DNA of 64,000 bases, taken from positions 62,001-126,000 of the forward strand of contig JAJVIM010000039.1 in the NCBI GenBank assembly GCA_022071955.1, written 5' to 3'. Position numbers and translations under genes: made by a program. The notes beneath the pieces are model-generated. The model was not told where the DNA came from and ran no database searches. It saw only the letters and a program-made list of their open reading frames with translations. Positions 1 to 64,000 of the stretch are shown here, piece after piece. The first letter of the stretch is position 1, and every line of letters begins with the position of its first letter. The stretch comes from Anaerolineae bacterium. Its GTDB lineage: Bacteria; Chloroflexota; Anaerolineae; 4572-78; J111.

Positions 1-13
1 CATCAAAATAGAA

Positions 14-42
14 TTGGCAAAAGCTATCCGTGTTGCTATAAT
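14..42 (+). promoter_or_regulatory. Sigma-70-type promoter
   Basis: TTGGCA (14-19), a 17-nt spacer and a perfect TATAAT (37-42) lie about 90 nt before the first gene. That gene has a GAAGGAG ribosome binding site near 113-119. Confidence 0.65.
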
Positions 43-131
43 AGCTCGACTGCTGCAACACCTGATATTAATTGGGAACCTATCAGGATTTTAGCACGTT
101 GCGCAATTTTGTGAAGGAGAACGATTAACCC

Positions 132-773
132 ATGCGCAAATGGGCCTTATCTGAATTTGCCAACCACGCCCGGCGATTTTTTTTTGACCGCGCCTCGTTA
201 CATTTGCTTATTCTGTTTGCGGCTGCGCTGCTGGTAACCCTGCTTATTACCGATAACAGCGCTCTGGCCGAGGCGCTGTTCCAGTCGCCGGCGTCACCGG
301 TGGAACAGCCATTGCAACCCCAGGCCGTGCCGCCGCAACCGCAGTCGGTGCCGCCGCAACCGCAGTCGGTGCAGCCACAACCGCAACCGGTTCAGCCGCA
401 ACCGCAACCGGCGCAGCAACAGCCGGTGCCGCAGCCGCAGCCGGGTGAAGCGCCGGTTGCCCCACAGCCCGCCGCCGGCGAGAGCCAACCCGTTCAACCC
501 AATCCCGCCGAGGGCGCTCCGGCTGTTGAACCAGCGCCGCCGCCTTTGCCGGCCCAGCAGCGCCAATCACCGCCGGACCGAACCCGGGCAACTGAGGACC
601 CCAATTCGTCAAACCTAACCGTGGACCAGGCCGAGTTTATTGACACGGTAGTGGTGAGCCTGGCCTGGGTGTGGCTTTGTTGCGGGGTTATTCTAATTTT
701 ACTCATTCCGCTGGCCTTTTTGTTCCTGCACATTCGGGGACGCAGTAAAATCAGCAAAGAGGAACAAACTTAG
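132..773 (+). CDS. Proline/glutamine-rich membrane protein of unknown function
   Basis: This is a 213-residue protein of no recognised family. A hydrophobic segment near residues 22-42 acts as a signal anchor. It is followed by a low-complexity linker (about residues 50-140) of PQP and PQS repeats, encoded by visible 18-nt DNA repeats near 325-412. A second hydrophobic segment lies at about 172-200 and a short charged tail ends the protein. Both ends are therefore in the membrane, with an extended, probably extracytoplasmic, proline-rich linker between them. The start is supported by GAAGGAG about 12 nt upstream. It precedes the glycosyltransferase by 22 nt and may be cotranscribed with it. 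The antisense frames through the repeat are compositional artefacts. The function is unknown. Confidence 0.75.
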   Translation: MRKWALSEFANHARRFFFDRASLHLLILFAAALLVTLLITDNSALAEALFQSPASPVEQPLQPQAVPPQPQSVPPQPQSVQPQPQPVQPQPQPAQQQPVPQPQPGEAPVAPQPAAGESQPVQPNPAEGAPAVEPAPPPLPAQQRQSPPDRTRATEDPNSSNLTVDQAEFIDTVVVSLAWVWLCCGVILILLIPLAFLFLHIRGRSKISKEEQT

Positions 774-795
774 CGCCAGCCGGTTGTATTGAATT

Positions 796-2295
796 TTGAC
801 CGCCAAAAAATCATCTGCCAATCCATTAGCCTCAAAAAAGGCGGCCCGGTGGGCCTTGTTGGGTCTCACCTGGGTCGCTTTTTTGTTGCGCGTGCCGGGG
901 CTGGCCGGCCAAAGCCTGTGGCGCGATGAAGTGGATAGCCTCTATTTTGCCGGGTGGGAGCTGAGGCTGCTGCTGGAGCAGCTAACCGCCACCGGCCACA
1001 ACGGGCCGCTTTACTATTTGCTGCTGCGGCCGTGGCTGCAACTGACCGGCGCCACTGAGTTTGCCCTACGCTATCCCTCGGCATTGATGGGCACGCTGGC
1101 CGTGCCGCTGGGCTACACGCTGGTGCGGCAGCTCGGCCTGAGCCGTCGCGCCGGGCTGCTGCTGAGCCTGCTGCTGGCAACGTCGCCGTATCTGGTGTGG
1201 TACAGCCAGGAAGGCAAAATGTACACCCTGCTGCTGGTGATGGTGATGCTGGCCGTAATTGCCCACACCAGGGCGCTGGCCGGCGAGGGTGCTCGCTGGT
1301 GGGGTGTGTTTGTGCTGGCCACGACGCTGTCGTTTTATCTGCACATTTTGGCCCCGATGATGCTGCCGGTGTACGGGGCGGCGGCGCTGATTTTTTTCTC
1401 GCAAACCCGGCGGCGCTGGCGAGGCTGGCTGGCCAGCATGGCCTGTTTGACGCTGCCGTACCTGCCGCTGGTCATCTGGCAGGCGTCGATGTTTCGGGCC
1501 GGGGTGAGCCAGGGCCATCCTTTTTACCCGTTTAAACAACAGTTTTCTTTGCTGCTTGAGCTTTACAGCGGCGGCCTCATAAAATTTGCCGGGCCAACCG
1601 GGCTGGTGCTGGTGGTATTTTTGCTGCTGGCCGGATTATTTCTGGTCAACCCCCGCGCCCGCGCCGAAGCCTACACCCTGCGCCGGCGGCTGCTGCTGGC
1701 GGCGTGGCTGCTGCTGCCGCCGCTGGCCATTTATCTGATTTCGCTGCGGGTGCCGGTTTTTGAGGACCGGTACGTAATTTACATCACGCCGGCGTTTTAT
1801 CTGCTCCTCGCGCTGGGCCTGATTTTGATCCGGCATCACGCCCGCTGGCTGGCCGGCCTCTGTTTGGGCTTGCTTTTGGCCCTCAATTTGCTGGGTATCT
1901 GGCAGCAGCAGCGCCAGCCCATCAAAGCCGACTTTCGGGCCGCGGCGGCCTACCTGGCCCAGCAGCCCACTCGCCCGCAGGCCATCATCATCCAGATTCC
2001 CTACCTCAAACGCACCTTTGATTATTACTACCGGGCCGAATACAAATTTTTGGAGGGGTTGTGGACTAACGGCGGCAAACCTCCGGCGGAAGTGGACCGC
2101 GATATGCTCGGCCTGACCGCCGGCCTGCCGGAGGTGTGGCTGGTGGTCTCCGAGGAGGCGTCGTGGGACAGCCGCCAGTTGATGCGCTCGTGGCTCAACC
2201 AGCATGCGTCGCTGGCCGGCGAAGCGCATTTTATGCGGGTTGACGTGTACCACTACCGCTTCGCTTCCGGCAATATCGATGCCTCGGCCAACTAG
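796..2295 (+). CDS. GT39/ArnT-like membrane glycosyltransferase
   Basis: This 499-residue polytopic protein has about 10-12 hydrophobic segments and the N-terminal extracytoplasmic signature SLWRDE (D44-E45), typical of the dolichyl-phosphate-mannose/ArnT/PMT superfamily (GT39, GT83). Members transfer a sugar from a polyprenyl-phosphate donor to lipid, protein or glycan outside the membrane; the acid in the DE motif acts as base. The sequence ISLRVPVFEDRYVIYITPAF, near two thirds of the length, also matches this family. The start is a TTG with a weak ribosome binding site, but an in-frame stop lies just upstream. Donor and acceptor cannot be read from the sequence. Confidence 0.8.
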   Translation: MTAKKSSANPLASKKAARWALLGLTWVAFLLRVPGLAGQSLWRDEVDSLYFAGWELRLLLEQLTATGHNGPLYYLLLRPWLQLTGATEFALRYPSALMGTLAVPLGYTLVRQLGLSRRAGLLLSLLLATSPYLVWYSQEGKMYTLLLVMVMLAVIAHTRALAGEGARWWGVFVLATTLSFYLHILAPMMLPVYGAAALIFFSQTRRRWRGWLASMACLTLPYLPLVIWQASMFRAGVSQGHPFYPFKQQFSLLLELYSGGLIKFAGPTGLVLVVFLLLAGLFLVNPRARAEAYTLRRRLLLAAWLLLPPLAIYLISLRVPVFEDRYVIYITPAFYLLLALGLILIRHHARWLAGLCLGLLLALNLLGIWQQQRQPIKADFRAAAAYLAQQPTRPQAIIIQIPYLKRTFDYYYRAEYKFLEGLWTNGGKPPAEVDRDMLGLTAGLPEVWLVVSEEASWDSRQLMRSWLNQHASLAGEAHFMRVDVYHYRFASGNIDASAN

Positions 2296-2372
2296 CGCTT
2301 TTGGGGGGTTGTCAGCGGCTGGTAAGGCTGGTATACTGACTCCTGCCAAAATTGTAATTGGATCAGGTGGGC

Positions 2373-5300
2373 GTGAGTACAAATCTGTCAGTTCCCGTTT
2401 GGGAAATATTGGATCAAATAGATTCGGCCTTAAACGCCGATACCCCGTTTGACGAGCAGATTCAGTCAGTCAACCATATTTTAATTGAAGCGCTCAATGT
2501 TGACGCCATTTGGTGCAAATCCTATCCACCGCTGCCGCCGGCGGCCTGCGGGGTAGTGAAAACGCCGCTGAGTATGGCTCCCCATGCCGAAATTTGCCTG
2601 TCTGACCAGGGCTGCAACGGCGCGGCGACGGGCAGCACCCTGCTGGATAAAGCCGTGGCCGGCCAGCGCCCGCTGTTCATTTCTGCGCCGGAAGATGGCC
2701 ATTTTGACGCCGATTTGGGCGACACGCTATTTAAAACATTTGGCGCGATGCCCACGGCCATTATTCCGCTGGTGGCCAGCCAAACCACCTGGGGCGCGCT
2801 GGTAACCGGCCAAACCGAGTCCGGCCAGCTTTCTGCCGAACAACGAAGCCTGCTGCTGCTGTTGAGCAAGCATCTGGCGACCACCCTGCACCAGCGCCAC
2901 CTGCTCAATGTGGCCCGTCGCCACACCGATACCTTTGCTACCCTCACCCAAATTGCCCAAACCATCACCTCCAGCCTTGATATTGATGATGTTATCCAGC
3001 GCACTATGGCCGGGATCAACACCGTTTTGGATGTTGAGGCCGGGTCGCTGCTGCTGGTTGATGAGCACAGCGGCGAACTTTATTTTAAAATCACCCTGCG
3101 TGGCGAAAACAAGCAGATCACATCCTTCCGGTTGCGGCCTGGCGAGGGCATTGCCGGGTGGGTGGTAACCCACAACCAGCCGACCATTGTCAACGCGCCG
3201 GCCAGCGACCCCCGTTTTTCCAGCAAAATTGATCGGGCCATTGGCTTTACTACCAGAATGCTGCTGTGCGCGCCGCTGATTGTGCAGGGCAAGCCCATCG
3301 GCGCGCTGGAGGTGCTCAACAAACGCAGCGGCCCGTTCAACCAGACCGACCAAAATCTGCTGGTGTCGATGGCCGCCTCGCTGGGGATTGCCCTCAAAAA
3401 CGCCATGCTGTACGATACCGCCCAGGCCCGCGCCCACAAAAATGAAGTCATCAACCAGGTGACTACCGCCATTAACGCCGGGCATGGCCTGTCGGACACG
3501 GCCCGGTTGATTTTTAACCAGCTTGGCCGGCTGCTGGATTTTCAGCACGTCAGCCTGTCGATCATCGGCTCCGGCAAAACAATTTCGCAATGGTTGTTTG
3601 ACGAAACCGGCGCGCATGCCGCCAATGACCCGGCCAGCATCGAGTTGGCGGGTTCAAAATTGGCCCGGCTCATCGACGCCGGCGGCAGCTACGTTGAAAC
3701 TGAAGCGCCGGCCACGGCCATATTTGCCGATGATGAAATTTTGCGCGCCCACCGCGTCAACTCCCGGCTGACCATTTTATTGGATACCGGCGGCCAGCCG
3801 TTTGGCGCGCTCACGCTGGGCCATCGCCGGCCCAACGCCTTTGGCCCCGCCGATGTGACGCTGCTGGAGCAGTTTGCGCCCCATTTGGCTATCGTTATTG
3901 AAAAAGCCATGCTGCTCGACAACATGGCCCAGCACACCGGCGAACTCCACACCCTCAACCGGCTCAGCGAAATGCTGGTCTCCAGCATCGATCTGCCCGG
4001 CATTGTTGAAACTACCGTTAATATGCTGCCCAAAATTTTGCCCAGCGATGTGCAGGGCGTGGCCATTGCCGGCGAAGATGGCATTCATTTGGGGTTGGCC
4101 CTGCCCCAGGATTTTGCTCAAACCGAGCAGGTCAGGCAGACCATTTTGGCTACCCTGGCCGAAGTGAGCCAGGATTACAACCCGGCCTCGGCGTCGGCCA
4201 AAATTGTGGCCGGCAACCCGCCCGTTTCGCCGGATTGGACGCCGGGCAGCGCCCTGTCGCTGCCTGTTTTAACCCACTACGGCGCCGAAGGCGTGATTTA
4301 CGCCGCCGCCAACCGCGCCGAAAGTTTTGACGGCAATTTTCTGCGCGTGTTCTCGCTGCTGGTCTCGCAGATTTCGGCGGCCGTAGAAAATGCCCGCCTG
4401 TTCCAGCAGGTTGAACAGGAACGCGCCCGGCTGGCCTCGATTTTGGCCAGCAGCACCGATGCTGTGCTGGTGGTCAACCGCAGCGGCCGGATTGTGCTCG
4501 ATAACCCTGCCGCGTGGACCATTATGGGCGTCAGTGAGTCGCAGCGCGGCCGCCGCCTCACCGAAGTGACCCGGCTGGAGCGGCTCATCAACCTGTTTAA
4601 CATTGCCATCAGAGATGGCGAAACCACCGGTGAAATCCCGCTCGATGATGGCCGCACTTTTTTTGCCAATCTGTCGCCGGTGGCAGCCGGGGCGGTGGGG
4701 GTGATTGGCTGGGTGGCCACCATGCAGGATGTGAGCCACTTTAAAGCCCTGGAACAGCTCAAAGACGAATTTGTCAGCACCGTCTCACACGATCTGCGCT
4801 CGCCGCTATCGGGCATTTTGATTGCCACCCGGCTGATTGAGCAGGTAGGCGACGTGACCGCGGAGCAGCGCGAACTGCTCGATCTGGTTGACCGGCGAGT
4901 GCGCAACATGGGTGATCTGATTGATAATCTGCTCGATGTGGGCCGCATCGAAGCCGGTATGGACATGGGGCTGGAGCCATGCGACATCTCGGAAATTGCC
5001 ACCGAGGTGGCGCTCACCCTGGCCCCACAGGCCACCGATAAAGGGCTGGCCCTCAATACAGATTTTGACCACAGCCTGCCCGCCGTGATGGCCAACCCCT
5101 ACCGCTTGCAGCAGGTAGCTCACAACCTGCTGGGAAACGCCATAAAATATACCCCAAGTGGGGGCACAATTACCGGCCGAACTTTCCTCCACAGCAACGA
5201 AGTCCGTTTTCAGGTTACCGACTCCGGTTCTGGCATCCCCGCCAGCGACCAACCCCACATTTTTGAAAAATTCTACCGGGTCAAAGGCGAACACGTGACC

Positions 5301-5429
5301 GGCATCAAAGGTACCGGCCTGGGGCTGGCTATTGTCAAGGGCATTGTCGAAAAACTTGGCGGCCGGATTTGGGTTGAAAGCGTGTTCGGCGAAGGCAGTA
5401 CCTTCACTGTAGCGTTCCCCTATCAGTAA
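2373..5429 (+). CDS. Multi-GAF/PAS sensor histidine kinase
   Basis: This is a soluble hybrid-type sensor kinase of about 1018 residues with no membrane segment. Four successive GAF-like domains occupy roughly residues 5-175, 190-345, 360-515 and 530-685. The second is the clearest (GEGIAGWVV, then APLIVQGKPIGALEVLN). A PAS domain follows (about 690-790), introduced by QVEQERARLASIL. Next come the HisKA dimerisation/phosphoacceptor motif VSHDLRSPL (His near 805) and a HATPase_c domain with N box NLLGNAIKY, G1 DSGSGIP, F box IFEKFYR and G2 GTGLGLAI. It presumably autophosphorylates and passes phosphate to a response regulator, but none is encoded next to it. GTG at 2373 follows AGGTGG at a good distance. 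A TTG at 2358 in the same frame has no ribosome binding site. Confidence 0.88.
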   Translation: MSTNLSVPVWEILDQIDSALNADTPFDEQIQSVNHILIEALNVDAIWCKSYPPLPPAACGVVKTPLSMAPHAEICLSDQGCNGAATGSTLLDKAVAGQRPLFISAPEDGHFDADLGDTLFKTFGAMPTAIIPLVASQTTWGALVTGQTESGQLSAEQRSLLLLLSKHLATTLHQRHLLNVARRHTDTFATLTQIAQTITSSLDIDDVIQRTMAGINTVLDVEAGSLLLVDEHSGELYFKITLRGENKQITSFRLRPGEGIAGWVVTHNQPTIVNAPASDPRFSSKIDRAIGFTTRMLLCAPLIVQGKPIGALEVLNKRSGPFNQTDQNLLVSMAASLGIALKNAMLYDTAQARAHKNEVINQVTTAINAGHGLSDTARLIFNQLGRLLDFQHVSLSIIGSGKTISQWLFDETGAHAANDPASIELAGSKLARLIDAGGSYVETEAPATAIFADDEILRAHRVNSRLTILLDTGGQPFGALTLGHRRPNAFGPADVTLLEQFAPHLAIVIEKAMLLDNMAQHTGELHTLNRLSEMLVSSIDLPGIVETTVNMLPKILPSDVQGVAIAGEDGIHLGLALPQDFAQTEQVRQTILATLAEVSQDYNPASASAKIVAGNPPVSPDWTPGSALSLPVLTHYGAEGVIYAAANRAESFDGNFLRVFSLLVSQISAAVENARLFQQVEQERARLASILASSTDAVLVVNRSGRIVLDNPAAWTIMGVSESQRGRRLTEVTRLERLINLFNIAIRDGETTGEIPLDDGRTFFANLSPVAAGAVGVIGWVATMQDVSHFKALEQLKDEFVSTVSHDLRSPLSGILIATRLIEQVGDVTAEQRELLDLVDRRVRNMGDLIDNLLDVGRIEAGMDMGLEPCDISEIATEVALTLAPQATDKGLALNTDFDHSLPAVMANPYRLQQVAHNLLGNAIKYTPSGGTITGRTFLHSNEVRFQVTDSGSGIPASDQPHIFEKFYRVKGEHVTGIKGTGLGLAIVKGIVEKLGGRIWVESVFGEGSTFTVAFPYQ

Positions 5430-5476
5430 ATTCTTAAACTTTCCCCTAATTTTTAAAACTTTATTGCCGAAAACTA

Positions 5477-5505
5477 TTGTCAGCAATCGGATTTTAGTGC
5501 ATAAT
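5477..5505 (+). promoter_or_regulatory. Promoter of the mrp operon
   Basis: TTGTCA (5477-5482), a 17-nt spacer and CATAAT (5500-5505) stand 45 nt before the mrpA start, in the only sizeable gap upstream of the operon. Confidence 0.6.
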
Positions 5506-5550
5506 ACCTCCAATTTTTGCACCCCAACAATAGCTATAAGGTAGAAACAT

Positions 5551-7977
5551 ATGGTTCTAGCCGCAGTTTTATCTGGATTTGTGCTGGCAGTTTTTGCTCC
5601 CTGGATTAATAAAATGGCTCGCGGTGCGGCGGGCTGGATCCTGGCGCTGCTCCCCCTCGGATTATTCATCTATTTTGCCAACTTCATCAGCCCCATCGCC
5701 GAAGGTGAAACCTTCATCTTTTCCACGGCCTGGGTGCCGGCCATCAACATTAATTTGTCCTTTAATGTCGATGGCCTCAGCCTGCTGTTTGCGCTGATCA
5801 TCACCGGCATTGGGGCGTTGGTAATTATCTATGGGGGCGGCTACCTGGCCCACGATGAATTTGTGGGGCGTTTTTACGTGTATATTTTGATGTTCATGGC
5901 CTCGATGCTGGGCGTGGTGCTCTCTGATAATGTGCTGACCCTCTTCATTTTTTGGGAACTGACCAGCATCACCTCCTATATGCTCATTGGCTACTACCAC
6001 GAAAAAGAGGAGTCGCGGGCGGCGGCGTTGCAGGCGTTGCTGGTGACCGGCCTCGGCGGGTTGGCCCTGCTGGCCGGGCTGGTGATGATGGCTGTTGTCG
6101 GCGGCAGTTGGGAAATTTCAGAGTTGCTGACCCGCGGTGATGTGCTGCGCGGCAGCAACCTGTACCTGCCCATACTGACGCTGGTGCTGCTGGGCGCGTT
6201 CACCAAATCGGCCCAGTTTCCGTTCCACTTCTGGCTGCCCAACGCAATGGCCGCGCCCGCGCCCGTGAGCACCTACCTGCACGCGGCTACAATGGTCAAA
6301 GCCGGCATTTATTTGATGGCCCGCATGAGTCCGGCGCTCGGCGGCACGGAGGCCTGGCTCTACACGGTGACAATTTTTGGGGCCATCACCATGCTGCTGG
6401 CGGCGCATTTGGCCTGGCAGCAGTTTGACCTCAAACGGATTCTGGCCTATTCCACGGTCAGCGCGTTGGGCATTTTAACCATGCTGCTGGGGGTGGGCAG
6501 CCACACCGCCGTTGAAGCCGCGGTGGTCTTTTTAATGGTCCACTCGCTGTACAAAGGCTCGCTGTTTATGGTGGCCGGCGCGGTTGACCACGAAACCGGC
6601 ACCCGTTTCATCGACAAGCTGGGCGGGCTGCGCCGGCTTATGCCGATCACCGCCGCCATCGCCGTACTGGCCGGCCTGTCGATGTCGGGCATCCCGCCGT
6701 TTCTGGGTTTTGTCGGCAAAGAACTTATTTACGAAGCCACCACCAAAACCGAATTCAGCGCGGCGCTGCTCACCCTGGTTGGCTTTCTCACCAACGGCCT
6801 CACCATTACCGCCGCTTTAATGGTGATGGTTAAACCGTTTTTTGGGCCGGTGGTAGACACCCCCAAACATGCCCACGAAGCCCCGCTGAGCATGTGGCTG
6901 GGGCCGGCCATTTTGGCCGGTTTGGGGCTGTTATTGGGGCTGGCCGCCGGCCCGCTGGGTGAGCTGATTGTCTCGCCGGTGGCCTCGGCCATTACCGCTG
7001 AGGAAATTCATGCCCACGTGGCCCTGTGGCACGGCTTTTCGCTGCTGCTGGTGCTGAGCGCCGTCACCATTGCTTTTGGTCTGCTGGTTTACTGGCAGCG
7101 AGGCGCGCTGCAAAAACTGGCCGCGCCGGGCAATATTGTTTCCACCTGGGGGCCGGAGCGGATGTACGGCTGGACGGTCGATGGCACGCTGGCCTTTGGC
7201 CGCTGGCAAACCCGCCTGCTTCAGAGTGGTTATCTGCGCAACTACCTGCTCATCATCATTGCCAGCACGGTTGGCGCGGCCTTTTACACGCTGGCCCGCT
7301 ACGATGTTTTTGCCACCAACATTCTCTTCCGTCCCATCGATGTAACCTGGTACGAGGGCCTGTTTATGGTGATGATTGTGGCCGGGGCGATTATGGTGGT
7401 TCTGAGCAAATCCCGGCTGGCGGCGGTGGCGGCGTTGGGGGTGGTTGGCTACGGCGTGGCCATCATTTTTGTCTTTTTTGGCGCGCCAGACCTGGCCATG
7501 ACCCAGTTTTCCATTGAAACGCTGAGCGTGATTTTGCTGGTGTTGGTGCTGTACCGGCTGCCCCGGTTTGTCTCGTTTACGCGTAGTAAAATGGCCCACG
7601 TTGTTGATATTACCGCCGCCGTAACCGGCGGGTTGGTGATGACGCTGCTGGTGCTGTTTGTCACGGCCCTGCCGGCCAACTCGCGGCTGGCGCCCTACTT
7701 TGCCGAAACCAGCTACCTGCTGGCCCACGGTCACAACGTGGTCAACGTAATTCTGGTTGATTTTCGCGGCTTTGACACGATGGGCGAAATCACCGTGTTG
7801 GGGCTGGCGGCTATCGGCGTGTTTGGGCTGCTCAAGCTGCGGCTGGAGCAAAACACCGAGCCGGTGGCCCCGCGCGAACGGCTGGCCCGCACCCGCACCT
7901 CTACCGATGTGTTCCCGGTGATGAGCCGGGAAAATGAAGATGCTGTTTTAGCTTCATCCAAGGAGAAGAGCTTATGA
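5551..7977 (+). CDS. mrpA: Na+/H+ antiporter subunit A (MrpA/MnhA)
   Basis: This is the large 808-residue subunit of the multisubunit Mrp cation/proton antiporter, related to NuoL of complex I. The core has about 14 membrane segments, with [20 protein letters not shown], the conserved lysine region [19 protein letters not shown], and [20 protein letters not shown], all hallmark proton-antiporter (Proton_antipo_M) motifs. The C-terminal third (from about residue 590) is the extra MrpA-specific domain containing the DUF4040/MbhD-like stretch [13 protein letters not shown]. The length is normal for MrpA. The stop overlaps mrpB by 4 nt (ATGA). In the complex it forms the main proton pathway for sodium extrusion and alkaline pH tolerance. 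Confidence 0.95.
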
Positions 7978-8387
7978 CCACTGTCATTTTAGCTACCGCA
8001 ACCCGCTACATGCTGCCGCTGCTCTTATTGTTTTCTGTGTTTTTGCTGCTGCGCGGCCACAGCGAACCGGGCGGCGGCTTTGTCGGTGGGCTGGTGGCGG
8101 CCGCTTCATTTGCCTTTTACGCCTTTGCTTACGGGGTGCAGGAAGCCCGGCGGGCGCTGCGGGTTGACCCCAAAGTGCTGATCGGCGTGGGCTTGTTGCT
8201 GGCGGTGAGCAGCGCCACATTGTCGCTGCTGCTGGGCATGCCGTTTATGACCGGCCTGTGGACCAAAGGCTCGTACTTTGTGTTTGGCCACATCGGCACG
8301 CCTTTTATTTTTGATGTGGGGGTTTACCTCGACGTGCTGGGCGTGATCCTGCTAATTGTCTTTTCGCTGGCGGAAGGAGAGCAATAA
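7974..8387 (+). CDS. mrpB: Na+/H+ antiporter subunit B (MrpB/MnhB)
   Basis: This is a 137-residue, four-helix membrane subunit with the MnhB signature [17 protein letters not shown] near the N-terminus and the C-terminal [17 protein letters not shown]. The start is preceded by AAGGAGA and overlaps the mrpA stop; its own stop overlaps the ATG of mrpC by one base. It is needed for assembly of the Mrp complex in the cytoplasmic membrane. Confidence 0.94.
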
Positions 8388-8740
8388 TGGAAGTTTTACT
8401 GGCTGTTGTTGTGGGAGTGCTGTACGCCACCGGCTTTTACATGATTATGCGCCACAGTATTTTTAAGCTGATATTGGGCCTGGGCCTGCTGGGCCACGCG
8501 GCCAACCTGCTCATCTTTTCGATTGGCCGGGTAACTCGCGGCGTGCCGCCGGTGATGCCGCACGGCCACGATGTGCTCACTCCGCCCTATGCCGACCCGC
8601 TGCCCCAGGCGTTCATTTTAACGGCCATCGTTATTGGTTTTGGGGTGCAGGCGTTTGCCACAGTGCTGGTTAAGCGCGCTTACCAGACTGTCGGCACCGA
8701 TAATTTTGACGAAATGATCAGCACCGACCTGCCGTCGTAA
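8387..8740 (+). CDS. mrpC: Na+/H+ antiporter subunit C (MrpC/MnhC, NuoK-like)
   Basis: This 117-residue protein has three membrane helices and is homologous to NuoK/MnhC. It shows [20 protein letters not shown] and the downstream [20 protein letters not shown], which carries the conserved ALTAIVI-type helix. AAGGAGAG precedes the ATG. It lies between mrpB and mrpD in the canonical operon order. Confidence 0.94.
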
Positions 8741-8762
8741 TTCGGCAAAGACAGGAATTTAT

Positions 8763-10268
8763 ATGAACATTCTGGTAGTTCTCCCCATTGTTATACCGTT
8801 TACCACCGGCATCATCCTGATATTAGCCTGGAACAACCGCCCGTTTCAGCGGATTTTCAGCGTGATTGGCGCCGCGGCTCTGCTGATTACCGGCCTGGCC
8901 TTGCTGTACACCGTGTGGAATTACGGCATTCAGGTAATGCAGATGGGCGGCTGGCCCGCGCCGTTTGGCATCACCCTTGTGGCCGATTTGCTCAGTGCGA
9001 TTATGGTGATTTTGGGCGGGTTGATGGGCCTGTCGGTGGCGGTGTACTCGCTGGCCAGCATGGATGAAGAGCGCGAGATGTTTGGCTATTACCCGCTGCT
9101 GCACATTTTGCTGATGGGCATTAGCGGCTCGTTCCTCACCGGCGATCTGTTTAACCTGTACGTTTGGTTTGAGGTAATGCTGATGTCGTCGTTTGTACTG
9201 CTGGCGCTGGGCGGCGAACGCGGCCAGCTCGAAGGCGGCATCAAATATGTTACGCTCAACCTCATTTCATCGGCGGTGTTTCTGGCGGCGGTGGGCACCA
9301 TTTACGCCCTGCTCGGCACGGTCAACATGGCCGATCTGGCCATTCAGGCTCGCAACAGCGATCAGGCCGGGCTGGTGCAGGTGCTCGGTATTATGTTTTT
9401 GGTGGCCTTTGGCATCAAAGCGGCCATCTTCCCTCTCTTTTTCTGGCTGCCGTCATCGTACCATACCCCGCCGGTGGCTGTCTCGGCCATTTTTGCCGGG
9501 CTGCTGACCAAGGTTGGGGTGTACACCCTCATTCGCGTCTTCACCCTGATTTTTGTGCTGGATGTGGGTTACACCCACAACATTATTTTGGCGCTGGCCG
9601 GTTTTACAATGGTCAGCGGCGTGCTCGGTGCGGCCACCCAAAACGAATTCCGCCGCATTCTCTCGTTTCACATTATCAGCCAGATTGGCTACATGATTAT
9701 GGGGTTGGGATTGTACACACCGCTGGCGCTGGCCGGCTCGGTGTTTTACATTACCCATCACATTGTGGTTAAAACCAACCTGTTTTTGGTGAGCGGTGTG
9801 GTTCACCGGCTGCGCGGCTCGTACCAGTTGAAAAAACTGGGCGGGGTGTATCGCCTCCACCCGATGCTGGGGGTGCTGTTCCTTATCCCGGCCTTTTCGC
9901 TGGCCGGCGTGCCGCCGCTGTCCGGGTTTTGGGCCAAATTCGCCCTCATCCGCGCCGGCATCGATACCCACAGCTACATTGTGGTGGCGGCGGCGCTGGT
10001 GGTGAGCCTGCTCACCCTGTTTTCGATGACCAAAATCTGGGCCGAGGTCTTTTGGAAGGCCGACCCCAACCCCGACTCCGCCGAGGATCAACCCCTGACC
10101 AGTTTAACGTACTATCTGGTGCCGGTTATCACCCTGGCGCTGATTACTGTGGTCATCGGCCTGTTTGCCCAGCCGTTTTTTGCGGTGGCCGTCCGCGCCG
10201 CCGAACAGTTGCTCAATCCCGCTGAATACATTCAAGCCGTTAACCCGCTTGTGGGAGGGTCGCTATGA
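8763..10268 (+). CDS. mrpD: Na+/H+ antiporter subunit D (MrpD/MnhD)
   Basis: This 501-residue polytopic NuoM/NuoN-like subunit carries the second proton channel of the complex. It shows [19 protein letters not shown] (conserved glutamate in TM5), [20 protein letters not shown] (conserved lysine) and a long antiporter core with [17 protein letters not shown]. The length is typical for MrpD. A GACAGGAA ribosome binding site lies just upstream. The end overlaps mrpE by 4 nt. Confidence 0.95.
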
Positions 10269-10738
10269 TTTTCTTTTTGCTCAACGTGCTGCTGGCGCTG
10301 GCCTGGGCGGCGCTCGTTGGCGATTTTACGCCGATGAATTTGCTGGCCGGTTTCATTTTTGGCTACGCCGCCCTGTGGATTATGCAGTTTGTGATGCAGT
10401 CATCCAATTACTTTGGCAAATTTCTGCAAATTGCCCTGTTTGTGCCCTACTTTTTGTGGGAATTAGTTAAAGCCAACGTGCGCATGGCCTATCACGTGTT
10501 GATGCCGCTGAACAAGCTGCGCCCCGGCGTGATCGGCATCCCGCTGGATATTACCACCGACGCCCAGATTACTATGTTGGCGAACATGATCACGCTCACG
10601 CCGGGCACGCTCAGCCTGGATGTGTCGACCGACCGGCGGGTGCTGTACGTTCACAATTTTGTGGTTGATGATCCCGAAGCGTTTCGGCAGGAAATCAAAA
10701 ACGGTTTTGAGCGCAAAGTGCTGGAGGTTACCCGCTAA
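10265..10738 (+). CDS. mrpE: Na+/H+ antiporter subunit E (MrpE/MnhE)
   Basis: This is a 157-residue subunit of the MNHE family. Two to three N-terminal helices are followed by a cytoplasmic tail with the family motif [15 protein letters not shown] and then [10 protein letters not shown]. It overlaps both neighbours (GTGATG-type couplings), so translation of mrpD-E-F-G is likely coupled. Confidence 0.93.
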
Positions 10739-11007
10739 TGATCAATGCCGCTGCAATGTATTTCTTTTTGCCGATGATGGTTTTGGCCGTGGTTATCAGT
10801 TTTATCCGGCTGGTGCGTGGCCCCAGCCTGCCCGACCGGGTAGTGGCGCTGGATTTGATGACTACGCTCGGTATTGCCGTGATCGCCGTGTACGCGATGG
10901 CCTTTAACCAGCCTATCTTCATCGATATTGCCGTGGTTGTGGCCCTGATTTCATTTTTGGGCACAATTGCCTTTGCCTACTATGTGTACAGAAGGGTAGA
11001 CCAATGA
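10738..11007 (+). CDS. mrpF: Na+/H+ antiporter subunit F (MrpF/MnhF)
   Basis: This is an 89-residue, three-helix subunit. The signature RLVRGPSLPDRVVALDL, between the first and second helices, is diagnostic of MrpF. The ATG overlaps the mrpE stop by one base and the end overlaps mrpG by 4 nt. Confidence 0.93.
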   Translation: MINAAAMYFFLPMMVLAVVISFIRLVRGPSLPDRVVALDLMTTLGIAVIAVYAMAFNQPIFIDIAVVVALISFLGTIAFAYYVYRRVDQ

Positions 11008-11402
11008 TTGCAGAAATTTTAAGCCTGTTGTTTTTGGCGGCCGGTACGGTGTTTATTTTGATTTCCGCGGTGGGCGTGGTGCGCATGCCAGATATCTACC
11101 TGCGCATGTCGGCCTCTACCAAATCGAGCACGCTGGGCGTTGGTTTTATTTTGCTGGGCGCGGCGGCCTACTTTTTCCACGACTTAGGCGTTTTTAGCCG
11201 GGCTATTGCCATTATTGTCTTTTTGTTGCTGACCGCGCCGGTGTCGGCGCATATGATTGGCCGGGCCGCCTACCACACCGGCGTGCCGTTGTGGCGCAAA
11301 TCCCGCTATGATGACCTGTACGGCAAATTTGACCCGCAGGGGAAACACCTGGATAGTTCGCTGGAAAGCACCCAACGCAACCCCTTGCTCGATGAATTTT
11401 AA
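11004..11402 (+). CDS. mrpG: Na+/H+ antiporter subunit G (MrpG/MnhG)
   Basis: This 132-residue last subunit of the operon has three helices and the MnhG motif GVVRMPDIYLRMSASTKSS. The C-terminal tail is slightly extended and hydrophilic compared with short MrpG proteins. A strong intrinsic terminator follows 20 nt downstream, closing the A-B-C-D-E-F-G operon. Confidence 0.93.
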   Translation: MIAEILSLLFLAAGTVFILISAVGVVRMPDIYLRMSASTKSSTLGVGFILLGAAAYFFHDLGVFSRAIAIIVFLLLTAPVSAHMIGRAAYHTGVPLWRKSRYDDLYGKFDPQGKHLDSSLESTQRNPLLDEF

Positions 11403-11422
11403 ACAGCACCCGTTGATTTTGT

Positions 11423-11453
11423 AAACCCGGTTTGATTTTTAACCGGGTTTTTT
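11423..11453 (+). terminator. Intrinsic terminator of the mrp operon
   Basis: A perfect 10-bp stem (AAACCCGGTT, 11423-11432, with 11441-11450) has an 8-nt loop and is followed by a run of T residues to 11453. Confidence 0.9.
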
Positions 11454-11469
11454 GTTGGTGATTTCTTTG

Positions 11470-11636
11470 CCCCTCACCCCCCCGGCCCCCTTCCACCCTT
11501 CGGGTACTTCGTCCCCACTGGGGAGAAGGGGGAGAAAAGAGTTTTGGGTGTGGTTTGGGCGGCGTAGCCGCCCAAACCACACCCGTTTAATCGCTCCCCC
11601 TCCCCAAATTTTTGGGGAGGGGGTTTGGAGGAGGGG
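11470..11636 (+). repeat. Compound hairpin repeat, copy A
   Basis: This is one of six intergenic elements built to the same plan. It has a C-rich arm with a GGGGAGAAGGGGG half, a central perfect palindrome (18-bp stems 11546-11563 and 11567-11584, loop GTA), and a third hairpin CCCCCTCCCC / GGGGAGGGGG (11596-11623), closed by a G-rich run. The G/C-rich ends could also pair with each other, giving a cloverleaf. With the mrp terminator and the plsX promoter it fills the gap 11403-11723. No gene is seen in it. Confidence 0.8.
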
Positions 11637-11673
11637 CCGGGTAGTTGCGATTTTCTAATTAAATGTGGGGTAT

Positions 11674-11681
11674 GCTATAAT
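11674..11681 (+). promoter_or_regulatory. Extended -10 promoter of plsX operon
   Basis: TGCTATAAT (11674-11681 covers the TG and the -10 hexamer) is an extended -10 element 42 nt before the plsX start. No good -35 is visible. Confidence 0.55.
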
Positions 11682-11723
11682 TCCCGATTGGACAATAATC
11701 AGACACAAAAAAGGACATTTTAA

Positions 11724-12740
11724 ATGAAGATTGCTCTGGATGTGATGGGCGGCGACCATGCCCCGGCAGCGATAGTTCATGGGGCGGTATGGGCCGCCCG
11801 TGATTTTGGGGTAGCTATTCAACTGGTTGGCCAGCCCGACATCGTTACTGCCGAACTCGCCAAACACGATACCCGCGGCCTGCACCTGACCATTGTGCCG
11901 GCCAGCCAGGTGATTGAAATGGACGAATCGCCGGTGGCGGCGGTTAAGGCTAAACCCGATTCGTCAATGTCGGTGGCGCTGCAACTGGTCAAAAAGGGTG
12001 AAAGCGATGCCTTTGTTACCGCCGGCAATTCCGGCGGGGCGCTGGCCGCTGCCCTGTTTGGGCTGGGCCGGATCAAAGGCATCAAGCGCCCGGCGCTGGG
12101 TACCATTTTCCCCACCGACTCCAAATATGGCTTTTGCTTTTTGCTGGATGTGGGCGCTAACAGCGATGTTCGCCACGAGCATTTGCACCAGTTTGCGCTG
12201 ATGGGCCATCACTACGCCCGCCACGTGCTCGATATTCCCGCGCCGCGGGTGGGGTTGCTCTCCATTGGCGAGGAGGAAGAAAAAGGTAATCTGCTCACCC
12301 AGCGCGTCTCGCCCCTGCTGCGCGACAGCAACGTGATCAATTTTGTGGGCAACGTTGAAGGCAAAGACATCCCCACCGGCATGGCCGATGTGATAGTGAC
12401 CGACGGCTTCACCGGCAACGTCTATATTAAAGGGGCCGAGGGCGTGGCCTGGATTATCCAGAAATTTCTGGAACGCGAAATCAAAGCCCGGCCCACGGCG
12501 CTGTTGGGCGCGCTGCTGGCTCGCGGCGCGATCAAGGCGTTTCGCACCCGGCTCGATTACCGTGAATTTGGCGGCGGCCCGTTGTTGGGCGTTAACGGGG
12601 TGGTGATTGTGGCCCACGGCCGCTCCGACCCCTACGCCCTGCGGCACGCCATCCGTGTGGCCAAGCAGGCCGCCGAACACAACCTGGTCAGTGTGATTGC
12701 CAACGGCCTGGACGAGAGTATTTCAGCCAATGGCAAGTAG
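11724..12740 (+). CDS. plsX: Phosphate acyltransferase PlsX
   Basis: This 338-residue enzyme converts acyl-ACP to acyl-phosphate, the donor for PlsY in phosphatidic acid synthesis. The N-terminus MKIALDVMGGDHAP is diagnostic, as are TAGNSGGALAAALFGLGRIKG, LLSIGEEEEKGN and DVIVTDGFTGNVYIKGAEG. The length is normal. AAAGGACA stands just before the ATG. The 3' end overlaps fabF by 11 nt, giving a fatty acid/phospholipid operon as in many bacteria. Confidence 0.96.
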   Translation: MKIALDVMGGDHAPAAIVHGAVWAARDFGVAIQLVGQPDIVTAELAKHDTRGLHLTIVPASQVIEMDESPVAAVKAKPDSSMSVALQLVKKGESDAFVTAGNSGGALAAALFGLGRIKGIKRPALGTIFPTDSKYGFCFLLDVGANSDVRHEHLHQFALMGHHYARHVLDIPAPRVGLLSIGEEEEKGNLLTQRVSPLLRDSNVINFVGNVEGKDIPTGMADVIVTDGFTGNVYIKGAEGVAWIIQKFLEREIKARPTALLGALLARGAIKAFRTRLDYREFGGGPLLGVNGVVIVAHGRSDPYALRHAIRVAKQAAEHNLVSVIANGLDESISANGK

Positions 12741-13986
12741 GGTGGTCATCACCGGCATTGGCGCGATCACCCCGCTGGGCCACACCGTAACCGATACCTG
12801 GCAAAATTTAGTCGCCGGCCAATCCGGTATCACCCGCATCAGCCGTTTTGACGCTTCGGCGCTGCCGGTGCAGGTGGCCGCCGAAGTGAAAGAATTTGAG
12901 CCGCAGCGCTATATTTCGGCCAAAGATGTGCGCCGCATGTCGCGGGCCTCGCATCTGGCGCTGGCCGCCGCCGCCCAGGCCGTGACCGACGCCGGGCTGG
13001 CGTATCCCTTTACCGGCCCGTTGGCCGAACGCACCGGCGTGATGCTCGGCACGGCGATGGGCGGTTTTGACAAAGTTGAACAGGGGGTAAAGGATTACGG
13101 CCGCGGCCTCAACAAGGTCAACCCCTTCTCGCTGCCGGCGGCCTCGCCCAATTTATCAACTTTTCACGTCTGTGTTACACTAAACGCGCAGGGCTACACC
13201 AACACGCTGTCAACGGCCTGCGCGGCCGGCACAATGGCGCTGGGTGAAGCCGCCGAGGTGATCCGGCGCGATGAGTGCGAGGTAATGATCAGCGGCGGCA
13301 CCGAGGCCCACATCAACGAGCTGACTGTGGCCGGCTTCATCGCTTCGCGCTCGTTATCAACCGCTTTTAACGCCGACCCCGCCCGCGCCTCGCGCCCGTT
13401 TGATGCGCACCGCGACGGCTTTGTGCTGGGCGAAGGCGCGGTAATTTTTGTACTGGAACGGCTCGACCGGGCGCTGGCCCGCGGCGCGCCAATCTACGCC
13501 GAAATTCTGGGCAGCGCCCATTCGTCGGACACGCATCATATTTTGGCCCCCGATCCCGACTCGGCCGGGGCGCTGCGGGCCATGCGCTGGGCGCTGCAGC
13601 GGGCCGGGGTGCAGCCGGAGCAGGTTGATTACATTAACGCCCACGCCACCGGTACGCCGCTGGGCGACGCCGCCGAAACGCAGGCCATCAAATCGCTCTT
13701 TGGCGAGCGGGCCTACCGGGTGCCGGTCAATTCTACCAAAAGCATGGTTGGGCATCTGTTTGGCGCTGCCGGAGCTATTGAGGCGCTGGCCTGTGTGAAA
13801 TCAATTGAAACCGGCATTGTGCATCCCACCATCAATATTGACACCCCCGACCCGGCCTGCGATCTGGATTACGTGCCCGCTCAGGCCCGGCGGCATGCGG
13901 TAAATATCGCTCTGTCCAACTCGTTTGGGTTGGGCGGGCAAAATTCTTGCCTGGTTTTGGGCAAATACTCAAAAGGACTACATTGA
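12730..13986 (+). CDS. fabF: Beta-ketoacyl-ACP synthase II (FabF)
   Basis: This 418-residue condensing enzyme elongates fatty acids by condensing acyl chains with malonyl-ACP. The start MASRVVITGIGAITPLG at 12730 matches the family; an upstream in-frame ATG at 12697 inside plsX would add an unrelated extension. The catalytic triad is visible: Cys164 in STACAAGT, His305 in NAHATGTPLGD and His342 in KSMVGHLFGAAG. The stop overlaps the next ATG (TGATG), so translation is probably coupled to the downstream membrane protein. Confidence 0.95.
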   Translation: MASRVVITGIGAITPLGHTVTDTWQNLVAGQSGITRISRFDASALPVQVAAEVKEFEPQRYISAKDVRRMSRASHLALAAAAQAVTDAGLAYPFTGPLAERTGVMLGTAMGGFDKVEQGVKDYGRGLNKVNPFSLPAASPNLSTFHVCVTLNAQGYTNTLSTACAAGTMALGEAAEVIRRDECEVMISGGTEAHINELTVAGFIASRSLSTAFNADPARASRPFDAHRDGFVLGEGAVIFVLERLDRALARGAPIYAEILGSAHSSDTHHILAPDPDSAGALRAMRWALQRAGVQPEQVDYINAHATGTPLGDAAETQAIKSLFGERAYRVPVNSTKSMVGHLFGAAGAIEALACVKSIETGIVHPTINIDTPDPACDLDYVPAQARRHAVNIALSNSFGLGGQNSCLVLGKYSKGLH

Positions 13987-14681
13987 TGAAAGTAATCACC
14001 AACACCACCCTGGTCGAAAATCGCGCCAAATGGGCCAAACGCATCGCGCCGGTAACCATGCTGCTGCTGATTGGCGGCCTGGTCACCAACTTCCTCAGCA
14101 TCAACAATCCCGACTATTTTCGGCCCACGCTGATTTTGCTGGCGCTGGGTTTCATTTCGGCGATTGTCAGCAGCCACATGGTCAATAACTGGGTGCGCGA
14201 ACCCCGCGCCGACCAGATTCTGGAGCAAATTCTCAAAAAATTTGGCAACGATTACCTGTTGTTCAATTACACCGCCCCGGCGCCGCACGTGCTGGTGGCC
14301 CCCGATGCCGTTTACACCTTTGTGATCAAATCGCACGAGGGCGAGATTTCGGTCAACGGCGGCAAGGTGTCGCGCAAATTCACCTGGAAGCGTGTGTTTC
14401 GCCTCTTTGCCGATGAGGGGCTGGGCCTGCCGGTAAAAGACGCCGAGAACCGGGCCGCCAAACTGCAAAAATATCTGCACGACAAGCTCAACAGCCAAGA
14501 TGTGCCCGAAGTTAAACCCGTGCTGCTTTTCTCTAACAAAAACGTGCAGCTAACCGTCGATCGCCCCGATGTTCCGGCGCTGCAAACCAACCAGCTTAAA
14601 GAATTTCTGCGCGAAGGTTCAAAGAGCCGGGCCATCTCCGCAGAGCAGCGCAAACAACTGGCCGATATTCTGGCCGGCTAG
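13986..14681 (+). CDS. Two-TM membrane protein with NERD-like domain
   Basis: This is a 231-residue protein. Two hydrophobic segments (about residues 22-42 and 48-66) are followed by a cytoplasmic domain. The stretch HVLVAPDAVYTFVIKSHEGEI and the later VKPVLLFSNKNVQL resemble the core of NERD (nuclease-related) domains, which carry a (V/I)xK motif. The pattern is weak and catalysis is not proven. A hydrophilic, basic tail ends the protein. The coding start overlaps the fabF stop, which places it in the lipid operon. If the NERD reading is wrong it is simply a conserved hypothetical membrane protein. Confidence 0.7.
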   Translation: MKVITNTTLVENRAKWAKRIAPVTMLLLIGGLVTNFLSINNPDYFRPTLILLALGFISAIVSSHMVNNWVREPRADQILEQILKKFGNDYLLFNYTAPAPHVLVAPDAVYTFVIKSHEGEISVNGGKVSRKFTWKRVFRLFADEGLGLPVKDAENRAAKLQKYLHDKLNSQDVPEVKPVLLFSNKNVQLTVDRPDVPALQTNQLKEFLREGSKSRAISAEQRKQLADILAG

Positions 14682-14693
14682 CGGAGGCCGCCG

Positions 14694-17258
14694 GTGACGC
14701 TCATCTGGCTGCTGGCGCTGGCCGGGCTGTGGGCCGCATGTTATCTGGCCGCCCGAAACATCGCGGCGCGCCGGGGCGGAAACTGGCCCTTTGCCGCCGA
14801 AGGGGTCGCCGCCGCCGGCCTGCTGGCGCTGGCGGTGGTTGGTTTTTTCTGGCAGATTATTTTTACCCCCAATACCTGGATGCCTGCCGGCGGCGGCGAT
14901 CTGGCCCCGTTTTTGTACCCCAACTATCGTTTTGCCGCCGAGCAGCTCGGGCAGGGCAACCTCCCGCTCTGGAATCCCTACCTGTACAGCGGCGCGCCCT
15001 TTGCCGCCGATATTCAATCTGGCCTGTTTTATCCGGTCAACCTGTTGCTGTTTTTACTGGTGCCCAACTTTGGCTACGGCTGGCTCGAGGCGCTGGCCAT
15101 GTTCCATTTTTGGCTGGCCGGCGTAACTATGTACATTTTGCTCAGATGCCAGCCAGGAGTCAGGAATCAGGAATCGGGAGTCAGGAATCAGGAAGTAGAA
15201 GATGAACGTATTGTAGGGGCGCTTCGCGAAGCGTCCCTGCCCGGAAATCAGGAGTTAGTGACCAGTGACAAAGGACAACTGGCCAATGACTCGCTTCACC
15301 CGCTGGCGGCGTTTGCCGGCGCGCTGGCTTTTGCCTTTTCCGACCTGTTCATTGTCCATTTTGGCAATTTAAATTTGATCGCCGTGGCGGCCTGGCTGCC
15401 GCTGGTTTTTTTGTTGTTCCAGCGCAGTTTGGCCCGCCGCAGCCGGGGGCTGGCCGCCGCCGCCGGCGTAATACTGGCCATCGCCACGCTGGCCGGCCAC
15501 ATTCAAATCACGCTATTCATTTTGCTCACGCTGGGGCTGTACGCGATTTACGATTTTGGATTTACGATTTACGAGAGTCTGCCCCGCAGTATCGGGCATT
15601 TTGGATTTTGGACTAACCCTCTCTCCAACTCACCCAACCCACCCAACTCCGTTAACTCAAAACTCATCCTTCATCCTTTCATCGCCCTGTTCATCACCCT
15701 GCTGGTTACCGTCGCCCTGTCGGCGTTGCTGCTGCTGCCCGCTTTTGAAATGAGCCGCTATACCCCCCGCGCCGAACTGCCTTACGAAGAAGCCGCTCGC
15801 TACTCGCTGCACCCGGTGCAGTTGGCCGGCCTGCTGGTACCCAACTACTTTGGCCGCGATCCTGCCCTCCACTGGGGGCCGTGGGAGCGGGTGGAAACCG
15901 GTTACATCGGGGTGGCCACGCTGCTGCTGGCCGTGTTTGGCGCGCTGGCCGTACCGGGCCGGCGCAAAGGTTTTTTTGTGGCGCTGGCGCTGGTTTCGTT
16001 GCTGCTGGCGCTGGGCGGCTACAGCCTGTTGCACGGCTGGCTGTATGCCCTGACTCCCGGCTTCAACCAGCTTCGCGCGCCGGCCCGCTTCATTCTTCTG
16101 CTCGATTTTGCGCTGGCCGCGCTGGCCGCGCTGGGCATTAACCAATTGCTCCGTTCCCGGCTCGATGACTCACCGGCGCGGCTGCTGGGCCAAACCGTGC
16201 GCGTTGCAACCTGGGGCATCGGCGGGCTGCTGGCGGTGGCCCTGCCGCTCAGTTATTACGCGATGCTGGTGACGCAGGACCGCAACCCGGCCATTTTCAA
16301 CCGGGCCACCGCCGCGGCTTCGGGCGTGGCCACGTTTGCCCTGTTTGCCATCGCCGCGCTGACGGTGCTGGGGCTGATCAACAGCCGCCGCCTGCGCCAA
16401 ACCGGGGCCGGGCTGGCCCTCATCGCTGTAATTGGACTGGATTTATTCACCCTCGGGGCCAATGTCGATGTCGGCCACACCGATCCCACCGCCGGTTTCA
16501 ACCACCCGGAGGCCATCGCTTTTTTGCAGAACGACCCCAACCTGTTCCGCGTTGAAGTGACCACCGACGTGTGGCACGCCTGGCAGCCCAACACCGCTCT
16601 GGTTCATCGCCTGTTTGATGCCTGGGGGCTGTACAACCCGCTGACCCTGGCCGACACCACCCTCTATTGGAGCGGCGCGCCGCCGCGCTCCACCGGCCGC
16701 TACAATTTATTGGGTATCAAATACATTATCGCCAGCAAGGCCGGCGCGCCCGCCGATGGCGACATCGTGCCGATTTTTGACACCGACCCGCAGGTGAACA
16801 TTTATCTCAACCAGAGCGCGCTGGCGCGGGTGTTGTTTGTGGGGAACAGTACGGTGGTGGCCAATCACGACGCCGCCTGGGAGGCCATTCGCGCTGACGA
16901 TTTTGACCCCGCTACCGGCGTGATTTTGGAAGGCGGGCAGGCGCTCGCCGGCCGGCTGGACAGTGAGCTGGCGATTTTGGCTTATCAGCCGGAACGGGTG
17001 AGCGTGGGGGTGACTACCGATGCGGCCGGTTATCTGGTGCTGGCCGACGCCTACTACCCCGGCTGGCAGGCCACCGTCGATGGTGCGCCGGCGGCCATCG
17101 AGCGGGCCAATTACGCCTTTCGGGCGGTGTTGGTGCCGCCCGGTGAGCACACGGTGGAGTTTGTGTTTGCGCCGGCCATCTGGCGGCTGGGGCTGGCCAT
17201 CAGCGGTGCGGCGCTGCTGGCGCTGTTGGGTTGGGCCGGCTGGAGTCTCAGGCGATAA
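14694..17258 (+). CDS. YfhO-like polytopic membrane protein (GT-C fold)
   Basis: This 854-residue protein has about 12-14 membrane segments and a C-terminal extracytoplasmic domain, as in the YfhO family (glycosyltransferase-like, linked in Firmicutes to glycosylation of lipoteichoic acid). Diagnostic stretches are GGDLAPFLYPNYRFAAEQLG near the N-terminus, QLRAPARFILLLDFALAAL in the middle, YNLLGIKYIIAS, and the end motif DAYYPGWQATVDGAPA. GTG is the start, 13 nt after the previous stop. Two low-complexity insertions (DNA 15157-15290 and about 15548-15672), rich in N, Q, E and S, interrupt the normal alignment between membrane segments. Their DNA matches dispersed intergenic repeats. The reading frame survives, so the protein is probably still made. 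The 3' end overlaps the convergent acyl-CoA ligase by 11 nt. Confidence 0.82.
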   Translation: MTLIWLLALAGLWAACYLAARNIAARRGGNWPFAAEGVAAAGLLALAVVGFFWQIIFTPNTWMPAGGGDLAPFLYPNYRFAAEQLGQGNLPLWNPYLYSGAPFAADIQSGLFYPVNLLLFLLVPNFGYGWLEALAMFHFWLAGVTMYILLRCQPGVRNQESGVRNQEVEDERIVGALREASLPGNQELVTSDKGQLANDSLHPLAAFAGALAFAFSDLFIVHFGNLNLIAVAAWLPLVFLLFQRSLARRSRGLAAAAGVILAIATLAGHIQITLFILLTLGLYAIYDFGFTIYESLPRSIGHFGFWTNPLSNSPNPPNSVNSKLILHPFIALFITLLVTVALSALLLLPAFEMSRYTPRAELPYEEAARYSLHPVQLAGLLVPNYFGRDPALHWGPWERVETGYIGVATLLLAVFGALAVPGRRKGFFVALALVSLLLALGGYSLLHGWLYALTPGFNQLRAPARFILLLDFALAALAALGINQLLRSRLDDSPARLLGQTVRVATWGIGGLLAVALPLSYYAMLVTQDRNPAIFNRATAAASGVATFALFAIAALTVLGLINSRRLRQTGAGLALIAVIGLDLFTLGANVDVGHTDPTAGFNHPEAIAFLQNDPNLFRVEVTTDVWHAWQPNTALVHRLFDAWGLYNPLTLADTTLYWSGAPPRSTGRYNLLGIKYIIASKAGAPADGDIVPIFDTDPQVNIYLNQSALARVLFVGNSTVVANHDAAWEAIRADDFDPATGVILEGGQALAGRLDSELAILAYQPERVSVGVTTDAAGYLVLADAYYPGWQATVDGAPAAIERANYAFRAVLVPPGEHTVEFVFAPAIWRLGLAISGAALLALLGWAGWSLRR
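15157..15290 (+). repeat. Repeat-derived in-frame insertion 1 inside the YfhO-like gene
   Basis: The coding DNA here consists of near-tandem GTCAGGAATCAGGA units, then a palindrome of the GTAGGGGCG/TTCGCGAA type (15214-15240), then more degenerate units. The same motifs recur in the non-coding 47120-47265 region. The block adds about 45 residues between two membrane segments without breaking the frame. Confidence 0.7.
15548..15672 (+). repeat. Repeat-derived in-frame insertion 2 inside the YfhO-like gene
   Basis: Repeated ATTTACGATT-type units, a short quasi-palindrome around TGCCCCGCAGTATCGGGCA and CCAACTCACCCAACC-type repeats add about 40 polar residues between the segments LLTLGLYA and FIALFITLL. 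The composition is unlike the flanking coding DNA. Confidence 0.6.
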
Positions 17259-18996
17259 CCTCAGCCTGTTTTCGGGCCTCTTCGTCCATCAATTCACGGC
17301 GAAAAATCTTGCCGATGGCCGTTTTGGGCAACTCGCGGCGAAATTCAACGGTTTTGGGCACTTTGTATTTAGCCAGCCCGGCGCGGCACCACGCCACAAT
17401 ATCTTCTTCAGTTGTGGCCCGGTCGGGGTGGAGCACCACAAATACTTTGGCCCGCTGGTTGGCGCTGCCCACCGGCACGCCAATGGCTGCCGCCTCCAGC
17501 ACATCGGGGTGTTCGTACAACCGGTCTTCGATGTCACGCGGGTAAACGTTGTAGCCCCCGGCGGCCAGAATCATATCTTTTTTGCGGTCGATCAGGCGGA
17601 AATAGCCATCTTCGCCCATCACGCCAATGTCGCCGGTGTGCAGCCACAGGTGTCCATCGGCGTGGCGGCGCAGCACGTTGGCGGTTTCAGCCGGCATGCC
17701 CCAATAGCCCCGCATCACCTGCGGCCCGCGCACGCACAACAGGCCCGGCTGCTCCGGCCCCAATGTTTCGGTTTCGGTTTCAAAATCCACAATTTTGGCG
17801 TCGGTGTCGGGGATGGGCACGCCGATGGCGCCAATCCGCCCGCCGCGGCTAATCGGGTTGGCAATAACGCCCGGCGAGGCTTCGCTCAGGCCGTAGGCTT
17901 CAACCAGTTTGCCGCCGGTAATCCGCTGAAATTCCTGCTGCACTTCAGGCGGCAGTCCCGCGGCGGCGCTGACACAGGTGTTGATCGATTTCAGGTTGAA
18001 TTTACCGGCCTTTACCTGCGGATGGTTGTTGATGGCGTTATAGAGCGTGGGCACGCCCGGCACAATGGTTGGTTTGTGGACGTTGATGGCGTGCAGCAGG
18101 TGGTTCAGATCACGCGGATTGGGGATGATCACCTGCGTGTGCCCAAACAGCACCGAATAGTTCATGCAGGCGGTCATAGCGTAGCTGTGGGTGAGCGGCA
18201 GGGCGGTCAGCATCACGTCCCGGCCGGCTCCCTCGCCTTCGCCGCCGAGCCAAACCGCCTCTTGCATGGCGTTGGCGATGATATTTTTGTGGGTCAGTTC
18301 AGCGCCTTTGGGCACGCCGGTGGTACCGCCGGTGTACATCAGCACCGCCGTATCATCGCCGGTCAGATCGATCGGTTGCGGCGCGGCGGGCGCAGTCGCC
18401 AGCACATCCTGAAACCAGCGGGTGTCCGCGTCGCCGGAAATATCCACTTTATGCCCGTCCTTTTTTTCTTTGGTCAGGCTGAACAACTGCCGGAGCAGGC
18501 CGGGCAGATACTCTTTAATGTTGGTAACAATCACGTGCGCCAGCGGGGTGTCGTCCCGTACCTGTTTGATATTTCCGTAAAACAGGCTCAGCGCCACCGC
18601 GAATCTGGCCCCGGCATCATTGATTTGATGTTTAACCTCGCGGGCGGCGTACAGCGGATTGCAGGGCACCACAATACCGCCGGCCCGCAGCGCGCCGTAA
18701 TAGGCAATAACATACTGCGGGCAGTTGGGCATATACAGCGCCACCCGGTCGTCTTTTTGCAGCCCCAGTTTTTGCAACCCGGCCGCAAAGCGGTTAACCA
18801 GCTCGTTCAACTGGCGGTACGTGATCACACTGTGGCGCTCGCCCAGCAGCGGCAGCATACCGCCAAAAATAAGTGCTCGCTGAGCTGGAAATTTTTGGGA
18901 AGTTTGGGTTAAAAAATAATCAATCGGCCGGTTGGGGTAGTCGATTGTAGTAGGCACACCGGGGTCATATTGTTGATGCCATATTCTTGCTTCCAT
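17248..18996 (-). CDS. Long-chain acyl-CoA synthetase (AMP-binding)
   Basis: This 582-residue member of the ANL adenylating superfamily activates a fatty acid with ATP to acyl-AMP and then the CoA thioester. Visible motifs are the P-loop-like MYTGGTTGVPKGAELTHKN, the mid motif AYGLSEASPGV, HTGDIGVMGEDGYFRLIDR, and the C-terminal KTAIGKIFRREL with the catalytic lysine. The start MEARIWHQQYDPG at 18996 has GGAGCAGAG upstream and fits FadD-type N-termini; a longer frame to 19053 is unlikely. The substrate is probably long-chain, by similarity to FadD. A TATAAT on this strand (19172-19167) may be its -10, but no good -35 was found. Confidence 0.92.
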   Translation of the reverse strand: MEARIWHQQYDPGVPTTIDYPNRPIDYFLTQTSQKFPAQRALIFGGMLPLLGERHSVITYRQLNELVNRFAAGLQKLGLQKDDRVALYMPNCPQYVIAYYGALRAGGIVVPCNPLYAAREVKHQINDAGARFAVALSLFYGNIKQVRDDTPLAHVIVTNIKEYLPGLLRQLFSLTKEKKDGHKVDISGDADTRWFQDVLATAPAAPQPIDLTGDDTAVLMYTGGTTGVPKGAELTHKNIIANAMQEAVWLGGEGEGAGRDVMLTALPLTHSYAMTACMNYSVLFGHTQVIIPNPRDLNHLLHAINVHKPTIVPGVPTLYNAINNHPQVKAGKFNLKSINTCVSAAAGLPPEVQQEFQRITGGKLVEAYGLSEASPGVIANPISRGGRIGAIGVPIPDTDAKIVDFETETETLGPEQPGLLCVRGPQVMRGYWGMPAETANVLRRHADGHLWLHTGDIGVMGEDGYFRLIDRKKDMILAAGGYNVYPRDIEDRLYEHPDVLEAAAIGVPVGSANQRAKVFVVLHPDRATTEEDIVAWCRAGLAKYKVPKTVEFRRELPKTAIGKIFRRELMDEEARKQAEVIA

Positions 18997-19227
18997 AGCT
19001 CTGCTCCAATCCGCCGTCGGATTTCCAGTTCCCGATACCCCCAAATGCCTCAATTTGACCTGTTTGAAGCCAGACGCACCGCAACAGCGGGCCGGATTAC
19101 GGGGTGGTCAGGGTTAAGTGTGACGGGTGCGCTGGCAACTCACAGCGGTTAATTTCAGACGCTTTCATTATAGTGATTGTTGGTTCGACAGGCCACCTCA
19201 ACCAAATTCCACCGCCATCGCGACCGT

Positions 19228-19235
19228 GCTATAAT
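19228..19235 (+). promoter_or_regulatory. Extended -10 promoter upstream of the HtrA gene
   Basis: TGCTATAAT lies at 19227-19235 with no clear -35. It is the same extended -10 form as before plsX. The gap 18997-19428 otherwise holds the leader palindrome described separately and no gene. Confidence 0.5.
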
Positions 19236-19290
19236 TTGGGATAACGGTTAGTGTCACGGAATGTTTGCCACAGTGTACCTGGTTGGAGTC

Positions 19291-19356
19291 GGTGGCGAGT
19301 AGCGGGTAGCAAGTGGCGCGTTTTTACCAGCCACCCGCCACTTGCAACTCGCCACC
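19291..19356 (+). repeat. Imperfect palindrome in the htrA leader
   Basis: Left arm GGTGGCGAGT..GCAAGTGGCG (19291-19318) pairs with right arm CGCCACTTGC..ACTCGCCACC (19337-19356), followed by TTTT. The GTGGCGAGT unit recurs near 46940. It could act as an attenuator between the promoter and the protease gene, or be only a dispersed repeat. Confidence 0.6.
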
Positions 19357-19428
19357 TTTTTAAGCGGCGAAAAAATTAAAGGCGCTAACGGTAACGCTAA
19401 CTTTTGCGAAGCCATTTTGGATGAAAAA

Positions 19429-20715
19429 ATGATGACCATTCAACCCAAATCCACTCTGGCCCGGCTTGGACTGGGGCTAATCTTCACCGCAACCCTGCTG
19501 GCCTGCCGTCTGAGCGCCTCGCTCACGCCGCCGCCGGAACTCCCCCCCGCCGCCGAACAGCCGCCGCCCGCCGATACCCCGCCGCCCGCTGCCGCCGAAC
19601 CGAGCGCCACGCCCGTCCCCCCGGACGCGCTGGCGGAACAAATTTTGGCCAGCCTGGTTGACCGCGGTCTCATTGAAAACGACGCCGCCTTTGTCGATGC
19701 CCTTGGCCGCGACATCGCCGAAAAACGGGTCATCGATGTTTACCAGCGCGTGTCGCCGAGCGTGGTCAACATTACCACCCAGGTATTGCAGCGCAACTTC
19801 TTTTTTGAAGCCATCCCCGCCGAGGGGGCTGGCTCCGGTTTTGTGCTTGACCAGCAGGGGCATATCGCCACTAATTTTCACGTGATCCGTGGCGCGCAGC
19901 GCATCGAGGTCACTTTTCTCAACGAAACCACTTTCCCCGCCGAAGTTGTTGGCAGCGACCCGCGCAACGACATCGCCATCATCAAGGTTGATGCGCCCGT
20001 GGAACAACTGACGCCGGTTGAGCTGGGCGACTCGGCCAATTTGCAGGTGGGCCAGCGCGCCATTGTGATTGGCAACCCGTTTGGCCAGTTTGGCGGCACA
20101 CTCACCGCCGGCGTGATCAGCGCCCTCAACCGCAGCATTGAAGGGCAGGACGGCCGCCAGATCAGCAGCATCATCCAAACCGATGCCGCCATCAACAGCG
20201 GCAACTCCGGCGGCCCGCTGCTCGATAGCGCCGGGCGGGTTATCGGCATTAATTCCGCCATTTTCAGCCCCAGCGGCACCAGCGCCGGCGTCGGCTTTGC
20301 CATCCCGGTCAACACTCTGCGCCGGGTGCTGCCCGATTTGCTGGAATTGGGCCGCTATCGACACCCGTGGCTGGGGGTGCAGTACGCCTATCGCCTTACT
20401 TCTGGCCTGGCCAATTTGCTGACACTGCCGGTGGATCGGGGATTGCTGCTGGTTGAAATTTACCAGGGCAGCCCGCTCGATACCGCCGGGGTGCGCGGCG
20501 CGCAAAAAGAAACAATTGTGGGCAACCAGCGGATTTATGTGGGGGGAGATATTTTGACAGCGGTGAATGGCCAGAAAATTACCAGCCTCGACGACCTGCA
20601 AACCCTGCTGGAAACCCAGCACCGGGTGGGCGACGCGGTTGAGGTCACCTTCGTTCGAGACGGCCAGCCGCAAACCCTGTCGCTATCGCTGGCCGAAGAG
20701 CCAACTACGCAGTAA
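19429..20715 (+). CDS. HtrA/DegP-like serine protease lipoprotein
   Basis: This is an approximately 428-residue trypsin-like protease with a C-terminal PDZ domain, a periplasmic or surface quality-control protease. The N-terminal lipobox LLAC (after LGLIFTAT) suggests a lipid-anchored exported protein. A proline-rich linker follows (PPPELPPAAEQPPPA). The catalytic triad reads His151 in TNFHVIRG, Asp181 in RNDIAIIKVD and Ser260 in NSGNSGGPLLD. The PDZ core is near residues 320-420 (GGDILTAVNGQKI). The start is uncertain: two adjacent ATGs at 19429/19432 have only a weak GGATGA upstream. The 3' end overlaps the convergent gene by 11 nt. Confidence 0.9.
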   Translation: MMTIQPKSTLARLGLGLIFTATLLACRLSASLTPPPELPPAAEQPPPADTPPPAAAEPSATPVPPDALAEQILASLVDRGLIENDAAFVDALGRDIAEKRVIDVYQRVSPSVVNITTQVLQRNFFFEAIPAEGAGSGFVLDQQGHIATNFHVIRGAQRIEVTFLNETTFPAEVVGSDPRNDIAIIKVDAPVEQLTPVELGDSANLQVGQRAIVIGNPFGQFGGTLTAGVISALNRSIEGQDGRQISSIIQTDAAINSGNSGGPLLDSAGRVIGINSAIFSPSGTSAGVGFAIPVNTLRRVLPDLLELGRYRHPWLGVQYAYRLTSGLANLLTLPVDRGLLLVEIYQGSPLDTAGVRGAQKETIVGNQRIYVGGDILTAVNGQKITSLDDLQTLLETQHRVGDAVEVTFVRDGQPQTLSLSLAEEPTTQ

Positions 20716-21004
20716 CATCCGCAAACAGGCGGGCAAAACCGGGGTAGGCGGTGAGGGGAATCAATTCAAAATCGATGAGGCCAGCCTGCACCAACGGCAG
20801 CGTGCCCAGCGCTGCCCGCGCCTCATCCGGGCCGGCGCACTCCAGCACCAGCACCGCCTCGGGCCGGTCCGCCCGAAAATAGAGTTCGCGGATCACGCCG
20901 GCCTGGTGCAGTTCCCAGGCCCGCGCCGCCTCTGCCCGCGCGTGGCGCTGAAAATCCTCTGCCGTCGCGCCGGGCCGCTCTCGCTCAAGGGCTAATAGTT
21001 TCAT
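20705..21004 (-). CDS. Small YCII/muconolactone-isomerase-like protein
   Basis: This 99-residue protein is predicted to have a ferredoxin-like alpha/beta fold of the dimeric alpha-beta barrel type (RHARAEAARAWELHQAGVI, then FRADRPEAVLVLECAGPDEA). This pattern is usual in YCII-related and muconolactone isomerase-like families. No catalytic residue can be assigned. It overlaps the upstream kinase-like gene by 4 nt and is the last gene of the minus-strand operon. Its role there is unknown. Confidence 0.75.
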   Translation of the reverse strand: MKLLALERERPGATAEDFQRHARAEAARAWELHQAGVIRELYFRADRPEAVLVLECAGPDEARAALGTLPLVQAGLIDFELIPLTAYPGFARLFADVTA

Positions 21005-21879
21005 CCCGCATATTGCCTCAAAATAGAATCGACGCCGCTGCCGTAGCCCTCGCCAAACAGGTTGAGGTGGTTGAGCAGGTGGTACAGGTTGTACAGCGGT
21101 TTGCGCGTTTCGTAGCCGGTCTCGAGCGGCCAGGCTTCGGCGTAGGCGGCGTAAAACGTGGCCGAAAAGCCGCCAAATAACTCGGTAAAAGCCAGCTCGG
21201 CTTCGCGGTGGCCGTAATACACCGCCGGGTCAATCAGCGCCGGCTGGCCGCTGGCCGTGGTCAGCCAGTTGCCGCCCCACAAATCGCCGTGCAGCAGCGA
21301 AGCCGGCGGCCGGGCCGGCAGCCAGTTATCCAGCCGGGCCAGCAGCTTTTCCAATCGCTGCCACCGCTCCCGGTGCAGATAGCCGTTGCGCCCGGCCAGT
21401 TCCATTTGAAAGCCCAGCCGCTGCTCGCGGAAAAAGTCTACCCAATTACCGGTTTGGCGGTTTGGCTGCGGGTTGGCCCCGATAAAGTTGTCGTGGTTCA
21501 GCCCAAATTTTTCGGCGGTGGAGCGATGCAGTTGAGCCAGGCCGCGCCCCAGCGTCTGCTCAATTGACGGCGTGGGCCGGCCCTGCCCCAGCCATTCAAT
21601 GGCCAGAAACGCGGGCGTACCGCTGTCGGCTTCCTGTTGGGCCAAAACCGCCGGCACGGTTAGCGCGTTGGCCGCGGCCAGCAACTCCAGCCCGCGCCGC
21701 TCGGCGCTGAACATGCCGGGGATGCCGGTTCGCCATTTGACCAGTATTTTGCGACCGTCGGCCAGTTCAGCCCGGGCTGCCTGGCAAATGCTGCCGCCGC
21801 CGACCGGGGCATCGGCCACAATGGAGCTGTTGAGTTGGCCGGCCAATACCGCGGCCAGCGTTGCGGGCAGGGCGCTCAT
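21001..21879 (-). CDS. Fructosamine/ketosamine-3-kinase family protein
   Basis: This 292-residue kinase of the FN3K family has an APH-like protein kinase fold. It shows ILVKWR (ATP-anchoring lysine), EWLGQGRPTPS, the catalytic loop LLHGDLWGGNW (HGD with Asp) and the metal motif LIDPAVYYGHREAELA, which is diagnostic for FN3K relatives. Known members phosphorylate sugar adducts on protein lysines (fructosamine, ribulosamine, erythrulosamine), which then decay and restore the amine. The gene abuts the phosphatase gene upstream (next base), a known association in bacteria. Confidence 0.9.
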   Translation of the reverse strand: MSALPATLAAVLAGQLNSSIVADAPVGGGSICQAARAELADGRKILVKWRTGIPGMFSAERRGLELLAAANALTVPAVLAQQEADSGTPAFLAIEWLGQGRPTPSIEQTLGRGLAQLHRSTAEKFGLNHDNFIGANPQPNRQTGNWVDFFREQRLGFQMELAGRNGYLHRERWQRLEKLLARLDNWLPARPPASLLHGDLWGGNWLTTASGQPALIDPAVYYGHREAELAFTELFGGFSATFYAAYAEAWPLETGYETRKPLYNLYHLLNHLNLFGEGYGSGVDSILRQYAG

Positions 21880-22350
21880 TTAAATGCCGTGGTCCCGCCG
21901 AATTTGCTCCAGCAGCCCGCGACAGCCGGTTTCAACCAGGCTGAACACTTCTTCAAAATTGCCGCTGTAGTAGGGGTCGGGCACATCTTTAAAATCAATC
22001 TGCGGCGCAAAGTCCAGCAGCAGGTGAATGTGGTGCTCGGCCGGTGTGCCTTTGGTGCGAAACTGCAAATCCGCCGCGTTGGAGCGGTCCATCGCCACAA
22101 TGTAATCCGCGCTGTCCATATCGGCGCGCGAAATCTGGCGGGCGATGTTGTGGCACTCGATGCCGTGGTTGGCCAGCACCCGGCGCGTGCCGGGGTGGGC
22201 TTTGTCGCCGACGTGGTAGCTGGAGGTGCCAACCGACTCAATGTTGAATTTCTCTTTCAACCCCTGTTTTTCCACCATATCCTGAAAAACAGCTTCGGCC
22301 ATTGGCGAACGGCAAATATTGCCCAAACAGACAAAAAGCACGTTAATCAT
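21880..22350 (-). CDS. Low-molecular-weight protein tyrosine phosphatase family
   Basis: This 156-residue phosphatase has the P-loop VCLGNICRSPMAE (nucleophile Cys, Arg in C-x5-R) and the C-terminal DPYYSGNFEEVF holding the general-acid Asp. ATG at 22350 has GGAGAAA upstream; a longer frame into the previous gene is rejected. The position next to an FN3K-type kinase suggests it may hydrolyse low-molecular-weight sugar-amine phosphates in a protein-repair pathway rather than phosphotyrosine, although the fold alone cannot decide. Confidence 0.92.
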   Translation of the reverse strand: MINVLFVCLGNICRSPMAEAVFQDMVEKQGLKEKFNIESVGTSSYHVGDKAHPGTRRVLANHGIECHNIARQISRADMDSADYIVAMDRSNAADLQFRTKGTPAEHHIHLLLDFAPQIDFKDVPDPYYSGNFEEVFSLVETGCRGLLEQIRRDHGI

Positions 22351-22360
22351 AGATTTCTCC

Positions 22361-23425
22361 TTAAAAAATGTTCCGGCACACCGCCTCGGCGATGGCCTGC
22401 GTGCCGCTTTGGGCCGAGCCATCCGGGTTTAACACGATGGCTTTGCTCAGCAGCGCCTGTTCTACGGCCCGCTCAATCTTTGCCGCCGAGTCGGGCCGGC
22501 CCAGATAATCGAGCATCATTTTGGCGGCCAAAATCGCCGACAGCGGGTTGGCCACGCCTTTGCCGGCCAGCGCCGGCGCGGAACCGTGGATCGGTTCAAA
22601 ATAGGCGTGGTCGCGGCCAATGTTGGCTCCGGCGCACACCCCAATGCCGCCCACCGTGGCCCCGCCCAGATCGCTCAAAATATCGCCAAACAGGTTTTCG
22701 GTGACCATCACGTCAAAGCGGTCCGGTTCCAGCACCAGCGCCTGCGCGGCGGCATCCACGTACAAAAAATCAGTCTCGATGTCCGGGTATTCGGCGGCGA
22801 TTTCTTTAAAAATGCCGCGGAAAAAGGCAAACGAGCGCAGTACGTTGCTTTTGTCCACGCAGGCCACCCGCTTTTTTTTGTTGCGCCGCCGGGCCTCTGC
22901 AAAGGCGTAGCGCACAATCCGCTCGCTGCCCAGGCGGGTGATCATCAGCGTGTCGGTGGCGGCCTGGCCGGTGTTGGCCACAATGCCGTTGCCCCGGCTG
23001 GCGTACAGCCCTTCGGTATTTTCACGGACCATCACCCAATCGATGTCGCCCGGCTGGCGGTTGGCCAGCGCGGTGGGCACGTTGGGGTACAGTTTGATGG
23101 GCCGCAGATTGACGTACAAATCCAGCCCGTTGCGGAACTTCCCGCCGAGCACGCCGGCTTCGGTGCCATCCGGCAGGCGCACGTGGGGCAGGCCGGTTGG
23201 CCCTTTGAAAATGGCGCTGGCCTGCCGGCAGGCGGCCATCGATTCCGGCGGCAGGGCGTTGTTGTATTTTTGGTAGGCGGCGGCGCCGGCTTCAACCTCA
23301 ATCATCTTGAGCGAAAACTCATCACGGCTGGCTGCCTGCTGCAAAACGGTGATCGCCGCGCTGATAATTTCCGGGCCAATGCCGTCGCCGGGGATAACGG
23401 CGATGGTAAAACTTTGGTGACTCAT
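22361..23425 (-). CDS. Isocitrate/isopropylmalate dehydrogenase family protein
   Basis: This 354-residue beta-decarboxylating dehydrogenase binds NAD(P). It shows IPGDGIGPEI at the N-terminus, GLDLYVNLRPIKLYPNV, VRENTEGLYAS, the lysine of VDKSNVLRS, MVTENLFGDILSDLGG (metal-binding aspartates) and EPIHGSAPALAGKG. The family covers LeuB, NAD-isocitrate, homoisocitrate and tartrate dehydrogenases; residues here do not clearly choose one, and no leuC/leuD neighbours exist. It is the first gene of a four-gene minus-strand operon. The start MSHQSFTIAVIPGDG at 23425 is preferred; a further ATG lies 15 nt upstream. Confidence 0.9.
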   Translation of the reverse strand: MSHQSFTIAVIPGDGIGPEIISAAITVLQQAASRDEFSLKMIEVEAGAAAYQKYNNALPPESMAACRQASAIFKGPTGLPHVRLPDGTEAGVLGGKFRNGLDLYVNLRPIKLYPNVPTALANRQPGDIDWVMVRENTEGLYASRGNGIVANTGQAATDTLMITRLGSERIVRYAFAEARRRNKKKRVACVDKSNVLRSFAFFRGIFKEIAAEYPDIETDFLYVDAAAQALVLEPDRFDVMVTENLFGDILSDLGGATVGGIGVCAGANIGRDHAYFEPIHGSAPALAGKGVANPLSAILAAKMMLDYLGRPDSAAKIERAVEQALLSKAIVLNPDGSAQSGTQAIAEAVCRNIF

Positions 23426-23449
23426 CGATGCCCCCCTCAATTTTTGGCT

Positions 23450-23478
23450 ATTTTACCTGACATTGTGATTACTGTCAC
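23450..23478 (-). promoter_or_regulatory. Promoter with inverted repeat, dehydrogenase/phosphatase/kinase operon
   Basis: On the minus strand GTGACA (23478-23473), a 17-nt spacer and TAAAAT (23455-23450) stand 25 nt before the first gene. An inverted repeat TGACA-N10-TGTCA (23458-23477) covers the spacer and could bind a repressor. Confidence 0.6.
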
Positions 23479-23500
23479 GTAGATGGGGAGTAAATTTTGA

Positions 23501-23713
23501 CCCTCATCCAGAGAAGGGGGCTGGGAGTGTGGCGACCGGGCGGCAAAGCCGCCCAGTCGCCTCACTAAATTCTTTTCCCCCTCCCCCATTTTGGGGGAGG
23601 GGGAAACATTACGTGGTCAGTTTGGGGCGGCTTTGCCGCCCCAAACTGACCACAAGAGATAAATTCCCCCTTCTCCCCAACGGGGAGAAGGGGGGGTAGG
23701 GGGGATGAGGGGG
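23501..23713 (+). repeat. Compound hairpin repeat, copy B (double core)
   Basis: This version has two cores. The first (23531-23544 with 23548-23561, loop AAA) carries one C.A mismatch; the second (23613-23631 with 23635-23653, loop TTT) is a perfect 19-bp stem. Between and after them lie the flank hairpins CCCCCTCCCCC/GGGGGAGGGGG (23578-23603) and CCCCCTTCTCCCC/GGGGAGAAGGGGG (23666-23695). It occupies most of the divergent gap 23426-23868. No gene is seen there. Confidence 0.8.
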
Positions 23714-23837
23714 AATTTATCACCTCCGCCCCGATTCGCCGAATCACAACGAATTGGAGTAGCATAACGGCAGCGTCCGCGCTGCGACACTCAATTCATC
23801 TGTCTTTAAAGATAACCGGGTAAATTATCCTCAACTG

Positions 23838-23857
23838 CGTCCCGTTGGGACGTTTTT
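23838..23857 (+). terminator. Small hairpin plus T-run just before the DUF58 gene
   Basis: CGTCCC-GTT-GGGACG (23838-23852) is followed by TTTTT and ends 12 nt before the DUF58 start. It resembles a weak terminator or attenuator; that start has no visible ribosome binding site. Confidence 0.4.
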
Positions 23858-23868
23858 ACTCTCAGCTT

Positions 23869-24828
23869 ATGTGGCCATTTAAACAAACTTCGCCGCCAAC
23901 CGAATTGACCCTGTTTGATGAGGCTTTTCTGCGCCGGCTGGAACGGCTCAGTTTTCGCACCGCGCCCTCGCTGCGCGGCGAACTGGGCGGCGAGCGCCGC
24001 AGCCGCAACCTGCGCCCGGCCCTCGATTTTAGCGACCACCGGCCCTACGCCCCCGGCGACGACCTGCGCCACGTTGATTGGAACGCCTATTCCCGCCACG
24101 AGGAGCTATTTGTGAAGCTGGGCGAGGCCACCCAAAGCGTCAACGTTCACATTCTGCTCGATGCCAGCCCGTCGATGGCCTGCGCACCGTTGGCAGAGTC
24201 GGCGGAGCGCGAGTCCGGCAAGTGGCGCGCCGCTCGCCGGCTGGCCGGAGCGCTCGGTTATTTGGGGTTGTCCGGCGGCGAGCGGGTGGAGGTGGCCACC
24301 TTTGCGGCTAACCTGCACCGCACCTTTGGCCCCACGCAGGGCAAAAAACAGGTCATCCCTCTGTTGAAATTTTTAACGCACGTGCCGCCGGCTCCAACCC
24401 CGGACGACAGCGGGCTGGTGCAAAGCCTGGCCGGCTACGCCCGGCGCCATCCGTACGGCGGGCTGCTGATACTGGTTTCAGATTTGCTCGATACCGCCGG
24501 CGCGGACGAGCGCCAGTTGGCCGAGGCGCTGGCGTTCTTTTCGCCGCCGCGCTGGCAGGTGCTGGTGCTGCACCTGCTCACCGAAGCCGAAGTCAACCCC
24601 ACCCTGGAAGGCGATTTCGATCTGCGGGATGTTGAAACCGGCCAGAGTTTGCCCTTCCATTTAGATGAATCAACGCTGGCCCAGTATCGCCTGCGGGTCA
24701 AAAGCTGGTGCCGTCAGGTGCAAAGCGCCGCCGGCCAGCGGGCCGCCATTTACGCCCGGGTGCTGGCCGAGTGGCCGTTGGAAAAATCGGTGATCCCCTA
24801 CCTGCGCCAGCGGGGAGCCGTCCAGTGA
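23869..24828 (+). CDS. DUF58 domain protein
   Basis: This 319-residue cytoplasmic protein has the DUF58 signature RRPYAPGDDLRHVDWNAYSR-like motif (here HRPYAPGDDLRHVDWNAYSR) and a VWA-like fold with LLDASPSMA (MIDAS-like) and LLILVSDLLD. Such proteins accompany MoxR AAA+ ATPases and BatA-type membrane proteins in cell-envelope or metal-chelation modules. The start is uncertain: ATG at 23869 gives a normal N-terminus (MWPFK) but lacks a ribosome binding site, and a TTG lies at 23845. The stop overlaps the next GTG by 4 nt. Confidence 0.85.
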   Translation: MWPFKQTSPPTELTLFDEAFLRRLERLSFRTAPSLRGELGGERRSRNLRPALDFSDHRPYAPGDDLRHVDWNAYSRHEELFVKLGEATQSVNVHILLDASPSMACAPLAESAERESGKWRAARRLAGALGYLGLSGGERVEVATFAANLHRTFGPTQGKKQVIPLLKFLTHVPPAPTPDDSGLVQSLAGYARRHPYGGLLILVSDLLDTAGADERQLAEALAFFSPPRWQVLVLHLLTEAEVNPTLEGDFDLRDVETGQSLPFHLDESTLAQYRLRVKSWCRQVQSAAGQRAAIYARVLAEWPLEKSVIPYLRQRGAVQ

Positions 24829-26633
24829 CGCTGTTGTTACCGCTGGCGCTGCTGGGTCTGTTGACCCTGCCGGCTATTTTGCTGCTGCACCTGCTGCGCA
24901 ATCGCCGCCAGGAGTTGCCCATTTCCAGCCTGCGGCTGTGGCAGGGCTTGCAGCGCGCCCGCAGCGGCGGCCTGCCGCGCCACATTCCGCTATCGCTGAT
25001 GTTGCTGCTGCAACTGCTCGTCGCCGTGGCGCTGACGCTGGCGCTGGCCCGGCCGGCGCTGTCGTTTGTGCTGGGTACGCCGGCCCACACCACTTTCATT
25101 TTGGACGTGACCGGCAGCATGCTGGCCGGCAGCGGTTTTGAGCAGGCCCGGCAGTTCATCGCCGGCCGGCTTAATAATTTGCGGGATGGCGACAGCGCGG
25201 CCGTGGTCAGCCTGGGGCCGGAGCCGCAAATTTTGCTGGCCGGCAGCGGCGCGCAGAAAGCCGCCCTGCTGCTGGCGCTGGATAACCTGACGCCCGGCGA
25301 AACCGGCGTCAATCTCAGCGCGGCGCTGTCGCTGGCCAACGGGCTGATCAACCCCGACCGCACCAATCGCATCATTATTGTCACCGACGGCCATTTTGCC
25401 GCCGATCCGGCCCGCCTGCCGGCGGCGCTGGCCCCGGTGGAGTGGCAGTTTGTTGGGTCCGGGCCGGCCGCCAATCAGGCGCTGGTCGATGTTTCCAGCC
25501 GGCCACTGCCCAACGGTGACCAGCGCATTTTTGCCCGCGCGGTCAACTTTGGCGATGCCCCGACCCGGCGCACGCTGCGGCTGCTGGCCGATGGCCAGCC
25601 CTTTGCCGAAACATCGGTTGATATTGCCGCCGAGTCCGACGCGACCGCGCTGTGGACGCTGCCGGCCGGCACGCAGGCCGCCGCCGTCGAAATCGCCGAG
25701 ACCGACGCGTTGCCGGCGGACAACCGGGCCGATTTGTTTTTGGCCAACCGCACCACGCGCCGGGTGCTGCTGGTCTCGGACTCGCCGGCGGCGCTGGCCC
25801 GCGCCTTTGAGGCCCAGCCCGGCGTGGTGTTAACCGTTGCGACCGAGCCGCCGCCGGAAACGGACGGCGTTGACCTGCTGGTGCTCGATGGCCTGCCCCC
25901 GGCGCTGACCGCCTGGCCGCGCGGCAACGTGCTGGTGATCAACCCGCCGTTGCAGCATTCGCTGTTGGGCGGCGGCACTTTTGCCCGCGCGATCCACCCC
26001 ACCGCGGAAAGCGCCTCGCCGCTGCTGGCCGGCATCGACCTTTCCGGCGTTTATTTTGAGCGCGCGCCCAATCTGGCGCTGCCGGAATGGGCCAGGCTCG
26101 ATCTGGCCGGCGCGGCTGGCGAAAATTCCGTCCCGCTGATTTTTCACGGCCAGCCGCGCAACGGCTCCACCGTGATGGTTTGGGCTTTTGATCTGTCGGC
26201 CAGCAATTTGCCCAACCGGCTGGCGCTGCCGCTGCTCACGGCCGGCACGCTCAACTCGCTGCTGGCGCCTTCGCCGCCGGCGGTGGTGGGGTTGGGCCAG
26301 CCGCTATCGCTGCCGGGCAATTTTAGCGTGGAGCTACCCGATGGCCATCGCCTTTTTCTGGAATCCGCCGCCGAAACGCAGTTTAATCGCACCCGGCAGC
26401 CCGGCCTCTACAAAATTTACAACGATAATAATGAACTGGTGGCCGGGTTTGCCGTGCAGGCCGGCTCGCCGGAGGAATCAAATTTGAACCGCACGGTTGA
26501 GCCGGTGGCGCTGGCGGTGCAGGCGTCAACCGCGCCCAACATCCAAACCGACATGGCCGAATATTGGCCGTGGCTGGCGGCGGCGGCGCTGCTGCTGGTT
26601 GTGGCGGAAGGCTGGCTGGCATGGCGCAAATAG
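24825..26633 (+). CDS. BatA-like VWA membrane protein
   Basis: This 602-residue protein begins with an N-terminal BatA domain (hydrophobic LLLPLALLGLLTLPAILLLH, then RRQELPISSLRLW) and a second membrane segment near residues 52-75. A VWA domain follows, with a MIDAS-type FILDVTGSML and IIIVTDGHFA, then beta-rich regions, and a final membrane segment (YWPWLAAAALLLVVAEGW). GTG at 24825 overlaps the DUF58 stop; a longer frame from 24708 lies inside the previous gene and is rejected. Metal-dependent ligand binding outside the membrane is the likely role. Confidence 0.87.
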   Translation: MTLLLPLALLGLLTLPAILLLHLLRNRRQELPISSLRLWQGLQRARSGGLPRHIPLSLMLLLQLLVAVALTLALARPALSFVLGTPAHTTFILDVTGSMLAGSGFEQARQFIAGRLNNLRDGDSAAVVSLGPEPQILLAGSGAQKAALLLALDNLTPGETGVNLSAALSLANGLINPDRTNRIIIVTDGHFAADPARLPAALAPVEWQFVGSGPAANQALVDVSSRPLPNGDQRIFARAVNFGDAPTRRTLRLLADGQPFAETSVDIAAESDATALWTLPAGTQAAAVEIAETDALPADNRADLFLANRTTRRVLLVSDSPAALARAFEAQPGVVLTVATEPPPETDGVDLLVLDGLPPALTAWPRGNVLVINPPLQHSLLGGGTFARAIHPTAESASPLLAGIDLSGVYFERAPNLALPEWARLDLAGAAGENSVPLIFHGQPRNGSTVMVWAFDLSASNLPNRLALPLLTAGTLNSLLAPSPPAVVGLGQPLSLPGNFSVELPDGHRLFLESAAETQFNRTRQPGLYKIYNDNNELVAGFAVQAGSPEESNLNRTVEPVALAVQASTAPNIQTDMAEYWPWLAAAALLLVVAEGWLAWRK

Positions 26634-29275
26634 TGCTGCAACAGCCGTGGGCGCTGGTTTTGCTGCCGGCCGGCTGGCTGCTGCTGCTGGCGTTTGCCTG
26701 GCGTCGGCGATTTAAACCGTTCAGCGCTTTTTTGGCTCGACTGTTGATCATTGTGTTGGCCGCGCTGGCGCTGGCTCAGCCGGTGATTCCGCCCGCCGAT
26801 GCTCTCCCCGCCGCCCCGCCCGACCGGCTGGTGCTGCTGGTCGATCAATCGGCCAGTTTGGGCGCGGCCGGCCAGCAGGCTCTCCGCAGCGAGGCCGCCC
26901 GGCTGGCGCAGGCCCACCCCGATGCCCACACGTTGCTCTTTGCCGACCAGCCGGTGCTGGTGGCCGACCCGCTGCCCGCGCCCGCCGCCGGTCTGCTCAA
27001 CCCGGAGGTGTCTGATCTGGCCGCGGCGCTGGCCATGGCCCGGCAGTTGCTCGGCGCTGGCGATGGCCCCGGCCGGGTAATTTTGCTGTCCGACGGTGTG
27101 CCCACCCGCGGCAACCTCCAGCCCGAACTGGAACGGCTGGCCGGGCAAAATGTGCCGGTCGATGTGCTGCTGCCGGCTCCGGCGGAAATTCAAGCCTGGC
27201 GCGACGGCATGAACGAAGTCAAAGTGGTGGAGGTGCGAGTGCCGCCGGTGCTGCGCCAGGGTGAAAGTTACGACATCGATACCCTGCTGCACAGTGAGCG
27301 GCCGGTCAGCGTCACGCTCAAACTGGTCCAAAATCAGACCACGCTGGCCGAAGACGTGATCGCGTTGGAGGCCGGCGATAATCGCTTTAGCGTGCCGGTC
27401 ACCGCCAGCGAGGCCGGGCTGCACACCTTCCGCGTATCTATTGCCGCCGCAGCCGGCGACGACCGCCAGTTGCAAAACAACAGCATGTCGGCCTTTACCC
27501 AAATTTACCCGCCGCCCAAAATTTTGATCGTCGCCGCCGAGCAATCGCAGGGCAGCCGCCTGGCCGCGCTGCTGCGCAACGCCGGCTACCAAACCGAAGT
27601 GGTGGGGCCGGACGGGCTGCCGACCCGCATTTCTGAACTGGAACAGTACGCCGGGATGGTGCTGGCCAACGTGCCGGCCCCGGCGCTGAAACTGGAGCAG
27701 ATGATCGCCGTGCAGGAGTTTGTGTCCGGGCTGGGGCGCGGCTTGCTGGTGACCGGTGGCCGCAACAGCTTTAACCTGGGCCGCTACGACGGCACGCCGC
27801 TGGCCGACGTGCTGCCGCTGTCGCTGGAACCGCCGCCCCGCGAGGAGCGCCCGCCGGTGGCGCTGCTGCTGATCATCGACCACTCCGGCAGTATGCTGGA
27901 AATTCGCGGCTCCACCACCGACCGGCTGACGATGGCCAAAGAAGCGGCCATTCGCGCCACCGATATTTTAGGGCCGGATGATTTGATCGGCGTGCTGATG
28001 TTTGATAACCTCTACCAGTGGGTGATCGATTTTCAGCAGGTGAGCGACGGCGCGGAACTGCTGGGCATTCAGCAGCGTATTGCCCGCATCCCGGCCGGCG
28101 GCGGTACCCGCATTTTGCAGGCGCTGGAGGTGGGTATCCCGGCGCTGATTGAGCAGGACAGCGCCGCCAGCCGCCACATTGTACTGCTCACCGATGGCAA
28201 ATCGTTTGACGGCTCATCATCCATTGCCGACTACGATAAAATTGTCGATCAGGCCGTGGAGGCCGGCATCACCCTGTCAACCATCGCCATTGGCGGCGGG
28301 GCCGATACCGACCTGCTCAGCTATTTGGCCGAGCGGGGCCGGGGCCGCTATCATTTTGCCGAAACGCCGGAGGAATTGCCGGCGCTGACCATTTCTGAAA
28401 GCGACATTTTGCGCAGCGAGGCGCTCCAGCAGGGCGATTTTGGCGTGGCCGTCGCCGCGCCGCACCCGCTCTTGCGGGGTCTGTTTTCAACCCGGCCCGG
28501 CGATGGCCGCGACCGCCCGCCGGACGTGACCGGCTATCTGGCCATGTCGCCCAAACCGCAGGCCGAAGTGGCGCTGCAAGTTGGCCCCGGCGACCCGTTG
28601 CTGGCGGTGTGGGGCTACGGGTTGGGCCGGGTGGCGGCCTGGAGTAGCGATTTGGGCGCGGAGTGGGCCGGCGCGTGGCGCAGTTGGGACAAAGCCAGCC
28701 GCTTTTGGGGCCAGGTTGTCGGTTACACTTTGCCCGCCCCCGATCTGCCCACCGGCTTGCGGCTCGATACGGCGGCGCGGGCCGATGGTACGCTCAGCCT
28801 GCGGGCCGATAGTTTGACCGCGGCCGGCCAGCCCGTGGATAACGCGTCACCGCAGGCATCGCTGCAAACGCCCGCCGGCGAGAACGAACAGTTTAACCTG
28901 CGGCAAATTGCCCCCGGCCTGTACGAACGCCGCCTGCGGTTGCCGGCCGATGGCGCGTACCAGTACCGCGTTACCCAGAATCAGCCGGATGACGACTCAC
29001 TCAGCGCCGCCACCGGCTTTGTGCAGCCTTACCCGGCCGAATACGGCCAGCCCGATTCGGGCAGCGGCGCGCCGCTGTTGCAGCAGATTGCCGCGGTTAC
29101 CGGCGGTCGCGTGCTGGCGCTGGGCGAACTCTTTGCCGCCGACAGCACGGTCGAAGCCGTGCAAGCGCCGCCCAGCGAGCCGCTGGAATTGTGGCCGTAT
29201 TTGCTGCTGGCGGCGCTGGTACTGTGGCCCATCGAAATTGCGTTACGGCGCTGGGGCCGGCTGCGCATCCAATAA
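26621..29275 (+). CDS. Large VWA membrane protein (BatA/GATase1-like)
   Basis: This 884-residue protein overlaps the previous gene by 13 nt. N-terminal helices (residues about 10-45) precede a degenerate VWA-like region starting LVLLVDQSASL. A GATase1/ThuA-like segment follows (GYQTEVVGPDGLP, then GRGLLVTGGRNSFNLG). The canonical VWA domain has MIDAS IIDHSGSML and HIVLLTDGKSFDG (about residues 420-600). After a beta-rich domain a C-terminal membrane helix ends in a short basic tail. The two VWA proteins plus DUF58 and MoxR make one operon-like module; its substrate is unknown. Confidence 0.86.
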   Translation: MAQIVLQQPWALVLLPAGWLLLLAFAWRRRFKPFSAFLARLLIIVLAALALAQPVIPPADALPAAPPDRLVLLVDQSASLGAAGQQALRSEAARLAQAHPDAHTLLFADQPVLVADPLPAPAAGLLNPEVSDLAAALAMARQLLGAGDGPGRVILLSDGVPTRGNLQPELERLAGQNVPVDVLLPAPAEIQAWRDGMNEVKVVEVRVPPVLRQGESYDIDTLLHSERPVSVTLKLVQNQTTLAEDVIALEAGDNRFSVPVTASEAGLHTFRVSIAAAAGDDRQLQNNSMSAFTQIYPPPKILIVAAEQSQGSRLAALLRNAGYQTEVVGPDGLPTRISELEQYAGMVLANVPAPALKLEQMIAVQEFVSGLGRGLLVTGGRNSFNLGRYDGTPLADVLPLSLEPPPREERPPVALLLIIDHSGSMLEIRGSTTDRLTMAKEAAIRATDILGPDDLIGVLMFDNLYQWVIDFQQVSDGAELLGIQQRIARIPAGGGTRILQALEVGIPALIEQDSAASRHIVLLTDGKSFDGSSSIADYDKIVDQAVEAGITLSTIAIGGGADTDLLSYLAERGRGRYHFAETPEELPALTISESDILRSEALQQGDFGVAVAAPHPLLRGLFSTRPGDGRDRPPDVTGYLAMSPKPQAEVALQVGPGDPLLAVWGYGLGRVAAWSSDLGAEWAGAWRSWDKASRFWGQVVGYTLPAPDLPTGLRLDTAARADGTLSLRADSLTAAGQPVDNASPQASLQTPAGENEQFNLRQIAPGLYERRLRLPADGAYQYRVTQNQPDDDSLSAATGFVQPYPAEYGQPDSGSGAPLLQQIAAVTGGRVLALGELFAADSTVEAVQAPPSEPLELWPYLLLAALVLWPIEIALRRWGRLRIQ

Positions 29276-29321
29276 AAAGTTGTCGCTACTGCGATTGCGT
29301 TCTTCTACCCCCGGAAAAAGG

Positions 29322-29413
29322 CTGGCTGCGAGTGGGGCAGCGAAGCTGCCCCACTCGCAGCCAGTAAAGCACCCCTTCTCCCCTCAGGGGAGAAGGGGCA
29401 GGGGATGAGGGGT
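29322..29413 (+). repeat. Compound hairpin repeat, copy C (short form)
   Basis: The core is a perfect 20-bp stem (29322-29341 with 29345-29364, loop GAA), followed by the hairpin CCCCTTCTCCCC/GGGGAGAAGGGG (29372-29398) and a G-rich end. It lies directly before the GGAGG of the MoxR gene. The tail GATGAGGGG..ATTTATCACC is shared with copy B. Confidence 0.8.
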
Positions 29414-29435
29414 ATTTATCACCGGAGGAAATCTT

Positions 29436-30470
29436 ATGGACACACCCTACACCGAATACGACCGCCACGCGGCCACCCGGCCCACCGAGCCGGCCGTGGA
29501 CGTAGACGAATTCCGTGAAATTGTCACCGACATCGAGCGGGAAGTGGGCAAAGTGATTGTTGGCCAGCAGGAGCTGGTGCGCCAACTGCTGCTGACGCTG
29601 CTCGGTGGCGGCAACGCGCTGCTCGAAGGCGCGCCGGGGCTGGGCAAAACGCTGCTGGTTAACACCCTGGCCGATGTGATTCATTGCTCGTTCAGCCGCA
29701 TCCAGTTTACGCCGGATTTGATGCCGGCCGATATTGTCGGCACTACCGTCATCGCCGCCGACGAGCGCAACCAGCGCTATTTTCGCTTTGAGCCGGGGCC
29801 GATCTTTGCCAACATTGTGCTGGCCGATGAAATAAACCGGGCCACACCCAAAACCCAGTCGGCCCTGCTGGAAGCGATGCAGGAGCGGCGAGTTACCGTG
29901 GCTCGCTCTACCTACGAACTGGACCGGCCATTTTTTGTGCTGGCCACCCAAAACCCGCTGGAAATGGAGGGCACTTATCCCCTGCCGGAAGCCCAGCTCG
30001 ACCGCTTTTTCTTCCAAATTCAGGTGGAATTCCCCACCCACGATGAACTGGTGGAGATTGCCAACCGCACCACCGGCGCCGAGTCCGACTCGCCGGCGGT
30101 GGTCACCAGCGGGGCCAAAATTGGGGCCATGCAAAAGCTGGCCCGGCAGGTGCCCATCGCTCAGCACCTCACCGCGTACGCCGTCAATTTACTGGAAGCG
30201 ACCCACCCCCACAACGGCGGCGCGCCCGAGCTGGTGCGGCGCTACGTGCGCTACGGGGCCAGCCCGCGTGGCATGCAGGCCATGATTCTGGCTGCCAAAA
30301 TTCTGGCGCTGATCGATGGCCGGCACAATGTGGATTATCCCGATTTGCAGGCGGTGCTGCTGCCGGCGCTGCGCCACCGGCTCATCCTCAATTTTGAGGG
30401 TCAGGCCGAGGGAGTTTCCGCCGATGGAATTCTGCAGCAGGTGCTCAAACACGTAAAACTCCGGCAGTAG
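29436..30470 (+). CDS. MoxR-family AAA+ ATPase
   Basis: This 344-residue AAA+ ATPase has Walker A GAPGLGKT near residue 65, Walker B VLADEINRA, sensor 1 in FFVLATQNPLEMEGTYPLPEAQLDRF (the MoxR hallmark), and a lid domain. MoxR proteins act as chaperone-like remodelers for VWA partners, here most likely the three upstream gene products. GGAGGAAA before the ATG is a strong ribosome binding site. The gene lies last in the cluster, whereas moxR often comes first. Confidence 0.93.
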   Translation: MDTPYTEYDRHAATRPTEPAVDVDEFREIVTDIEREVGKVIVGQQELVRQLLLTLLGGGNALLEGAPGLGKTLLVNTLADVIHCSFSRIQFTPDLMPADIVGTTVIAADERNQRYFRFEPGPIFANIVLADEINRATPKTQSALLEAMQERRVTVARSTYELDRPFFVLATQNPLEMEGTYPLPEAQLDRFFFQIQVEFPTHDELVEIANRTTGAESDSPAVVTSGAKIGAMQKLARQVPIAQHLTAYAVNLLEATHPHNGGAPELVRRYVRYGASPRGMQAMILAAKILALIDGRHNVDYPDLQAVLLPALRHRLILNFEGQAEGVSADGILQQVLKHVKLRQ

Positions 30471-30529
30471 CTTGCCAAAATCCCGCGAACTTCTAAACTA
30501 TACGGTCAGAAAGATGCCCGGTTTATCCG

Positions 30530-30907
30530 ATGACTCAATTTACGCCCGAAGAATTTGAACAGTTGGTGGGCCAGGCGCTCGATGACCTGCCCGAGGCTAT
30601 CCACGAGAAGCTGGCCAACGTAGAGGTGGTTGTGGCCGACTGGCCCACCCCGGCCGAACTGCACTCGGTGGGCATGCGGCCGGGCCAACTGCTGCTGGGG
30701 TTGTATCAGGGTGTGCCGCTGACCCGGCGCGGCGCGCATTACGGGTTGGTGCTGCCAGATAAAATTACCATTTTTCAGGGGCCGATTGAGCGCGTTTGCC
30801 GCAGTCGCGAGGATGTTATCCGGCAGGTGCAGCACACCGTGCGCCACGAACTGGCCCATCACTTTGGCATTGACGATGACCGGCTCCGCGAGCTGGGGGC
30901 ATACTGA
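30530..30907 (+). CDS. Minimal zincin metallopeptidase family protein
   Basis: This 125-residue protein of the DUF1025/MggB-like zincin family has the motif HELAHHFGIDDDRLRELG, an extended HExxHxxxxxD zinc site, near the C-terminus and the family stretch LLGLYQGVPLTRRG. It is soluble. Its substrate is unknown. It is followed after 7 nt by the SUI1-type gene. Confidence 0.88.
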   Translation: MTQFTPEEFEQLVGQALDDLPEAIHEKLANVEVVVADWPTPAELHSVGMRPGQLLLGLYQGVPLTRRGAHYGLVLPDKITIFQGPIERVCRSREDVIRQVQHTVRHELAHHFGIDDDRLRELGAY

Positions 30908-30914
30908 GGACGCA

Positions 30915-31271
30915 ATGGCTCAACCAACCAAAGGTAAAACTGTTTTTTCTACCCGCAGCGGCGATCAGCGCAAAACGCCGTCGCCGTCCGCCGGCCCGCG
31001 AGTGTCGCTGCCGCCGCAGCAGCACAACCTGAAAATTATGCGCGACCGCAAAGGGCGCGGCGGCAAAACGGTGACAGTGATTACCGGTTTTTCGCTGACC
31101 GAGGCCGATTTGAGGGAGTTGTCCAAACAGCTCAAAAACCTGTGCGGCGCGGGCGGTACGGCCAAAATCGAAGGGCCGGAGCAAAGCATCGAAGTGCAGG
31201 GCGACCACCGCGAAAAAATTGCCGACAAATTGAAGGCGCTCGGTTACAAAGCCAAGCTGGCCGGTGGCTGA
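30915..31271 (+). CDS. SUI1/eIF1-like translation factor (YciH family)
   Basis: This 118-residue protein has a disordered N-terminus and a C-terminal SUI1 fold (RDRKGRGGKTVTVITGF, then LKNLCGAGGTAKIEG and KIADKLKALGYKAKL). Bacterial YciH homologues modulate start-site fidelity and stress translation on the 30S subunit. ATG 30915 follows GAGGACGCA; the upstream ATGs lie inside the zincin gene in another frame. Confidence 0.9.
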   Translation: MAQPTKGKTVFSTRSGDQRKTPSPSAGPRVSLPPQQHNLKIMRDRKGRGGKTVTVITGFSLTEADLRELSKQLKNLCGAGGTAKIEGPEQSIEVQGDHREKIADKLKALGYKAKLAGG

Positions 31272-31306
31272 CCGGCCACGCAAATTAACAAATTGAGGGG
31301 GTGCGG

Positions 31307-32464
31307 ATGAAACTGCTGGCTCGGCTGGCGGGAATTGCGGGCGCGGCGCTGCTGGCGCTCGGGGTGGTAATGGCCCATGTTTTGGCTCAGGAAGTGAAAC
31401 CCCAGGTTGCCCCGCCGGTTTTTGGCGGTAGTCCGCTGCTGTCGCCGGCGGAAGGGATAACGGTCACTACGCCCCGGCCCACCTTTGATTGGGCCGATGC
31501 TACCGGCGAGGTCGTCAGCTACACCCTGCTGATCACCCGCACCGGCGCCACGCTGGCGTTCACTTCAACCACTTCGGCGCTGACCCTGCCGGTTGATTTG
31601 CCGGGCAGCGGCGGTTATTTTTGGACGGTGCAGGCCCACAATTCGGCGGGCGATAGCGGTTTTGTCTCGCCGGCCGGCAGCTTTACGCTGGATTACACCT
31701 GGCAGGTGTTTGTGCCGGTCGTCTTTAAATCACCCGCCTGCCCCACTACCTCTGCTAACAGCTACTCGCTCATCCCCTTTGCCGGCGCCCGCGCCGACCG
31801 GCCCGGCCCGCAGCACGCCGATTTGAATCTGGCGCTGCGCGGTTACAGCGTTACCTCTGCGCCGCAAGTGCTGGTGCAGTACTCCGGCAGCACCGATCCC
31901 AACGCGCCCCAGCTTGACGGCCTGTTTGAGCCGAACAATTATCCCGGTATTTCGGCGGTGTTCCGAGTGAATGATTGGGTCTGGACCGGGCCTTATCCCG
32001 ACCCCGGCCACGTCGGTTCGGTGATTAGCACCTGGCCGGTGACCCTGCTGGAACTACCGGCCAGTTTTGGCACCCGGCTGTATCTGCCGGAACGGCCGGC
32101 GGAGATTTACGGCGGCGGTTACAGAGCGATGGTACTGTACGCCGAATCCAATCGAATCACGTTGGGCTACACCCGCGATGACACCATCGCTTATGGGTAC
32201 GCCGTCCATCTTGAAAATATTTGCGTTGACCCCAACTTGTTAGCCCTGTATCAGGCTCAAACTGATGCCGCAGGCTGGCATGTGACCGGCCAATTGCCGG
32301 GGCTTAAAAATAATCAGCCGCTGGGCACTGCCTTTATCGGTGGCGTGCGCGTAGCCATCAGAGACCGGGGCGCGTTTATGGACCCCCGTTCGCGCAAAGA
32401 TTGGTGGGTCAATTACGCCGCCGGTTTGGAGATACAACGATCTCACGACACGTTATTAAAGTAA
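31307..32464 (+). CDS. Exported protein: Fn3-like repeat plus unrecognised paralogous domain
   Basis: This 385-residue protein has a signal peptide (LLARLAGIAGAALLALGVVM, cut after HVLA). An Ig/Fn3-like module follows (about residues 40-140: SPAEGITVTTPRPTFDWADA, then GGYFWTVQAHNSAGDS). The C-terminal domain of about 225 residues is unrecognised but shared with the next gene. It contains DLNLALRGY, GLFEPN, VFRVNDWVW, MVLYAESNRITLGYTRDDT, VDPNLLALYQAQ and FMDPRSRKDWW. ATG at 31307 is favoured by GAGGGG upstream; a GTG at 31301 is in frame. The last 18 residues after KDWW are not shared with the paralogue and overlap the next frame. Confidence 0.8.
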   Translation: MKLLARLAGIAGAALLALGVVMAHVLAQEVKPQVAPPVFGGSPLLSPAEGITVTTPRPTFDWADATGEVVSYTLLITRTGATLAFTSTTSALTLPVDLPGSGGYFWTVQAHNSAGDSGFVSPAGSFTLDYTWQVFVPVVFKSPACPTTSANSYSLIPFAGARADRPGPQHADLNLALRGYSVTSAPQVLVQYSGSTDPNAPQLDGLFEPNNYPGISAVFRVNDWVWTGPYPDPGHVGSVISTWPVTLLELPASFGTRLYLPERPAEIYGGGYRAMVLYAESNRITLGYTRDDTIAYGYAVHLENICVDPNLLALYQAQTDAAGWHVTGQLPGLKNNQPLGTAFIGGVRVAIRDRGAFMDPRSRKDWWVNYAAGLEIQRSHDTLLK

Positions 32465-33621
32465 GCGTTTTAATTGTCATCATTGGGGCGGGGCTGGCTC
32501 TGCTGGGACTGACCCTCATCGGCTCGACGCTGGTTTCCCGCTATTTTTGGGCCGATGACGGCGCCGAAGCCGCTACCGCCTGCGCCGGCGACTCCTGCCC
32601 GCAGCCGGTGCGTTACACCATCCAACGGCTGCCCTCGCCCACACCCACCGGCACGGCTACCAATACGCCCACGGCTACGCTCAGCCCAACCGGCACTCCG
32701 GCCCGGCTGGGCAGCGCCGTTACGCCGACTCCGCGGCTCAGCCCAACCGTTGAATCGCTGGCCGAGACGCTGGTGATCACCGGCACCACCGAGTCGACCG
32801 CCACTGCCGCGCCGGCCAGCACAATTGTTATTGCGGCGGATGTGGTAGCCGATGAGGCGTACACCTCCACCAACCAGGTTGCGCCGCCGCCCGCCCCTGC
32901 AACACCGGAACCCACGCCCGCGCCCGCCTGTCCCACCGAGTCGACCGCGCAATTTGAGCTGATCCCCATCGAAGGTGTGCCCGCGCGCGATCACCCCGAC
33001 GCGGTTCACGGCGATTTGAATCTGGCCCTGCGCGGTTTTATTCCCGCCGCCGCGTCGCCGGAACTGGTGACCTACAACGGCAACACCGACGGCGACCCGC
33101 CCTGGCTGCCCGGTTTGTTTGAGCCGAATCGTCCGGCGCGGATTACCGGCGTTTTTCGGGTAAACGATTGGCAGTGGGACCCGGCCATGTGCGGCGGCCA
33201 CCCGCGCGGCTGCCCCGCGCCGCCCTCGGAGCAGGAAGCCTGGCCGGTCACGCTCATCGCGCTGGCCGCCACGCCCGGCGAATCCGTTTACGTGCCAAAA
33301 CGCGGCGCGCAAATTTACCCCGGCGGTTTTGTGGCGATGGTGCTCTACGCCGAAGAGCAGCGGCTTACGCTCGGTTACACCCGCCGCGATACAGTCAGCG
33401 CCGGTTACACGGTGCATCTGGAGCACGTGTGCGTTAACCCCAACCTGCTGGCGCTTTATCGCGCCCAGCTCGATGCCGAGGGCTGGAATCACTCCGGGCA
33501 GTTGCCGGCGCTGCGCAACAGCCAGACGCTGGGCACGGCGCTGGATCACCAACTCGGCGTGGCTGTGCGTGATGTCGGCACGTTTATGGACCCGCGCAGC
33601 CAAAAAGATTGGTGGCGATGA
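32401..33621 (+). CDS. Membrane-anchored paralogue of the preceding exported protein
   Basis: This is an approximately 406-residue protein. A single N-terminal membrane helix (VSVLIVIIGAGLALLGLTLI) leads to a Thr/Pro-rich stalk (PTPTGTATNTPTATLSPTGT) and then the same domain as the gene before it (DLNLALRGF, GLFEPN, VFRVNDWQW, MVLYAEEQRLTLGYTRRDT, NPNLLALYRAQL, FMDPRSQKDWW), with an insertion containing two cysteines (MCGGHPRGCPA). This is clearly a tandem duplication. The start is unclear: TTG 32401 or GTG 32404 overlap the previous gene by about 60 nt. A GGAGA near 32430 points to a start near 32440, but no standard codon is in frame there. The stop overlaps aat (ATGA). Confidence 0.75.
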   Translation: MVGQLRRRFGDTTISRHVIKVSVLIVIIGAGLALLGLTLIGSTLVSRYFWADDGAEAATACAGDSCPQPVRYTIQRLPSPTPTGTATNTPTATLSPTGTPARLGSAVTPTPRLSPTVESLAETLVITGTTESTATAAPASTIVIAADVVADEAYTSTNQVAPPPAPATPEPTPAPACPTESTAQFELIPIEGVPARDHPDAVHGDLNLALRGFIPAAASPELVTYNGNTDGDPPWLPGLFEPNRPARITGVFRVNDWQWDPAMCGGHPRGCPAPPSEQEAWPVTLIALAATPGESVYVPKRGAQIYPGGFVAMVLYAEEQRLTLGYTRRDTVSAGYTVHLEHVCVNPNLLALYRAQLDAEGWNHSGQLPALRNSQTLGTALDHQLGVAVRDVGTFMDPRSQKDWWR

Positions 33622-34229
33622 AGCTGACTCCCCATTTGTTGCTCAATGCCTACGCTCAGGGCGTGTTCCCCATGGCCGACCCGGACGGGACCATCTACTG
33701 GTACGATCCCAACCCGCGGGCCATCATCCCGCTGGACAAGTTTCATGTGCCGCGCCGGTTGGCCCGCCACATACGCCAGGGCGAGGCTGAGGTGCGCTTT
33801 GATACGGCTTTTCGGCAGGTGATGACGGCCTGTGCCCGGCCCGCGCCTGGCCGCGAAACCACCTGGATCAACAATGAGATCATCGACGTGTATTGCGACC
33901 TGCACGAATTGGGTTTTGCTCACAGCGTTGAAACCTGGGCCGACGACCGGCTGGTCGGTGGGCTGTACGGCGTGAGTCTGCGCGGCCTGTTTGCCGGCGA
34001 AAGCATGTTCAGCCAGCAAACTAACGCCAGCAAAATTGCGCTGGTGGCACTGGTAGAGCATCTCCGACGGCAAAAATTTGTGCTGTTGGACACCCAGTTT
34101 ATCACCCCTCACCTGCACCGCTTTGGCGCGGTTGAAATTCCCCGCGCCGAGTACCTCCGCCGGCTGGACGCCGCGCTCCGCACCGAGACTGACTTTTGGC
34201 CTGTCACTGGCCCAAAAGTAGTCATTTAA
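33618..34229 (+). CDS. aat: Leucyl/phenylalanyl-tRNA--protein transferase
   Basis: This 203-residue enzyme transfers Leu or Phe from tRNA to N-terminal Lys/Arg of proteins, creating N-degrons for ClpS/ClpAP. The family motifs are complete: YAQGVFPMADPDGTIYWYDP, ETTWINNEIIDVYCDLHELG, AHSVETWADDRLVGGLYG, LFAGESMFS and DTQFITPHLHRFGAVEI. ATG at 33618 overlaps the preceding stop. The length is slightly shorter than the E. coli enzyme but typical for non-proteobacterial Aat. Confidence 0.95.
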   Translation: MKLTPHLLLNAYAQGVFPMADPDGTIYWYDPNPRAIIPLDKFHVPRRLARHIRQGEAEVRFDTAFRQVMTACARPAPGRETTWINNEIIDVYCDLHELGFAHSVETWADDRLVGGLYGVSLRGLFAGESMFSQQTNASKIALVALVEHLRRQKFVLLDTQFITPHLHRFGAVEIPRAEYLRRLDAALRTETDFWPVTGPKVVI

Positions 34230-34234
34230 TACCC

Positions 34235-34263
34235 TTGACAAACAATTTTTTATTCCTTATACT
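34235..34263 (+). promoter_or_regulatory. Near-consensus promoter of the WXG100 operon
   Basis: TTGACA (34235-34240), exactly 17 nt and TATACT (34258-34263) form one of the strongest promoter-like signals in the window. It starts the small-ESX-protein operon. Confidence 0.85.
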
Positions 34264-34516
34264 GGATTTTGCCTGACAATCCCAACTCTTCGCTGCCCCA
34301 TCTCATTGCAGGCACATTTATTATCACCAGCGTCCTGCCACCTCTCAACTCTATTGCAGTTAATGCCCAATCGCCAGCTTTTATTGCCTGGCCATTGTAT
34401 TACTCCTACAACTCACGGTTGCGTTATTTCAACATCCACCTCTGTTTTTAGCAGGGGCGGTGTGTGTTGGTATTGTAATTGTAATTGTAATTCAATAGAA
34501 AAGGAGATTATTGGTT
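34264..34516 (+). other. Long untranslated leader of the WXG100 operon
   Basis: About 240 nt separate the promoter from the first start codon. No convincing gene lies here; short frames have no ribosome binding site. The composition is less GC-rich than the flanks, and repeated GTAATT units occur at 34474-34493 just before the AAGGAG ribosome binding site. No riboswitch was recognised. Confidence 0.5.
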
Positions 34517-34819
34517 ATGACTGATCAAGTACAGGCAGACTACGAGCAGCTCGATGACGTTGCTCGGCGGTTTGACCACCAGTCGCAAGAAATCCAGCAA
34601 ATGATGCAGCAAGTGCGCAACGGCATGCAGCGGCTCCAGAGCGACTGGATTGGTCGCGGCTCAGAGGCATTTTTCAGAGAGATGCAGGGCGAGGTTTTGC
34701 CGGCCGTGCAGCGCTTGCAGCAGGCGCTGGAAGAAGCCAGCCGCGTGACCAAAGACATCGCGCAAACCATGCAGCAGGCTGAAGAAGAGGCCAGTTCGCC
34801 TTTCCGCAGCCACACGTAA
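34517..34819 (+). CDS. WXG100 family secreted protein (100 aa)
   Basis: This protein of exactly 100 residues has the helical hairpin plan of WXG100/ESAT-6 proteins. Helix 1 (about residues 8-40) leads to the turn DWIGRGSEAF with the W-x-G motif, and helix 2 spans about 50-90, with a polar tail ending EEASSPFRSHT. AAGGAGA supports the ATG at 34517. Such proteins are substrates and activators of type VII secretion ATPases. It closely resembles the N-terminal domain of the glycine-rich protein at 47.3 kb (same DWIGRGS turn and similar helix 2). Confidence 0.92.
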   Translation: MTDQVQADYEQLDDVARRFDHQSQEIQQMMQQVRNGMQRLQSDWIGRGSEAFFREMQGEVLPAVQRLQQALEEASRVTKDIAQTMQQAEEEASSPFRSHT

Positions 34820-34857
34820 GCTAACCAGACCAAAACAGGCCAAGGAGATTTGTTGAT

Positions 34858-35151
34858 ATGACCGACAAAATAAAACTTGTTTATGAAACGGCTGAAGATA
34901 TGATCCATACTTTTCAGCAGGGGTCGGAGCAACTGGAAAAAACCCTCCAGACGATGCAGGGCGTGGCCGATTCTCTGGAAGGTGGAGCGCTGCTGGGGCG
35001 CGGCGGTGATGCCTTTGCCGACGCGATTCGCAGCAAACTGGTACCGGCTATTGCCCGGCTCGACCACAAATTCAAGGAACTGGCCGGCGATGTCCACAAG
35101 GCCATTGAATACATGCAACAGGCGGACAAAACTTCCGCCGGCAAGTTTTAG
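34858..35151 (+). CDS. WXG100-like protein lacking the tryptophan
   Basis: This 97-residue protein has two long helices around a turn LLGRGGDAFADAI. It lacks the Trp of W-x-G but keeps the G-x-G and aromatic F positions. The C-terminal helix carries the E-Y-M-x-x-A-D spacing reminiscent of the Y-x-x-x-D/E export signal. AAGGAGA precedes it. It lies 38 nt after the first WXG100 gene and is likely a heterodimer partner. Confidence 0.82.
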   Translation: MTDKIKLVYETAEDMIHTFQQGSEQLEKTLQTMQGVADSLEGGALLGRGGDAFADAIRSKLVPAIARLDHKFKELAGDVHKAIEYMQQADKTSAGKF

Positions 35152-35168
35152 GCTGAGGAGGAATAGCT

Positions 35169-35519
35169 ATGTTTGGTGCAATTAAACGCGCATTAATTCG
35201 TTTTGCCCGCAAGGTTGTGCAGGGGGTAATGTCTCAGCTAATGCAGCAGCTCAATATTGTGCAGGAACAGGCCATGGCCCCCATGCGCCAGATGATTCAG
35301 CAGGTGATGGGCGGTGTTTGGGTTGGCGACGGCGCTAATGCTTTTGTCGAAGAGGTGTCGAGCCTGATGATCCCCGGCGTGGGTAAAGTGGCGGAACACA
35401 TCACCACGATGCACAAAAACATCCAGCACGCCTGTGACGTGATTGATCAGGCCGATGCCAATGTGCAAAGCAAAGTTAATGGCCTGGCCGATATTTTTGG
35501 CGCAATTTATTCAGGTTAA
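35169..35519 (+). CDS. WXG100-like helical protein
   Basis: This 116-residue protein has the turn VWVGDGANAFVEEV, which has a true W-x-G, flanked by helices with a basic amphipathic N-terminus (IKRALIRFARKVVQGVM). It is slightly longer than the family norm. GAGGAA upstream supports the start. It is the third gene of the operon, 17 nt after the second. Confidence 0.82.
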   Translation: MFGAIKRALIRFARKVVQGVMSQLMQQLNIVQEQAMAPMRQMIQQVMGGVWVGDGANAFVEEVSSLMIPGVGKVAEHITTMHKNIQHACDVIDQADANVQSKVNGLADIFGAIYSG

Positions 35520-35561
35520 ACGACCACCCAACAAGCCGATAGTTAAATCAGGAGGAACCCC

Positions 35562-35858
35562 ATGGCAGATGAAGTTTATATGGAAATTCCCGCTGTACGC
35601 GGTATGGCCAAAAACTTTGGCAACATCAGCGAGATACTGAACGCAGTGGCCAAAGTGCTTGAAGGATTGTCGATGATTCTTAAAACCACCGCATTTATTG
35701 GGTTGGTGGGCGGCTACGCGCTGGCGGCTTTTATTGATATGATCAAGCCTCACATTGAGCAGATGTCTCAAAAATGCCAGGAATTAATGGATGATTTAAA
35801 CAAGTCTGTTGATGCCTACGAGCGCGGCGACGCGCTGGGCGCGACCCGGTTTTATTGA
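35562..35858 (+). CDS. ESX-target-like helical protein
   Basis: This 98-residue protein has no W-x-G. Helix 1 (VRGMAKNFGNISEILNAVAKVL), a hydrophobic glycine-containing middle (TTAFIGLVGGYALAAFI) and helix 2 ending SVDAYERGDALGATRFY resemble EspC/PE-like or WXG-related targets, whose ends carry a Y-x-x-x-D-type signal (YERGD here). AGGAGG stands before the ATG. It ends the four-gene operon before a terminator. Confidence 0.75.
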   Translation: MADEVYMEIPAVRGMAKNFGNISEILNAVAKVLEGLSMILKTTAFIGLVGGYALAAFIDMIKPHIEQMSQKCQELMDDLNKSVDAYERGDALGATRFY

Positions 35859-35867
35859 TAGCGGGCC

Positions 35868-35918
35868 AAAAAAAGAGGCGTTGGTTGCCGGTGCTGCTGG
35901 TGGCCAACGCCTCTGTTT
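35868..35918. terminator. Bidirectional terminator between the WXG100 operon and the pseudokinase
   Basis: An 11-bp stem (AGAGGCGTTGG, 35874-35884, with 35904-35914) is flanked by an A-run on the left and GTTTT on the right, so it can terminate both convergent units. Confidence 0.85.
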
Positions 35919-35938
35919 TGTTGAGTAACGGGAAAAAT

Positions 35939-37033
35939 TTACACCACAAAATTGTACAGCGATACCGCCAGCGCCAGCACAAAGGCCACCGACAGCAAAC
36001 CGGCCACAACCAGCATAATGGTGCGGGTATTGGGCCAGCGGCTCGGTTTTTCGGTGGGAATCTGGCCAAAATAATCGAGCAATTGTTTGGCCAGCACCGT
36101 GGCATCAGGCTGGCGACGGGCCGGCTGCGGGTCAACGGCCTGCACAGCAATATCAGCCACCATTTTAACATCTTCAACCCGGGTCATGCGGGCCAGCCGG
36201 TTGCGCTGAATTTCGCGGTACACATCCACATCACTTTGTAATTTGTAATCAATTGCCGGTTCACCGACCAGCAGTTCGTACAGGGTCAGCCCCAGCCCGT
36301 ACACGTCGGTAGCGTAATCCGGCCGGATTTTGGGGGCGTTGATCAGTTCCGGGGCGGTATAGGCCGGCAGCGCGGCAAACGGATACCAGTTGGTATTGAG
36401 GCTGGCCGCGTTGCTGATAAGGCCCAGATCAAACAGCAGCACTCGCGGCACATTGGGTTCGTCATCAAAACGAACCAGCACGCCTTCGGGGCTGAGGCCA
36501 AAATGATACACGCCTTTGCTGTGCAAAAAAGCCAGCGCGTAGGCCAACCCCAGCACAATCCAGCACACGTGGTTAATCCACAACTGCGGGTTTTCGGTGA
36601 TAACGTGGCGCAGCGGCTGCCCTTCGAGGTGTTCAAACAGGTAAAAATAGAGCAGGTGGCCTTGCAGCATAGTTTTGCCGTAGGCATCAATTTTTATCGA
36701 TGTGCCGGTGTACGGGGGCAGCAGCGTGGGTAAATATTTGCTGGTTTTTTTGCTGAGCTGAACATCGCGTAAAAATTCAGCTTCGCGTTTGAGCCGTTCC
36801 TTGTTTTCCGTGCCGGGATGGGCCACTTTGAGATACACCTTTTTCTTTTGGTGCGTGGCCTCGTACAGCACCGACGAGCGCAGCACGATCACCGGCTTGA
36901 TAATCTCGATGTCGCCCACCCACTCGCCGTAGCCCAAAATGCTGGGCGACATTTCCGCCGGGCAGTAGGTTTCCTGACAGTAAAGGTTGTTGTCTGGTGA
37001 GGTGCGTTCGCACAACAGGCACACTTGTTTCAT
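35939..37033 (-). CDS. Zinc-ribbon membrane-anchored pseudokinase (EssB/YukC-like role)
   Basis: This 364-residue protein starts with a four-cysteine ribbon (C5, C8, C19, C24) and a protein-kinase-like domain at about residues 40-320, and ends with a single C-terminal membrane helix (about 338-364). The nucleotide lysine K69 (VYLKVA) and Glu84 are kept, and the DFG position reads DLG (202-204). The catalytic loop HRDLKPEN is HFGLSPEG (H177-F178-G179), so the catalytic Asp is lost. Further kinase marks are YTAPEL, DVYGLGLTLYELLVGEPA and ARRQPDA. EssB of type VIIb systems is also a membrane pseudokinase, which suggests a similar scaffold role; unlike EssB there is no external domain. ATG at 37033 follows GGGGG. 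Confidence 0.85.
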   Translation of the reverse strand: MKQVCLLCERTSPDNNLYCQETYCPAEMSPSILGYGEWVGDIEIIKPVIVLRSSVLYEATHQKKKVYLKVAHPGTENKERLKREAEFLRDVQLSKKTSKYLPTLLPPYTGTSIKIDAYGKTMLQGHLLYFYLFEHLEGQPLRHVITENPQLWINHVCWIVLGLAYALAFLHSKGVYHFGLSPEGVLVRFDDEPNVPRVLLFDLGLISNAASLNTNWYPFAALPAYTAPELINAPKIRPDYATDVYGLGLTLYELLVGEPAIDYKLQSDVDVYREIQRNRLARMTRVEDVKMVADIAVQAVDPQPARRQPDATVLAKQLLDYFGQIPTEKPSRWPNTRTIMLVVAGLLSVAFVLALAVSLYNFVV

Positions 37034-37139
37034 TATTACCCCCAAATTGGCTGATTCGCTGGTGACATTACACTACCGTTATTTTGGGGGCGTGTCAAGT
37101 TAAAAAATAGTACTGTGAGTTTGGCGACTCCGCCTTTGT

Positions 37140-37270
37140 CCCCATCCCCCTACCCCCTTCCCCAGGGAAGGGGGTATGAACGCGGTGCCGGGCTGGGCCG
37201 TATGCGGCCCAGCCCGGCACCGCGCCTGAAACGCCCCTCCCCATTTATGGGGAGGGGTTGGGGGAGGGGA
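37140..37270 (+). repeat. Compound hairpin repeat, copy D
   Basis: The flank hairpin CCCCCTTCCCC/GGGAAGGGGG (37153-37174) leads to a 20-bp core (37181-37200 with 37205-37224, loop TATG) and a CCCCTCCCC/GGGGAGGGG hairpin (37234-37257) with a G-rich end. It lies in the divergent gap between the pseudokinase and the giant ATPase gene, 30 nt before the latter. The rest of the gap (37034-37139) shows no gene. Confidence 0.8.
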
Positions 37271-37299
37271 CACAATCCACGACAGGAGCAAAAGTTCGT

Positions 37300-40200
37300 A
37301 TGAACGAACCGATTTACATCGACCGCCCGCCGCGCATTCAGCCGGAACTCCCCTTTGACGAAATCGAAATCCCTGCGCCGCCGGAAAAACAGGAAGACGG
37401 CAACGCCCGGCTGGTGCAGGTGGCTCTGCCGCTGATGACCATCGTTGGTTATATTTTGGTGGGGTCGCTGGGCGGCGTGGGCCGCAACCCGCTCTTTATT
37501 TTGCCGATGGCGCTGTCTGTGCTGGCCTCGGTGGCCTATTCGTTTTACAGCTTCCGCAAAGAAAAGCAGAAGCTGGCCGAAATGGCGCAAGCCTATTCGG
37601 ACCGGCTGGTCGAAATGACCAAAGAAATGAATATTTCGCACGATATGCAGCGCCGTTTTTACCGCTATAACTACCCCGACCGGCTGACCACCTTTCGGCT
37701 GGTCAACAGTGCCCGCGTCGAGGCTGAAAAGGCCGAGCGCACCCTCCGCTCCGAGTCGCGGCTGTGGGAGCGCCGCACCGAAGATGACGACTTCGGTGTG
37801 ATCCGGCTGGGGATGGGCACGCTGCCATCAACCGTCACTTACGCGCTGAGTCAGGTTGATAATTACGAAGACCCGCAGGTGCGCGAGGCGCTCAAGCTGC
37901 AGGATGACTCGCAATTTGTCACCGACATCCCGGTCATTATTTCGCTGCGCACGCCGCACGAGGACAAAAAAGAAGAGGACGAAGAAGCCAGCAGCGGCGA
38001 TCAGGAAGAGAAACAAAAAGAGGAGGCCTGGGCCAGCCGCACCCCGGTGACTCACGCGCTGGGCATTGCCGGCGACGCGCAGGCGGTGTACGCCTACGCC
38101 CGCTCGATGCTGGCCCATTACGTGGTTTTTCACGCGCCGGGCGACGCCAAACTGTACGTGCTGGCCGGCGGCCGCAAAGAGTGGGGCTGGACCGAAAACT
38201 TGCCCCACAGCCGCAAAGATGACCAGAGCCAGTACCTCTGCTTTACCGAGGATATCAAAGAAAGCGCCGAAGCCAACTTTTTTGCCGAGGACGAAGAAGG
38301 CGCGCTCGGCCAGTATCTGGAGGGCATCCGCAAAATTTTGGCCCAGCGCAAAATCCGCCTCTCCGAGCGCGATGAAAACGCCAGCGGGGCCGACCCAACT
38401 CTGCCGTTTTTGCTGATGGTGGTGGATTTGCTCGATGCCGGCGGCGACGACTCGCCGCTGAAAGAACTGGAGTCGGATGCGGCCATTTCGATTATGCTGG
38501 AAGAGGGCGCGCAGTTGGGCGCGGCGGTGGTTTTTTTAGTGCCGGAACGGAGCAAAGTGCCCGGCGGCTGTACCGCCGTCATCGAAATTGAGCGCACGAC
38601 CCCGGCCACTAACAGTAAAATTGAGCAGGTGCAAAAGCTCCACTTTCGCTACGCCGAAGTTGGCGTCAACTCGTTCCGCTACGTAGGCCAGGCCGACGCC
38701 GTGGGCCGCCCGGAAGAGATGCTCTTTTTGTCCGGCCAGTTGGCCCAACTCCGCATCCGCGAAGGTTTTGGGGCTAACCTCAACCGGGCTGTGCCGTTTA
38801 TGGATTTGATGGGTTACGGCTCGCTGAAGGAGTTGCACGACGACACCTGGGCCAAGTGGCAGGACAGCATCAAACCCAAATATGGCAACTGGCTGCGCTG
38901 CAAAATCGGGATGATGGCCGGCAACAAGCCGCGGACAATGGTCTTTTCGGCCAAGCGCGATGGCGTGCACGGCATGGTCGCCGGCAGCACCGGCTCCGGT
39001 AAATCCGAGCTGCTCATTTCGCTCATCAGCGGTATGGCCATCACCTACGACCCGACCGTGCTCAATTTTGTGCTGGTTGATTACAAAGGCGGCGGCGCGT
39101 TCAAAGGTTTTGACGAGCTGCCCCACTGCGTTGATATTGTTACCAACCTGGCCGCCGACGGTGTAACCCGCATGTTCACCGCCATCCAATCGGAGATGAT
39201 GCGGCGGCAGGCGCTCAACGTGGAAACCGGCACCAAAAATATTGTCGATTACCGCCAAAAAGGGCTGCACCTCACCCACCACCCCTACCCCTTTTTGTTT
39301 ATCATCATCGATGAATTTGCCGAGATGATTGCCGACCGGGCCGAATTCAAAGGCCAGTTGGAGAGCATCACCCGCGTGGGCCGGGCGCAGGGCGTCTCGC
39401 TGATTTTGGCGGCGCAACGGCCCAGCGGCGTCACCGACCAGATGCGCTCCAACATCAAATTCCGCATCAGCCTGCGGGTGGAAACGCCCGGCGAAAGCCG
39501 CGAAATGCTGCGCCGCTCCGAGGCCGCGTTTCTGCCCAGCGACATCCCCGGCCGCGGCTATTTGCAGGTGGGCAACGATGAAATCGAGCTGATGCAGGTG
39601 GCCTACACCGGCGATAAAGTCATCGACCCCAACCGCGGGCCGCAGGCGCCGGTTATCTGGCCGGAGCGCGGCGACACCTACGACGCGTCCGCCGATCAGG
39701 AGCCGCCCGAACTGTACAAATACATCGTCACCATGCTCGATAAAATGTCTAAAGAGCACGGCATTGAAAAACAGCGCGCCCCGTGGCCCGATTTTCTGCC
39801 CAACCGGCTATCGCTGTCGGAACTGCTGGTCTCGCCGGACCAGACCATCCCGGCCATCACCTCCGCCGAATATCTGGCCGGCGTAGACAAAATTATGCTC
39901 GGGCAGGCCCACGACGAAACGCTGACCCTCAACCCGGCGGTTAACAAGTGGCTCAACGGTGAAAACGGCTGGCTGCCCCGGCTCGATTGGGAAAATTACG
40001 CCATGCGCCCGGTCGTGGGGCTGGTGGATAACCCCTACGCCGCCAAGCAACTGCCGCTGGTCATCGACCTGCCGCGCGGCCACGTAGCCCTGTTCGGCGC
40101 GTCTGGCTGGGGCAAAACATCGTTTATCCGCACGCTGGTGGTCAGTTTGGCCGCCAGCCACTCGCCCAACCACGTCCACATGTACCTGCTTGATTTGGGC

Positions 40201-43200
40201 GGGCGCAACCTGGGCGTGCTCGGCGAGCTGCCGCACGTGGGCGCGGTCATCATCCCCGATGCCGAAGGCTACGAGGAGCGGGTGGAGCAGCTTTTGCGCG
40301 AGCTGGATGACATTGTTGAGCAGCGCAAAACTATCCTCAATAACGCCGGCGTGCCGGACCTGTACAAATACAACGATGCCAACCCCGCCGACCCGCTGCC
40401 GGCGATTCTGGTGGCCATTGACAATTTTGTTGAATTCCGCGAAACGTTTGGCGGCGACGGCGACGCCGATGTGGAAACCGTATTTGATAAATTTGTGGGA
40501 CTGGCCCGGCAGGCCAAGCCCTACGGCATCCATTTTGTGATTACCGCCAACCAGTTGGGCATCCTCTCCAGCCAGTTACAGAGCCTCTTTACCGAGCGGC
40601 TAACGCTGAAGCTGGCCGATCCCACCGAATACCGCACCGTGGTGGGCGGGGCCGTGCCGGACATCGGCGATGTGCCGGGCCGGGGCTACGCCAAAATTGG
40701 CCACCTGCCGCTCAGTTTGCAGATTGCCCAGCCCATCGACCTGCGCCGCGACGGCGGCGAGGCCAACGAAACCCGCGAGTTGGAACAGTACGCCCAGAGC
40801 ATGCAGGAATTTATCGCCAGCAGCGGCTACCAGTACCGCGCTCCGGTGCGGGTGGATGCCCTGCCGCGCTCGATTTTATTCAAACAGATTCTGGCCCGCG
40901 ATTTGGAGCTGGAAATCAACGAATCGTTTTTGCCGGAGTTGAAGCAGCGCGCCGCCCAACGCTGGGCCGATAGCCTCAACCCCGAGCTGGCCGACTGGCT
41001 CAAAGTGACCGTGGGCGTGGTTTCCGGCAACCGGCTGCGCGAAATGCATTTTGAGGCCAAAAAAGATGGCGTCCACGGCATGATCGCCGGCGGCACCGGC
41101 TCCGGTAAATCGGAACTGCTGATGACGCTTATTGTTGGGCTGGCGCTCAATTACGACCCCAGCGTGCTCAATTTTGTGCTGGTCGATTACAAAGGCGGCG
41201 GCGCGTTCCAGCCGTTCCGCGACTTGCCCCACTGCGTTGATATTATCACCAACCTCAACAAATCGGCGGTCAAACGCTTTTTCACGGCCATCAACGCCGA
41301 AATGCAGCGCCGCCAAAAACTCAACGCCGATACCGCCACCAAAGACATTGTGGAGTACCGGGCCAAAGGGCTGCACCTGACCAACGAGCCATACCCGCAC
41401 CTGTACATCATCATCGACGAGTACGCCGAGATGATCACCGACAACCCCGAATTTAAAGACGAACTGGACAGCATCACCCGCGTGGGGCGGGCGCAGGGCG
41501 TCAACCTGCTGCTGGCCTCGCAGCGGCCCACCGGCGTGAGCGATCAAATGCGGGCCAACATCAAATTCCGCATCTGCCTGCGGGTGGAGCAGGTGGACAC
41601 CAGCCGCGAAATGTTGCGCCGCTCCGACGCCGCCTTTCTGCCCAACGGCATGCCCGGCCGCGGCTACTTGCAGGTGGGCAATGAAAACATCGAATTAATT
41701 CAGATGGCCTACACCGGCGAAAATTACGAGTTCGCCGAGGTGCGCGAGGGCGGCCGCCAGCCCAAATTTTACGATGTGGTGGTGGACCTGTGCAACGAAC
41801 TGTTGCAGGGCGAGCGCCCGCGCACGCCGTGGCCGCCCTTCCTGCCCGCCAAAATGACCCTCTCCAGCCGGCTGGTGGAAGCCTATCTGGACAAGGAATA
41901 CGAGCCGCTGCTGAGTTTGGGCCGCCACCTGCAACCCAACTGCCTCAACCCGTTTGTGCAGGACTGGCTCGGCGGCAAAATGGCCTGGCCCGGCGTCAAC
42001 TGGCAGAAAACGGCCATGCGGGCCATCGTCGGCCTGGCCGACGACCCGTACAACGCCCGGCAAATGCCGCTGGTGGTCGATGTGACCAAAGGCCACGTGG
42101 TACTGTTTGGCGCGTCCGGCTGGGGTAAAACCACGTTTATGCGCACGCTGGTGGCCTCGCTGGCGGCTACCCACTCGCCCGCCGAGTTTCACGCCCACGT
42201 GCTGGATTTGGGCGGGCGTAATCTGGAAGTGCTGCGCGCCCTGCCGCAGGTCGGCACCATTATTATGCCGGACGAGCGCGGCTACGAGGAGCGGGTGCAG
42301 CAAATTCTGCGCGAGCTGAACGATATTGTTGACGCCCGCAAGCGCCTGTTCAGCGAGGCCGGCGTCAGTACGCTATACGAGTACAACATCAGCCACCCCG
42401 AAAAGATTGAGCCGGCGATTTTGGTCGTCATCGACAACTTTGCCGAGTTCATTGAAACCTTCGGCGACGAGTCCAAAAAAGACAGCGAGGACAACCAGCT
42501 TGAGGCCTTTATCTTTTTGGTGCGGCAGGCCAAAGCCTACGGCGTCCATTTTGTTATTTCGATTGGCCGGCTCAACGAGCTGTCGAGCAAATTGTACAGC
42601 CTCTTCACCGAGCGGCTAACCCTGCGCCTGTCCGATGGCGGCGACTACCGCTCGATTGTCGGCGGGCACGTGGCCGAAATCGATGAAATTCCGGGCCGGG
42701 GCTACGTCAAAGCCGGCCGCCAGCCGCTCGAATTTCAGGTGGCTTTCCCCACTGGCGCGGTTGACGACCAGGGCCAGCTCAAAGGCGAAATCCCGCAACT
42801 GCGCGAACTGGGCCGGTTGATGCACGAGTTGGGTAAAGACGCCTGGCAGGGCCGCGAACCGCTGCGCATCGACGCGTTGCCCAAGTCGTCCTCGTACCGG
42901 CAGGTGCTGGCCGAACTGTTTGGCATCAGCGCCGAAACCGATTTTTTGGACGGGCTGAAAAACGCCATCGCCGCCAAATGGGCCGACACCGGCTCGGCCA
43001 ACGGCGCGGACTGGCTGGAAGGTGTGCTGGGCATCACCTCCGGCAACCGCAAACGGACGCTGCACCTCAGCGCCAAAACCGATGGCGTGCACGGCATGAT
43101 TGCCGGCGGCACCGGCTCCGGTAAATCGGAGCTGCTGATGACGCTCATCGTTGGGCTGGCGGCCTACCAGTCGCCCGATATTCTCAATTTTGTGCTGGTC

Positions 43201-46095
43201 GATTACAAAGGCGGCGGCGCGTTTGTGCCGTTCCGCAAACTGCCTCACTGCGTCGATATTGTGACCAACCTCAACAAAGCGGCGGTGGCCCGCATGTTCA
43301 CCGCCATCAACGCCGAAATCCGGCGGCGGCAGGCGCTCAACGCCGACACCGGCACCAAAGACATCATCGAATACCGGCGCAAAGGGCTGCACCTCACCGG
43401 TGACGCCTACCCGCACCTGTTTGTCATCATCGATGAGTACGCCGAAATGATTGACGACAACCCCGAATACCGCGCCGAACTGGAAAGCATCACCCGCGTG
43501 GGCCGGGCGCAGGGGGTCAACCTGATTCTGGCCTCGCAGCGGCCCAAAGGTGTCAGCGACCAGATGCGGGCCAACATCAAATTGCGCATCTGCCTGCGGG
43601 TGGAGCAGGTAGACACCAGCCGCGAAATGCTGCGCGCTCCGGACGCCGCCTTTTTGCCCAACGGCATGCCCGGCCGCGGCTATATTCAGGTGGGCAACGA
43701 AAATCTGGAATTGATTCAGGTGTCGTACACCGGCGAAAACCAGCCCGATGACCGCGAAGCGGCGGTGCTGTGGCCGGACCGTCCCGCCGCGGACGCCCCC
43801 GCCGGCGAGGATGTGCCCAAACTGTTCGACGCGGTGGTCATGCTCACCTCCGAACTGGTCGGCGGGCAAATGGCCCCCAAACCGTGGCCCAACTTTTTGC
43901 CCGCGCAGTTCAGCCTGCAATCGCCCATCCGCGACTCGCAGAAGAACCGCGATTTTGTGCTGGTGCCGACCGTGACCGACTGGCTCAACGGCGACACCGA
44001 CGGCCTGTGGCCCGGTGTTGACTGGCGTAAAGGCGCGCTGCGGCCGGTAATGGGCCTGCTCGACAACCCCGCCGAAGCCCAGCAAATCCCGCTGGCCTTT
44101 GATTTGAGCCGCACCCACCTGATTGTGATGGGCGATTCGGGCTGGGGCAAAACGATGTTTTTGCGCTCGCTGCTGGTCAGTTTGGCCGCCACCCACTCGC
44201 CCAATGAGTTTCATGCCTACGTCCTCGATTTGGGCGGGCGCAACTTCCGCAGTTTGGAAGAGCTGCCGCACGTTGGCGCGGTTATCTACGCCGATGAGGA
44301 AACCTACGAAGAGCGGCTGCAGCGGCTGCTGGCCAAACTGGAAAAGCTGGTCGATGAACGCCAGCAAATTCTGAGCAACGCCGATGCCAACAGCCTGTTT
44401 GATTTCAACGAGCGCAACCCGGAGCAGGCGCTGCCGGCGGTGCTGGTCCTCATCGACAACTTTGCCGAGTTGCAGGAAAATTACGAGCTGCTGGTGGAAG
44501 GCACGGTGCTGCCGCTGGTGCGCCGCTCGCTGAGTATGGGCGTCACCTTTGTGATCACGGCCAACGTGCCCACCAACATGCCCAGCAAACTGTACAACCT
44601 GTTCGGCGAGCGCATCACCTTTAAACAATCCAACCACGACCGGCTGACCGATATTGTGGGCCGCGGCGCGATTGAAATGGACGATATTCCGGGGCGAGGC
44701 TACATCCGGGTGGGGCGGCGGCCGCTGCTGTTCCACGCCGCGCTGCCGCTGGGGCTGTTCCACGCCGAAGACGGCCGCGACACCCTGCCCGAAGCCGACG
44801 AAATCCGGCTGATGGCCCGCACCATGCGCGAGCAGGTTGAGGCCCGCGGCTGGCCGCATCAGCCTGACCCCGTCGCCACGTTGCCGGAGTTGGTGCCGCT
44901 GGCAGCCATGCTCGACGCCGCCGGCCCGGTGCATCCCAGGCGTGTCCAGGCCGTGCTGGGGCAGGATGCCAGCCTGCGCCCGGCGCTGTTTGATTTGCAG
45001 CGGATGGGACCGCACTTTGCCGTGGTCGGCCCGCCGCTGTCGGGCAAATCGACGGTGCTGTACAACTGGGTGCTGTCGCTGGCGTGGCGTTACGCGCCGC
45101 GGCAGGTGAAGCTGGTGCTGGTCGATTTTCAGCGCAAATTTGTGGAGTACGATGGCCAGCGCCGGCTCGATGAACTGCCGCACGTGCTGGCTGCCATCTC
45201 CGAGGCCGAGCAAATGGAAGGGCTGCTGGCCAACCTCAAAACCGAGTGCGAAGCGATGGCCGCGGCCGGCGATTACGAGTTATTTGTGATTATTGATAAT
45301 TACGATGACATGGCCGAGGAGATTGAGCGGCTGCGCGATTTGCCGCGCGATCTGGCCGGGCTGGCTCGCCGCTACGGGCGCGACGGGCTGCACTTTATCA
45401 TTGGCGGCACGCTCGACAGCGGCATCAGCGAGCTGCGCCGCCGGGTGCAGGCGGCCAATTACGGCCTCGGCTTGCGCACGGCGCAGGCGGTGGAAACGCT
45501 GCGGGTGGGCCGCACCCCCGCCGAAGTGCGCAACAAAGAGCTGCAAATTGGCCGCGGCTTCATTGTAAAATCCGGCCAGCCGACCATGATTCAGGTGGCC
45601 ACGCCGTACCAGGGCAAAGGCATCCCTGTGGCCGCCGCTGCCGGCGAGGACGACGAAGAGCCGGTCGGTATTGCGCTGGATTATTGGGTGGAAAAAATCT
45701 GCACCCGCTACCCGGATCAACGCACGGTCTGGGCCGCGCCGGTGGAAGGGGCGCTGGCCGAGGCCGGAACGGGCGGGGCCGCGCCGCCGCCCAGCGGCAA
45801 AGCCACGCGGTTGATGTCGCTGTTGCAGCGCGGGTTGCAGCAGGAAATGGAGCATCTGCGGGAAGGTAACGGCGCCGGCGAACTGGTCACGGCCAAGCTG
45901 GTGCAGCTCGACCCGGCCAGTTGGGGCAACGAGGACAAGCTGATGACGCTGCTCAAAGAATTGTGGGTGAGCCAAAAGCGGGCCAGCGGTCTGCCCGATG
46001 AAATGATCCAGCTCACGCTTGATGTGATGGACGATGAATCGATTTTGCTGGATGTGGAGGCGGCCCTGACGGCCCCGGAAGAAAGCGAAAAATAG
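37300..46095 (+). CDS. Giant seven-ATPase EccC/EssC-like FtsK/SpoIIIE motor
   Basis: This 2931-residue protein has two N-terminal membrane segments (about 38-59 and 64-84), a linker domain, then seven P-loop FtsK/SpoIIIE-type domains. Walker A sites start at residues 562, 933, 1264, 1604, 1936, 2278 and 2577: GSTGSGKS or GGTGSGKS in domains 1, 3 and 5, GASGWGKT or GDSGWGKT in 2, 4 and 6, and GPPLSGKS in 7. Walker B has the catalytic DE only in domains 1, 3 and 5 (671/672, 1373/1374, 2045/2046); domains 2, 4, 6 and 7 have DN. Domains 1, 3 and 5 also keep AQRP/SQRP sensor motifs and long shared stretches (FVLVDYKGGGAF). So a catalytic/degenerate pair is present three times, plus a last domain. 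Usual EccC/EssC proteins have three or four P-loop domains in 1200-1500 residues. It is membrane-bound and presumably drives WXG100 export. The start at 37300 has CAGGAGC upstream. DNA translocation is unlikely: there is no FtsK gamma domain and the neighbours are WXG100 genes. Confidence 0.95.
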   Translation: MNEPIYIDRPPRIQPELPFDEIEIPAPPEKQEDGNARLVQVALPLMTIVGYILVGSLGGVGRNPLFILPMALSVLASVAYSFYSFRKEKQKLAEMAQAYSDRLVEMTKEMNISHDMQRRFYRYNYPDRLTTFRLVNSARVEAEKAERTLRSESRLWERRTEDDDFGVIRLGMGTLPSTVTYALSQVDNYEDPQVREALKLQDDSQFVTDIPVIISLRTPHEDKKEEDEEASSGDQEEKQKEEAWASRTPVTHALGIAGDAQAVYAYARSMLAHYVVFHAPGDAKLYVLAGGRKEWGWTENLPHSRKDDQSQYLCFTEDIKESAEANFFAEDEEGALGQYLEGIRKILAQRKIRLSERDENASGADPTLPFLLMVVDLLDAGGDDSPLKELESDAAISIMLEEGAQLGAAVVFLVPERSKVPGGCTAVIEIERTTPATNSKIEQVQKLHFRYAEVGVNSFRYVGQADAVGRPEEMLFLSGQLAQLRIREGFGANLNRAVPFMDLMGYGSLKELHDDTWAKWQDSIKPKYGNWLRCKIGMMAGNKPRTMVFSAKRDGVHGMVAGSTGSGKSELLISLISGMAITYDPTVLNFVLVDYKGGGAFKGFDELPHCVDIVTNLAADGVTRMFTAIQSEMMRRQALNVETGTKNIVDYRQKGLHLTHHPYPFLFIIIDEFAEMIADRAEFKGQLESITRVGRAQGVSLILAAQRPSGVTDQMRSNIKFRISLRVETPGESREMLRRSEAAFLPSDIPGRGYLQVGNDEIELMQVAYTGDKVIDPNRGPQAPVIWPERGDTYDASADQEPPELYKYIVTMLDKMSKEHGIEKQRAPWPDFLPNRLSLSELLVSPDQTIPAITSAEYLAGVDKIMLGQAHDETLTLNPAVNKWLNGENGWLPRLDWENYAMRPVVGLVDNPYAAKQLPLVIDLPRGHVALFGASGWGKTSFIRTLVVSLAASHSPNHVHMYLLDLGGRNLGVLGELPHVGAVIIPDAEGYEERVEQLLRELDDIVEQRKTILNNAGVPDLYKYNDANPADPLPAILVAIDNFVEFRETFGGDGDADVETVFDKFVGLARQAKPYGIHFVITANQLGILSSQLQSLFTERLTLKLADPTEYRTVVGGAVPDIGDVPGRGYAKIGHLPLSLQIAQPIDLRRDGGEANETRELEQYAQSMQEFIASSGYQYRAPVRVDALPRSILFKQILARDLELEINESFLPELKQRAAQRWADSLNPELADWLKVTVGVVSGNRLREMHFEAKKDGVHGMIAGGTGSGKSELLMTLIVGLALNYDPSVLNFVLVDYKGGGAFQPFRDLPHCVDIITNLNKSAVKRFFTAINAEMQRRQKLNADTATKDIVEYRAKGLHLTNEPYPHLYIIIDEYAEMITDNPEFKDELDSITRVGRAQGVNLLLASQRPTGVSDQMRANIKFRICLRVEQVDTSREMLRRSDAAFLPNGMPGRGYLQVGNENIELIQMAYTGENYEFAEVREGGRQPKFYDVVVDLCNELLQGERPRTPWPPFLPAKMTLSSRLVEAYLDKEYEPLLSLGRHLQPNCLNPFVQDWLGGKMAWPGVNWQKTAMRAIVGLADDPYNARQMPLVVDVTKGHVVLFGASGWGKTTFMRTLVASLAATHSPAEFHAHVLDLGGRNLEVLRALPQVGTIIMPDERGYEERVQQILRELNDIVDARKRLFSEAGVSTLYEYNISHPEKIEPAILVVIDNFAEFIETFGDESKKDSEDNQLEAFIFLVRQAKAYGVHFVISIGRLNELSSKLYSLFTERLTLRLSDGGDYRSIVGGHVAEIDEIPGRGYVKAGRQPLEFQVAFPTGAVDDQGQLKGEIPQLRELGRLMHELGKDAWQGREPLRIDALPKSSSYRQVLAELFGISAETDFLDGLKNAIAAKWADTGSANGADWLEGVLGITSGNRKRTLHLSAKTDGVHGMIAGGTGSGKSELLMTLIVGLAAYQSPDILNFVLVDYKGGGAFVPFRKLPHCVDIVTNLNKAAVARMFTAINAEIRRRQALNADTGTKDIIEYRRKGLHLTGDAYPHLFVIIDEYAEMIDDNPEYRAELESITRVGRAQGVNLILASQRPKGVSDQMRANIKLRICLRVEQVDTSREMLRAPDAAFLPNGMPGRGYIQVGNENLELIQVSYTGENQPDDREAAVLWPDRPAADAPAGEDVPKLFDAVVMLTSELVGGQMAPKPWPNFLPAQFSLQSPIRDSQKNRDFVLVPTVTDWLNGDTDGLWPGVDWRKGALRPVMGLLDNPAEAQQIPLAFDLSRTHLIVMGDSGWGKTMFLRSLLVSLAATHSPNEFHAYVLDLGGRNFRSLEELPHVGAVIYADEETYEERLQRLLAKLEKLVDERQQILSNADANSLFDFNERNPEQALPAVLVLIDNFAELQENYELLVEGTVLPLVRRSLSMGVTFVITANVPTNMPSKLYNLFGERITFKQSNHDRLTDIVGRGAIEMDDIPGRGYIRVGRRPLLFHAALPLGLFHAEDGRDTLPEADEIRLMARTMREQVEARGWPHQPDPVATLPELVPLAAMLDAAGPVHPRRVQAVLGQDASLRPALFDLQRMGPHFAVVGPPLSGKSTVLYNWVLSLAWRYAPRQVKLVLVDFQRKFVEYDGQRRLDELPHVLAAISEAEQMEGLLANLKTECEAMAAAGDYELFVIIDNYDDMAEEIERLRDLPRDLAGLARRYGRDGLHFIIGGTLDSGISELRRRVQAANYGLGLRTAQAVETLRVGRTPAEVRNKELQIGRGFIVKSGQPTMIQVATPYQGKGIPVAAAAGEDDEEPVGIALDYWVEKICTRYPDQRTVWAAPVEGALAEAGTGGAAPPPSGKATRLMSLLQRGLQQEMEHLREGNGAGELVTAKLVQLDPASWGNEDKLMTLLKELWVSQKRASGLPDEMIQLTLDVMDDESILLDVEAALTAPEESEK

Positions 46096-46108
46096 AAGTA
46101 ACTGTATA

Positions 46109-46252
46109 CCCCCCCCCCCCCCGCCCCCCCCCCCCACTGGGGAGAGGGGGGAACTTTTTGCGTTATTTTGGGGCGGCGTAGCCGCCCCAAAATAACGCGT
46201 TAACTCCACACCCCCTCCCCAAATTTTGGGGAGGGGGCCGGGGGGAGGGGCC
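46109..46252 (+). repeat. Compound hairpin repeat, copy E, with poly-C tract
   Basis: It starts with an extreme C tract (14 C, G, 12 C; 46109-46135). A GGGGAGAGGGGGG half follows, then a perfect 18-bp core (46160-46177 with 46181-46198, loop GTA), a CCCCCTCCCC/GGGGAGGGGG hairpin (46212-46237) and a GGGGGGAGGGG end. It separates the giant ATPase gene from the FHA gene. The poly-C length may be a sequencing or assembly problem. Confidence 0.75.
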
Positions 46253-46272
46253 AAAATAAAGGAGATTAACCG

Positions 46273-46923
46273 ATGAGTTCCAACCCATCCCGGCTCGATC
46301 TGCGAGTTGATGTTCTGGACAAGAAAGACCAGCGCGCGCTGGCGCTGGCCAACCTGACCACTACCGAATTTGTCGAAGCCATTCTGCGTGAGTTCCGCGA
46401 GCTGGAATATCTGGGCGATGTGCCCGCCGATTACCAGCTTCTCAAAGCCGAGGATAACGCGCCGCTGGAGGCGCAAAGCCAGTTGCAGCAGCAAGTGGCC
46501 AGCAACGGCCGGTTGCTGCTGGTAGAGAACAAACCACCGCTGCCCTCCGGCACGCGCCGGCCCAGCCACGATGTTTACCTGCGCGATTTGACCAGCGGCA
46601 AGGTGTACAAGCTCAACTGGCAGCCGGCGGTCATCGGCCGGCCCGACAAAAACCAGCCCCACGATGACTGGTTGGCGGTCAATCTGGAACCGTTTCAGGC
46701 CGGGCTGCGTGTGTCGCGGCGGCAGGCCATGATCACCGAGCAGGACGGTCGTTTCTTTATCGAGAGCCTGTCGCGCAACCCAACGGCGCTCAAAAAAGAG
46801 AACGGCGACACCATCGAGGTGGGCGAGCAAAAACAGTCGCTCGCGCCGGGCGACGTCATCTTTTTGGAACGGAGCAACATTTCGCTCAAATTCATTGTGC
46901 GGGATGAAAAGCCGCAGGAGTGA
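46273..46923 (+). CDS. Putative YukD/EsaB-like domain fused to FHA domain
   Basis: This is a 216-residue cytoplasmic protein. Residues about 8-85 have the length and pattern of a ubiquitin-like fold (LDLRVDVLDKKDQRALALAN, helix TTTEFVEAILREF, then YQLLKAEDNAPLE and GRLLLVE) as in YukD/EsaB, a small component of type VIIb systems. Residues about 110-210 form an FHA domain with AVIGRPDKNQ, the conserved VSRRQAMI and FFIESLSRNPT. FHA binds phosphothreonine peptides. AAAGGAGA precedes the ATG. The fusion of both parts in one chain would replace the FHA head found at the N-terminus of EssC in Firmicutes. The ubiquitin-like part is inferred from pattern only. Confidence 0.85.
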   Translation: MSSNPSRLDLRVDVLDKKDQRALALANLTTTEFVEAILREFRELEYLGDVPADYQLLKAEDNAPLEAQSQLQQQVASNGRLLLVENKPPLPSGTRRPSHDVYLRDLTSGKVYKLNWQPAVIGRPDKNQPHDDWLAVNLEPFQAGLRVSRRQAMITEQDGRFFIESLSRNPTALKKENGDTIEVGEQKQSLAPGDVIFLERSNISLKFIVRDEKPQE

Positions 46924-46997
46924 AAATGAAAATTTGGCGCGTGGCGAGTTGCGGGTGGTGAGTGATTGGTAATTCGTAATTCGTAATCCGTAATTGT

Positions 46998-47292
46998 ATT
47001 TTCAGAGGAGTCCGGCGGAACCGGGGTTCGATACCAAAGCGTAAAAATTTACATTCAACTGGTCGGGAGATCCTTCGGGCTTGCGCCCTCAGGGCCTGCC
47101 CCGCGTGGTGTTGGCGGGGTGACATGCCTGAGTATTTCCCTAATTCCTGAATCCTGACCCCTGAATCCTTTTTTCAAAGGAGACAAACCGAATCTGCGAT
47201 ACTGCAACGAGCAATGAAAATTTGGGGTAGGGGCGGTTCGCGAACCGCCCCTACATTCGCTGATTCGCAGATTCGTTTATTTTCAGAGGAGT
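46998..47292 (+). repeat. Insertion of dispersed repeats between duplicated ribosome-binding-site sequences
   Basis: A 14-nt direct repeat ATTTTCAGAGGAGT occurs at 46998-47011 and 47279-47292; the second copy supplies the ribosome binding site of the next gene. Between them are a CTGAATCCTGACCCC-type repeat (47145-47170) and a perfect 28-bp palindrome with arms GTAGGGGCGGTTCG (47227-47254). Just upstream (46967-46996) are tandem TAATTCGTAATTCG units. The gap 46924-47299 contains no gene. Confidence 0.7.
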
Positions 47293-47299
47293 GTGACCA

Positions 47300-48538
47300 A
47301 TGGCCGATATTGTCCAGATTAATCACGAAGTGCTGGAAACCATCGCCGGCAAATTTACCCACGAGTCCGAGGACGTGGCGAATATGGTGCAGGCCGTGCA
47401 AAACGCCATGAACCGGCTCAAAAGCGATTGGATTGGGCGTGGCTCCGATGCCTTTTTTAAGGAAATGGAAGGCGAAATCCTGCCGGCGCTGGTGCGGCTG
47501 GTGGATGCGCTGGCCCAGGCCGGCGCGGTAACCAAAGAAATCAATCAGATGATGCAGCAGGCCGACGAAGAAGCCTCGTCACCGTTTAAAGACAGCAGCC
47601 AGGCAGGCGGCGGCGCGGGCGTATTTGGTGGCGGCGGCGCGGGCGCGTTCGGTGGGGGCGGTGGCGCGGCCGGCGGCGGTGGGGGCGCGGGCGCGCTGGG
47701 CGGAATGCTCGGCAGGCTGGGCGCTTCGGTATTTAACAACCCCGGTATGCTGGGCAGCCAATTGGGCAACGCGCTCGGTAACAATTTTTTTGGCGGCAAT
47801 TTGTTTGGCGATGGTTCGGTGATGCCGGGCGGCGGCATGTTTGGCGATGGCTCCGTATCGCCCAACGATTACGGCATTCCCCAAAACTGGCTGTCCGGCG
47901 TCAAGGATTCGCTGCAAGGGTTTATGCAGGATAACTACAACGATTACGGCATCCCCAAGGATTGGCTGGCCGGGGTAAAAGAAGCCTTTGGCGAGCAGCC
48001 GGCCGACAGCCAGCCCGGCCAGGATTCCGCACCGGCCGACAGCGGCGGCGGGAGTTCCGGCGGCGGGGGGGGTGGCGGCGGCGAAGAACAGAAACAGGAC
48101 AGCGGTGGTTCCGGCGGCGGTTCCGGCGGGGGTGGTTCGCCGCCGGAAAGCACCACGCCTACCGAGCCAGGCATGCCCGCCAGTTTTGGTAGCGGCGGTG
48201 GGGGCGGGGGCGCTGCAGAATTTAGCAGCCCCTTCTCCGGTCGCGGCTCGTCCGGCGGCGGCTTTTCCGGCGGCGGTGGCGGCAGCGGCGAAGCCGCGCC
48301 CGCGGCGGCCGACCGGCTGCGCTATCAGCCTTTTGGCGGCGTCATCGGCGGCGGGCCGGGCGGTGCTGCGCCGGGCGGTGGCGGGCCGGGCAGTCATTTT
48401 GGCGGCGGCGGAGGTGGCGGCGGCCAGCAGGCTGGCGGCCCCGGCCAGGCTGGTTTTTTGCCCATCGGCCTGGCGGCGGCCAGCCCATTTTTAGCGCTGC
48501 TGGGTAAAGCCATCAAAAAGAAATCCGGCAATGACTAA
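47300..48538 (+). CDS. WXG100 protein with long glycine-rich tail
   Basis: This 412-residue protein has a WXG100 domain at its N-terminus (about 1-98), with turn DWIGRGSDAFFKEM and end EEASSPFK, very similar to the 100-residue protein at 34.5 kb. A glycine-rich tail follows. It contains two copies of NDYGIPxxWLxGVK (about residues 188 and 214), charged glycine stretches, and a hydrophobic end GFLPIGLAAASPFLALLG before KKKSGND. WXG100 domains fused to long C-terminal regions are known for LXG and polymorphic toxins; here the tail looks structural rather than enzymatic, perhaps surface-displayed or anchored. GAGGAGTGT supports the ATG. Confidence 0.88.
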   Translation: MADIVQINHEVLETIAGKFTHESEDVANMVQAVQNAMNRLKSDWIGRGSDAFFKEMEGEILPALVRLVDALAQAGAVTKEINQMMQQADEEASSPFKDSSQAGGGAGVFGGGGAGAFGGGGGAAGGGGGAGALGGMLGRLGASVFNNPGMLGSQLGNALGNNFFGGNLFGDGSVMPGGGMFGDGSVSPNDYGIPQNWLSGVKDSLQGFMQDNYNDYGIPKDWLAGVKEAFGEQPADSQPGQDSAPADSGGGSSGGGGGGGGEEQKQDSGGSGGGSGGGGSPPESTTPTEPGMPASFGSGGGGGGAAEFSSPFSGRGSSGGGFSGGGGGSGEAAPAAADRLRYQPFGGVIGGGPGGAAPGGGGPGSHFGGGGGGGGQQAGGPGQAGFLPIGLAAASPFLALLGKAIKKKSGND

Positions 48539-48559
48539 CTATTTGCACAAGGATAATCA

Positions 48560-49354
48560 ATGAACGGCAAAACTAATCAGGAACCGATCAACTTGCTGTT
48601 GTCGCGTGACGAACTGTTGTATGCCCTGCGCGGGCTGGACGCCGAATTTGTGCCCGGTTTGGACCCCGAACCATTGGGCGAGCGCACCCTCGCCGAACAG
48701 AAACTGGCTCTGACCGTGGCCGAGCGCTCGCTGCGGGCGCGGGAACTGGTGCGAGTGCTGCCGGATGGCAACCGGCAAATTCACACCGCCATGCTGACGA
48801 TGGTTGGTGTGTGCGCCTACCCGCAAACCGCGGTGCTGGCTTACCACTGGCCGGCCGGGGCCGATACCCCGCTGCGCTATTTTGGCCACCTGCGCGGCGA
48901 TGACGTGGTCTCTCACCTGCGGCCGGAGGAGGCGCTGCACCTGTTTTCGCTGCTGCCGGACAAAGCCACGCTCATCGACCAGCTTTTGGCGTTTTGTAAC
49001 TGGCAGGATACTGCTGCTGTGGCCAAAACCGAATTTACCGTTGACAGCGACACCTTTGCTGCCGCCCGGGCCGCCGCCGACAGCGGCGATACTGCTCGCG
49101 CCGCCGAATCGCTGATTGGCGGCGGGGTCGAAGGCGCTGCCGCCGGGGCGCTGGCCGTAACGCTGGCCAACTCGCCGCGGGTGTCTATTTTGCAGATTGT
49201 CCGGCCGGCCGCCGGCGGCGTCGAGAAGCAGGATGTGACGCTGCTGCAAGATGATAACCGCACCTGGCTGGCCGTGGCCGCCGCCAATCAACCGCTGCGG
49301 GTACAAAGCGCCGTCCGCGACGACGTTCGGGAGCTGCTGGCCGGGTGGCTGTAA
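48560..49354 (+). CDS. Unrecognised secretion-locus protein (EspG-like?)
   Basis: This 264-residue soluble protein has no signal peptide or membrane helix. It is alpha/beta-rich; the N-terminus reads LLLSRDELLYALRGLDAEFV, followed by a middle beta region (LTMVGVCAYPQTAVLAYHW) and a C-terminal beta end. The size, position behind a WXG100 gene and opening helix recall EspG, the cytosolic chaperone of mycobacterial ESX substrates, but no diagnostic motif is visible. This is inference only. Its end overlaps the methyltransferase gene by 10 nt. Confidence 0.8.
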   Translation: MNGKTNQEPINLLLSRDELLYALRGLDAEFVPGLDPEPLGERTLAEQKLALTVAERSLRARELVRVLPDGNRQIHTAMLTMVGVCAYPQTAVLAYHWPAGADTPLRYFGHLRGDDVVSHLRPEEALHLFSLLPDKATLIDQLLAFCNWQDTAAVAKTEFTVDSDTFAAARAAADSGDTARAAESLIGGGVEGAAAGALAVTLANSPRVSILQIVRPAAGGVEKQDVTLLQDDNRTWLAVAAANQPLRVQSAVRDDVRELLAGWL

Positions 49355-50124
49355 GCGCCGCCGCGCCGGTTGAGTATCGCGGTCTCAAGGCTTTGAGCTG
49401 GGACCTGTTTTTGGGGCCGGCCACGTATTGGGAAGACACCTTCTTTTTCCGGGAAATGCTGGCGCGATTCGGCCAGCCCGCGCTCGAAGTGGGCTGCGGC
49501 ACCGGGCGGGTGCTGCTTCATTTTCTGGCCGATGGCTTTGACATCGACGGGGTGGACAACGCGCCGGAGATGCTGGCAATTTGCCGCAGCAAAGCGGCGC
49601 GGCTCGGTTTGCGGCCCACCCTTTTTCAGCAGCCGATGGAGGCGCTGGCTCTGCCGCGTCGCTACCGGGCAATTATCATTCCGGCCGGCTCGTTTCAACT
49701 GGTTACCGGGCCGCCGCTGGCCCGGGCAGCGCTGCGCCGGCTGGCCGCTCATTTAGAGCCGGGCGGCGGGCTGGTGCTGCGGCTGGTCCAGTTGTGGCAG
49801 CCCGGCGAGCCGGAGGAAACCGATTGGACGCTGGTTCGCGCCGCCACTCGCCCGGATGATGGCGCGCTGGTGCGCTGGTGGCAGCGGGTGTGGCGCGATG
49901 TTGGCCGGCAGCTCGAGCACACCGAAGACCGTTACGAAGTGGTCATCCAAGGCGAGGTTGTTGCGACCGAACATTACCGCCAATCACCGGCGGCGCGCTG
50001 GTATTCGCCGGAGCAGGCCGCCGGGTTGTGCCGCGCGGCCGGCTTTGGCCCGGTTGAGGTGATTGACCAGCCCGGCTCGCTGCCGGACAGCCGCCACTTT
50101 GCGGTAGTGGCCATAAAAGAGTAA
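49345..50124 (+). CDS. SAM-dependent class I methyltransferase
   Basis: This 259-residue methyltransferase has motif I LEVGCGTGRVLLHFL, motif II acidic end VDNAPEML, and motif IV-like AIIIPAGSFQLV with HLEPGGGLVLRL. This is the Methyltransf_25/11 type for small molecules. The substrate is unknown. GTG 49345 lies within the previous gene. Its link to secretion may be accidental, since it could simply be cotranscribed. Confidence 0.88.
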   Translation: MAVSAAAPVEYRGLKALSWDLFLGPATYWEDTFFFREMLARFGQPALEVGCGTGRVLLHFLADGFDIDGVDNAPEMLAICRSKAARLGLRPTLFQQPMEALALPRRYRAIIIPAGSFQLVTGPPLARAALRRLAAHLEPGGGLVLRLVQLWQPGEPEETDWTLVRAATRPDDGALVRWWQRVWRDVGRQLEHTEDRYEVVIQGEVVATEHYRQSPAARWYSPEQAAGLCRAAGFGPVEVIDQPGSLPDSRHFAVVAIKE

Positions 50125-50140
50125 ATTTTTCGGTTCTCTT

Positions 50141-50290
50141 CCCTCACCCCCCTGCCCCCCTCTCCCATTAATGGGAGAGGGGGGAGAAAAGCTTCTTTGA
50201 TGTGGTTTTGAGCGGCGAAGCCGCTCAAAACCACATCAATTCAATAATGCTCCCCCTCCCCAATTTGGGGAGGGGGTTGGGGGGAGGGGC
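50141..50290 (+). repeat. Compound hairpin repeat, copy F
   Basis: The flank hairpin CCCCCCTCTCCCAT/ATGGGAGAGGGGGG (50155-50184) leads to a perfect 20-bp core (50197-50216 with 50220-50239, loop GAA), a CCCCCTCCCC/GGGGAGGGGG hairpin (50252-50275) and a G-rich end. After it the gap to 50445 holds a second CCCCTCC-rich fragment (50320-50350) and no gene. Confidence 0.8.
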
Positions 50291-50445
50291 AAATTAAGCA
50301 TCTTTTCTTTACTTGCCCCTCCTTAAACAAATCTGGGTCAGGGGAGAGGGACAATTAGTATTGCATTATTGTGTGGTACCTGTTACAACATAATTATCCA
50401 TTACCAACCGGATAACATCCCGACAGAGGAGAGGAAAAGCGCCCG

Positions 50446-52650
50446 ATGTTGAGTAAAAAGGTACTGAAACTGGTGGTGATCCTGGCCTGTTTGGCGGTGC
50501 TGTGGCCGGCGGCGGCAGCGGCGCAGGAGCCGGCCGCGCGAGTCATTGTGATTTACCCCGCCGCCGAACCCCAGGCCGACGGCATGGCTTTGAGCGTTTT
50601 TTTCACCATCACCGATGAAAGCGGCCGGCCGCTGTCCCGGCCCGGCATCGACACGGTGGAAATCCAGATGCTGGAGGGCAACACCACGCCGGTACCGGCC
50701 GCCTATTCCGAGGCCAACACCCCGTTTTACATTGCCCTGCTGCTCGATGCCAGCGGCAGTATGGCCAACGTGATGCCGGCCGTGCGCGAGGCGGCCCAGG
50801 CGGCCATCGACAATGCGCCGACTAACGCTCGTGTGGCCGTGTACAAATTCAACGACCTGAGCATTGATCAGGAACTGCGCCCCATCGAACCATTTACCGA
50901 TGATATGGTGCTGGTTAAAGGTAGCATCAACGCTGTTCAGGCCGACCCCAATGCGCCCACCTGTCTGTACAACGCCCTTTACAACGGCATCGAGCAGTTA
51001 GACGTGGCCACCACTCAGCCCCAGGAACGGCAGGCTATCATCCTGTTTACCGATGGCAAAGACGAGCGGGCCGATGGTTCGCCATGCAGCCAGCGCAAAT
51101 ATGATGATGTGATTAACCGGGCCGTGCGCGATCAGCCCATCACCCCCATTCACACCATTGGCCTGTGCGCCGATGCCAGTTGCAGCAATATCAAACGCGA
51201 AGAGCTGCGCGGCATGGCCAAAGAAACCTCCGCCTTTGCGGCTATCGGCACCAAAGAGAGTTTGGGCCAGCTTTTTGGCGAAATTATGGACGGCCTCAAC
51301 AGCCAGTTGGTGGCGCGAGCCACGGTGTTTCCCCGGCAGGGCGATAACCAGGCTGTGCTCAAGGTGAAGTTGCGCGACAGCGACCGCCAACTGACCACCA
51401 CCTTCAATTTTCAGTCTGACCGTGATTACGCCCCACCACCGCCGCCGGTCACCGCCCAGATTGGCAGCATTGTTTACGATGCGGCCAACGATGTTTACAA
51501 GCTGGCGCTGAGCGTAACCAGCCCGGACACCCTTTCAAAGGTGGTGGTTGAGGTGTGGGACGAAAAAGGCGGCACGCAGGTGCCGCCGGCTCAGGAATTT
51601 GAAAACCCGCAAACCACCCTCCAGTTTGAACGCGATTCCACGGGTCTGGTTTCCGGCCGGGATTACAGCTTTCGGGTGAAGGCCGTTGATAAAAACGGTT
51701 ATCTGGTAACCGATGCCGAAGGCCAGAACATCCTCGACAAAAAAGAGTTTGTGTACGAACCACCGCAAGTCGATGTGATCAAGTTCAATATCCGTTCGGT
51801 GCAGGCCAATTTTAAAGACAGCCGTTTGGTCATCGATTTGGATGTGCCCGATGCCAGCAAAGTGAATAGCTACGAAGGTTTTATTGTTGACGAAGAAACC
51901 GGCGCGGGTGTATTTGAATTTCCGCCCACCCTGTTCAACGGGGCCCAAATTGTGGCCGATTTGCCGCCAGGTATTCGCCAAATTCCCGAAACCCGCGGCT
52001 ACCGGCTGACCCTGTTTTTAACCGATAAAGACGGCCGCCGGTTGCAGGCCGATCCGTACCAATTCAAAGCCGTTCCGCCGCCGCCGCCCGGCCTGCTGGC
52101 CCGGGTTTGGTCGGTGTTGCAGCTTCCGGCGGTGCTGGTGAGCATTTTTGTGATTATTTTGAGCGTGGTGGTGCTGGTGATTTATTGGAACCGGCCCGCC
52201 CGCAAAGAGTCGCTGCCGACGCCGATGCCTCGCCCGCCGGTAGACCACACCATCATCAGCAGCCCCGCCGCCAGCGCCGAAATGGCCCGGCTACGACAGC
52301 AGGCGCAATCGCCGGCTGTGCCCCCGCCGCCCCCGCCGCCGGCCCGGCTGCGGCTGCAAGTGATGCAAACGCCGGTGGCCGTGCCGGAAATGAACAAAGT
52401 GATCGCTGTTTTTCCGTGTGTGATTGGCCGCAGCGGCTGCGACTTTAATTTCCCCGGCGACCAGCACATCTCTCGCCAGCACGCCGAAATTACCCGGCAG
52501 GGCAGCACCTTTTACATCACCGATCTGGACAGCCGCAACGGCACGTTTATCGGCGAAACCCGCCTGCCGCCGCGCACGCCCACGCCGTTGCCCGGCGCAG
52601 CCGTAGTCCGGCTGGGCCGTCAAACTCAAATAAAGGTTGAGCCGCAATGA
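50446..52650 (+). CDS. VWA-TM-FHA receptor-like protein 1
   Basis: This 734-residue protein has a signal peptide (LVVILACLAVLWPAAAAAQ). The extracytoplasmic VWA domain spans about residues 90-290, with a perfect MIDAS LLLDASGSM and AIILFTDGKDE, followed by beta-sandwich regions. A membrane helix lies at about 553-580 (LVSIFVIILSVVVLVIYW). After a proline-rich linker a cytoplasmic FHA domain ends the chain (VIGRSGCDFNF, HISRQHAEI, DLDSRNGTFI). The topology therefore joins an outside metal-dependent binding domain to an inside phosphothreonine reader. GAGGAGAGG precedes the ATG. It overlaps the next gene by 4 nt. Confidence 0.9.
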   Translation: MLSKKVLKLVVILACLAVLWPAAAAAQEPAARVIVIYPAAEPQADGMALSVFFTITDESGRPLSRPGIDTVEIQMLEGNTTPVPAAYSEANTPFYIALLLDASGSMANVMPAVREAAQAAIDNAPTNARVAVYKFNDLSIDQELRPIEPFTDDMVLVKGSINAVQADPNAPTCLYNALYNGIEQLDVATTQPQERQAIILFTDGKDERADGSPCSQRKYDDVINRAVRDQPITPIHTIGLCADASCSNIKREELRGMAKETSAFAAIGTKESLGQLFGEIMDGLNSQLVARATVFPRQGDNQAVLKVKLRDSDRQLTTTFNFQSDRDYAPPPPPVTAQIGSIVYDAANDVYKLALSVTSPDTLSKVVVEVWDEKGGTQVPPAQEFENPQTTLQFERDSTGLVSGRDYSFRVKAVDKNGYLVTDAEGQNILDKKEFVYEPPQVDVIKFNIRSVQANFKDSRLVIDLDVPDASKVNSYEGFIVDEETGAGVFEFPPTLFNGAQIVADLPPGIRQIPETRGYRLTLFLTDKDGRRLQADPYQFKAVPPPPPGLLARVWSVLQLPAVLVSIFVIILSVVVLVIYWNRPARKESLPTPMPRPPVDHTIISSPAASAEMARLRQQAQSPAVPPPPPPPARLRLQVMQTPVAVPEMNKVIAVFPCVIGRSGCDFNFPGDQHISRQHAEITRQGSTFYITDLDSRNGTFIGETRLPPRTPTPLPGAAVVRLGRQTQIKVEPQ

Positions 52651-54659
52651 GCCGATTCCTGCGATTCTTTGTTCCGCTGCTGCTGTTGGCGCTGGTAGTT
52701 TTGCCGCCGGCCCGCGCTCAAACCGGCGCGCCGTCGCTGTCCATTACCCACATCGCTGCCCAGGCGCAAAACACCGGCGAAGTGCGGGTGTCGGCGCTGG
52801 TGTCCGTGCTGGACGAGGCCGGCCAGCCGATGAACGGCCTGACCGCCGACGAATTTTCTGTGTCGGAAAACAATACTCCGGTTGAGGCCCAACGGCTCAC
52901 CGTTTCCCGCGCCGACGAACCGTTGACCGTGGCCCTGCTCATTGATACCAGCAACGGCATGGCCAAACCCGGCCCGGACCGGGTGCGGGCCATCGACGCG
53001 GCCAAAGATGCGGCCATCGCTTTTATTGAGCGGTTGGGCGACGACGATCAGGTGGCCGTGTACGAGTTCAACGAGCGGGCCAGCCGGGTGCAGGATTTTA
53101 CCTACGACCACAACCTGGCCATCGACCAGGGGGTAGTTAAGCTGGATGCCCGCGAGGCCGCCGGCGTTTGTTTGAATGACGCTCTGCTGCAACTGCTCGA
53201 CCAACTGGCCGCCCAATCCGACACGCCGCGGGCGATTGTGGCCATCGGCGGCGCGCCCGGCGGCGATGGCTGCGGCGGGGCCGTGGTGGATGATGTGCTG
53301 GCCAGCGCCACTACCGTGGGCAACGCCGTGCCGCTGTTTAGCGCGGTTTTTGGCAAAACCCTGCCGCAGGATGACCTGCTGCGGCTGGGCCAGCGCAGCG
53401 GCGGGCGCTCGCTGTTGGGGGCCGACTCGACCAGCCTGGCGCAAAATGTGGCCTCAATCTCCGAGCAGTTGCACAGCCAGTACCAGCTCAGTTATGCCAC
53501 CCAGGCTGCGCCGGGGCTGGCCACAGTCATCATTTTTGAGAACGAGCTGCAACTGTCGGACCGCCGCCAGATTCCAGTGCCGGCCGCGGCTGAACCAACG
53601 CCCACGCCTCCGCCGCAGTTTGCCATTAGCCTGGCGGTTAATCAGCCCAGCGGCGACACGCTGGAAGTGAGCGTAGAGGTGCCCGACGGCGTGACGCTGG
53701 CCCAAACCGAGTTGTTTGTTAATGGCGAATCGGTGCAAAAAGCCACCGCGCCGCCGCTGGACAAATTTACGCTCAATGTCAATGATTTGGGGTCGGGCAA
53801 GCACACGCTGCGGGTTGAGGCGGTTGATACCAACCAGGTTACTGCCTCGGCGGAAGTGGAGTTAATGCTGACCATCCCGCCCACGCCCACCCCCGCGCCC
53901 ACGGCCACGCCGCAACCGGCTGCTGCCGCCGCCCCGGCCCAACCCGCCGAGCCGGAAGCTGCCCCGGTGCGAACCATGCTGCCGCTGGCGTTGATTTGCG
54001 TGGGAGCCGTTTTGCTGCTGGCGTTGGGTGGGGTGATGGTTTACCTGCTGATGTCCCGCTCCAAACGGCCGCCCGCGCCGGCGGCAGTTCCGGCTGCGCC
54101 GGTTAGCCCGCCGCCGCAGCCGGCATCTGCCCCGCGCCCGGCAACCGCTCCACCGCCGCCCACTATCGCCGCCGACGACGATTGGGCCGACCGGACGCTG
54201 CTGGCCCCGGCTGCGCCCGGTGCGCCGGCTGCGGCCAGCGATGGCCCGGCCCGGCTGGTAGTAACGGCTTATCAGCCGCTGGTGCCGCAGCCGGAGTTCA
54301 GCCTGTTTCAGCCCGAAACCCGGCTGGGCCGTAATACGGCCAAAGAAGCCGCCAACGACATCCCCATCGGCGATCAGGAAGTGTCGCGCTCGCACAGTTT
54401 GATCGTTCGCCGCGGCCAGCAGTATTTTATTCAGGACCTCAACTCGACCACCGGCACCCAGGTTAACGGGCAGCGACTGCGGGCCGGCCAGGAGGTCGCG
54501 CTGCAGCACGGCGATGAAATTGCGGTTGGGCCGCGGGTTAAATTCCGGTTTGAGTCGGCTTCGTCGGTGGATAACTCGGAGACTCTGCTGGATATGGATA
54601 TTGATCAGCTCAAATCAAAATTTGGGGCCGAAGACCCCTTCCGGACTCAATATGACTGA
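52647..54659 (+). CDS. VWA-TM-FHA receptor-like protein 2
   Basis: This 670-residue paralogue of the previous protein has a signal peptide (FLRFFVPLLLLALVVLPPARA). Its VWA domain is degenerate at the MIDAS (LLIDTSNGM), so metal binding may be impaired. A beta-rich region and a TPTPAPTATPQP stalk follow, with a membrane helix at about 445-470. A proline/alanine linker and a C-terminal FHA domain complete it (TRLGRNTAKEAAND, VSRSHSLIV, DLNSTTGTQV). Its 3' end overlaps the next ATG by 8 nt. Confidence 0.9.
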   Translation: MSRFLRFFVPLLLLALVVLPPARAQTGAPSLSITHIAAQAQNTGEVRVSALVSVLDEAGQPMNGLTADEFSVSENNTPVEAQRLTVSRADEPLTVALLIDTSNGMAKPGPDRVRAIDAAKDAAIAFIERLGDDDQVAVYEFNERASRVQDFTYDHNLAIDQGVVKLDAREAAGVCLNDALLQLLDQLAAQSDTPRAIVAIGGAPGGDGCGGAVVDDVLASATTVGNAVPLFSAVFGKTLPQDDLLRLGQRSGGRSLLGADSTSLAQNVASISEQLHSQYQLSYATQAAPGLATVIIFENELQLSDRRQIPVPAAAEPTPTPPPQFAISLAVNQPSGDTLEVSVEVPDGVTLAQTELFVNGESVQKATAPPLDKFTLNVNDLGSGKHTLRVEAVDTNQVTASAEVELMLTIPPTPTPAPTATPQPAAAAAPAQPAEPEAAPVRTMLPLALICVGAVLLLALGGVMVYLLMSRSKRPPAPAAVPAAPVSPPPQPASAPRPATAPPPPTIAADDDWADRTLLAPAAPGAPAAASDGPARLVVTAYQPLVPQPEFSLFQPETRLGRNTAKEAANDIPIGDQEVSRSHSLIVRRGQQYFIQDLNSTTGTQVNGQRLRAGQEVALQHGDEIAVGPRVKFRFESASSVDNSETLLDMDIDQLKSKFGAEDPFRTQYD

Positions 54660-55383
54660 ACCGCAAGCATCGTCTAAAAAAGTTTTGTTGATCCTGGCCG
54701 GAGTGGGGATTTTGGGCGCGTTGGTGCTCATTGGGCTGGGGTTGGTGCTCTATTTTACCGCCAAAGACTCGCCGCCGGAGGTAGCTCAAACCACGTCTAC
54801 CTCTACGGCCACCGCTGCCCCGCCGCAACCCACGGCCACCACAATGGCCGGCGTGGTGATTATTGCTTCGGCCACGCCCACCCCGGCCGCGGAAGTTTTG
54901 CCGGCCCAAACCGCCGAAACGCTCAACCGCAACCCTACCGCCACCCGGCTGCCAACAAATACGCCTTCGCCCACCGTTGCGGTTGTCCAGCGCTGGCCCA
55001 CTGTGGTGACGGTAGATGGGTCCATCGAGCTGATTGCGCCGCCGGATAATACCCAGGCCGCCGGCGGTATTGTGGAATTTAAATGGATATGGCACGAAAA
55101 CAAAGGCTGCGAGCAGCCGCCCGACGGTTACGCCTTTGAAATACGGGTCTGGCGCGATCTGGACTATGCCGCCCCGATGGGCGCGATGGACGCCCAAACG
55201 CAAAAACCAAATATTACCTGCGACCCGGCTTCGGGGATCCGCTCGCTGACCATTGGCCGTATCGCCACGGTGCCGGGGGCAGAAGGAGTCACATCTGGCC
55301 GGCTGCGCTGGGACGTGGCGCTGGTGCAGCTCAGCCCGTACCAGCCCATCATCACCACCCAGTACCGAACGTTTTTCTATTAA
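54652..55383 (+). CDS. Single-pass membrane protein with ectodomain shared by the PP2C protein
   Basis: This is a 243-residue protein. One helix (VLLILAGVGILGALVLIGLG) lies near the N-terminus, followed by a Thr/Pro stalk and a C-terminal domain from about residue 120: SIELIAPPDNTQAAGG, VEFKWIW, FEIRVWRD, then LRWDVALVQ. The pattern F-W-W ... F-x-I-x-V-W-x-R-D ... G-A-x-D-A also occurs in the C-terminal ectodomain of the next protein, so they share a domain of unknown function. The real start is ATG 54652; an earlier frame lies inside the preceding gene. Confidence 0.8.
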   Translation: MTEPQASSKKVLLILAGVGILGALVLIGLGLVLYFTAKDSPPEVAQTTSTSTATAAPPQPTATTMAGVVIIASATPTPAAEVLPAQTAETLNRNPTATRLPTNTPSPTVAVVQRWPTVVTVDGSIELIAPPDNTQAAGGIVEFKWIWHENKGCEQPPDGYAFEIRVWRDLDYAAPMGAMDAQTQKPNITCDPASGIRSLTIGRIATVPGAEGVTSGRLRWDVALVQLSPYQPIITTQYRTFFY

Positions 55384-55397
55384 TTCAAAGAGTCAGT

Positions 55398-57089
55398 ATG
55401 ACCATCAACTTTGCGGCCCAAACCAATATTGGCCAGAAACGCCAGATCAACGAGGACAGTTTGTGGCCGCGTACGGCTCAGCACAGCCACACCGCTGCGG
55501 ACCCACGCGGGATGTTGTTTATTGTGGCCGATGGCATGGGCGGCCACGGCGCGGGCGATATTGCCAGCGGGCTGGCCGTTTCTGAAATTTCTCAAACGTA
55601 CTACAGCGCCGGCGAGGGCTATGCCGATATTGGCGAGCGGCTGGAAGCATCGATTCAGGCAGCGCACACGCTGATCTGTGAGCGCGCGGCGCAATCGGCC
55701 GACACCGAAAATATGGGCACCACGGTGGTGGCGGTGGTGGTGCGGTACGATGACGCCGACCACTACGGCGAAGCGTGGGTGGCCTGGGTTGGCGACAGCC
55801 GGGTGTACCTGCTGCGGCGCGGCCAGTTGCATCAGGTTAGCCGCGATCATTCCCGGGTGTGGCCGTTGATTGAAAGCGGCCAGATTAGCTGGGACGAGCT
55901 GAAATTTCACCCCGACCGCTCCAAAATCACCAATGCTCTGATCGCCCGCCGTTCGCAGGCCGAGCCGGAAACCAAGCGCCTCGATTTGCTGCCGGGCGAC
56001 CAGCTTTTGCTCTGCTCCGACGGGCTGAGCGGCGAAGTTCGCCCCGAAGATATTGAAAAGACGATGGCCCTTTACCCGCCCGAACAGGCGGTGGCCATGC
56101 TTATCGACAAGGCCAACGCGCCCAAAGCGGTCTTTGCCCAGGGGCAGCAGCAGCAACTTGAAGGCGGCAACGACAATATTACAGCCATCATCATCCGGAT
56201 TCCCGCCGACCACACCGAAACCCAGCCGCTGGCGGTGCCGCCGGCCCTCAAAGATAATGCACCCACGCTGGTTGACGTGCCGAAAGCCAAAAAATCGGCC
56301 CGGGCCGGGCTGGTGCTGGTGGTGCTGTTGCTGCTGCTGGGGCTGGTGGGTGCGGGCCTGTATCTGGTCTTTGCCAATTCGGCGGTGGTGGGGCGGCCCA
56401 CCGAGGCGGCCGTAGCCGCGCCGCCGCCCACCAACACAGCCACCGCTGCCGGTAATTCGGTGATTATTGCCGTTGAGTCGGGCGACAATCCGCCTCCGGA
56501 TACGCCACTGCCGGAAGCCACCAACCCAAACGACGCGCCGGTTGAGCAGACCGGGCGTGAACCGACGGTCACTCGCGGGCCGGTCACCTCGCCAACTGCG
56601 CCGCCCACACCCACGGCCACGCCCAGCCCGCCGCCCACGGCCACACCCACCGCGGCCCTAACCGCCACGCTGGCGATTGATGTTTACAGCCTGCCCACGC
56701 CCACCCTGCTTGAACCCAAAGCCGATGAGTTGGGGCGGTATCCAATTGATACCACCCGCGAGACTAATTTTGTCTGGCAGTGGCCGGCAGAACTGACCGA
56801 CGAGCTGAGTTTTCAAATTATGGTCTGGCTGCGCGACGCCGAACCGACCGGCGCGCACGACGCCCGCTTCTTAAAGCAGGATTCGTCGTTTAAGGCGCTG
56901 GGTGAAGGCCAATATTCGGTGCTGCTGGCGCTGGATGGGGCCAGCGGCGTCACCACCACCAGCGCCGATTATCTGTGGGCGGTGAGCGTAGTGCGGGTTC
57001 AACCGCAGTACGAGTGGCTGGGGATTGTGTCTGAGGCGCGGCCCATCAGCCTGGTTGTGCCAGACACAGCCGGGCCGCGTCCCAAATAG
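55398..57089 (+). CDS. Transmembrane PP2C-family Ser/Thr phosphatase
   Basis: This is a 563-residue protein. The N-terminal PP2C domain (about residues 1-260) has NIGQKRQINEDS, FIVADGMGGHGAG (metal-binding Asp-Gly), MGTTVVAVV, WVGDSRVYLL, LLCSDGLSG and GGNDNITAIII. A membrane helix follows (LVLVVLLLLLGLVGAGLYLV), then a Thr/Pro stalk and an extracytoplasmic domain similar to that of the preceding protein. PP2C enzymes reverse Hanks-type kinase phosphorylation. No active kinase is visible in the window, so the partner is elsewhere. It ends the cluster before a strong bidirectional terminator. Confidence 0.92.
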   Translation: MTINFAAQTNIGQKRQINEDSLWPRTAQHSHTAADPRGMLFIVADGMGGHGAGDIASGLAVSEISQTYYSAGEGYADIGERLEASIQAAHTLICERAAQSADTENMGTTVVAVVVRYDDADHYGEAWVAWVGDSRVYLLRRGQLHQVSRDHSRVWPLIESGQISWDELKFHPDRSKITNALIARRSQAEPETKRLDLLPGDQLLLCSDGLSGEVRPEDIEKTMALYPPEQAVAMLIDKANAPKAVFAQGQQQQLEGGNDNITAIIIRIPADHTETQPLAVPPALKDNAPTLVDVPKAKKSARAGLVLVVLLLLLGLVGAGLYLVFANSAVVGRPTEAAVAAPPPTNTATAAGNSVIIAVESGDNPPPDTPLPEATNPNDAPVEQTGREPTVTRGPVTSPTAPPTPTATPSPPPTATPTAALTATLAIDVYSLPTPTLLEPKADELGRYPIDTTRETNFVWQWPAELTDELSFQIMVWLRDAEPTGAHDARFLKQDSSFKALGEGQYSVLLALDGASGVTTTSADYLWAVSVVRVQPQYEWLGIVSEARPISLVVPDTAGPRPK

Positions 57090-57095
57090 CCATAA

Positions 57096-57130
57096 AAAAA
57101 CTGCGCGCCGCATTTCGGCGCGCAGTTTTT
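57096..57130. terminator. Bidirectional terminator between the PP2C gene and fumC
   Basis: A 15-bp perfect stem with A-run and T-run (57096-57110 with 57116-57130, 5-nt loop) serves the convergent genes on both strands. Confidence 0.92.
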
Positions 57131-57148
57131 AGTGCCTCAAAATAACCT

Positions 57149-58540
57149 CTATTTTGGCCCAATCATTTGCTCGGGCCGGACAACTTCGTCAAACTTTTCA
57201 CCGGTCAGCAGGCCCAATTCAATGGCCGCTGCGCGCAGCGTGCTGTTATCGGCGTGTGCCTTTTTGGCAATTTTGGCGGCGTTGTCGTAACCCACGTGCG
57301 GGTTGAGCGCCGTCACCAGCATCAACGAATTATTGAGGAAGTGATTGATCCGGTCGCGGTTGGGTTCAATGCCAACGGCGCAGTTGTCGTTAAAGCTCTG
57401 GCAGGCGTCACCCAGCAGCCGCACCGAGTTGAGCAGGTTAAAGATCATCACCGGTTTGAAAACGTTCAGCTCAAAATTACCGCTCAACCCGCCAATGTTG
57501 ATGGCGACATCGTTGCCCATGACCTGGGCGCAAACCATCGTCATGGCTTCGGATTGGGTGGGGTTGACTTTGCCCGGCATAATCGAGCTGCCCGGCTCAT
57601 TTTCCGGGATGAGCAGTTCGCCGATGCCGCAGCGCGGGCCGGAAGCCAGCCAGCGGACATCGTTGGCAATTTTCATCAGGCTGGCGGCCAGGGTTTTTAG
57701 CGCGCCGCTGGCAAAAACGACGGCGTCGTGGTTGGCCAGCGATTCAAATTTATTGGGCGCGCTGCGGAAGGGCAGGCCGGTAACTTGCGCAATTTTGGCC
57801 GCGCCTTTTTCGGCAAAGTCGCGGTGGGTGTTCAGCCCGGTGCCAACGGCGGTGCCGCCCAGCGCCAGTTCGTACAGGCCATCGAGCGCCAGCTCAATGC
57901 GTTTCATATCGTTGTCGAGCATTTGCACGTAGCCAGAAAACTCCTGCCCCAGCGTCAGCGGCACGGCGTCCATCAGGTGGGTGCGGCCAATTTTGATGAT
58001 GTCCTGAAAGGCATCGGCTTTTTGGGCCAGCGTATCGCGCAGCAGTTTAATGTTGGGCAGCAGGTGATGCACAATCTGCTCGGCGGCGGCAATGTGCATG
58101 GCCGTGGGGAAGGTGTCGTTGCTTGACTGGGCCTTGTTCACGTCGTCGTTGGGGTGAATGGGTTTTTTGCTGCCGATGACGCCGCCGGCCAGTTCGATGG
58201 CCCGATTGGAGATAACTTCGTTGGCGTTCATATTGGTTTGGGTGCCGGAGCCGGTTTGCCAGACGACCAGCGGGAAATGCTCATCCAGTTTGCCGGCGAT
58301 GACTTCATCGGCGGCGGCCACAATCAGGTCGGCCTTTTCGGCGGGCATGGTGCCCAGCTCTTTGTTGGTGAGGGCGGCGGCTTTTTTGAGAATACCCAGC
58401 GCGCGGATCATTTCACGCGGAAAGCGGTCGCCGCCAATTTTAAAGTTCATCAGCGAGCGGGCGGTTTGGGCGCCGTAATATTTGTCGGTAGGAACCTGAA
58501 TTTGGCCCATTGTATCCGTTTCAATTCGATATTCCATCAT
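57149..58540 (-). CDS. fumC: Class II fumarate hydratase
   Basis: This 463-residue enzyme interconverts fumarate and malate in the TCA cycle. It has the superfamily signature [13 protein letters not shown], the early [26 protein letters not shown], and [21 protein letters not shown], typical of class II fumarases rather than aspartases. ATG 58540 lies 7 nt after AAAGGAGA. The preceding terminator separates it from the deacetylase gene. Confidence 0.93.
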
Positions 58541-58573
58541 CAAATCTCCTTTATTCAAAATGTGAGTTTAAAG

Positions 58574-58622
58574 CAAAAAACGTGTTGCGCGTTGCGTTGA
58601 AAATAACGTAACCCGCAACACG
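58574..58622 (-). terminator. Intrinsic terminator after the PIG-L deacetylase
   Basis: On the minus strand an imperfect stem with outer arms CGTGTTGCG/CGCAACACG precedes a TTTTTT run (complement of 58575-58580), 30 nt after the deacetylase stop. Confidence 0.75.
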
Positions 58623-58651
58623 TCGAGGTGGCACCAGGAATTTGGCCGGAT

Positions 58652-59359
58652 TCAGCCAATGCTCATCACCCGAAAGCCTTCGCGGGCTACTTCCTGCCCG
58701 TATTCGTCGATGGCTTTGGAGCGTTCGGCCATGCGCGCCGGGAAATTTTCGGGGTCCTGAATCTGGCTCACGTGGCACAGCAGCGCCTTGATTTTGGTTT
58801 CAAACACGCTGGTGATGTCAACCCAGCGATTGGGGTTGTCTGTGCCAGACAGGTACACTTCTTTAACGGTATGCGGTTCCAGCCCCTCGTCGAGCAGTTC
58901 CGGGTGGTACATGCGGTTGCGGGCGGCGGGGAATACGGCGTCGATGGTGACCAAACCGGCGGCGCGGTGGTCGGCGTGGTTAATGTAGGTGTGGGCAAAA
59001 AAGTAGCGGCTGGGGTCCGGGCCAATTACAATATCGGGTTTATAGCGTCGGATTTCGGCCACAACCCGTTTGCGCAGTTCAAGCGTTGAAACCAGCTCGC
59101 CGTCAGGCTCATCAAAAAAGATGATGTTTTTCACGCCCAGCACATCGCAGGCGTTGCGCTGCTCCTGGTGCCGAATTTCGGTGAGGCGGGCCGGAGTCAT
59201 GGCCGGGTCGTCGCTGCCTTTGTTGCCGTTGGTCAAAATAAGATAGGTGATTTCCGTGCCGGCGGCGGCCCACAGAGCCATTGTGCCGCCGCATGAAAAT
59301 TCGGGGTCATCGGGGTGAGCCATAATGACCATCGCTCGTTCTGGTGCTTGAATAGTCAA
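58652..59359 (-). CDS. PIG-L/LmbE family deacetylase
   Basis: This 235-residue zinc-dependent N-acetylglucosaminyl deacetylase-like protein has MAHPDDPEFSCGG (AHPDD, zinc and base) and INHADHRAAG (third zinc ligand). The family includes MshB and BshB (mycothiol, bacillithiol) as well as enzymes for glycolipids; the substrate here is not determined. The start is TTG with GGAGG 8 nt upstream. Confidence 0.9.
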   Translation of the reverse strand: MTIQAPERAMVIMAHPDDPEFSCGGTMALWAAAGTEITYLILTNGNKGSDDPAMTPARLTEIRHQEQRNACDVLGVKNIIFFDEPDGELVSTLELRKRVVAEIRRYKPDIVIGPDPSRYFFAHTYINHADHRAAGLVTIDAVFPAARNRMYHPELLDEGLEPHTVKEVYLSGTDNPNRWVDITSVFETKIKALLCHVSQIQDPENFPARMAERSKAIDEYGQEVAREGFRVMSIG

Positions 59360-59382
59360 CCTGAATACCTCCAGACAAAAAT

Positions 59383-59419
59383 AAAAAGCGGCCCCAAGTA
59401 AGTGAGCAGACCGCTTTTT
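59383..59419 (-). terminator. Terminator after the ferredoxin gene
   Basis: AAAAAGCGG (59383-59391) pairs with CCGCTTTTT (59411-59419). It sits downstream of the minus-strand ferredoxin gene and upstream of the deacetylase start. Confidence 0.75.
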
Positions 59420-59469
59420 GGTTCGATTATTGAAGTGAAGTTCTCAACTGTCCAACGGGTCTGTTGAGA

Positions 59470-59784
59470 TTATTTCGGTTCGCCTTTGTAGGTGCCGCGC
59501 TCCTCATCAAGATCGTAGTCCCAGTAGCCGGGGCCTTCGGAGAAGTAGGCTGCGTTGCGGGCGGTGTCGGCTTCGTATTCTTCCGGCACGTCTTCTTCCG
59601 GGAAGATGGCTTCTGGCGGGCAAACCGGCACACATGCACCACAATCAATGCAGGTGTCGGGGTCAATAAAGAAAAGGTCGTTCCAATCGGGATCATTGGT
59701 TGGACCGGGAATAATGCAATCGACCGGGCAGACTTCTACACAGTCACCTTCGCGGGTGCATAAGGCAGTAATAGTATGTGTCAT
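59470..59784 (-). CDS. 7Fe-type ferredoxin
   Basis: This 104-residue ferredoxin is similar to FdxA. The N-terminal half has C9, then DCVEVCPVDC, the arrangement for a [3Fe-4S] or [4Fe-4S] cluster; the second has CIDCGACVPVCP, a canonical [4Fe-4S] motif. An acidic C-terminal tail (EEDVPEEYEADT) follows. It carries one electron at low potential in the cytoplasm. It has its own promoter and terminator. Confidence 0.93.
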   Translation of the reverse strand: MTHTITALCTREGDCVEVCPVDCIIPGPTNDPDWNDLFFIDPDTCIDCGACVPVCPPEAIFPEEDVPEEYEADTARNAAYFSEGPGYWDYDLDEERGTYKGEPK

Positions 59785-59852
59785 TTAAGAGCCTCCTAAA
59801 TTTGATTATTGGATTGATAAGCCAAGATATTTTTACGGTGAAGGACGTTTCC

Positions 59853-59881
59853 ATTTTAGCCCTAACACCTTGAATTGTCAA
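59853..59881 (-). promoter_or_regulatory. Promoter of the ferredoxin gene
   Basis: The minus strand reads TTGACA (59881-59876), 17 nt, TAAAAT (59858-59853), about 70 nt before the start codon. AGGAGG precedes the ATG. Confidence 0.75.
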
Positions 59882-59984
59882 TAAAATTCCGATGCGCAAT
59901 CGCGCATCCATACCTGACTATAGCGGAAGAGAGGAGGCTTAGCCAGTAACAAATGTCACTAATTATACTGACAAACGACACGTT

Positions 59985-60341
59985 TCACCGGCCAAAACGG
60001 CTGGTCACCCGGCCCAAAATATGGCCGGCGGGAACTGCGCCAAAAACGCGGCTGTCGGTGCTTTCCTGTGGGTTATCGCCCTGCAAAATGTAGTCACCGC
60101 GGTCGGTATCGGTGATAACCCGTTTGATCAGCCGAACGGTGGGCCGAAGGGGGTGGCGGGCAATAACAATATCGCCGGGTTGAGGCGGGCTGTGACGGTA
60201 GGCGTGGGGGTCTACCAGCACTTCGTCGGTGGGTTTGAGCAGAGGCAACATAGAATTGCCGGTAACTCTGAATCGCCGGCGTCGCCGCAGCAGCCACAGC
60301 AAAAATTCTTTATAACCGGCCGGTTTGAGGGGTGTGGTCAT
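59985..60341 (-). CDS. sodX: Nickel SOD maturation protease, signal-peptidase-like (SodX)
   Basis: This 118-residue S26-family peptidase has box B VTGNSMLPLLKPTDEVLVD with the catalytic Ser, the lysine box VRLIKRVI and the C-terminal GDNPQESTDSRVFGAVP. No N-terminal membrane helix is present, unlike standard signal peptidases. This agrees with the NiSOD maturation protease family, which removes the propeptide. Directly downstream of sodN in the same direction, the assignment is firm from context. TTG 60353 is a possible upstream start. Confidence 0.88.
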   Translation of the reverse strand: MTTPLKPAGYKEFLLWLLRRRRRFRVTGNSMLPLLKPTDEVLVDPHAYRHSPPQPGDIVIARHPLRPTVRLIKRVITDTDRGDYILQGDNPQESTDSRVFGAVPAGHILGRVTSRFGR

Positions 60342-60351
60342 GGTGGATAAC

Positions 60352-60381
60352 AAAAGAGAAGGCGGCAGATGCCGCCTTCTC
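60352..60381 (-). terminator. Intercistronic hairpin between sodN and sodX
   Basis: A 12-bp stem (GAGAAGGCGGCA, 60356-60367, with 60370-60381) is followed on the minus strand by a short T-run. It lies after the sodN stop and before sodX, so it probably works as a leaky terminator or mRNA stabiliser giving more sodN than sodX. Confidence 0.8.
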
Positions 60382-60406
60382 CAACAAATGTGAGCAGTAG
60401 TGAAAA

Positions 60407-60880
60407 TTATGCGGCGGTGTACCAGGCCACGCTGCGGTTTTTGGTGGCCCAGAAAATGTTGTGGATATTTTCAATCGCTGCCATCAGCCCTTCGGCGTCG
60501 GCCAGGCTGACGCCAACCTTTGCCGCCGAGCACAGTTTGGCGGCTTTCCAGAAGGTATCGTGCAGGTCCGGGTATTTTTCCAGATGGACGGGTTTAAAGT
60601 AATCGGTCCACAACACCAGTAGTTCGGTTTTGGCCAGGTGGGCCTGCTCTTCTTTAATGGCAATGTAGCGAGACATAGTGTTATGGTAGGCAGCCATCGC
60701 TTCGGCATTGCCGGGATCGGGCGGCTGGAGCGCCAAAATTTTCTTGGTCATCGACAGCACGGCTTCGGCGGCAATCCGGGCCGAGGCTGGATCATACACG
60801 CCACAGGGGCCATCGCAGTGAGCTTCTACTTCCGCAGCCGGAAAATAAGCTTTAATTTTGGCAGTCACTTGGTTTAACAT
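60407..60880 (-). CDS. sodN: Nickel superoxide dismutase
   Basis: This 157-residue precursor has the nickel hook HCDGPCGVY after a 20-residue propeptide (ending AAEVEA). After cleavage, His21 (new residue 1), Cys22 and Cys26 bind Ni. The rest matches the four-helix NiSOD fold (HNTMSRYIAIKEEQAHLAK, LWTDYFKPVHLEKYPDLH, TFWKAAKLCSAAK). The enzyme dismutates superoxide to oxygen and peroxide, in the cytoplasm. It has a perfect consensus promoter about 100 nt upstream. Confidence 0.96.
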   Translation of the reverse strand: MLNQVTAKIKAYFPAAEVEAHCDGPCGVYDPASARIAAEAVLSMTKKILALQPPDPGNAEAMAAYHNTMSRYIAIKEEQAHLAKTELLVLWTDYFKPVHLEKYPDLHDTFWKAAKLCSAAKVGVSLADAEGLMAAIENIHNIFWATKNRSVAWYTAA

Positions 60881-60979
60881 GGGTTTAGCCTTTCCTCTTT
60901 AATTATATATTTTTTGGCACAGCTGGTTGGGCTTTAGCAAGCTCAATTAAACACTGGAGAAGAACTGACAACACTGGGG

Positions 60980-61008
60980 ATTATAAACAGCCCCAATTGC
61001 GATGTCAA
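60980..61008 (-). promoter_or_regulatory. Consensus promoter of sodN
   Basis: The minus strand reads TTGACA (61008-61003), 17 nt, TATAAT (60985-60980), a perfect sigma-70-type match, back to back with the promoter of the zinc-ribbon gene. No known metal-responsive operator could be identified by eye. Confidence 0.88.
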
Positions 61009-61042
61009 GGAATTTTCTAATTTTGCTTAAATTCTGTATCAA

Positions 61043-61071
61043 TTGACGAGATGCCCCGGCTAAAGTAAAAT
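61043..61071 (+). promoter_or_regulatory. Promoter of the zinc-ribbon gene
   Basis: TTGACG (61043-61048), 17 nt and TAAAAT (61066-61071) lie 29 nt before the TTG start. Confidence 0.75.
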
Positions 61072-61099
61072 CTCGTTTAGCTGATTAAGGAGGCTCGCT

Positions 61100-61393
61100 T
61101 TGATACATCACTCTTGTTTTAAGTGTAAACGTCGCTTTGAACTCGACCCGGTATTTGTTGGTTTTGAGTTAAGCAAATTGAAAAAGAAACGCCCCAGCCA
61201 CTACCAGGCCGTGTGTCCCGCCTGCCGGGCGGTGAACAAGGTTTCGGTGCAGGCCATGCAGCCGGAACTGGACGCGGTGGAAGACGAAATTAAAAAAATG
61301 ATGGCCGAGTATGAAGAAAGCAAAGCCCAGGCCAAAGCAGAGGCCCGGGCCAGAGCCGAAGCCAAAAAAGCTGAAAGCCAAGAAAAGCAGTAG
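61100..61393 (+). CDS. Small zinc-ribbon protein with charged coiled-coil tail
   Basis: This 97-residue protein has two cysteine pairs (CFKC and CPAC) separated by about 30 residues, forming a likely zinc ribbon, and a highly charged helical tail rich in E, K, A and R (about 58-97). AAGGAGG, 7 nt before TTG, justifies the start. The function is unknown; nucleic-acid or protein binding is possible. Confidence 0.82.
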   Translation: MIHHSCFKCKRRFELDPVFVGFELSKLKKKRPSHYQAVCPACRAVNKVSVQAMQPELDAVEDEIKKMMAEYEESKAQAKAEARARAEAKKAESQEKQ

Positions 61394-61488
61394 ACTCGCT
61401 GGTAGAACGGTGTTAAAACGCGGATCGCCCGGGTTGAGCATATTGCGGTTTAGCCCGGCGCATCCGCGTTTGATTTGCGGGGGGACGG

Positions 61489-62634
61489 ATGACCTTTGAT
61501 TTAACCACGATTGAGAAGTTAGTTATCCAAATTCACGCAACGCCGCCCCGGGTGGTCATCAATTTTGCCGGGGCCGGCGCGCAGGCGCTGGCCTGGCTGC
61601 ACAGCGTGGGCGGCTCATCCCGAACGGTGTTGGAAGCAACGGATTGTTATGCAGCTCCGTCGGTGACGGGATTGATTGGCTTTGAGCCGGAGCATTTCGC
61701 CTCGTCGGAGGTGGCCCGGGCGCTGGCTACCCAGGCGTTTATCCGGGCCGGCGCGTTGACCGAACCCGGCGCGCCTGTGGCGGGTGTGGGCTGCAGCGCA
61801 ACCATCGCTACAGACCGCATCAAACGCGGCGAGCATCGGGCCTGCGTGGCGGTGTGCGATGCCAACGGTATAACAACCTGCTCGGTAACGCTGGCTAAAG
61901 GGGCGCGCACCCGCGTTGAAGAAGAAACGCTGATCAGCCTGATCATTTTGCGGGCAGTGGCCCGCGCCTGCGGCCTGGCTAACCTGCCGGAACTGCCGCT
62001 GCTGCCCCCCGAACGAGCCGCTATCCATACCGACCCCATCGGCTTGCTGCCGCGCCTGGTTAACGGCGAATTTGCGCTGCTCACCGCCTGGCCCAACGGG
62101 GCGCTGATCCCGGCCAAACAGCAGCCTGACGTGGCCATTTTATCCGGCGCGTTCAACCCGCTGCACAACGGTCATCGCCAGTTGGCGGCTGTTGCCGCCG
62201 ATTGGTTGGGGCAGCCGGTTTATTTTGAACTGCCACTGGTCAACGCCGGCAAACCAGCCATCGACCCGGCTGAAACCGAGCGCCGGCTGCTTCAGTTTCA
62301 AAATGGTGCCCCGATTTTTTTAACAACCGCGCCGTTATTTGGCCAAAAGGCGCGGCTGTTTCCACACAGCGTGTTTGTGATCGGTGTTGATACCGCCGCC
62401 CGGCTCATCGAACCGCGCTTTTATCAAAACAGCCATGCCAATATGCTGGCCTCGCTGGCCGAAATTCGGCGGGCAGGTTGCCGTTTTTTAGTCGCCGGCC
62501 GGCTTCAGGGCGACCACTTTTTGACGTTAGGCGATTTATTGCTGCCGGCGGGGTTTCACGAGCTGTTTGAGCAGGTCCCGGAGCACGCGTTTCGGGCCGA
62601 TGTCTCGTCTACAGAAATCCGGCAGGCGAATTAA
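61489..62634 (+). CDS. CinA-like amidase domain fused to NadD-like nucleotidylyltransferase
   Basis: This is a 381-residue two-domain protein. The N-terminal part (about 1-200) resembles the CinA C-terminal nicotinamide-nucleotide amidase fold: GGSSRTVLEATDCYA, ASSEVARALATQAF, AGVGCSATIATDRIKRGEHR. The C-terminal part (about 213-381) has the HxGH signature ILSGAFNPLHNGHRQLA and the SSTEIR motif of NMN/NaMN adenylyltransferases. Such a fusion could join NMN deamidation with adenylation in NAD recycling. A candidate alternative is a cytidylyltransferase-like enzyme of other specificity. The ATG follows GGGGGACGG. Confidence 0.82.
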   Translation: MTFDLTTIEKLVIQIHATPPRVVINFAGAGAQALAWLHSVGGSSRTVLEATDCYAAPSVTGLIGFEPEHFASSEVARALATQAFIRAGALTEPGAPVAGVGCSATIATDRIKRGEHRACVAVCDANGITTCSVTLAKGARTRVEEETLISLIILRAVARACGLANLPELPLLPPERAAIHTDPIGLLPRLVNGEFALLTAWPNGALIPAKQQPDVAILSGAFNPLHNGHRQLAAVAADWLGQPVYFELPLVNAGKPAIDPAETERRLLQFQNGAPIFLTTAPLFGQKARLFPHSVFVIGVDTAARLIEPRFYQNSHANMLASLAEIRRAGCRFLVAGRLQGDHFLTLGDLLLPAGFHELFEQVPEHAFRADVSSTEIRQAN

Positions 62635-62665
62635 ACGAAGTTGGCTAATTTTCACCTGTTTTAAC

Positions 62666-62694
62666 TTGGCAAGGGCCAAAAATTATGGTAAATT
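62666..62694 (+). promoter_or_regulatory. Promoter of the cold-shock gene
   Basis: TTGGCA (62666-62671), 17 nt and TAAATT (62689-62694) are followed by a leader of about 70 nt with a strong AAAGGAGG near 62752-62759. Confidence 0.65.
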
Positions 62695-62769
62695 GAAGGG
62701 CGTCGTTGGCAGTCGTTCTTTGTAGAACGTTTTGGCTCGATTAAAACGCAAGAAAGGAGGTAACTAATC

Positions 62770-62985
62770 GTGGCAGAACGAGAGGTGGGTACAGTCAAGT
62801 GGTTTAATAACACCAAAGGCTTTGGCTTTATTACCCGCGGCGATGACGCCCCTGATATCTTCGTCCATTACAGCGCTATCCGTGGTGACGGTTACCGCAG
62901 CCTGGAAGAAGGTCAACGTGTGGAATTTACCGTGGTTGATGGCCAAAAAGGCTTACAAGCCCAGGATGTAATGGTTATCAACTAA
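62770..62985 (+). CDS. Cold-shock-domain RNA chaperone (CspA family)
   Basis: This 71-residue single OB-fold protein has RNP1 [11 protein letters not shown]2 IFVHYSAI and the opening [14 protein letters not shown]. It binds single-stranded RNA and DNA. It starts with GTG, supported by AAAGGAGG. A terminator directly follows. Confidence 0.96.
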
Positions 62986-63009
62986 TTTGAAAAATCCATT
63001 ATGATGCCT

Positions 63010-63041
63010 AAAGGTGCAACTGCCCGGTTGCACCTTTTTTT
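63010..63041 (+). terminator. Intrinsic terminator of the cold-shock gene
   Basis: An 11-bp stem (AAAGGTGCAAC, 63010-63020, with 63027-63037) has a 6-nt loop and ends in a seven-T run. Confidence 0.93.
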
Positions 63042-64000
63042 ATTGGCCGGCCAGCACCGCCTGAATCAGGCCGCGTTTGCCGTTTACCCGCCAGGCCGGG
63101 TCAACGCCATCTAACGCTTCGGCCTGGCCGGGCTGCAAACCAATCACCGGGTCGGATTTCATGGTGCGCAGCGAAACCAGCGGCGCGGGGAAATAGTTGA
63201 TAACGTTTTGGGCCAGCGCTGCCGCCGGCCAGCGGTGATCACCAAGCAGACGGCGGTAGTTGGCATCGCCTTTCACCACCACCAGCCGGGCCTGGGCCAG
63301 TTGGCGGCGCAGGTTGGGCGGCAACTCCCAGAAAAATTGAGGGCCGTTCCAAAAAATGTCGTCGTGCAGCGGCAGACGGCCGCTTTGGCGGTAGCTTGCC
63401 AGCCGCTGCCCCAGCGCCGCCAGATCGGCCTCAGCCCGCTGCTGAATCAGGCCGATGGTCCAATCCACGTCGGTTGGGGTGGCGTCTGAAACGTAGGTGG
63501 GGTGAAATTTAACGTGCAGCGTTATCTGGCTGCTCCAGCCAAAGCGCAGCAGAAAATCGGCCAGCGCCAGATCGAGCAGCAGTTCGGTGCCGGAGTTATC
63601 GGCAATAAAATCAACCCGCCCGCCGGTTGGGGCAAGATGGGCCAGCACTGCCTCGGTATCGTCTACCAGCAGATTGGCCTGTTCCCGCTCAATGGCAATT
63701 TGCCGGCCGGCATCTTGTGCCACTTGGTTGTAGCTCAAATCAACCCGATTTCCCCAAACCGCGTGGTGCAGCAGCGCCCTGAAACTATCCGCGGTGTTAT
63801 CGGCAGAGTGGGCCAGCGCCAGCCGCAGCACCTGCCACGGCGCAGGCTCAGCCAGTTCGGCCTGTTTGCGGGGTAAAAACGGGTCGATGCCCTGCCAGCG
63901 GGCCACGGCGGGGTCGTCGCTGCCAAAATAGCCGGTGGTTTCCAGCAGCCGGCGATAGAAGAACACCTCGGCGAAAAACCAGGGGATATTGAGCCAGCTT
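63040..64000 (-). CDS. DUF89/ARMT1-like damage-control phosphatase (partial)
   Basis: The frame runs off the window end, so the N-terminus is missing; a GTG at 63966 is internal, since the frame continues upstream with IPWFFAEVFFYRR, a conserved family stretch. The visible part has FIADNSGTELLLDLALADFLL (metal-binding Asp and Asn) and VVVKGDANYRRLLGD, both diagnostic of DUF89 metal-dependent phosphatases. Known members hydrolyse sugar phosphates and damaged phosphometabolites. The 3' end touches the cold-shock terminator. Confidence 0.92.
   Translation of the reverse strand, partial: SWLNIPWFFAEVFFYRRLLETTGYFGSDDPAVARWQGIDPFLPRKQAELAEPAPWQVLRLALAHSADNTADSFRALLHHAVWGNRVDLSYNQVAQDAGRQIAIEREQANLLVDDTEAVLAHLAPTGGRVDFIADNSGTELLLDLALADFLLRFGWSSQITLHVKFHPTYVSDATPTDVDWTIGLIQQRAEADLAALGQRLASYRQSGRLPLHDDIFWNGPQFFWELPPNLRRQLAQARLVVVKGDANYRRLLGDHRWPAAALAQNVINYFPAPLVSLRTMKSDPVIGLQPGQAEALDGVDPAWRVNGKRGLIQAVLAGQ

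Follow-up and report, generated by a model that had tools for sequence, protein, structure and literature searches.

Why should a single EccC/EssC-type T7SS motor carry seven P-loop domains, when three (four with D0) are usual? The question is raised by a long gene in the window, by which we mean the whole analysed stretch of 64,000 nucleotides. The ORF 37258-46095 on the forward strand has no internal stop and is already open from TTG 37258, but a good AGGAG box 5′ of ATG 37300 makes the latter the likely start. Counted from the TTG, the Walker A motifs lie at residues 576, 947, 1278, 1618, 1950, 2292 and 2591; subtraction of 14 residues gives 562, 933, 1264, 1604, 1936, 2278 and 2577 from ATG 37300, which agrees in every number with the seven motifs of the original prediction. 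Pfam FtsK_SpoIIIE was matched in seven stretches (E = 3e-173). Among the NCBIfam models TIGR03928 (EssC) was the best and both EccC halves matched as well; the whole-protein score is inflated by the repeats, single stretches scoring below the EssC cut-off. That the protein is the EccC/EssC-type motor of a Chloroflexota T7SS, with its D1-D2 pair triplicated in frame, is very nearly certain. Its parts are as follows.

37300..46095, + strand: seven-P-loop EccC/EssC-type T7SS motor gene (2931 aa from ATG 37300)
37411..37548, + strand: two predicted transmembrane (TM) helices, hydropathy peaks at residues 52 and 79
38053..38877, + strand: D0-like region lacking a Walker A motif, predicted from the EccCa model (TIGR03924, matching from residue 266)
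38893..39600, + strand: P-loop domain 1, D1 type, catalytic (GSTGSGKS / DEF)
40006..40713, + strand: P-loop domain 2, D2 type, degenerate Walker B (GASGWGKT / DNF)
40999..41706, + strand: P-loop domain 3, D1 type, catalytic (GGTGSGKS / DEY)
42019..42726, + strand: P-loop domain 4, D2 type (DNF)
43015..43722, + strand: P-loop domain 5, D1 type, catalytic (GGTGSGKS / DEY)
44041..44748, + strand: P-loop domain 6, D2 type (DNF)
44938..45645, + strand: P-loop domain 7, D3 type (GPPLSGKS / DNY)

No FHA domain was detected on the motor among the best 25 of 34 Pfam families, and the stretch before the first TM helix is only about 50 residues long. Two long frames run antisense to the motor (42616-45213, − strand, 865 aa; 45280-46830, − strand, 516 aa) and are probably by-products of composition and codon bias.

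The classes of the domains were read from two trees, one comprising 192 domains, the other including outgroups from Streptomyces, Tsukamurella, Limosilactobacillus and Agathobacter. In both, the odd-numbered domains 1, 3 and 5 group with canonical D1 and the even-numbered ones (2, 4, 6) with canonical D2; the last, domain 7, joins D3. Going by this clustering, the order of the motor is D1-D2-D1-D2-D1-D2-D3, i.e. the canonical pair of a catalytic D1 and a degenerate D2 three times over, followed by one D3. In Walker B, domains 1, 3 and 5 have DE and domains 2, 4, 6 and 7 have DN. The original prediction was right in seeing DE and DN alternate along an EccC/EssC-like motor and in counting three sites as catalytic and four as degenerate; it missed the cause, a D1-D2 pair repeated three times. 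The motifs alternate because domains 1/3/5 are all D1, domains 2/4/6 all D2 and domain 7 is D3.

AlphaFold2 was run on domains 1-3 (pLDDT 86.7, pTM 0.76) and 5-7 (pLDDT 88.4, pTM 0.78) and yielded confident, EccC-like models, for both of which Foldseek gave Thermomonospora curvata EccC (4NH0) as top match. Superposed on 4NH0, domains 5-7 reached a TM score of 0.78 on the target (5.1 A) and domains 1-3 one of 0.68 (rmsd 8.4 A). The better superposition of domains 5-7 would be expected if these were the true D1-D2-D3 end, with domain 3 standing roughly at the place of D3 in the other model; a D1, as modelled, can occupy the position of D3 in a bead-like chain. The superposition of domains 1-3 is loose, and beyond domain 2 the packing may therefore be different.

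Concerning the history of the copies, mixture-model trees unite domains 3 and 5 (99/99) as well as domains 2 and 4 (99/93) as sisters. Read literally, they would make a D2-D1 unit the latest duplication, D1-[D2-D1]-[D2-D1]-D2-D3. The linker motifs fit such a unit: PWPxFLP is present at every D1-D2 junction of the motor, and both D2-D1 junctions have an ALP motif resembling the one in the D2-D3 linker and a W..P..WL..G stretch like that preceding the first D1. In the trees, domain copies cluster by position, orthologues across genomes together, and not by genome, which argues against an ongoing homogenisation of the copies by gene conversion. The DNA of D1 copies 3 and 5 is 84% alike. Between 40999-41706 and 43015-43722 dS is 0.44, compared to about 0.7-0.8 for orthologous domains of related genera, and the amino-acid difference between these copies is similar in several genomes. 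These values suggest either occasional homogenisation of silent sites with selection keeping the copies apart, or strong codon bias.

The architecture is found well beyond the window. Two other genera of the same family have colinear seven-motif frames of 2937 and 2934 aa (82 and 79% identity). When 84,980 species of bacteria and archaea were scanned, with one genome for each, 79 loci emerged; 26 of them, the window gene not counted, are full-length seven-domain genes of 2874-3064 aa. Loci L039 and L046 are near-duplicates, leaving 25 distinct seven-domain loci, and L061 and L066 are apparently the same genes as those of the two other family genera (G006, G007). The seven-domain loci include four Herpetosiphon species, one of them as the finished genome of the cultured Herpetosiphon aurantiacus DSM 785 (CP000875.1), and occur also in Oscillochloris, Viridilinea, Chloroheliaceae and Caldilineaceae. 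All are Chloroflexota save one record labelled Melainabacteria, a near-duplicate of a Chloroflexi locus. At loci cut by contig ends (e.g. L045 and L050 of Ardenticatenaceae) only part of the domains is visible. Locus L054 of a Promineifilum sp. (9929-17374) shows six P-loop domains, three D1-D2 pairs and no D3, in a frame that stops at the contig edge. Among 400 genomes sampled over the phylum, 73 had an EccC-type D1, in frames of 2874-2993 aa or of at most 1809 aa. In one long-frame genome, apparently H. aurantiacus, the seven-domain gene is the sole match at that threshold; other sampled genomes have a three-domain-sized paralogue alongside. Five-domain intermediates were absent from both the 79 loci and the 400 phylum genomes, frame lengths in this search being 587-1809 aa or 2874-2993 aa, and plasmid records had only ordinary EccC/EssC lengths among those listed or inspected. 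As judged from these genomes, the seven-domain form is no artefact but an ancient one, conserved across many Chloroflexota.

The motor is embedded in a T7SS locus with the following genes.

34511..34819, + strand: esxA-like WXG100 protein (Pfam E 2e-15; TIGR03930 above cut-off)
34858..35151, + strand: esxB-like WXG100 protein (Pfam WXG100 E 1.4e-7)
35169..35519, + strand: esxC-like diverged WXG100 protein (Pfam 4e-4; TIGR03930 2e-6, below its cut-off)
35562..35858, + strand: esxD-like hairpin protein (EspC/WXG100-like), YxxxD = YERGD (Pfam T7SS_ESX_EspC E 7e-6)
35939..37033, − strand: probable membrane pseudokinase lacking the HRD-type Asp, with one visible TM segment at the C-terminus
46273..46923, + strand: YukD-like ubiquitin-fold and FHA protein, directly 3′ of the motor
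47300..48538, + strand: long protein with N-terminal WXG100 domain, likely substrate (Pfam E 5.5e-11)
50446..52650, + strand: VWA-FHA membrane protein
52647..54659, + strand: second VWA-FHA protein
55398..57089, + strand: PP2C-type phosphatase

Three WXG100 genes of decreasing match strength and then the EspC-like gene precede the motor, the kinase-like gene lying on the opposite strand. The kinase-like membrane protein keeps the Lys and the DLG/DFG Asp; it is a probable pseudokinase because none of the motif variants listed for 63 aligned rows has the HRD-type Asp. EssB/YukC is the membrane pseudokinase of T7SSb, and the protein is possibly its counterpart, although its best PDB matches are active PknB-type kinases and not EssB. 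The N-terminal domain of the YukD-FHA protein matches Pfam YukD at E ≤ 1 in 13 of 22 relatives (best 1.8e-5; window protein 0.077), and its PDB profile matches are weak ubiquitin-fold ones. No mention of such a YukD-like and FHA fusion was found in the T7SS literature consulted. Further 5′ of the locus (23845-30467), genes for DUF58, BatA/VWA, VWA-glutamine-amidotransferase-like and MoxR ATPase proteins stand in a row. A GC-rich, cloverleaf-like repeat lies on both sides of the motor gene (37137-37271 and about 46110-46255), with hairpins of its core also at 11597, 23578 and 50253. The upstream copy (37137-37271) has a folding z of −11.2 and contains a 20-bp palindrome. For the core, CCCCTCCCC-loop-GGGGAGGGG, 118 copies were counted in the genome and 5 in the window (0 expected by chance); its loops vary and its inner stem pairs vary in a complementary way. 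The repeat looks like a dispersed intergenic palindromic element.

Orthologues of this locus in other Chloroflexota (e.g. L070, L078, L096) have the same order of four Esx genes, pseudokinase, motor and YukD-FHA around a three-domain EccC (one D1-D2 pair, then D3; 1.4-1.8 thousand aa). Homologues of the FHA gene and of the pseudokinase are present at 27 of 27 seven-domain loci, those of EsxA, EsxB, EsxC and EsxD at 26, 25, 23 and 22. The 46 other loci, nearly all three-domain and several cut by contig ends, have FHA in 38 cases, the pseudokinase in 35, EsxA in 32, EsxB in 31, EsxC in 27 and EsxD in 28. Since the same neighbours accompany three- and seven-domain forms, gene content indicates that one and the same T7SS locus occurs with a short or a long motor. 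We do not treat the number of P-loops as defining EccC/EssC, because orthologues in the same locus have three. A one-to-one pairing of the four Esx proteins with the four degenerate domains was rejected, as three-domain loci have the same four Esx genes. In a tree of N-terminus, D1 and D3 the three-domain form falls inside the seven-domain group, with long branches meeting at the root, and mixture-model domain-class trees fit either order (AU p = 0.51 for a single seven-domain clade). The three-domain forms in this locus may be ancestral or reduced, both orders being compatible with the trees.

In sequence and fold the closest solved structures are those of T7SSa EccC (T. curvata EccC, PDB 4NH0; mycobacterial EccC5, PDB 7NP7). 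Two TM helices, a D0-like region, a D1 with catalytic DE, degenerate D2/D3 and WXG100 neighbours are shared with T7SSa EccC, which has one D1-D2 pair instead of three. EccB, EccD, EccE and MycP were not found among the neighbouring genes scanned. T7SSb EssC/YukB (B. subtilis, S. aureus) is represented by the best NCBIfam model, TIGR03928, and the YukD-like domain and membrane pseudokinase beside the motor recall EsaB/YukD and EssB/YukC of T7SSb. In contrast to EssC/YukB there are three D1-D2 pairs, and the two N-terminal FHA domains of T7SSb motors were not found, FHA being on the next gene. Like T7SSc-T7SSj, some of which have kinases and FHA-less motors, the system lies outside the two classical T7SS types (PMC11217815). 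T7SSc-T7SSj have been described only in Bacillota and Actinomycetota, and their motors have four NTPase domains counting D0, as have EccC and EssC (PMC11217815), compared to seven P-loop domains here. By these comparisons the motor belongs to a known family, within which its domain arrangement is new; no report of a seven-ATPase EccC was found in the open-access literature, to which the search was confined (subscription papers lay outside it).

The catalytic DE is kept by each D1 copy in all 21 genomes; for DN in the degenerate copies (D2, D3) the count is 19-20 of 21 for each. Between related genomes dN/dS is 0.03-0.26 across all seven domains and as a rule lowest in the D1 copies, the middle one often being the most constrained of all; these ratios indicate that all seven domains are under purifying selection. 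The TM/D0 part is no more diverged between three- and seven-domain forms than other regions, and the N-terminal part of solved EccC relatives forms a six-fold pore.

The explanation that we favour, at a probability of about 0.5, is that the triplicated D1-D2 motor forms a hexamer with stacked tiers; for the serial-tier mechanism taken by itself the odds are likewise roughly even. Six chains would still assemble via the N-terminal TM/D0 part, as in EccC, and the extra D1-D2 modules would lengthen the stack along the channel tier by tier, so that three D1 rings follow one another. The D1 rings would hydrolyse ATP and pass folded Esx/WXG100 substrate onward; the D2 and D3 rings, with ATP bound, would take up linkers or substrate signals and act as gates for the adjacent D1. 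More grip and power or more regulatory checkpoints would be the expected gain, with no new function. Six chains with added tiers are the least costly reading because each chain has one TM/D0 part, which is unremarkably conserved. EccC and EssC are hexamers, for which stacked rings of ATPase domains have been proposed (PMC6954902, PMC10765036). Nevertheless, the region beyond D0 is flexible in canonical motors (PMC10765036), and given this flexibility tiers may not form stably even there. The extra tiers would not be required for secretion, because three-domain orthologues serve the same locus.

Measured over the window gene and the three closest of the relatives tested, dN between D2 copies (0.31-0.47) is far larger than between D1 copies (0.14-0.26), as would be expected for a constant engine with diverging adaptor surfaces. 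The same values speak for a mainly regulatory role, in which one D1 ring would do most of the work and the extra modules would chiefly add divergent D2 pockets checking several substrates; indeed, D2/D3 vary with substrates in EssC (PMC10765036). We regard this as rather unlikely, as all three D1 keep their catalytic residues and are under the strongest constraint, often most so in the middle copy. Furthermore, the number of Esx genes does not track that of D2 domains, the same four being present in three-domain loci.

Still less probable is a pseudo-oligomer, in which the three D1 of one chain would share a ring, two chains would complete a hexameric D1 ring and covalent linkage would fix the firing order. 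The catalytic motifs kept in all three D1 and the invariant residues common to copies 1 and 3 would permit action in trans, and the signatures, which differ by position (GST/DEF for copy 1, GGT/DEY for copies 3 and 5), would fit fixed unlike neighbours. However, such a ring would have just two TM/D0 parts, although this part keeps its usual form and builds a six-fold pore in relatives, the N-terminus is not remodelled relative to three-domain orthologues, and D2 plus linkers of about 100 residues separate successive D1 copies. Nothing was found in favour of the proposal in the original prediction that a pseudo-oligomer replaces hexamerisation: the single TM/D0 part is without special remodelling and the surrounding locus is unchanged. 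A hexameric assembly, its three catalytic D1 tiers arranged in series, seems to us the likelier alternative. An assembly artefact, i.e. a collapsed or false tandem duplication or a frameshift fusion of separate genes, has next to no chance despite the 84% DNA likeness of copies 3 and 5 and a motor gene split over contigs in one genome (G003), as the 26 further full-length loci in independent records, the finished genome of a cultured organism among them, have the same architecture and their copies cluster by position, not by genome.

The stacked-tier hexamer touches on general questions of T7SS: whether D1, D2 and D3 are stacked as rings, which of them hydrolyse ATP in transport, and what role the degenerate ones have. 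There is an even chance that three catalytic and four degenerate rings are strung covalently in series, or that a single chain makes a ring with fixed subunit order; if true, either arrangement would amount to a secretion motor of several stages, for which no precedent among T7SS motors has been described. Chloroflexota offer a natural experiment, having the same locus with one or three D1-D2 modules. In Herpetosiphon aurantiacus, which is sequenced and cultured and apparently has the seven-domain form as its sole strong EccC-type match, stoichiometry, ATP use and dispensability of the modules are testable. For the family, the finding means that such motors can lengthen in evolution by whole D1-D2 steps.
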